27,152 nt of DNA. Source: Stramenopiles sp. TOSAG23-3 (Eukaryota; Sar). This document shows, in pieces, positions 1 through 27,152 of this stretch. The notes below the pieces were generated by a model. The model saw nothing but the letters and a program-made list of their open reading frames with translations, had not been told where the DNA came from and made no database searches. The translations under genes were made by a program, and so were the position numbers. Each line of letters starts with the position of its first letter. The first letter of the stretch is position 1. The stretch spans positions 1 through 27,152 of the forward strand of contig LT642264.1 of the NCBI GenBank assembly GCA_900128585.1. Reading direction: 5' to 3'.

Positions 1-210
1 ATTCTTCATAACAGTATATGATCTAAGTTTTTATACACAAAACGTTTCAGAACACGAGAGAAAGTTTTGTTTGAAGTATGACTAGGAGAAACTGGTAGTT
101 GTTCAAAGGAGAATCAAAGCTTGATCAAGGAAGGTACAGTTAGTCAGGTTGTGCAGGTTTCGTTCTAAACGATAGTGAATTGTTCGGGTTGGTGAGGTTA
201 GGTCAGAACG

Positions 211-777
211 ATGACTTTCTTCAAACTGTTGCTGTTGGCCGTTTTTGTGTCCGTTTATATAGAGATTGCAATCGCGGGCGACGAGCTAACGCCTAGAGAG
301 CAGAAGATTAAGACATGTTCTGGTTACAATTCCAATTGTGCACTTTGTACGACCGATGAAGATTGTGGGTATTGCCAGTCGTTCGTAAGAAGTGGGGACG
401 GGACGTCAAAGTACGACGTGCGACTGTGCCTCGCCATTAACGAAAGTACCCAGCTTCCCTTGACGGGCGACCAGTGCGATAACTGGAGAATTAATAGTTG
501 CCCCTGCCCCAATGATTGTAATGACCACGGGGCGTGCGGGAGCGACGGTGTGTGCGAATGCGCGTACGCATGGACTGGCGAAGACTGCGGGTCGCCTCGC
601 CCAAATATGGTGAAGCCAGGTGTCATAATACCAATAGCCATTGGGACTGCATTCCTTGGCGCCGCTCTTGTCGTCTCGATTCAGCTGTTTGGCGGTGGCG
701 CTAGGTGCCTGAACCGCAAGGAAGATTTGAATAAGGACGAGAAAGATCTCCTGACTAAGAGCGAGAAAGAGACCTAG
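211..777 (+). CDS. Small type I membrane protein with PSI and EGF-like modules
   Basis: A 188-residue protein with the layout of a cell-surface protein. Residues 1-22 are a hydrophobic signal peptide ending near AIAG. Residues 36-97 are Cys-rich with the spacing of a PSI (plexin-semaphorin-integrin) module; the diagnostic part is C-x2-C-x5-C-x2-C around ALCTTDEDCGYC. Residues 97-126 form a short EGF-like fold with the signature C-x-C-x8-C ending in WTGEDC. A single transmembrane segment follows at about 138-160, then a short cytosolic tail rich in Lys, Glu and Asp. The start is the first ATG and directly precedes the signal peptide. The specific function is unknown; the modules suggest an adhesion or receptor-like surface role (inference). 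It converges on a gene at 1045-5565 that also carries PSI-type cysteines. Confidence 0.85.
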   Translation: MTFFKLLLLAVFVSVYIEIAIAGDELTPREQKIKTCSGYNSNCALCTTDEDCGYCQSFVRSGDGTSKYDVRLCLAINESTQLPLTGDQCDNWRINSCPCPNDCNDHGACGSDGVCECAYAWTGEDCGSPRPNMVKPGVIIPIAIGTAFLGAALVVSIQLFGGGARCLNRKEDLNKDEKDLLTKSEKET

Positions 778-778
778 C

Positions 779-795
779 TAATACCAGTAGTATTA
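779..795. other. Short hairpin just after the stop codon of the PSI/EGF gene
   Basis: TAATAC and GTATTA form a perfect 6-bp inverted repeat around a 5-nt CAGTA loop, two bases after the stop codon. A possible poly(A) signal AATAAA lies at 1007-1012, about 230 nt downstream. The hairpin is visible in the sequence; a role in 3' end formation is only a guess. The stretch 778-1044 between the two convergent genes holds nothing else I can recognise. Confidence 0.35.
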
Positions 796-1044
796 CGTAC
801 AATGCTTTAACTTTACTCTTAAAATACCTCTCTTTGTGTTCTAAAAGAGTACAAATGTAATTTTTATCTTTTACGAAGGTATTATATCGATTCTTTGTTA
901 TAGTGTCATAATCTCGTCAAACTTTAGTAAAGGTCAAAAAAAAAAAGTCATGTTTGTGATATAGGGTGAAGTTTGAAAGTTTAATTACACGTCAAGTTCT
1001 CTTAAAAATAAACTTAATTTTCATAATTTAATACCATTCAACAT

Positions 1045-4000
1045 TCACGTTCTGCAAGGGCCTAACTTGGCATCCTCTACCCACTTTGTAACATGACGCG
1101 CGTGGCCCGGAGCGACGGCATGGTGTGGGGAAAAGATACGACCATCTAAACTATTCCCAGACACATCTGGCACGTCCAGGCCGGGTATAATCCCAGGACC
1201 AAAGTTGTACTGGATCAACAACTTGCTCCTCTTTAAGGCATTGCCCGATGGTGCTTTGCAAGAACCGTTCTCTATTTCTACTTTTGATAGGACTCGACCC
1301 CATACCGCGACGTTGTCGACAACTGCATCTACGGGCGCGCCCAATTTCATCGCGCCCACGGTGAACCGCCCACTCCTGTCGGCGAAGGACAACACGCTAT
1401 TTTTGTTGTAATTTATGGACGATTGTGGAAACATCGCCGACACTACTAATTTGCCATTCACAAACAAACTCGCTTTGGTTCCCGTGAACGTCGCCATAAC
1501 ATGGTACCACTTGTTCAAACCAACGTCTATTTTACCAGCCGATCTAATCGACCCTATTGTAGTTTTCTCCTTTGACAACCTGTTGAAGTTGAACACAAAC
1601 CCACTCTCGTCCACTCCTAGCGACCAGCCCTCCGTTTTGCTTCCGCCCATCGCGGCAACGAGGGTCACGAATCCGTCCCCGTCTCGCGCGAATGCACGAA
1701 GCTTTGCAGAGATCGAAACGGTCAGCTCCTTTTTAGCATCTCGCTTCACCACCTGGAAACCCTTGTATCCCGCGCTAATGTAAGGGCCTCCGTGAAGCGA
1801 CAACGCATAGCTCGAATTGCTTTGCGGCCTGAATTTTGTTGCATGAACTAATTTTGCTTGCTTCTTGACAAGAGACTTGCTGAGGTCATAATCTGCCTTC
1901 AATTTATCAGCCTCAAACTGTGCTTCGGTGCGGCTCTTGCGGGCCCTCGGGCATTCGACCTCGTTTAACTTCGCAGATGCTGCCTGTTTCAAAACTAGCA
2001 ATGCAGACACATCCTTAATATTGCTGGTCAAGTGTGCAAAGACCTTCTTGAAGCCCTTCTTCTTTGCAAGGATCTTGTCCTTTTCATACCCCGTGGTATT
2101 TTTCTGTGCTTCTAGGCTCTTCAGTTCCGTCTGGGCTTTGTCCAGTGCTGCCTTCTTCAGTATATATTGGGGGTTATCTAATTGCTGGGGTGCCTTCGCC
2201 AATTCTAATTTGGCATCCTCGACTTGAGTAATGGCAATCTTAGACTTATCGGCAAGATCTACAAACTCCGACAGCTTCGTGGCGTAAGCGTTTCCCAGTT
2301 TATTGTTTTCTTTTTCCTCAGCCAAAAGTTTGGTTTGAGACTCACGCTTCAATCCTTCCGTCTTCGTTACCATGAGGGCGGCTGCCTTCGCAGATTCGCA
2401 AACTTTAGCTTCCTTTGCTAACATAGCTTCAAACTGTTCGATTTGTGCGGTCCACAAGCCTTCTATAGCAGCGGATTTTTCCTTCATCGCATTGAGTTTG
2501 GCTTCTAAGACTTCTACGTTAGCCACAGGCCCTGTCGATATCTTCTCTTCCGGCTCGTCCGCCCCAGCATCGCTTTGGGCGGCCATGATCTTCCCAAGAG
2601 CACTTTTTGCTGGCAGTGCCTTCTCGGATCCCGCTGCGCTCCCGGGCTTGTTCGCCCCATTTGAAGATGCGCCCTTCGAAGCGTTAACGGTGTCAGCAAC
2701 CAGAGAGTTTTCGATGCTGTCCGTAACGTTGCCGAGCTTGTCGCCGGTCATCCCGGAGCTGCTGTTTGTCGCGCCGTTTGACATGGACGAGTTATCACTT
2801 GCACCAGTGGCCGTTCTGCCGGCTACCCCACTCCATCGTTTGATTTTTGCACGCCTCGCGCCCTCTTTGAACCCAAGGACGTTGAATTTTGCTAATGCAG
2901 GAGCCATCAGTTTGTCGGCGTCGTCCAGACTCGCCGATACCCCCGTCTCTCCTCCCAGCCCGGTTGCTCCATGAACCCCCCTCGGACCCATTAATTTATT
3001 GGCTTGCCTGGCGGCTTCTCGCAGCCCCTCTGTGTAACCGGATTTTTCTGCCTCCGACATTTCACTGGGAGTCAAACCAAGAGAGACTTTGTTTGCGCCG
3101 ATCATGCCCTTTTCCCCCTTTTCAGACAATCGTAATTTTTTCACTGCGCTCTTCAGGTTACCTTGAAGGTTATCGTATTCCTTCCTCAACTCTACCGCCT
3201 TTGCATTCAGGACAATGATCTTTTGCGAGTTCTTTCCGTCCGTGTTGTTCGTCTTGAACTTTCCTAACGAAGTTTCCACAGAGTGCAGTGTAATCTCTTT
3301 AGATACCATGTTGCTGCGAGTGGTAAGGGCATTCTTGAGCGCTGCTATCTGAGCCACCTTTGACTCTGTCTGGACAACATGACGAACAGGGCACGATTCC
3401 ACACCTCGCCCTAGCTGGTGGACCCACTGCGACATGTATTCGGGAGGGCAAGTGTCCATCACGGATGGGCCAACAGCTGACCCTTCGGTGCACGTCAACC
3501 GTGCCCCGCACCACCCGCAGCCTGCTTTGGTGCACTGCCCGCAGTCTCCATAGTCGGCGCAAGCCGATCCTTCTACACCGTCGAACTCCCATTTTGAAAT
3601 GTCCCCGTCGAAAAAGTAGGGTCCATCTTTTGTCCCTGCAAAACAGCCAGAGCCAGGAATGTACCCACACCCCGCATCCATGGTGCACTCTTGTGGGCTC
3701 AGGTACAGCCCACAGGCTACCGCAAAAATAGGGGCTTGCTGAGGAATTGGCTCATTTATAACTGAGACTTGGACCTTATCCGCAATTTGCATCTTATTCA
3801 GGATGGACCGTTCCCGGTCCAGCGCCACCCTGGTGGCCACAACTTCCCCGCCATGAGTAATTTTCGTTTGATTTGCACCTTCGATTTTGGATTCAATTTG
3901 AAGCTCTTTTGAATTGCACGCGTCAACGCGTTCGCGCAGCAGAATTAGCTTGTGATTCTGGTTGACAGGGGTAACGCTCAATCCTTGTTTGCTGAGGGCC

Positions 4001-5565
4001 AAAGCATGCTTTTTTTTGATGTCGTCCAACTTTTTTTCTCTGTTGTATGCTAGAAGCGCCGACTCGGATTTCTTCCGCATGTCTGTGATTTCGTCCTTTA
4101 GCTTTTGTTCTTGCACGCGCGATTCCTGCAACTGCAGGTTCCACCGGGCTTCCTCTTTGTCGGTGTTTTCGCCCGTCAAAGCGTGCTCTGCGTCCTTGAC
4201 GCTATGCGTCGCTGCAGTCAAGTTTTGTGCTGTTTGATGGAGCAAAACTTTGAAATTGGCAACTTTGTTTGCGAGCTGGGTGACCACGTCTTCGTCCTCT
4301 GCAGCCTCTTCTGCCAAATCCATGCCGCGCATCTTTGCCCTTTCTTTGTCGTTTCGCAGCTGCGCGGTTTGGTTCTCTATTTTCTCGAGCTCTGCAATTG
4401 ACTCCTCGCATTCCTTTCTGTGGTGGTATAGATCCTCTTTCGAATTCAACATTAGGAGGAGGGTCTTTGACCTGTCCTGGACGGCCTTGTTGTGCGCAGT
4501 TTCTGCCAATTCGACCTTTTCCTCTTGCGCTCGAATTTTCTCTTCTTTGGCGGCCTTCGCTTTTGCCAGCTCCTCCTTCCTTGCTGCAATGCGCTGGGCC
4601 TTTTCGCCGTACATTTTCTTGAGGATGTTCAACCCCGCTGGGAAATTTGACGTGGTGTTGAGCTGGTCGCCCGGGGCCACTGCACTCTTCCCGCCTTTTA
4701 GGGAGACTTCCTTGGCCTGCGCGACTGGCTCTGCCGGAGGAGCTTTCTCGACAACGTTGGTTACGTTCCCAGAGACGACCCCCTTGTGAGCGATCAGCAC
4801 GAACTTCAAAATTTCCAAGTTGTTCGTCAAACCCAACAGTTGCTTCAGCGCCGCCAGTTGGGATTTCTGGGCCAGCGATTTGGTTGCGTAAGCAACGGCT
4901 TTCTCCCGGCACTTCGCTGTCAAACCGGCGTTAAATGCAGCCTCCCCAACTCGCCGAGCACCGAAAGCTTCAGCCTCTAGCGCTGTTCCCAGCTTCACTT
5001 TATCGCTCTTCGACTCCAATTCCGCAACCCGTGCGGTTTGCGACCTCGAGTCTTCATCGCACGTCCGTCTGATTTTCCCCCACGCTTCTTTTCCAAGCTT
5101 TTGGAGGGCAATAACACCCTTCCTTAACTCGAAGAACGGTTTTTTAAATTCTGCTGCATTATCGATGCTTTTCTTGCTCATGCGGTACACCAACTTTTCG
5201 TACAACTTTGCCCCCGCTTCGGTTCCCTGCAACTGCCTCAAAGACCGCTTTACTAAGCTCACGTCTTCTGCAGAAAAACCAGATGCAGCAGGGACTTCCG
5301 CGACCAGAACGTTCTCGTTCCCAGTCTTCATTGCAATTTGCGTGCCGACGTCAATCTTCTCCTGAACAAGTTTCTGCAACAGAGGGTCGTCGTATCCTTT
5401 TGTTGCTTTGAACCTCATATAAGTTACGCGCGGCAATACCCCTGCGTTGGATGTGATCAGGGGTACTCTCCTCCCCAAATCATCCAGCTGAAACGCTTCG
5501 TATGCCCGTACAGACACGCAAAGAACTGCCAAGACGCAAACAAAAAGTCTGTTGCTCCGTGCCAT
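1045..5565 (-). CDS. Large secreted coiled-coil protein with PSI region, collagen-like runs and LamG-like domain
   Basis: A 1506-residue protein. I place the start at 5565 because it begins MARSNR followed by a hydrophobic signal peptide (residues 1-21); the frame stays open to about 5670 upstream, but without a plausible leader. In order: a helical N-terminal region (40-260); a long Lys/Glu/Ala coiled coil (about 320-600); a Cys-rich PSI-like region (619-725) with motifs such as CGQCTKAGCGWCG; a second coiled coil (730-815); Gly-X-Y triplets at 817-825 and six in a row at 860-877; a Ser/Asn/Gly-rich linker with NxS/T sites (915-1010); a third coiled coil (1015-1240); and a LamG/concanavalin-A-like beta domain (about 1250-1440) with motifs NKWYHVMATF and VDNVAVWGRVLS. 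No transmembrane segment follows, so it is probably secreted or cell-wall/matrix associated (inference). No intron is needed. Its exact function is not recognised. Confidence 0.85.
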   Translation of the reverse strand: MARSNRLFVCVLAVLCVSVRAYEAFQLDDLGRRVPLITSNAGVLPRVTYMRFKATKGYDDPLLQKLVQEKIDVGTQIAMKTGNENVLVAEVPAASGFSAEDVSLVKRSLRQLQGTEAGAKLYEKLVYRMSKKSIDNAAEFKKPFFELRKGVIALQKLGKEAWGKIRRTCDEDSRSQTARVAELESKSDKVKLGTALEAEAFGARRVGEAAFNAGLTAKCREKAVAYATKSLAQKSQLAALKQLLGLTNNLEILKFVLIAHKGVVSGNVTNVVEKAPPAEPVAQAKEVSLKGGKSAVAPGDQLNTTSNFPAGLNILKKMYGEKAQRIAARKEELAKAKAAKEEKIRAQEEKVELAETAHNKAVQDRSKTLLLMLNSKEDLYHHRKECEESIAELEKIENQTAQLRNDKERAKMRGMDLAEEAAEDEDVVTQLANKVANFKVLLHQTAQNLTAATHSVKDAEHALTGENTDKEEARWNLQLQESRVQEQKLKDEITDMRKKSESALLAYNREKKLDDIKKKHALALSKQGLSVTPVNQNHKLILLRERVDACNSKELQIESKIEGANQTKITHGGEVVATRVALDRERSILNKMQIADKVQVSVINEPIPQQAPIFAVACGLYLSPQECTMDAGCGYIPGSGCFAGTKDGPYFFDGDISKWEFDGVEGSACADYGDCGQCTKAGCGWCGARLTCTEGSAVGPSVMDTCPPEYMSQWVHQLGRGVESCPVRHVVQTESKVAQIAALKNALTTRSNMVSKEITLHSVETSLGKFKTNNTDGKNSQKIIVLNAKAVELRKEYDNLQGNLKSAVKKLRLSEKGEKGMIGANKVSLGLTPSEMSEAEKSGYTEGLREAARQANKLMGPRGVHGATGLGGETGVSASLDDADKLMAPALAKFNVLGFKEGARRAKIKRWSGVAGRTATGASDNSSMSNGATNSSSGMTGDKLGNVTDSIENSLVADTVNASKGASSNGANKPGSAAGSEKALPAKSALGKIMAAQSDAGADEPEEKISTGPVANVEVLEAKLNAMKEKSAAIEGLWTAQIEQFEAMLAKEAKVCESAKAAALMVTKTEGLKRESQTKLLAEEKENNKLGNAYATKLSEFVDLADKSKIAITQVEDAKLELAKAPQQLDNPQYILKKAALDKAQTELKSLEAQKNTTGYEKDKILAKKKGFKKVFAHLTSNIKDVSALLVLKQAASAKLNEVECPRARKSRTEAQFEADKLKADYDLSKSLVKKQAKLVHATKFRPQSNSSYALSLHGGPYISAGYKGFQVVKRDAKKELTVSISAKLRAFARDGDGFVTLVAAMGGSKTEGWSLGVDESGFVFNFNRLSKEKTTIGSIRSAGKIDVGLNKWYHVMATFTGTKASLFVNGKLVVSAMFPQSSINYNKNSVLSFADRSGRFTVGAMKLGAPVDAVVDNVAVWGRVLSKVEIENGSCKAPSGNALKRSKLLIQYNFGPGIIPGLDVPDVSGNSLDGRIFSPHHAVAPGHARHVTKWVEDAKLGPCRT

Positions 5566-6353
5566 TGTAATGATTCGTCTGACTTTATAACGTACGCACC
5601 CACAGATTCTAAGTTGCACACACACTCCTTTATTTATTCCTCCTCCCATATCGTCTGCGGTGATTCTCACATGTTGGAACTCTGGAGCACTTGCAACATC
5701 CGCGTCGCCGCATCCCGTAACTGCGAAACAGAAGATAGAGTTACAGCCACTATCATTTTTCCTTCCATTTTTTCCTTCCCGGAATTGTTTAGCGAACGAT
5801 AATTACAAACAAGTACAGATAAAAAACAAAAAGGCAAGCCATGGTAGCATTGGAAATCCAATATTGATAGGGACAGTTTTGACTGGATTTGTTTGTACTT
5901 AAAATATGACAGACACTACACCACATCGAATACATTAGCCTATGACCGTAAATCCTGCTTCAATCCCGGACCCCCCTTTTTTTCAATACAGTTTTTCCTT
6001 TCATTTTGGTTCTTCCTCTTCACTTCTTCGTTTCTTTCTTGTGGAATAAAACTCTTCATTTACATATTTAGTTCTTTTGTGTATTATGTTATTTGATAGG
6101 TGTATAATTACACATATATGTAATATATTATATATGCTATATTCATATGTACAATATAGCAATAGTGAGAGTCGACGTTTAAAAATATTAGAATACCAAT
6201 AGAAGTACGTTTTTACGTTTTATCCCTTCTATAATTATCAAGCAATTCTTTTCTGAAATAAATTAGAAATTTTGAAAGTACTAATATTAATAATATATAT
6301 GTAATAACAAAATAACCAAAAATGTTGTTAGCTCTATGAATTTAAATTATTCA

Positions 6354-6466
6354 TCTTCTTTTTCTTCTTCTTCTTCTTCTTTTTCTTCTTCTTTCTTCTT
6401 CTTTCTTCTTCTTCTTCTTCTTCTTCTTCTTCTTCTTCTTCTTTCTTCTTCTTCTTCTTTCTTCTT
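6354..6466. repeat. (TTC)n microsatellite, long homopyrimidine tract
   Basis: About 113 bases made only of C and T on the plus strand, mostly CTT triplets with occasional extra T. Such mirror-symmetric homopurine/homopyrimidine DNA can form triplex (H-DNA). Two related tracts follow in the same spacer, one in inverted orientation at 6567-6589. Confidence 0.95.
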
Positions 6467-6566
6467 GAGGTACTACGTAGGCAATATAGCCTCTTTTTAC
6501 TTTTTTTTAATTGAACAACTACTGACCACCAGCTAGTCGACTAACAAACCAGAGGAGATGAAAGCT

Positions 6567-6589
6567 GAAGAAGAAGAAGAAGAAAGAAA
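6567..6589. repeat. (GAA)n microsatellite, inverted relative to the neighbouring TTC tracts
   Basis: A short purine tract of GAA/AAG units. It lies between two TTC tracts (6354-6466 and 6782-6826) and is complementary to both. Confidence 0.85.
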
Positions 6590-6781
6590 CAAAAAAAAGG
6601 AAAAATACTCCATCCATCCTTCCTCGTTCGTAGAGGAGGCAAAGAAAGTATTTATTATTATTTTATTCTACTAAATTATAAATTATAATACAGTACTGTA
6701 CTATAATACAATATAACTACTATTATTACACTCCTCTACTACAACACTATAATACCAAGTACAACAAAAAAAAAGGGCAAA

Positions 6782-6826
6782 TTCTTCTTCTTTCGTTCTT
6801 CTTCTTCTTCTTCTTCTTCTTCTTCT
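6782..6826. repeat. (TTC)n microsatellite
   Basis: About 45 bases of TTC units with one G interruption, about 250 bp before the ArfGAP-like start codon. Confidence 0.9.
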
Positions 6827-7078
6827 ACATTATTTTATTCAAGCTCTTCTAGCGAGCTCTAATAATACAATCTGAATTGATATGTTTTGTGGTGGAAAAA
6901 GTGTTTGTTTGTTTTAAAAATCTGAAATTAGGGGGTGTACGTGATTACGTCAATGTTGTGAAAGGGAATTAAATTATTTAAAGGGAGACAAGGGGAAGAA
7001 AAAACGATTTCCTGGCTTGCAAGTGTTTCCGTAACTAGGCGTTTGACAAACAGGTGCACACGTAATATACTTTGGTGA

Positions 7079-8710
7079 ATGGCAGACGAAAAAGCAGCGC
7101 TTAAGCTATTGAATAAGCTACGCCGTTTGCCCGGCAACAAACAATGCGCTTCGTGCAATGAAACCTGTAAGAACCCGATGGGGTACTCGAATATATGCGT
7201 CAAATTCAAAATATTTGTGTGCAGTATCTGCAAAAGTGCTCACCAAAGCTATTCTCACAGGGTGAAGCACAGCAGTATGAGCACGTTCTCGCTGAGTGAG
7301 GTGGAAAGTTTTCGCTACGAGAACGGCGGCGGCAATGATGCTGCGAGGGAACTGTATTTTGGTGGCCTCCCCGACGGCTTCGATGGGTGGCCTGCGCAAG
7401 GAGACCTAAAGGAAGCAAAGAAATTCATCGACCAGGCCTACAACGAACTGCGTTTTAAGGGAAGAGCTTCAAAATCCCACAAAAAGAAAAAGCGGAAGGA
7501 GAAAAAGAAAAAGCGGTCGAAACAGGAGAAGGCTGGTGCCTCGATGGACGAAGGGGTGTTCGGCTCCGAAATGAGTGATGACCCCTTCGGAGGTTTCGGA
7601 GGGAGCAGCAGCAATGCGGTGCCAGCAGGCCCCAGTGGCGACGAGGGCGATTTGTTCGGGGGTTTCGGAGGGGGCAGCAGCAGTGGGATGCCAGCGGGCC
7701 CCAGCGGCGACGAGGGTGATTCTATATTTGGTTTTGATGGGGAATCTCACGCCGCCCTGGAAACCTCGGGCACTACGGATGAGGCCACTTTTTTTGGTTT
7801 AAACGGCCCTGCTTCGGACAACACGCCAAGTGTCGCAATGCAGAATAGTGCCACCGGCTCCCAAGGAGACGAGCTGGGCAACTTCGGGGTTTTTGAAAAT
7901 AATAGCGGTCAAAATGGGACTTCCTCGTCTGCGCCATTTCCATCTGGCGCATCCCTGGACTTTGGTTTTGGGGACAACACTGTGCAAAACCGTGAAAGTC
8001 ATAATGTGGAGTTTTCGGGGTTTCCCAATTCATCGGAAAAGAAGGATAGACGAAAAAAGAAAAGTAAGAGAGAGAAGAAAGACAAGAAGGAGAAGAAGAA
8101 ACATTCCTCTACACGTGAAACCCAGGATGATCTGCTCAATTTTGCTGACGATGCCTTTGGTAATTTCAACGTATCGCCGCAAATGAATAACAATGGTGTC
8201 GGCAGCGGAACGGACATAAATCAGGGTTCTGCAGCCCCGCAACAACCTTCTGGGAACCTCCTAGGATCATTGTCTTCGTTGTACACGAATGAAAGTGCCC
8301 CCTCGGCGCCGTCCACGAGCATGGATCCATTTTCGACGATTGCACGCTCTACGTCAGCGCCCAGCCAATTGCAAGGAGCAGGAAACAGCAACTTCCCCTT
8401 TTCAATGGGGGGTGCGACGAACAACACGCCGACCAATTCGTTTTATATGGCTCCCTCAAACAGCATGTCGACAAACAGCATGTCGACAAACAACATGATG
8501 TCGACCAATTCGTTTTCTCAGCGACCGATGATGTCTGGTGGACTCGGTGCTTCCTCTGACTTTTTCTCGGCCCCGTCGTCCTCCAGCGCCATGTCGATGA
8601 TGGGCACGGGCAGCAAGCCAATGAACATCATGAATGCTGGCAGCAGCGCCAAAAAAGGCACGACGAGTAAGGACGTTCGAGATCCATTTGCTGGGCTTGT
8701 CAGCTTTTGA
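7079..8710 (+). CDS. AGFG/AGD14-type ArfGAP-domain protein with an altered arginine-finger position
   Basis: A 543-residue protein. Residues 1-128 form an ArfGAP zinc-finger domain: C23-x2-C26 and C48-x2-C51, then HRVKHSSMSTF, which matches the HRVKS-x-SM-x-x-F block shared by animal AGFG1 (Hrb) and plant AGD14/15. The run GGGNDAARELYFGGL is also as in that group. The spacing between the Cys pairs is 21, against the usual 16, and includes extra cysteines. Residue 56, where catalytic ArfGAPs have Arg (as in CSGIHR), is Gln (KSAHQ), so GAP activity is doubtful. The rest is low-complexity: two Lys-rich blocks (about 134-151 and 320-341), a near-duplicated Gly/Phe/Ser unit (171-217), Met/Ser/Asn/Thr repeats (460-478), and DPF tripeptides at 168, 416 and 535 that resemble AP-2 adaptor-binding motifs. 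A role as an endocytic/vesicle adaptor is inferred from the family. Confidence 0.85.
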   Translation: MADEKAALKLLNKLRRLPGNKQCASCNETCKNPMGYSNICVKFKIFVCSICKSAHQSYSHRVKHSSMSTFSLSEVESFRYENGGGNDAARELYFGGLPDGFDGWPAQGDLKEAKKFIDQAYNELRFKGRASKSHKKKKRKEKKKKRSKQEKAGASMDEGVFGSEMSDDPFGGFGGSSSNAVPAGPSGDEGDLFGGFGGGSSSGMPAGPSGDEGDSIFGFDGESHAALETSGTTDEATFFGLNGPASDNTPSVAMQNSATGSQGDELGNFGVFENNSGQNGTSSSAPFPSGASLDFGFGDNTVQNRESHNVEFSGFPNSSEKKDRRKKKSKREKKDKKEKKKHSSTRETQDDLLNFADDAFGNFNVSPQMNNNGVGSGTDINQGSAAPQQPSGNLLGSLSSLYTNESAPSAPSTSMDPFSTIARSTSAPSQLQGAGNSNFPFSMGGATNNTPTNSFYMAPSNSMSTNSMSTNNMMSTNSFSQRPMMSGGLGASSDFFSAPSSSSAMSMMGTGSKPMNIMNAGSSAKKGTTSKDVRDPFAGLVSF

Positions 8711-8954
8711 AAGATTAAAAACAAGAAAATTGGCTGTTATTTAATTAATTAAGAGAGATTAAAAGGGAGGAGGGGATAGACCACATTTTAAATATTTTGT
8801 TTTACCGTTGTTATCCCTCTGTAAACATAAGTCGTATGTACATCATTTATTTATAATTTTTTATATTCATTGAACAGTAAGACTTAGAACACGACAATAA
8901 CCCACAAGAATTTAACCCCCCTCAGCAAGATCCCATACAAAAGGTCTGAGTTTT

Positions 8955-9932
8955 TTACTTCTTGAAATCGATGCGCCTATTTCTGGATTCCAGTACCCAG
9001 TCCTCAGGGTCCATGGTCTCCAAAAAACATTTTGTTTGCTTGCCTAGAATCACAGAAGTCTGCTGTCGACTCCTATCCCCAATAATCTTTAACCCCAAAT
9101 AAATCTCATTCATTATATCTACATTTTCGTCGATACCTTGTTGCTGCACTTTCTCAAGGAACCCTACCAAATGATCCTCAAAATGCTTCAGCAAAGTGAT
9201 GGTAAACTTGAAAAAAAAATCCCAACCATGCATGAAGAAGGAGTCCCACACCAGACATAGCAACTTTCCTTCCAGAACGTAAGAATATAAGGTCAAAACC
9301 CACTCGGTCGCATAAGTCACAGGCTCAATGCTGTATTTTTCAAAGTAAGAGTGCAGTATTGGGCAGTGCTTTTCACAAAAGACGGAAACGAGCTTCATCT
9401 TTTGCAGCGCGCCGGTCATCCCAACTGCAAAATTATGAAGCAAAAGATATTTTTTGCATACCATCATCCTTGTGAAAATTTCAAAAGCGACGTTTTCATC
9501 CACGTGCTTCAGCAAGTGCGCGACGATCATATTCATTCCTTGGACATAACCGCATCTTTCGCTCTCCGGTACTAACGCTCGTTCTAGGCAAACCCAGGCA
9601 ATCAGGACTCGCCGAAGCCCGCGCTGGCCGTTGCCCTCTTTGCTTCTGAACAAAATATGCCGAGGGCAGGTTCGACCAATGTCGCGATCAATAGCATCCG
9701 CACAAGCCGGGGGTGCAGACTGGTTTCTATAATACCAGTACAATAACGTTAAGCGACCATGCTTTCTCCGGCCATTAATTGAATTGAACCTTTTCGCACC
9801 AGACTTTCTCTTTCGAGCTTCTGTAAGCCATAAACGACCGTGAGCAGTCATTTCTGTGCCGCTCCCCCGCCGACACGGCCCTTGGCTGGAAGAAGCAAAC
9901 CGTATCTTCCTTCTCGGCGCACAATCTCCCAT
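8955..9932 (-). CDS. TBC-domain Rab GTPase-activating protein
   Basis: A 325-residue protein, started at the ATG at 9932. The TBC domain spans about 78-285. Motif B reads IDRDIGRTCP with the arginine finger at R87. Motif C reads GYVQGMNMI with the catalytic glutamine at Q131. ATEWVLTLYSYVL followed by LVWDSFFMHGWDFFF (about 209-241) is the typical C-terminal half. Both catalytic residues are present, so it should stimulate GTP hydrolysis on a Rab-type GTPase; the target is unknown. The N-terminal TBC Trp motif (R-x3-W) is not recognisable in residues 1-77, and there are a few extra residues (ERALVPESER) between the two catalytic motifs. An upstream exon or divergence could explain the missing motif. 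It converges on the ArfGAP-like gene at 7079-8710. Confidence 0.82.
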   Translation of the reverse strand: MGDCAPRRKIRFASSSQGPCRRGSGTEMTAHGRLWLTEARKRKSGAKRFNSINGRRKHGRLTLLYWYYRNQSAPPACADAIDRDIGRTCPRHILFRSKEGNGQRGLRRVLIAWVCLERALVPESERCGYVQGMNMIVAHLLKHVDENVAFEIFTRMMVCKKYLLLHNFAVGMTGALQKMKLVSVFCEKHCPILHSYFEKYSIEPVTYATEWVLTLYSYVLEGKLLCLVWDSFFMHGWDFFFKFTITLLKHFEDHLVGFLEKVQQQGIDENVDIMNEIYLGLKIIGDRSRQQTSVILGKQTKCFLETMDPEDWVLESRNRRIDFKK

Positions 9933-10152
9933 CGCCAAACGCTACAAATTAGTATTCTACCACAGTTTGCATGGCACTCCAATAATCTAAATTTCGTATA
10001 AAACGTCACCTATTTACGATTCAGATCAATTTTCTATCCAATACGTCTACATATTTTCTCCATAAGCATTGAATTAAAAATCCTATAATAATAAAAAATA
10101 AAAAAATATTATTTTTTTTTTATTATTACTTACTACTACGAGCGTATTAGTA

Positions 10153-10170
10153 GTCGTCGTCGTCGTCGTC
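10153..10170. repeat. (GTC)6 microsatellite
   Basis: Six perfect GTC units inside an otherwise AT-rich spacer. Confidence 0.9.
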
Positions 10171-10644
10171 TATCTATAATTATAATATAAATACAGTATA
10201 ATAACAACAACACATTATTATTTTTTTTATTGTATTACTGTATTATTATTATCATATTATTATTTTTATAAAAAAAAATATAATACAGCAGTATTATTAA
10301 TAATAATAATAATACAATAATTAATAATATTATAACAACAATGAGTGATTATTAGCATTACAGATCGATTCGTCAGCAGCAGCATGATATGTTGTCCTCC
10401 TTTTCCTTCTTCTTTTTTCTTCTTCTCCCCGACGATCAAATTTGTTGTTGTGGTGTGAACAAATACTAGTTGCATCAAAATGCAAACATAAGAATACGTA
10501 GTAATTACGCCTCGATCTCACCCTGCTTTAATAATATTGTCAACAATAAGAATAGCACGCTCGCGCATAAATGTCCTGTGCACGTTTGCCAAAAGGTATA
10601 ATTGAATTTGAATTTGTTAGAGAGTGAATTCCACGCATTTAAAA

Positions 10645-10680
10645 CTCGAGGAGAAATGAGAGAAAATGTTTTCTCCTGAG
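10645..10680 (-). other. Strong hairpin in the 3' region of the oxidoreductase gene
   Basis: CTCGAGGAGAAA (10645-10656) pairs with TTTTCTCCTGAG (10669-10680), with one bulged G and a 12-nt loop. It starts 8 bases beyond the stop codon of the minus-strand gene, so it would be in that mRNA's 3' UTR. A role in 3' processing or stability is inference. Confidence 0.45.
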
Positions 10681-10688
10681 ACTAAAAC

Positions 10689-11876
10689 TTACCATCCGAC
10701 AATGTGTTCGCGAATCCAACCTTCTCTCTTCGTTTCAGTGCCAAACTTTTCGTAGCATACTTCCGGAACGCCAGATAGATCGTTATCAATGTAAAATTCA
10801 GGTCTGGAAGATCCTACTTCATACAATCCAATATTATCTCCATTCGCCAACGTAATGCTTGCGTTTTCTTGATTGTACACCAAGTCTTCCACCGAGCAAG
10901 ACACCGGCAAACTTTCCCCTACAACGAAATCCTGTGATAATGTCAAACTGGGCAGTTTCGCTGCGTCACGCTCAAAGCCGATCAACGGAATAATGACATC
11001 AAAGTCATCTTCATTAAAGTCGTCGATAAAATAGGAGTTTTGTTCTAGCACTTTTTTCCCTTCACCAAGAGCAAATGCAGCGGCTATGCCTTTCAATCCA
11101 GTGCTATTGTATTTGTACGCGTTGTTTTTCCACTCAGCATACCGCACTTCCCTCCGCTTGAATATTGACACAGACTCCTCCGCTTTGCGATTTCCTAAAA
11201 TACTGAATATGTTCCGAAGGGCTAATACTGAAGAATGAGAATTACCAAGAATGGCAATTTTTTTGTTCCACTGATTTGCAAAATGCAGAGCAAGCTTTGG
11301 CCGTGACAGAGCTATTGTAGGATCAATAACCTTGTTATTACATATGCCTTTGAATGCCTTTGGTGAGGGAGTCCCTGTTGCAAAAACCAAAGCATCCATT
11401 TCTATATTTTCCCCGTCTAATTTCCATTTTCCATTACTCAACTGAAGTACCTGCTTCACTTCCTGTGGCACTTTGATAATTTTCTCTTCCTCCTCCAGAG
11501 CGTTTGATAATGTAAAGAACAAATGGTTCATGTCTTTCATTCTGGGGAAACCGTAAGAAGATGGGTCAATTGACTGCAGTTCGTCCGCAGCGTCAATTGT
11601 AATAGCGTTGCTCCGAACGGTTTTGACGGCGGTCTTCACCTGGGAGTGGGTGCGCTTAAATCTTCCGATAGGATTCTTGGAGAAGAATTGCACGTTACAA
11701 TCAAGGTGGTCTAATTTGGTATTTGAAGGTATACTTGGATAGAATTTCAATGTTCCCCCTTGAAAGTTACCGTCATCGAACCAAAGGACCTTGGAAACAG
11801 CGCCTTGCAAGCAAGCCTGTGCTGAAGTTAAAATACCCGCCGGGCCGCCTCCAACAACTCCAATTATTTTTTTCAT
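10689..11876 (-). CDS. FAD/NAD(P)-binding flavoprotein oxidoreductase
   Basis: A 395-residue protein. It opens directly with a Rossmann fold (KKIIGVVGGGPAGIL, residues 2-15) carrying the GxGxxG dinucleotide motif for FAD. A typical ATG motif lies at 162-171 (ALVFATGTPS). A second, less standard nucleotide-binding loop lies at 207-220 (IAILGNSHSSVLAL), as in two-dinucleotide-binding flavoproteins. There is no CxxC redox disulfide of the thioredoxin/glutathione reductase type, so it is more likely a monooxygenase-like or uncharacterised pyridine-nucleotide oxidoreductase. No signal peptide or membrane segment is seen, so it is probably cytosolic. Its codons look AT-richer than those of the large neighbours. 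The substrate is unknown. The ATG start is secure because the Rossmann strand follows immediately. Confidence 0.8.
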   Translation of the reverse strand: MKKIIGVVGGGPAGILTSAQACLQGAVSKVLWFDDGNFQGGTLKFYPSIPSNTKLDHLDCNVQFFSKNPIGRFKRTHSQVKTAVKTVRSNAITIDAADELQSIDPSSYGFPRMKDMNHLFFTLSNALEEEEKIIKVPQEVKQVLQLSNGKWKLDGENIEMDALVFATGTPSPKAFKGICNNKVIDPTIALSRPKLALHFANQWNKKIAILGNSHSSVLALRNIFSILGNRKAEESVSIFKRREVRYAEWKNNAYKYNSTGLKGIAAAFALGEGKKVLEQNSYFIDDFNEDDFDVIIPLIGFERDAAKLPSLTLSQDFVVGESLPVSCSVEDLVYNQENASITLANGDNIGLYEVGSSRPEFYIDNDLSGVPEVCYEKFGTETKREGWIREHIVGW

Positions 11877-12379
11877 TCTCTGAAAAGGTGGGCATTTCGT
11901 TTCCTCTGTGTTTTTTGTAGCATTAAAAGGTACGTGCGATAAAATGTTCTTAATTTCTTACAGTATGTCTCAATCGCAAAAATATTGCCTGAAATTTTTT
12001 GTGGAAGAAATTATTATTTTATAATAATAATAATATATTAAAAAAAAAAATATAATAATAATATATTTTTTTATTATAATACTACAGAGTGTATTATTAT
12101 TATTATTATTATTATTATCAATCTCATATTATTATTATTATTATTTATTATTTATAAAATATATATTTTATTATTAAGAAGACTTAATCAAAAAAATTAA
12201 GATTACACAACAACATCATCATATCATATAGAATATTACAGTAAAAAAAAACCAAAATAATGTATGTTTTAAGACTCTCATTTTAAATCAAATACTAACT
12301 TCAAATCCAACCCTAATCCTATATTACAGTAATATATATAATAATTTTAAGAAAAAAAGTTCTGTTCTTCTTTCTTTAG
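11877..12379. other. AT-rich intergenic spacer
   Basis: No gene is seen. From about 12010 to 12180 the DNA is nearly all A+T with ATT/AAT triplet runs that form a large imperfect inverted repeat centred on TAATAC-TACAGAGT-GTATTA (12077-12096). A shorter palindrome-like ATATTACAGTAATAT lies at 12321-12335. The left end carries the promoter of the oxidoreductase gene. Confidence 0.65.
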
Positions 12380-12720
12380 ACTAAAAAAGTTTCGAAAAGT
12401 TTCGCTGATCGAACAGAACGCCCAAATCCACTACCTCTCAAAGGTCTGGGGGCTCTTTGATGGTCGACAGGTTAATCGAAGACGGCCAAGGGGACTCCCC
12501 AAAACTGAGAAAAATGCAAGGGAGGCTGAACAAATTGATGAACACCGCTCAGGCGCGTCACCGACAGAAGTTTAAGAAGCGTTCACACCCTCATTGATTT
12601 GATTTTGGCTAGAGTCAATGGCGACTGTTGTTAAATGTTCACAGCAATACGAGTAGACCCCGAGCTTGAAGAAATCCTAGAAGAAAGTCGAAGAGAAGAA
12701 TTTAATGATATGATGATGTA
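12380..12720 (+). other. GC-richer island: possible small spliced gene or gene remnant
   Basis: This stretch is clearly less AT-rich than its surroundings. A frame starting at ATG 12460 encodes 45 residues (MVDRLIEDGQ... ending KKRSHPH). If an intron at 12581-12644 (GTTCAC...TTCACAG, 64 bp) is removed, the frame continues in phase into KKPIRVDPELEEILEESRR and ends at TAA 12719-12721. A pyrimidine-rich acceptor TTCTTTCTTTAG ends at 12379. Against a real gene: the proposed donor is weak, another frame on the same strand is also open for about 60 codons, and I recognise no family. The last bases (AATGATATGATGATG) run into the adjoining minisatellite. It could be a small charged protein or a decayed exon. 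Confidence 0.25.
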
Positions 12721-12727
12721 ATATCTA

Positions 12728-12949
12728 TGTTGAAAGCCTTAATGATATGATCGTGTTATTCGATAATAAATAGAAATGTTGAAGAAAGCCTTGATGATAT
12801 GATAGTACTAATAAGTAGTATGTAAAAATGTTGAAGACCTTGATCATATGATAGTACCAAGTATACTGTATTAATAGTATGTAAAAATGTTGAAGACCTT
12901 GATGATATGATCGTGTTATTATAAAAAATAGAAATGTTGATGAAAAAAG
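12728..12949. repeat. Minisatellite of four 47-59-bp units plus a partial fifth
   Basis: Units start with TGTTGAA at 12728, 12777, 12829 and 12888, and a partial unit (TGTTGATGAA) starts at 12935. All share a core close to CCTTGATGATATGAT. Units 1 and 4 share the ending CGTGTTATT...ATAGAAA; units 2 and 3 share AGTAC...AGTATGTAAAAA. The order is therefore A-B-B-A, with differing unit lengths of 49, 52, 59 and 47 bp. Confidence 0.9.
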
Positions 12950-12999
12950 CTCTTCTTCTTTTTTTACTACCAAATTATCGCTAGCTCATCCCCTCTTTT

Positions 13000-13026
13000 T
13001 CTTCTTCTTCTTCTTCTTCTTCTTCT
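13000..13026. repeat. (TTC)n microsatellite
   Basis: Nine CTT units upstream of the serine protease gene. The rest of the spacer 12950-13185 shows only AT-rich DNA. Confidence 0.9.
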
Positions 13027-13185
13027 CGTTGTCGTAGTATCGTATTATATAGTAGACGATGGGCATACTTCAACATTTCATAGGATTAACTTTTGATTAA
13101 AATTAACTGACTAGGTGTAAGAATCTAAAACTGAATAATTTTAAAATAACTAACAAAACATCAAAATTAAAAAAGGATTAAAGCG

Positions 13186-14355
13186 ATGGCAAACTCCTAC
13201 CTTCTCGCTTTTACAGTCGTCGTACTCATCACTTTTAACAGTGGCAGGGCTACGCCTTCGTTTCCAAGACGAAACTTAATTACGGGCAATGCGCCCTATG
13301 TTAAAACCAAAGACCATCCTAATGTTGGGGAACTTAAAATAACTGTTTTAAAACATGGTATGCCATTAACCGCAAACGCAAAATGTACAGGAACGTTGAT
13401 TTCTCCCAGCCTTGTGCTGACCGCAGCACACTGTCTCATCCTTCCAGACGGTTTTACGATAAAGAAAGTTGCGGTTCAGTTTCCCACAATGTCGAAGCCT
13501 GTTAACGTGGAAAAGGTTGAAACACATTACACTTACAAAAAACACGAGAGATTTCCTAGTTATGGAGATATTGCAATTTTACGATTAGAAGAATGTGTAA
13601 CCACAGTTAAACCTGCAAAATTGTTCACTGACCGCGACGTTACTTGCCGACAAGGTAAAGCGGTCGGGTATGGTAGAACAGACACCCTTGGTTTTTTCCA
13701 TGATGATGACGCTGATGTCGATCCCACTACGGATGCAGCAAAGACAACTACATTAAATATTCATAGCCCTGAGGCATGTGAAGAAATAAATTATCACATG
13801 TTTAAAATTGCCTTGAAAGAAAACAGAAAAGGCCTTGAAAAGCATCTTGTCAAATATTATGGTGGAGTGGAGAAAAATTTGCAGACTGCATCGGAAGAGG
13901 AATTGAAACATCTGATTTTTCAACTCGTTGATACGCATCAACTAGACAGCTCCAGTTTTTGCGCCACGCCGACAACCAAAACCTTTCAAACAATGCATAA
14001 AGGCGATAGTGGAGGGCCTTTATTTATCAATGGGAAAATAGCTGGTGTTGTAAATGCTGTTGGTGGTCTAAGATCGATTGCAGTTGGGTTTTTGACCTCT
14101 TACTCATCAGTCCCTCATCACATCCGTTGGATTCAGGCAATGAGTCACCGTCTAAATAAAGGCTACAAGTGCAAAAATAAATCAAAAAGAAGACTACGAG
14201 CTAAAACAACAAGGAGAAAGCTACGAGCTGATCCGTTCTTAAAGGGTACTAACTCGGAGCTTTGGCAAAAAAATGTCCTTAAGCTGTCAAGAAAAAAAGT
14301 GTCAAAATTCATCAAATTTCTGAATAATTATGATCAATGCAGAAAAAAGAATTGA
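13186..14355 (+). CDS. Secreted trypsin-like (S1 family) serine protease
   Basis: A 389-residue protein. Residues 1-20 are a signal peptide, followed by a short propeptide with a dibasic site (PRR, 27-29) before NLITGN, the likely counterpart of the IVGG mature N-terminus. The catalytic triad is present: H82 in LTAAHC, D128 in GDIAIL, S275 in GDSGGP. C67-C83 matches the conserved C42-C58 disulfide. C198 and C259 match the C168-C182 pair but are about 60 residues apart instead of about 13, so a roughly 45-residue helical, Lys-rich insertion sits there. The position equivalent to trypsin Asp189 appears to be Thr269, which argues against trypsin specificity, and the C191 and C201 equivalents are absent. 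After the protease domain (ending about 324) comes a strongly basic tail of about 65 residues. It is probably an active secreted protease; its target is unknown. Codons are AT-rich compared with the large genes. Confidence 0.88.
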   Translation: MANSYLLAFTVVVLITFNSGRATPSFPRRNLITGNAPYVKTKDHPNVGELKITVLKHGMPLTANAKCTGTLISPSLVLTAAHCLILPDGFTIKKVAVQFPTMSKPVNVEKVETHYTYKKHERFPSYGDIAILRLEECVTTVKPAKLFTDRDVTCRQGKAVGYGRTDTLGFFHDDDADVDPTTDAAKTTTLNIHSPEACEEINYHMFKIALKENRKGLEKHLVKYYGGVEKNLQTASEEELKHLIFQLVDTHQLDSSSFCATPTTKTFQTMHKGDSGGPLFINGKIAGVVNAVGGLRSIAVGFLTSYSSVPHHIRWIQAMSHRLNKGYKCKNKSKRRLRAKTTRRKLRADPFLKGTNSELWQKNVLKLSRKKVSKFIKFLNNYDQCRKKN

Positions 14356-14808
14356 CATTTACATGAATATCTCTCGATAAAAAAATTTAAAAATAATTAA
14401 AAAAAAACAATTATATTATAAAATAATAGTCTCTACCACCAAATAATAAAATAATAATATATCTTAGTCTATATTAAATCATCGTCGTGAAAAATATTAT
14501 TAAAGAACGAGACTAAAGGAATCCTCCTCCTCAGTAGTTCAATATAATACTGTGTACGGTATCTTCACCCAACAAAATGACAAACAAAAAAAAAACAAAA
14601 AAAAAAGTCTGTCTGCCATGAAATTTTTAAAGATGATGATGAGGAGAAGAGATAAAAATAAAAACCTCCGCGTATCTTTTTTTTGCATTTTGTTTTTACC
14701 AAAATGTAGTATCCTATATGTATATCATATCCTATATAGGTTGAAACAATTTATATAGATTGAGAAAGAAAACTCAAAAAAAAATAAATACTCTGTGTTT
14801 CGAATTGA
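14356..14808. other. AT-rich intergenic spacer
   Basis: No convincing gene is seen. A run of poly(A) stretches lies at 14583-14606. An ATG at 14620 starts a short basic reading frame that could in principle be a first exon for the downstream FAM136A gene (a weak donor GTATCT at about 14674), but this is not supported by similarity. Confidence 0.5.
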
Positions 14809-15323
14809 AGAAAGCACACCATTTCCTACCGTTTGAGACTTTTTGATCAGCTGCAAAATTCTTTCAAACGGTTAGAGGTCGAGTTGAAAGACAAGGAGTA
14901 TCGAAACCTTGCCAAAAAAAGCTTCCAGTGCGCAACGAAATGCTGTATTAATAGTGAAGCGAATGCGATTGATTCGTGTGTAGGAGAATGTACGCAACCG
15001 CTGATGCAGTATCAGCAATTTGTGCAGCAGCAAGTACAAACGTTTCAAGAAAGGCTTCAACGGTGCCAAAGGGACTGTAACGAGGAAATTGTAAGTAGTT
15101 TAACACCGACGACTCCTCTTTTAATCCTCTTATTCCCTCCTCGACTAACACGTTTTCACAGCAAGACCGAGTACCATATTCTGACGTGTCGAAGTTGTCC
15201 GTAGATGCTCGTGCTCAACTACAGAACGAAATGAATGCCTGCACCAACAGGTGCTTTGAGGCGTTTCGGCAGAAGATACCCGCCCTTCACTCCCGCATAA
15301 AATCGAACATCTCCCAGCTATAA
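14809..15323 (+). CDS. FAM136A-family (DUF842) twin-CX3C protein, 5' end unresolved
   Basis: Two exons, 14809-15090 and 15162-15323, join in phase 0 across a 71-bp intron. The product has four CX3C motifs (CATKC, CVGEC, CQRDC, CTNRC) spaced as two pairs in a helical protein, the hallmark of FAM136A. The match runs through LQNSFKRLEVEL, FQCATKCC, FQERLQRC and, in exon 2, the second Cys pair to the TAA stop. FAM136A is a small mitochondrial protein, believed to sit in the intermembrane space, where CX3C cysteines form disulfides. The frame is open back to 14809 but has no ATG, so either a short first exon lies upstream, with an acceptor such as TTTTTGATCAG ending at 14850, or a non-ATG start is used. 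The coordinates given are those of the open frame, not a proven start. Confidence 0.78.
15091..15161 (+). other. Spliceosomal intron in the FAM136A gene
   Basis: 71 bp, donor GTAAGT, acceptor CGTTTTCACAG, with a pyrimidine-rich stretch inside. Removing it restores the FAM136A frame exactly (phase 0) and supplies the second pair of CX3C cysteines. The possible branch site CTAAC is at 15145-15149. It is the only intron in the window that I can support well. Confidence 0.85.
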
Positions 15324-15730
15324 CGAAGTAAAATCCAATTATGCATATTATAGTATGTTTTAAGACTACCCCAAAAGAAAAAAAAGAAGGTAAACCATTC
15401 AAGAACCAAAACTCCTCCTTGTCCCAGAATACGTTATATACATTTTGCGAAGAAAGTGTGTGTGTTTTACAAACAAAAATGAATAAAAAATATTCGAAAG
15501 AAGCACGTACGTACGAATCGAAAATATATTTGAGCGAGGTATCATATGATATGTATTTTTGGTAGTAAGAAAAATAAAATTTATTTTTACTCTTACCTTT
15601 AAGCGCTTTAAGCGCAATTTTACAATCCACACTATCAGTTTAATTTTTTGTTTTTGAATTTACCACGTAGCGTTTCTCGTTTTTATGACACATTAAGCAA
15701 CTACTTCGTGAATAAAAGCCTTTGCTCTTT
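15324..15730. other. Spacer between convergent genes
   Basis: No gene is seen. This holds the 3' ends of the FAM136A gene (plus) and the CAF-1-like gene (minus). Candidate poly(A) signals AATAAA occur at 15482-15487 and 15574-15579 on the plus strand. An ATCATATGAT palindrome lies at 15542-15551. Confidence 0.5.
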
Positions 15731-18700
15731 TTATTGCTTCCCTTCTTTGATCAGACGCATTGCTTCCTCTGGCGACGTGTTGATCTTGTCAAACCAAAAT
15801 TCCTGAACGTACCATTTTGCCCGATCAAAGTTTCTGCTTTCTTTGACGCATATCTTCTTAATCAGCCTGTCAACATTCGCCTTCGATACTTTCGGGAACA
15901 ATTCAAAAAACGGAGCCAATGCGAGTTGCTTCTTTATACCTTTTCCATGAAAGTGTTCGAGAAATGGGCGTAAGTGTGTGTGTTTGATTTCCTTTTCTTT
16001 CAGCTCGGCAAGCTTGTCGCGCTTCAATTTCTCTTTCGCCAATTTTTTTGCTTCCACTAAACGGGCCCGTTCAGCGGCTTTTTTCAATTTCTCTTCTGTT
16101 TTCCGCTTTTCGGCTTCGGCTCTTTCTTGCTTCAAACGTTCTGCTTTTTCTGCCCGCTCAAGTTTCTTTCGTTCCAGCTCCTCCATTCGCTCTCTTTTTC
16201 TCTTCAACAGTTTCTCGGCCTTCTCTTTTTTCTTCAACGCGTGCTCCGCACTCATTCCAATTTTCTGAAAACCCAGCAAATTTGATGACCCTCTCTGTTG
16301 GGCAGAAAGTTGATTCACAGGGTCTATTGGCCCCGCAACAAGCGCCACAATTTTATACGCAAACAACTGGCTGTCCGACGCGCCGGTGCTGCTTTCATAC
16401 TGGGTTCCAATGACGAGCTCGGAGCCGAATTCGGTAAAATTAGCGAATTTCCGCTTTTTGCTTGTTAACTTTCCGTTCTCAGAATCACCCTGCGCGTCTT
16501 CCGTGGCCTGCTGCTCGTCGTCGGTGGAAGAATCGTCCCCTCGCTTCGCGATCCCGTTCTCGTAGATCACTTCGTCGTCGCCCAGGAGCCAGCCGTCTGC
16601 GTAGTCCATTTCGTTGTCGACTTCATCGGCACCGTCCTCTTCCTCCCCGTCACTCATTTCTAAATCTTCCGCCGGCTGCCCGTCTTCCCACTCCTCGTCG
16701 CTGTCCATCTCATACTGCAACTCCTCCTTGTCGTGGGCAAACGGGTTTCTTTTGGAGATGACCTTTGACGACCTCATCCATGGCCCCCAATACGCGGGTC
16801 GTTGGTTTTCGCTAAATTGGAACAGCCTCCACCGTCGACTGTTCAGTTGGGGGTAGAGATCACCTAACTGTTGACACTTTTGGAGAAACACCCCCGCGTA
16901 GTCGGAGCTGGCTTGCCCCCCCTTTGGCGCTGCTGCCACCGAGAGGGCATGGTCAACATCGCACAGTAAAGATGACTGAAAGGCACTTTGAATGACATCA
17001 TCCAAAACTTCTTTCAGGACTATTCTATCGTTGGCGCTGAGTCCCAACGACACGTTGTCAGTATCCTGCTGAGATTTTACCACGCCCAGCGCTTGAAATT
17101 TTTTCTTCAACTGAGCCTTTTTCTTCTCCAATTCAGCCTTTTTCTCTTCTTCTAATCTAAGCATTTTCTCTTCGGCAAGGCGCGCCTTCTCCTCCCGAGC
17201 TTTTTCCGCGTCCTCTCTTCTCTGCTGTGCCATCAACTCTCTCTCAGCGCGCCTTGCCGCCTTCTCTGTTTCCCGGGCAAGCTTCTTCTCCTTCCGCAGT
17301 CGTTCCGCCTCTTGCCTCTTCGCTGCTTTTGCCTCCATCTCCGCCCGCATCGACGCGTCTTCCAAGCGCATCTTCTCCAGTCGCTCTTCGCGTTTGAAAT
17401 CTTCCGATGCTCTTGCGACCTCGGCGTTAACGACAAGCTCTTCCGCCTTTTTCGCTTTGTCTATCGTCACATACGGGTCGGCCAAAAGAGTAATCAGCTT
17501 TTGGAGCTGCGTCATGACGCGCGAGAGGACACTTAGCTTCTTGCTCAGATCTCGGAACAAGTACTTCTCGCTTTTCATCACTTTCTCTTTGTAAAACAAA
17601 TGCTCCTGCTTCTTGAGAATCCACACCCAGTGCGCGCTTCTCGATTCATCTTCGGCGTGTTCACTTTTCTCGAGCTCTGCGGGTTTGCATCCAATATGTA
17701 CACGGCGAGAGATCCTTTGAACAGTATCACACACGACGCTGCGGGCTCCCTTCGTTTTTTTCATTTTCAAGGCCTTCATAATGCCCTGGACGAGATACGA
17801 CATAGTTGCCCTTGAGCCATGCACGTATTTGGCAAGGGCAGCCTGAAACTCGTCTTTTTGGAGCAACGCTTTAAACGCCGTTCCATCGTCAGAGCTCGGC
17901 TCCAGGGTCGCACCGAACTTCTTGAGAACACGTCGCTTCCGCCACTGTGCCGCGTCGCGTTGGTGTTCCTCCGCGGCGTTTTGTAGGCTTACGAGTTTCT
18001 TCTTGTTCTCCACCAGCTTCTTTTGGATCGTGAGGGCATCTGCTTTGGAGACGGCAGGGGGCTGCTTCCCGGACTGCTTCCCTCCTTTTTTGCAAGGGCT
18101 GTCGTTTGCACTCCCAGCAGCCTCGAATTTTCTGTGCTCTTGAAAGACGTACGTCGAAGCATCCAGGGCCCCTGGCAACCCTTCGAGCAACGCGGTAGTC
18201 TCGGGTTCGCTTATGGCGTAAGCTTTCAGCCCGGACAGCGAACGTTTCGTGGCCAATCCCATCGATAGCATCTTGGAAGCAACGCGGTTGAGCACCAGTT
18301 TCCAAACACTGCCAGGGGACTGGCCACGAAAAATCTCATCGCAGTCCCCCGCTTTGACGGCAAATATTGGCTTTTGGCTTCCTGCCAGCCCAGGCTCCGT
18401 GGTTTGCGTGTACAGCACTTCTTTTGAGGGTTCCTGGAACGATGTAAACGTAATAGTGCTCTTGTATCCCACGGGGAGCAGCTGCCGAGACGTCGCGTAC
18501 AACGGTTGAAGCGACCCAAGGCTGTAAATAACGGTGTCGTTTACCTTGAGCGGGAATGTTGTTTTCTGCAACCGGGCTTTGGCGGCTTCATGGAGGACAG
18601 CCGGGGCGGGGGGTGCGTTCGCTTCCGCTTCGGCCGCAACCCTCTCGCGTTCTGCCTGCTCGTGCGCTACCATTTCATTCACCTTCTTCGTCTCGTCGTC

Positions 18701-19831
18701 GAGAATGGCTTCAATGGCCTTTTGCAACTCCCTTCCCTTCGGGTTTGATTTGCAGAATATCCTCGCACCGGGCACGTAGGTATCCCACTTTTTCGAAAAT
18801 CCGTCGAAGTGGACCAGGTAGGCAGGCTCCGATTCTCCGCCCTTGAAAAATTTTCGATTCCCTATTTTCAGTACACACGCCTCGTAAAGAAGGCCTTGCG
18901 GGGCAATTACACTATCCAGAGGCACCCCGGTCATGTCCCAGCACAGCACTTTATCTCCGATTTCGTGTAGGGTCGGTTCCGATTCAAAAGTGTCTTTCAT
19001 GGATCTCAAAACGACCATATTTGCAAGGTCATCCACGACGTCATTCACCGCAATCAAATCTGCTTCCGCTTGGCGCTTGGCCTCCTCCTTCAACAACCTT
19101 TCGGCCTCCTTAAGAACTTTCTCTTCCTCTCTCCGCCGTTCCAGCTCTCGAGATTTGCGTTCCTTATCCTGGTTTTCCCAAACTTTCAAAGAGCCCGCGA
19201 CCGCATCTCGTTCCTCATCGCTGTCCGCGTCTTCAAGCCCACTCTCTTCTGAAGAGGACGACCAGTCTTCCTCGTCGTCCTCTGAGCTACTTTCATCAGA
19301 TTCTTTACTATCATTGCACTGCTTTGCAGGCCCCTGGGCGCCACCAGCTTTCTCTACCGCATCCTTGTTGCCCTTCGCTGGGCCTAGCAATCCAGCCTCG
19401 ATTAATTTCTCTGGCTTTCCGGACGAGCTGCCCTCAATAGAAGCAGATGCCGCGCTGTCGCCTGACGTCTTCTGCCGCTTTGGGCTGGGCTTGAAAACTT
19501 TGTTCGGGAGTTGCCTCTTCTCGACGGGAGAGGCTTTCTTTTCCGCGGGCTTGCTCGGGGCCGGCTTTGCAACGGCGGTCGTTTTCTTCTTTTTCATGCC
19601 GAAAAAATTTGCCATAAAAGACGCGCTCTTGGACACTTTCTTCTTCTGCCCTTTGGAGGGGGTGTTGGCGGAACCCGCAGGCGACTTGACTATCTTTTTC
19701 TGGGTTTTCGGCGTGACGCCGGAGCTTTCCAAACTTCGGTGACGAACCGCAGCAACGGCCGACTTAGCAGCCTTCTTCCCATTTTGCGGGAAAGGCGACT
19801 GGAATTTTGGATTTCCACCCTGACCAAACAT
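15731..19831 (-). CDS. Chromatin assembly factor 1 large subunit (p150-like) with added chromo-barrel and FYR domains
   Basis: A 1366-residue nuclear protein. In order: a basic N-terminus with a PIP-like box SFMANFF (71-77; it lacks the canonical Gln), a possible PCNA contact; an acidic Ser/Glu/Asp tract (172-210); a Tudor-knot/chromo-barrel-like domain (290-360) with GDKVLC, YEACVLKI and YLVHFDGFSKKWDTYVP, as in the MRG15/MSL3 type; FYRN-like (430-480; YSLGSLQPLY, LPVGYKST) and FYRC-like (485-563; SGLKAYAIS, LLEGLPGA, YVF) regions, as in MLL/TBRG1 proteins; a KER-type charged coiled coil (812-915); the CAF-1 acidic domain (1000-1090; LFQFSENQRPAYWGPW, RNPF, YEMDSDEEWED); a second charged helix (1198-1282); and a C-terminal winged-helix-like domain (1284-1346). 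CAF-1 deposits H3-H4 on newly replicated DNA. The CAF-1 parts are firm, the FYR and chromo-barrel assignments a little less so. One uninterrupted frame joins all of them. Confidence 0.85.
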   Translation of the reverse strand: MFGQGGNPKFQSPFPQNGKKAAKSAVAAVRHRSLESSGVTPKTQKKIVKSPAGSANTPSKGQKKKVSKSASFMANFFGMKKKKTTAVAKPAPSKPAEKKASPVEKRQLPNKVFKPSPKRQKTSGDSAASASIEGSSSGKPEKLIEAGLLGPAKGNKDAVEKAGGAQGPAKQCNDSKESDESSSEDDEEDWSSSSEESGLEDADSDEERDAVAGSLKVWENQDKERKSRELERRREEEKVLKEAERLLKEEAKRQAEADLIAVNDVVDDLANMVVLRSMKDTFESEPTLHEIGDKVLCWDMTGVPLDSVIAPQGLLYEACVLKIGNRKFFKGGESEPAYLVHFDGFSKKWDTYVPGARIFCKSNPKGRELQKAIEAILDDETKKVNEMVAHEQAERERVAAEAEANAPPAPAVLHEAAKARLQKTTFPLKVNDTVIYSLGSLQPLYATSRQLLPVGYKSTITFTSFQEPSKEVLYTQTTEPGLAGSQKPIFAVKAGDCDEIFRGQSPGSVWKLVLNRVASKMLSMGLATKRSLSGLKAYAISEPETTALLEGLPGALDASTYVFQEHRKFEAAGSANDSPCKKGGKQSGKQPPAVSKADALTIQKKLVENKKKLVSLQNAAEEHQRDAAQWRKRRVLKKFGATLEPSSDDGTAFKALLQKDEFQAALAKYVHGSRATMSYLVQGIMKALKMKKTKGARSVVCDTVQRISRRVHIGCKPAELEKSEHAEDESRSAHWVWILKKQEHLFYKEKVMKSEKYLFRDLSKKLSVLSRVMTQLQKLITLLADPYVTIDKAKKAEELVVNAEVARASEDFKREERLEKMRLEDASMRAEMEAKAAKRQEAERLRKEKKLARETEKAARRAERELMAQQRREDAEKAREEKARLAEEKMLRLEEEKKAELEKKKAQLKKKFQALGVVKSQQDTDNVSLGLSANDRIVLKEVLDDVIQSAFQSSLLCDVDHALSVAAAPKGGQASSDYAGVFLQKCQQLGDLYPQLNSRRWRLFQFSENQRPAYWGPWMRSSKVISKRNPFAHDKEELQYEMDSDEEWEDGQPAEDLEMSDGEEEDGADEVDNEMDYADGWLLGDDEVIYENGIAKRGDDSSTDDEQQATEDAQGDSENGKLTSKKRKFANFTEFGSELVIGTQYESSTGASDSQLFAYKIVALVAGPIDPVNQLSAQQRGSSNLLGFQKIGMSAEHALKKKEKAEKLLKRKRERMEELERKKLERAEKAERLKQERAEAEKRKTEEKLKKAAERARLVEAKKLAKEKLKRDKLAELKEKEIKHTHLRPFLEHFHGKGIKKQLALAPFFELFPKVSKANVDRLIKKICVKESRNFDRAKWYVQEFWFDKINTSPEEAMRLIKEGKQ

Positions 19832-20063
19832 CTTTAACAGCCCGACTTGCTTTAGAGGGAGAAAGAACGAGAAGCAGTGACTGTAGGATATCTATTTCAA
19901 AATGGTCGTCGTCAGATACCAGAGTGAAGTTGCAAGCGGTTCTTTCGTTCGGGCGTACGATCAATAACTGGAAAAATGCACACCTCGTGGTACTAAAAAG
20001 AAAAGGAAAGAAAGTATAATAAAACTAAATGTCAGTTAAGTTTCGTATTGTTTCATCTAATTG

Positions 20064-20099
20064 CCTTCTCTCTCTCTCTTTCTTTCTTTCTTTCCTTCT
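20064..20099. repeat. Homopyrimidine tract (CT and CTTT units)
   Basis: 36 consecutive pyrimidines, first CT dinucleotides then CTTT tetranucleotides, about 235 bp upstream of the CAF-1-like start codon. Confidence 0.85.
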
Positions 20100-20335
20100 G
20101 TCTTTCCTTCTTTCATTCATTCTATCGTTCTTCATGTTGTGAATTGGATTGGAATTTTATAATTGAATTGCCGTATCTTCTATCTTCTTGGTAACCGGCA
20201 CACACTTCTTTCTATTACTGTATCTCCTTTCCTTCTTCCTTTTTTTTTTTTTTTTTTAATTCTACTTCTTGTTCTTTCTACTCCTTACTACTTCCTTCAC
20301 ACTTTTAACATGTACCACTACAGCAGCTCTTTTGT

Positions 20336-20363
20336 GGGCGGGCGGGGGCGGGAGGGGCGGGGC
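20336..20363 (+). promoter_or_regulatory. G-quadruplex / GC-box cluster
   Basis: Six runs of three to five G separated by single bases (C, C, C, A, C) on the plus strand. This exceeds the four-run requirement for an intramolecular G-quadruplex and also contains GGGCGG-type GC boxes. It stands alone in AT-rich DNA, about 505 bp upstream of the CAF-1-like start and about 525 bp beyond the stop of the Sfi1/IQ gene. The motif is certain; its regulatory role is inference. Confidence 0.55.
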
Positions 20364-20888
20364 TCTTTTCAATAACTAATCACTTGTTGTTTTCTAAATG
20401 ATAAGGATATCTATAAATTATGATATATTTTAACTTATATTAATACTATATTTATTATATATAATTAAGATAACATTATTAGAATCATTTAAACATATAT
20501 ATCTATAACTACTACCCTTAACTTAAGTCTTGAAAAATAGAAATAATTAAAAAAGAAAAATGGCGGGATTTGAGATATTCTTCTTTAATCCCTGCTATTC
20601 TGATACTATTGTTTACATATTTATGAAATATCAAACATATACCTATACATTCTAGACAATAAGTATAAATAGAAGACTAATTATACGTATACGTAAGGGT
20701 ACCTACCTGCATTAAAACTGTACGAAGAAAATTATTATTGGTAGAATCGTATACTCGCATATTTAATTGAGGAATTGAGATGTTATACCCTACTTTTAAC
20801 ATCTTTTATAAAAAATTCTCCTTCTCCTTCTCCTTCTCGTCACCTTCACTTCACTCTCTCCTCATTTCTCCCTTTCTTCCTCCTTGAC

Positions 20889-23800
20889 TTATTCCTTTTT
20901 CTTTGTTGAACCAAATACGGATTCGACGATGTGGCTTTCCTTCAAGCTGGCACTGGCCCCCATGGCGTCTGCTAGCTGTGCCCCAAAACCATTCGTAGCC
21001 GAGAGTGCTTTTATCCCAGCTGCAGCCTTTTCCAAATTGTTTTCTTCCAATTCCATCTGGTGACTTTTGTCTGCCATTAATTCCTGCGTAAAACTACCCG
21101 ACCGTTTCTTAAAGGCTTCGGGCCCCAGAGATTCGCTGACAAGCGCCAGGTCATACAACCGTTCGAAATAATTCTTCAGGGTTTTGGTGACCGGCAGCAG
21201 CGGCAACATGTCTCGGGCCTTGATCGACAAATCCTTCCCGATTGCGATGACTCGCTTGCCTTCTTCTAAACTTTCTTCAAGGGTTGCAATGCGCTGTAAA
21301 ATTTCACGAGACAAGGACGCGCCTTGGGTGTAATACGGCTTTACGTTGTGGTGGCCGTTCGATCGGTACTCCAAAATGGATGTCAACATTTCTTCTGCCT
21401 TTTGAACCATCTCCTCTCCGTTGCACACCAATATCTGACCCTTGGCAAGCTGCATTTCCCCCTCGTCAACATTGTCATACATCCGTATAAGGCCACGAGA
21501 AAGAGCTTCGAAGTACCACACGCCGAGGGCGGTGCAGTTGGCCTGGAAGCAGGTCGGGACAAAATGCTTGTTCCCGGTTGCTCGGACTTTTCGAGTGAAC
21601 TTCTTTGCCCGTTCGAAGGACTCGAGCAGATCGCAAGAACGCATCCGGAGCAACGTGGCGAACTGAGCTTCCTCCATGGGATTGTTGCTGGCATCGGTTT
21701 GGGCCCCGGTTTTAACCCAGCAGTGGGAAAACACACACGAATCGTTGGGGTACCGAACAAGTGCGCCCAGGGAAGAGATCCCACCAATTTGCTGCTGCCC
21801 GTACACCCCTATAATTTCGCCAGGATCAATAGAACGACTGAAGTCAACGGAAAGGCTGTGAACACGACCCGTAGCGTAGCTGCCATACCACGGCGACTTT
21901 CGCCCCAAGTTCGTCACGAACCTGATGCGACCAACAATCTTCTCTGCGTCGACGTCTATCTTGACAATGCCCTCCTTTTTCTCGTGGTCGAGCAGAAACG
22001 ACTTCTTCGTGCCCTTGCTGTTGCCGTTCACGGGCAGCTCAACTTCAGGCCCCTTCCCATCTCTGACACAAAAGCCGACCCCAACGACCCAGTCTTCCAC
22101 GTAGACGTCCACCCGCGTTGTTGCGCAAGTGCTTCTCAATTTTTCCATGTCTGAAAAGCTGTTGCCTTGCGGTCGGGCGTTCTTCAAAACGTCTGTGCTC
22201 AGCGGACCCTTTTCCAGAAGGTACGTGACACGGCCTCTGTTTTGAAACTCTAAAAACAGCATTCTCTTCTCCAGCTTTATCCGCTGCCGAATTTCAGCCT
22301 CCCACCTCGCTTCGAACTTTTTGTAAGAATCCTGTTTCCTTGAGTTTAGCTTCAGTTTATACGTGATGTACTGGTGCTTCTTTCGGGTCCATCGACTTGA
22401 CAGCCCGCGATAAAATGCATAGAAACGATTTCGCCACGAGTCGATATCGACCGCCAGGCGCTTCAGAGCAAACCTTTCTTTCGATTTACGCGTGGAGATG
22501 GTGTACTTTCGTTTTAAAAGGCTTTGCAAAGATACAAAGCACGTCTGCAAGGTTTTGAGTCTTGACGTTTCTCGCTTAAGTTTGACCAAGCTTCGATACA
22601 CGGATTTCATTTGAACATATTCAAGCCATCTATAAAACACGGACCTTGGGTGCGTCATCAACATGGTGGGTGGAAGGGCAAACTTGCCATCGATGCAGCT
22701 GCTAAATTTGGAAAGGAGTCGACGCCTTCGCGTGACCTTCGGGCCTAGTCCAGGACTAGAAATTTGGAATCGTATTTGGACGTTCACCATCCATTTGTTA
22801 AAGAACGACCACCTCAGGCGCATGTTGTAGTACATGGGCATGCCGCGATCCAAATAACGCAGTCGTGAGCATATTCGCAGCCAATTTTTCAACCGATTCC
22901 GTTTGTACAACGCCAAAGAGTTCTTTTGGGTGACGAAGATTCTCATCCTTCGCAAGCAAGAAATGGCAAATTCACGGGTGTACTTTCGCTCGCATTTCAC
23001 CCAGCAGCGGTAAATGGTGTTGACAAGGATTTTCCCCCGCCTATTTCTAAGGTCTGTCATGTGACCGAACACGTCGCTCCGGTGCTGGAGGGATATCGCT
23101 TTTTTTTCTCGTTTGAGGTTTTCTTTTGCCATCAGACGCTCTCCGCTCGCTTCGTCGTCCAGCAAAAAGTTTATTGACCTAATCACGCGGCCCTCCCGTG
23201 CCCTGACTTTCTCTGTTTCAAAGCGCGCGGACACATGTTCGCCTTCTTTAAGAAGTTGCCGTCTAACGATCACGTCCTCGTCCCACTCTTCTTGCGCCTT
23301 TTTTATTCTCATTTCACGTCTCTTCTCCGCTTCAAAAAGTTTCCGCTGGCGCATTTCCCGTTCCCTCGCCTGTTCTGCCAGACGCTGCTCATCGTTCACT
23401 TCCATCGAACTGAACATTTCTTCGGCAATGTTGGTTGTCGTATCGCCGATGATGTCCTCGTGGCCAAGTGGAACATCTGGGCTTGGGGAGCGCTTCGTCG
23501 GATCGTTGGAATGCTCTGCCCCGTCCCACCCCTTGGGGTTCCGGATGTCTTTGCCGGAGAACAAGTCTGATCCAGGCGTGGCAGTAGCAGCAGTGACTGC
23601 TGCGACTTTGGACTTTGGACTTTTTTGCTTCGTCAACATTTTGTGCCTCGCTGCGACTCGTTTTGTTACGTTCCTGTGAAACACGTAAAAATACCGCTTG
23701 CGCAACATGTAAATGTAATGCATATAAGCATAGCGCTCTTTCTTACTCTCAAAGACGTACAGCCGCATGGCTTCGAAAAATACCCGGCCCACTCTCAGCG

Positions 23801-26063
23801 CGCAACAGCGGTTGATGGCCCTTTCCCGTACTTCGTACTGTTCAAACGAAGCCTTCATCACATCGCAAAAATCGGCGAGGCGGCCTTTCACTTTTGAGCT
23901 GATGCTGCCCCATTCCAGCACAGCGGATATACGGGGAAGTTCAGGCAACAAATCGGTCCACAGGGCAGCTTCCTGAAGTTTTTTCTCGTTCAAGCAAAAC
24001 GGGGACGCCCACCAACACCGTGTCCGGCTTCTGCACAACAGCTGGAGGTGTGCTCGGTAACGCCAGACGGCAAAACAAAAAATATTTCGGTTGATGTAAT
24101 TTGCTTTTGCAAATGCACGCCCCTTGTCCCTCCAATTCGTTAAAACGATGGCTTTGTGCGATGCCCATTCATGCCACAAGCCTACCATTCTGCGAGCCCG
24201 AAACACATCCATCTGTTTGTTCTTCCTTTCGTTTCGCAGTTTTCTCTCCTTCTTTTCTTTGTACCATCTCTTGTACGCCTTGAAGTGGACCAGCATCCAA
24301 TAGGAATTGAATATTCTGGCTGCATTCAAAGCTTTCTGGCGACTGTAAATGACCTCTTCTGTAGCCAACCTCCAAGTTCGAAATGGCCAGAAGCAAATTC
24401 GAAAGGTTGTTCTGTGTCTCTTCATTCGACCTGTGTACCGACGCCACTTGTACAGCTGTCTCCTGCAGCTGTAACGGACGTCAACAATTCTCCGCACGTA
24501 TTTTTTAAGCGCAACGAACAGGTTGCGCCTGGCTCTCTCTTCTCGTTGGACATAGTGCGACAGTGCACGCCTTAACTTTTCTCTTTTTCTGGCAAGAAAA
24601 CCTCTTGTCGAAGCCTGGACCATCACTGCTGCACAGTTGCTGGTGTAGTCAATGGATTTCTTCATCGCTTTGTCAAGGTTGTTCAATCTGTTCTCAGCAT
24701 CATCTTCCCCCGGGGGCCCTCCCTCGCCCGCCGCCGAGGCATCGTTTTGTTCGTACTTGATGAAACTTTTTGCAATTCGCGCGTGGTGCCGACTTGGGCT
24801 CTCCATCATTTCGTTTCCATTCCTATCGGCCGGTGTGTCTGCTGCATCAACTCCTTCGACGTCGCTGCCAGGATCGTCACCGCCGGACTCCTTGTCCGCA
24901 ATGTCTGCACGCAGCAATTTCTCGTCTGGCGCGCTTCCACTTGGTGGTCCCGGCTCGGTTGGATCAGTGAGTACTTCCTGGGAAAATTCTTTTGTTGCTT
25001 CTTCTCCACGAGTCTCCCCTACTACCACTATGGACCGACCTTCGTATTTACCAACTTTTAATGTATCGTCCAATGCATACGGCAACGCTTCGCCCTCCTC
25101 TTCGCCCTCCGATTTTTGTTCATCGGGATCGTTTTCTCGGCCCTGCTCCGATCTGGCCGTCTCGGGCATTACGTCTGGCTCGATTACTAAACCACTCTCG
25201 GACAAATGGCCAAAGTACTCCACAAATTCGTCGTACCTTATGGTGGCATCCTCGCGCTGGAACTTCCCTGGAAGGGCAAGCAGCAGCTCAATGACGGTTT
25301 TCCCTGATATATTACGGCAGTGTTTTTGCAACACCGCAAGAAAATCTTTCCAGACGTACACTCCGTCGACGTTTCTACGCAAAAAGTGCTCTTTGATTCG
25401 TTGCCAATGCCTGTGGACTTCCTTTCTGAATTCCTCGAATCCAATTTCTCGAAGCTGCGATAAATCTTCACGAAGTGACGAATCTAATTGAACGCTTTTT
25501 GGGAAAATCCCTTGACCCCCATGGTCCTTGGCAATGAGCGAAGCATGAGCTGCTCCGGACCTCAACAAAGCAGAAAATTGTTTTTTTGGAAACTTTGATT
25601 TGTTTTTGAAGGGCGCGGCCGTGGATGGGTTGGTGCCCACCGTGCGATCAGCCTGCCCCCCTGCCCCCCCCCCTTCGGCGCCGGGATCGCCCTCTACGCC
25701 GTCGCATACCGAACCGTCTATCGTTTCCCTTCTTGTGTTCTTTTCTGTGTTCAAAGGAGTCAGAACACCGTGGCGCACTCCAGGGTTTAACCCTCTCGCG
25801 CCCTTGAAGCTATTCTTCCGCCCGTGCTCATAGAAAGACGCGGATACCGGCCGGGTGGGGGAGTCGTCCCGTTTCCGTATGTCGTCTCTGCCGTAAAATT
25901 TTGAGAACAGCTGAGGGCTCCCAGTTGCACGATCGTTTGACAATTTGTACCATGGTTTCCCCCGGTACTCCGGGGTGTTTCCAGCGGCGCCTTTCTTCTC
26001 CCGAAGGCCTCGCTGCACCCGCTCAAAGCTGTCCACAACGCTAAAATCTCTGTAAAAAGCCAT
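20889..26063 (-). CDS. Sfi1/IQ-type cytoskeletal protein with EF-hand-like pair and jacalin-like domain
   Basis: A 1724-residue protein in one open frame from ATG 26063. In order: a disordered N-terminus (1-190); a degenerate EF-hand-like pair (about 205-285); an acidic disordered part (300-465); an IQ calmodulin-binding motif (477-497, VMVQASTRGFLARKREKL); Trp/aromatic-rich helical repeats of Sfi1 type (about 535-685, W540, W559, W564, W600, W630, W667; and about 1010-1230, W1021, W1061, W1091, W1146, W1210); a charged coiled coil (885-990); a jacalin-like beta-prism domain (about 1316-1438; VGRIRFVTNLGR, EIIGVYGQQ, GGISSLGALVRY); and a helical C-terminus. Sfi1 repeats bind centrins at basal bodies and spindle poles, so a centriolar, basal-body or cortical scaffold is the likely role (inference). 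EF-hand calcium ligands are poorly conserved. The jacalin-like assignment rests on pattern recognition. Confidence 0.75.
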   Translation of the reverse strand: MAFYRDFSVVDSFERVQRGLREKKGAAGNTPEYRGKPWYKLSNDRATGSPQLFSKFYGRDDIRKRDDSPTRPVSASFYEHGRKNSFKGARGLNPGVRHGVLTPLNTEKNTRRETIDGSVCDGVEGDPGAEGGGAGGQADRTVGTNPSTAAPFKNKSKFPKKQFSALLRSGAAHASLIAKDHGGQGIFPKSVQLDSSLREDLSQLREIGFEEFRKEVHRHWQRIKEHFLRRNVDGVYVWKDFLAVLQKHCRNISGKTVIELLLALPGKFQREDATIRYDEFVEYFGHLSESGLVIEPDVMPETARSEQGRENDPDEQKSEGEEEGEALPYALDDTLKVGKYEGRSIVVVGETRGEEATKEFSQEVLTDPTEPGPPSGSAPDEKLLRADIADKESGGDDPGSDVEGVDAADTPADRNGNEMMESPSRHHARIAKSFIKYEQNDASAAGEGGPPGEDDAENRLNNLDKAMKKSIDYTSNCAAVMVQASTRGFLARKREKLRRALSHYVQREERARRNLFVALKKYVRRIVDVRYSCRRQLYKWRRYTGRMKRHRTTFRICFWPFRTWRLATEEVIYSRQKALNAARIFNSYWMLVHFKAYKRWYKEKKERKLRNERKNKQMDVFRARRMVGLWHEWASHKAIVLTNWRDKGRAFAKANYINRNIFCFAVWRYRAHLQLLCRSRTRCWWASPFCLNEKKLQEAALWTDLLPELPRISAVLEWGSISSKVKGRLADFCDVMKASFEQYEVRERAINRCCALRVGRVFFEAMRLYVFESKKERYAYMHYIYMLRKRYFYVFHRNVTKRVAARHKMLTKQKSPKSKVAAVTAATATPGSDLFSGKDIRNPKGWDGAEHSNDPTKRSPSPDVPLGHEDIIGDTTTNIAEEMFSSMEVNDEQRLAEQAREREMRQRKLFEAEKRREMRIKKAQEEWDEDVIVRRQLLKEGEHVSARFETEKVRAREGRVIRSINFLLDDEASGERLMAKENLKREKKAISLQHRSDVFGHMTDLRNRRGKILVNTIYRCWVKCERKYTREFAISCLRRMRIFVTQKNSLALYKRNRLKNWLRICSRLRYLDRGMPMYYNMRLRWSFFNKWMVNVQIRFQISSPGLGPKVTRRRRLLSKFSSCIDGKFALPPTMLMTHPRSVFYRWLEYVQMKSVYRSLVKLKRETSRLKTLQTCFVSLQSLLKRKYTISTRKSKERFALKRLAVDIDSWRNRFYAFYRGLSSRWTRKKHQYITYKLKLNSRKQDSYKKFEARWEAEIRQRIKLEKRMLFLEFQNRGRVTYLLEKGPLSTDVLKNARPQGNSFSDMEKLRSTCATTRVDVYVEDWVVGVGFCVRDGKGPEVELPVNGNSKGTKKSFLLDHEKKEGIVKIDVDAEKIVGRIRFVTNLGRKSPWYGSYATGRVHSLSVDFSRSIDPGEIIGVYGQQQIGGISSLGALVRYPNDSCVFSHCWVKTGAQTDASNNPMEEAQFATLLRMRSCDLLESFERAKKFTRKVRATGNKHFVPTCFQANCTALGVWYFEALSRGLIRMYDNVDEGEMQLAKGQILVCNGEEMVQKAEEMLTSILEYRSNGHHNVKPYYTQGASLSREILQRIATLEESLEEGKRVIAIGKDLSIKARDMLPLLPVTKTLKNYFERLYDLALVSESLGPEAFKKRSGSFTQELMADKSHQMELEENNLEKAAAGIKALSATNGFGAQLADAMGASASLKESHIVESVFGSTKKKE

Positions 26064-27152
<1,089 letters not shown>

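Follow-up and report, generated by a model that had tools for sequence, protein, structure and literature searches.

The Reading Frame and Its Domains

We have studied a single open reading frame in the window, by which we mean the whole stretch of 27,152 nucleotides that was analyzed. The frame, whose product we call P0001, runs from an ATG at 19831 to a TAA at 15731 without internal stops, so that the uninterrupted frame of 1366 codons previously claimed at 15731-19831 is exact in its coordinates. It is encoded on the minus strand, which the first-pass annotation did not state; frame 1 of the plus strand contains many stops over the same interval. The GC content at third codon positions is 0.50-0.68 over the full length of the frame. 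The principal features are:

15731..19831, minus strand: P0001, predicted CAF-1 large subunit with chromo-barrel and FYRN-FYRC pair, single frame of 1366 codons
18710..18979, minus strand: chromo-barrel (MSL3/MRG15-like), residues 285-374, from Pfam, AlphaFold2 and Foldseek
18398..18559, minus strand: FYRN domain (PF05964), residues 425-478
18137..18373, minus strand: FYRC domain (PF05965), residues 487-565, found at the same place in the genome profile search
16619..16828, minus strand: CAF1A dimerization domain (PF12253) and start of the acidic ED region, residues 1002-1071

Five Pfam-A families exceed their curated cut-offs, all within this one frame, in the order (N- to C-terminal) MSL3_chromo-like/Tudor-knot, FYRN, FYRC and CAF1A_dimeriz. 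The profiles bear out the earlier assertion that chromo-barrel, FYRN, FYRC and CAF-1 domains share a frame, and the residue ranges 290-360 and 430-563 that had been proposed are correct to within about 15 residues of the Pfam-A bounds. We can confirm, at the level of the predicted sequence, that CAF-1 large-subunit domains are combined with an N-terminal chromo-barrel and an FYRN-FYRC pair in one protein.

Relatives Sharing the Domain Order

The same architecture was sought elsewhere, as the first-pass annotation had proposed, and it recurs in three more predicted proteins, P0002, P0003 and P0004, all of them from other records. Each contains chromo-barrel, FYRN, FYRC and CAF1A_dimeriz in the order seen in P0001. 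P0003 and P0004 are close kin, and the four proteins therefore represent about three lineages. Because all four share one order, the joint occurrence of the domains is beyond chance. The added module is rare, being listed in only 4 of 116 CAF-1 matches including P0001. The remaining 112 agree with the earlier statement that neither a chromo-barrel nor an FYR domain is present in described CAF-1 large subunits; five of them were scanned directly and contained neither. In those parts of the literature open to full-text searching, we found no description of a CAF-1 large subunit with chromo-barrel and FYR domains.

Pairwise identities among the four proteins, calculated leaving out the close pair P0003-P0004, are 42-55% for the chromo-barrel, 38-51% for FYRN and 37-53% for FYRC. 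Stretches at residues 83-284 are less well conserved than these domains (20-33%), and a FAS1-like region described below is about equal to them (36-43%). P0001 is a previously undescribed, conserved variant of CAF-1, a known machine, and its function is one that we infer. P0002 has an extra HMG box.

CAF-1 Features

In other species, CAF-1 places new histones on DNA in the wake of the replication fork. P0001 resembles the large subunit (CHAF1A/p150, Cac1, Pcf1, FAS1) in its CAF1A dimerization domain and acidic ED region, in a K/E/R-rich stretch preceding the ED region, in a winged helix recognized by fold, and in an N-terminal PIP-like motif. It differs by the added chromo-barrel and FYRN-FYRC pair, and by a second long, charged helix that follows the ED region and precedes the winged helix. 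The corresponding features are:

19601..19624, minus strand: PIP-like (PCNA-binding-like) motif ASFMANFF, residues 70-77, from the alignment of four proteins
17594..17842, minus strand: region like the conserved N-terminal part of plant FAS1, residues 664-746, from hhalign
17102..17341, minus strand: K/E/R-rich stretch (KER), residues 831-910, by composition, within part of the CHAF1A alignment
15950..16249, minus strand: second long charged helix, ED region to winged helix, residues 1195-1294, from AlphaFold2
15764..15988, minus strand: C-terminal winged-helix domain, residues 1282-1356, by fold match

The CAF1A_dimeriz profile matches with E = 1.3e-19 (70.6 bits against a cut-off of 25), and the best solved relative of P0001 is CHAF1A (7y5k, E = 1e-18). 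The acidic block YEMDSDEEWED noted previously is present at residues 1040-1050 and is followed by an acidic run; the Pfam CAF1A_acidic profile gave no match in P0001 at E = 1. The KER element that had been claimed is identified by composition and position, with K, E and R making up 58-62% of 60-residue windows in a stretch N-terminal to the ED region. The claimed winged-helix C terminus is supported by the fold comparison: of 83 Foldseek matches, the first two ranks are taken by the Cac1 winged helices 5ejo and 5jbm, albeit at weak E-values of 0.13 and 0.37. An internal duplication of the winged helix (585-830 against 1270-1366) was also considered and is unsupported (hhalign probability 0.2).

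The second charged helix is predicted with ten-residue pLDDT means of 59-94. K/E/R-rich windows from residue 1191 are present in P0001 and P0002, and absent in P0003 and P0004 at the same threshold. Residues F72, M73, A74, F76 and F77 of the PIP-like motif are invariant in all four proteins. A strict PIP pattern, QNFMASFF, occurs at the aligned place in two of the four (P0003 and P0004), while P0001 and P0002 have the core without Q (ASFMANFF and AAFMANFF). Residues 664-746 resemble the region of plant FAS1 that precedes the KER, which is suggestive only (hhalign probability 62, E = 7.3e-5, in one of eight pairwise comparisons).

The Chromo-Barrel and Its Predicted Aromatic Cage

The chromo-barrel is recognized by two profiles above their curated cut-offs, MSL3_chromo-like (PF22732; residues 291-374, E = 3.2e-9) and Tudor-knot (PF11717; residues 311-358, E = 9.6e-5). 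In the AlphaFold2 model of this domain the ten-residue pLDDT means are 68-84, except for 57 at 281-290 and 48 at 301-310. When the model of residues 281-760 was compared using Foldseek, the top 14 matches were chromo-barrels of MSL3, MRG15 and MRG701. Profiles and fold thus agree with the chromo-barrel-like domain that had been suggested. P0001 is like MSL3, MRG15 and Eaf3 in the sequence, fold and aromatic cage positions of this domain, and differs from them in having no match to the MRG domain in Pfam-A. The predicted cage residues are:

18884..18886, minus strand: Y316, aligned with MRG15 Y26, Y in 4/4 proteins
18806..18808, minus strand: F342, aligned with MRG15 Y46, F or Y in 4/4 proteins
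18797..18799, minus strand: F345, aligned with MRG15 W49, F or Y in 4/4 proteins
18785..18787, minus strand: W349, aligned with MRG15 W53, W in 4/4 proteins

The numbering of the MRG15 cage is that which we take to be standard, and is consistent with our alignment. All four positions are aromatic in all four proteins, and the chromo-barrel is predicted to read methyl-lysine. A separate frame in the genome, at C5, also contains a chromo-barrel above both cut-offs.

The FYRN-FYRC Pair

The suggestion of an FYRN/FYRC-like pair is upheld by both profiles (FYRN, E = 5e-9, 36.1 bits against a cut-off of 24; FYRC, E = 5.5e-10, 39.7 bits against 21), and the tandem exceeds the cut-offs in all four proteins. 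A four-protein profile of the FYR stretch matched the FYR domain of TBRG1 (2wzo, E = 8.7e-8) and KMT2D (E = 5.4e-7). As in TBRG1 and KMT2/MLL, FYRN is followed directly by FYRC. P0001 differs from these proteins in that SET, JmjC and PHD gave no match in Pfam-A, and in that the FYR pair is joined to a histone chaperone subunit.

Structure prediction of the N-terminal module, which had been put forward as a check, supported the chromo-barrel fold. The FYR part was modeled with low confidence (pLDDT mostly below 50), and 2wzo appeared at Foldseek rank 45 with a probability of 0.77. Because this part of the model is poor, the FYR assignment stands on the sequence profiles.

Genomic Context and Partner Subunits

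A CAF1A_dimeriz search of the 12.9 Mb genome found one place, the P0001 locus, and no second, plain CAF-1 large subunit. As the only such place found, P0001 is probably the working CAF-1 large subunit of this genome. RBBP4 is present, its H4-binding domain being found once. The CAF1B/HIR1 propeller profile matched 58 places. Of six frames examined among these, none was identified as CAF1B: three pass the cut-off, yet match other WD families better, and the rest are either LIS1-like, Sec31-like or unspecific.

In a tree of 23 rows picked by hand from 120 listed of 345 RBBP4 matches, the RBBP4 of this genome groups with three records at 100/100, including EukProt g10492.t1. Its identity is 48-52% to Phytophthora, Nannochloropsis, choanoflagellates and the named animals in the tree alike, 44% to Fraxinus, and 36% to the diatom Proboscia over a shorter stretch. 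The genome search found no match to chlorophyll-binding genes. The host is probably a single-celled eukaryote.

A search of a defence-system library with P0001 gave no match. Viral origin was rejected following a scan of viral contigs in which none of 240 pattern matches encoded a relative; the scan was narrow, because both peptide patterns came from the short PIP-like stretch.

A Chromatin-Docking Arm on CAF-1?

How cells re-establish chromatin state once the replication fork has passed is still an open question. To our knowledge, the reading of old marks and the deposition of new histones reside on separate proteins in well-studied species. We think it rather probable that P0001 acts as the CAF-1 large subunit of the cell with a built-in chromatin-docking arm, combining a hold on methyl-lysine with docking by the FYR domain. 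By homology, P0001 would have partners of the RBBP4 and CAF1B types. Its PIP-like motif, together with the KER helix and the winged helix, would recruit it to forks, and the acidic region would serve to carry new H3-H4. The chromo-barrel cage may hold a methylated lysine on parental nucleosomes behind the fork, perhaps H3K36, H3K4 or H4K20 by analogy with MRG15/MRG2 and MSL3, and the FYR domain might dock a chromatin-modifying or remodeling partner there. In this way, newly deposited histones would come to lie next to old, marked ones and near a modifier, and P0001 is predicted to link the loading of new histones with the marks on existing chromatin.

It is reasonable to infer a role in reading chromatin state while depositing histones. 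A more far-reaching proposal, which we advance tentatively, is that in this lineage CAF-1 would itself recognize methyl marks on recycled parental nucleosomes, by means of its cage-bearing chromo-barrel, and recruit a modifier through FYR, the copying of chromatin state being built into the chaperone. That a natural fusion of reader and chaperone has been kept in about three lineages suggests a direct and useful coupling, and P0001 offers one protein in which the coupling of mark reading to histone deposition could be tested.

A docking arm need not read marks. Chromo-barrel and FYR might together recruit to CAF-1 a partner complex of the MYST acetylase, INO80 remodeler or COMPASS methylase type. 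INO80 (PMC10954555) and Myst2/Kat7 (PMC5557939) both co-purify with TBRG1, itself an FYR protein, and remodeler-partner-like proteins of this genome also bear FYR pairs. However, plain docking does not need four cage positions that are aromatic in every protein of the set, and we regard this explanation as somewhat unlikely. It is rather improbable that the module mainly provides extra contact with DNA or RNA, strengthening the grip of CAF-1 on new DNA with methyl reading incidental. By its entry title, 3oa6 is the MSL3 chromo-barrel with DNA and H4K20me1, and the second charged helix of P0001 and the added HMG box of P0002 point the same way; but this leaves the FYR pair unexplained, and the conserved feature is the aromatic cage. 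Although the relatives are predicted proteins compared at the protein level, it is very unlikely that the frame merges two adjacent genes or reflects a mis-assembly, because three predicted proteins from other records keep the identical order, conserved stretches of the four-protein alignment cross the would-be joint, and the frame is stop-free with third-codon GC in the same range throughout.

Paramecium PtCAF-1 was considered and dropped, since it is an RBBP4-type protein of 391 residues. The fusion in P0001 also suggests that FYR may be a docking module common to several chromatin-assembly proteins of this lineage.

The P0001 reading frame and its domains

P0001, the predicted CAF-1 large subunit with chromo-barrel and FYRN-FYRC domains, is readable without any intron, and the third-codon GC of its frame lies between 0.50 and 0.68 over the full length. 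The first-pass annotation had claimed a single uninterrupted frame, and this is what we find. In the whole-genome search the open frame is 1386 codons long, placing an upstream stop about 20 codons before the ATG. We aligned P0001 with P0002, P0003, and P0004, predicted proteins from other records that have the same domain order. Its Met-Phe start is also that of P0003; the same Met-Phe is present in P0004 and P0002, preceded there by extra predicted residues.

Features of P0001 (domain calls are Pfam matches above curated cut-offs)
Window 19831 to 15731, minus strand: frame of 1366 codons, ATG to TAA (open-frame reading)
Residues 291-374: MSL3_chromo-like, E 3.2e-9
Residues 311-358: Tudor-knot, E 9.6e-5
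Residues 425-478: FYRN, E 5e-9
Residues 487-565: FYRC, E 5.5e-10
Residues 1002-1071: CAF1A_dimeriz, E 1.3e-19
Window 15950-16249: second long K/E/R-rich helix, between the acidic (ED) region and the winged helix

The profiles thus bear out the proposed Tudor-knot/chromo-barrel and FYRN/FYRC domains N-terminal to the CAF-1 signatures. Among solved structures CHAF1A is the top match (E 1e-18), far ahead of the TBRG1 FYR domain and the chromo-barrels of MRG15 and MSL3 (E 0.002-0.004). A profile of all four proteins strengthens these latter matches: TBRG1 FYR reaches E 8.7e-8, MRG-type chromo-barrels lie at 2.2e-5 to 2.2e-4, and KMT2D matches at 5.4e-7.

Spread and conservation of the architecture

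The relatives search scored the 7984 candidates sharing most words, at 0.55-1.75 times the query length only. With residues 285-575 as query, P0002 was the only other protein found; since P0003 and P0004 were missed, the sensitivity of the search is limited. Residues 985-1366 gave 116 proteins, P0001 included. Chromo-barrel, FYRN, and FYRC stand beside CAF1A_dimeriz in four of these (P0001-P0004). None of the three is listed for the other 112, and a direct scan of five of them as controls at E 0.01 revealed neither chromo-barrel nor FYR, which fits the earlier statement that described CAF-1 large subunits have neither. P0003 and P0004 are 79-97% alike, depending on region, so the lineages number about three. 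The MSL3_chromo score of P0003 (26.0) is under the cut-off of 28, and that of P0004 is 28.3. P0002, an N-rich relative, has an extra HMG box (residues 1268-1338), which follows the ED region and precedes the charged C-terminal helix. P0002-P0004 are known as predicted proteins, not from their DNA.

Identity among P0001-P0004, close pair P0003-P0004 left out
Residues 83-284: 20-33%
Chromo-barrel: 42-55%
FYRN: 38-51%
FYRC: 37-53%
FAS1-like region (P0001 residues 664-746): 36-43%
KER: 25-38%
ED region: 56-71%
Winged helix: 50-77%

By these comparisons, the chromo-barrel and FYRN-FYRC module is being kept rather than drifting.

Predicted functions

Domain make-up and its conservation are what the analysis shows; by homology, P0001 would function in CAF-1. 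The chromo-barrel is predicted to read methyl-lysine. The MRG15 cage residues Y26, Y46, W49, and W53 align with P0001 Y316, F342, F345, and W349, and the pattern Y, F/Y, F/Y, W holds in all four proteins. No single mark can be assigned, because by their entry titles MRG2 structures carry H3K36me3 or H3K4me3, that of Eaf3 an H3K36me3 nucleosome, and that of MSL3 H4K20me1.

Chromo barrel and chromatin assembly factor are mentioned together in one open-licence paper, on trypanosome MYST proteins. We found no description of CAF-1 combined with FYRN and FYRC or an FYR domain in the open-licence full-text literature; two papers there mention FYRN together with chromatin assembly factor, and in one of them (PMC5575660) the terms are unrelated to each other. 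No title on this architecture appeared among the 10 matches listed, of 15, from the broader open-licence protist literature (including PMC4231744). The FYR domain may dock a partner, as supported by co-purification of TBRG1 with INO80 (PMC10954555) and Myst2/Kat7 (PMC5557939).

Conserved large-subunit regions in a fission yeast study are KER, PIP (the PCNA-binding motif), ED, two partner-binding regions, and the winged helix, with QLKLNNFF as the Pcf1 PIP (PMC10942606). A PIP-like motif at P0001 residues 70-77 has the strict pattern in P0003 and P0004; the Q is missing in P0001 and P0002. P0001 has two K/E/R-rich stretches (residues 831-910 and 1191-1290), and at the same threshold P0002 has two and P0003 and P0004 one each. 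The second helix is of some interest because a doubled KER was suggested in a yeast study (PMC10335832) to be able to replace the winged helix; the double-KER CAF-1 of yeast was engineered, and the P0001 helix is its natural equivalent.

CAF-1 partners and FYR proteins in the same genome

CAF1A_dimeriz was found in one place only in the 12.9 Mb assembly, and the RBBP4 H4-binding domain once. No CAF1B homologue was identified among six candidate frames: three score above 80.5 bits, the cut-off for the CAF1B/HIR1 propeller, yet match other WD families better, and three are LIS1-like, Sec31-like, or unspecific. A separate chromo-barrel frame on contig C5 is probably MRG15/Eaf3-like.

Other FYR-containing frames
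C421 (L021:1353-9998 + L022:2-1036), 3228 aa: two FYRN-FYRC pairs, bromodomain, PHD, WHIM1, WSD, and PWWP below cut-off
C409 (L023:817-5964), 1716 aa: FYRN-FYRC, Med26-type domain, bromodomain, WSD

The C421 frame encodes an FYR-bearing protein of the ISWI-partner-like (BAZ/ACF1) type, and C123 carries an FYR pair without other domains. FYR therefore seems to be a repeated add-on among chromatin proteins of this genome.

Other long frames of the window
1045-5670, minus strand: 1541 aa, Laminin_G_3 (E 8.3e-15) and a PSI match below threshold; probably a large protein, secreted or on the surface
7079-8710, plus strand: ArfGAP match
8955-9938, minus strand: Rab-GAP (TBC) match
13186-14355, plus strand: trypsin-like protease match
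20889-26063, minus strand: 1724 aa, sub-threshold IQ motif as sole Pfam match
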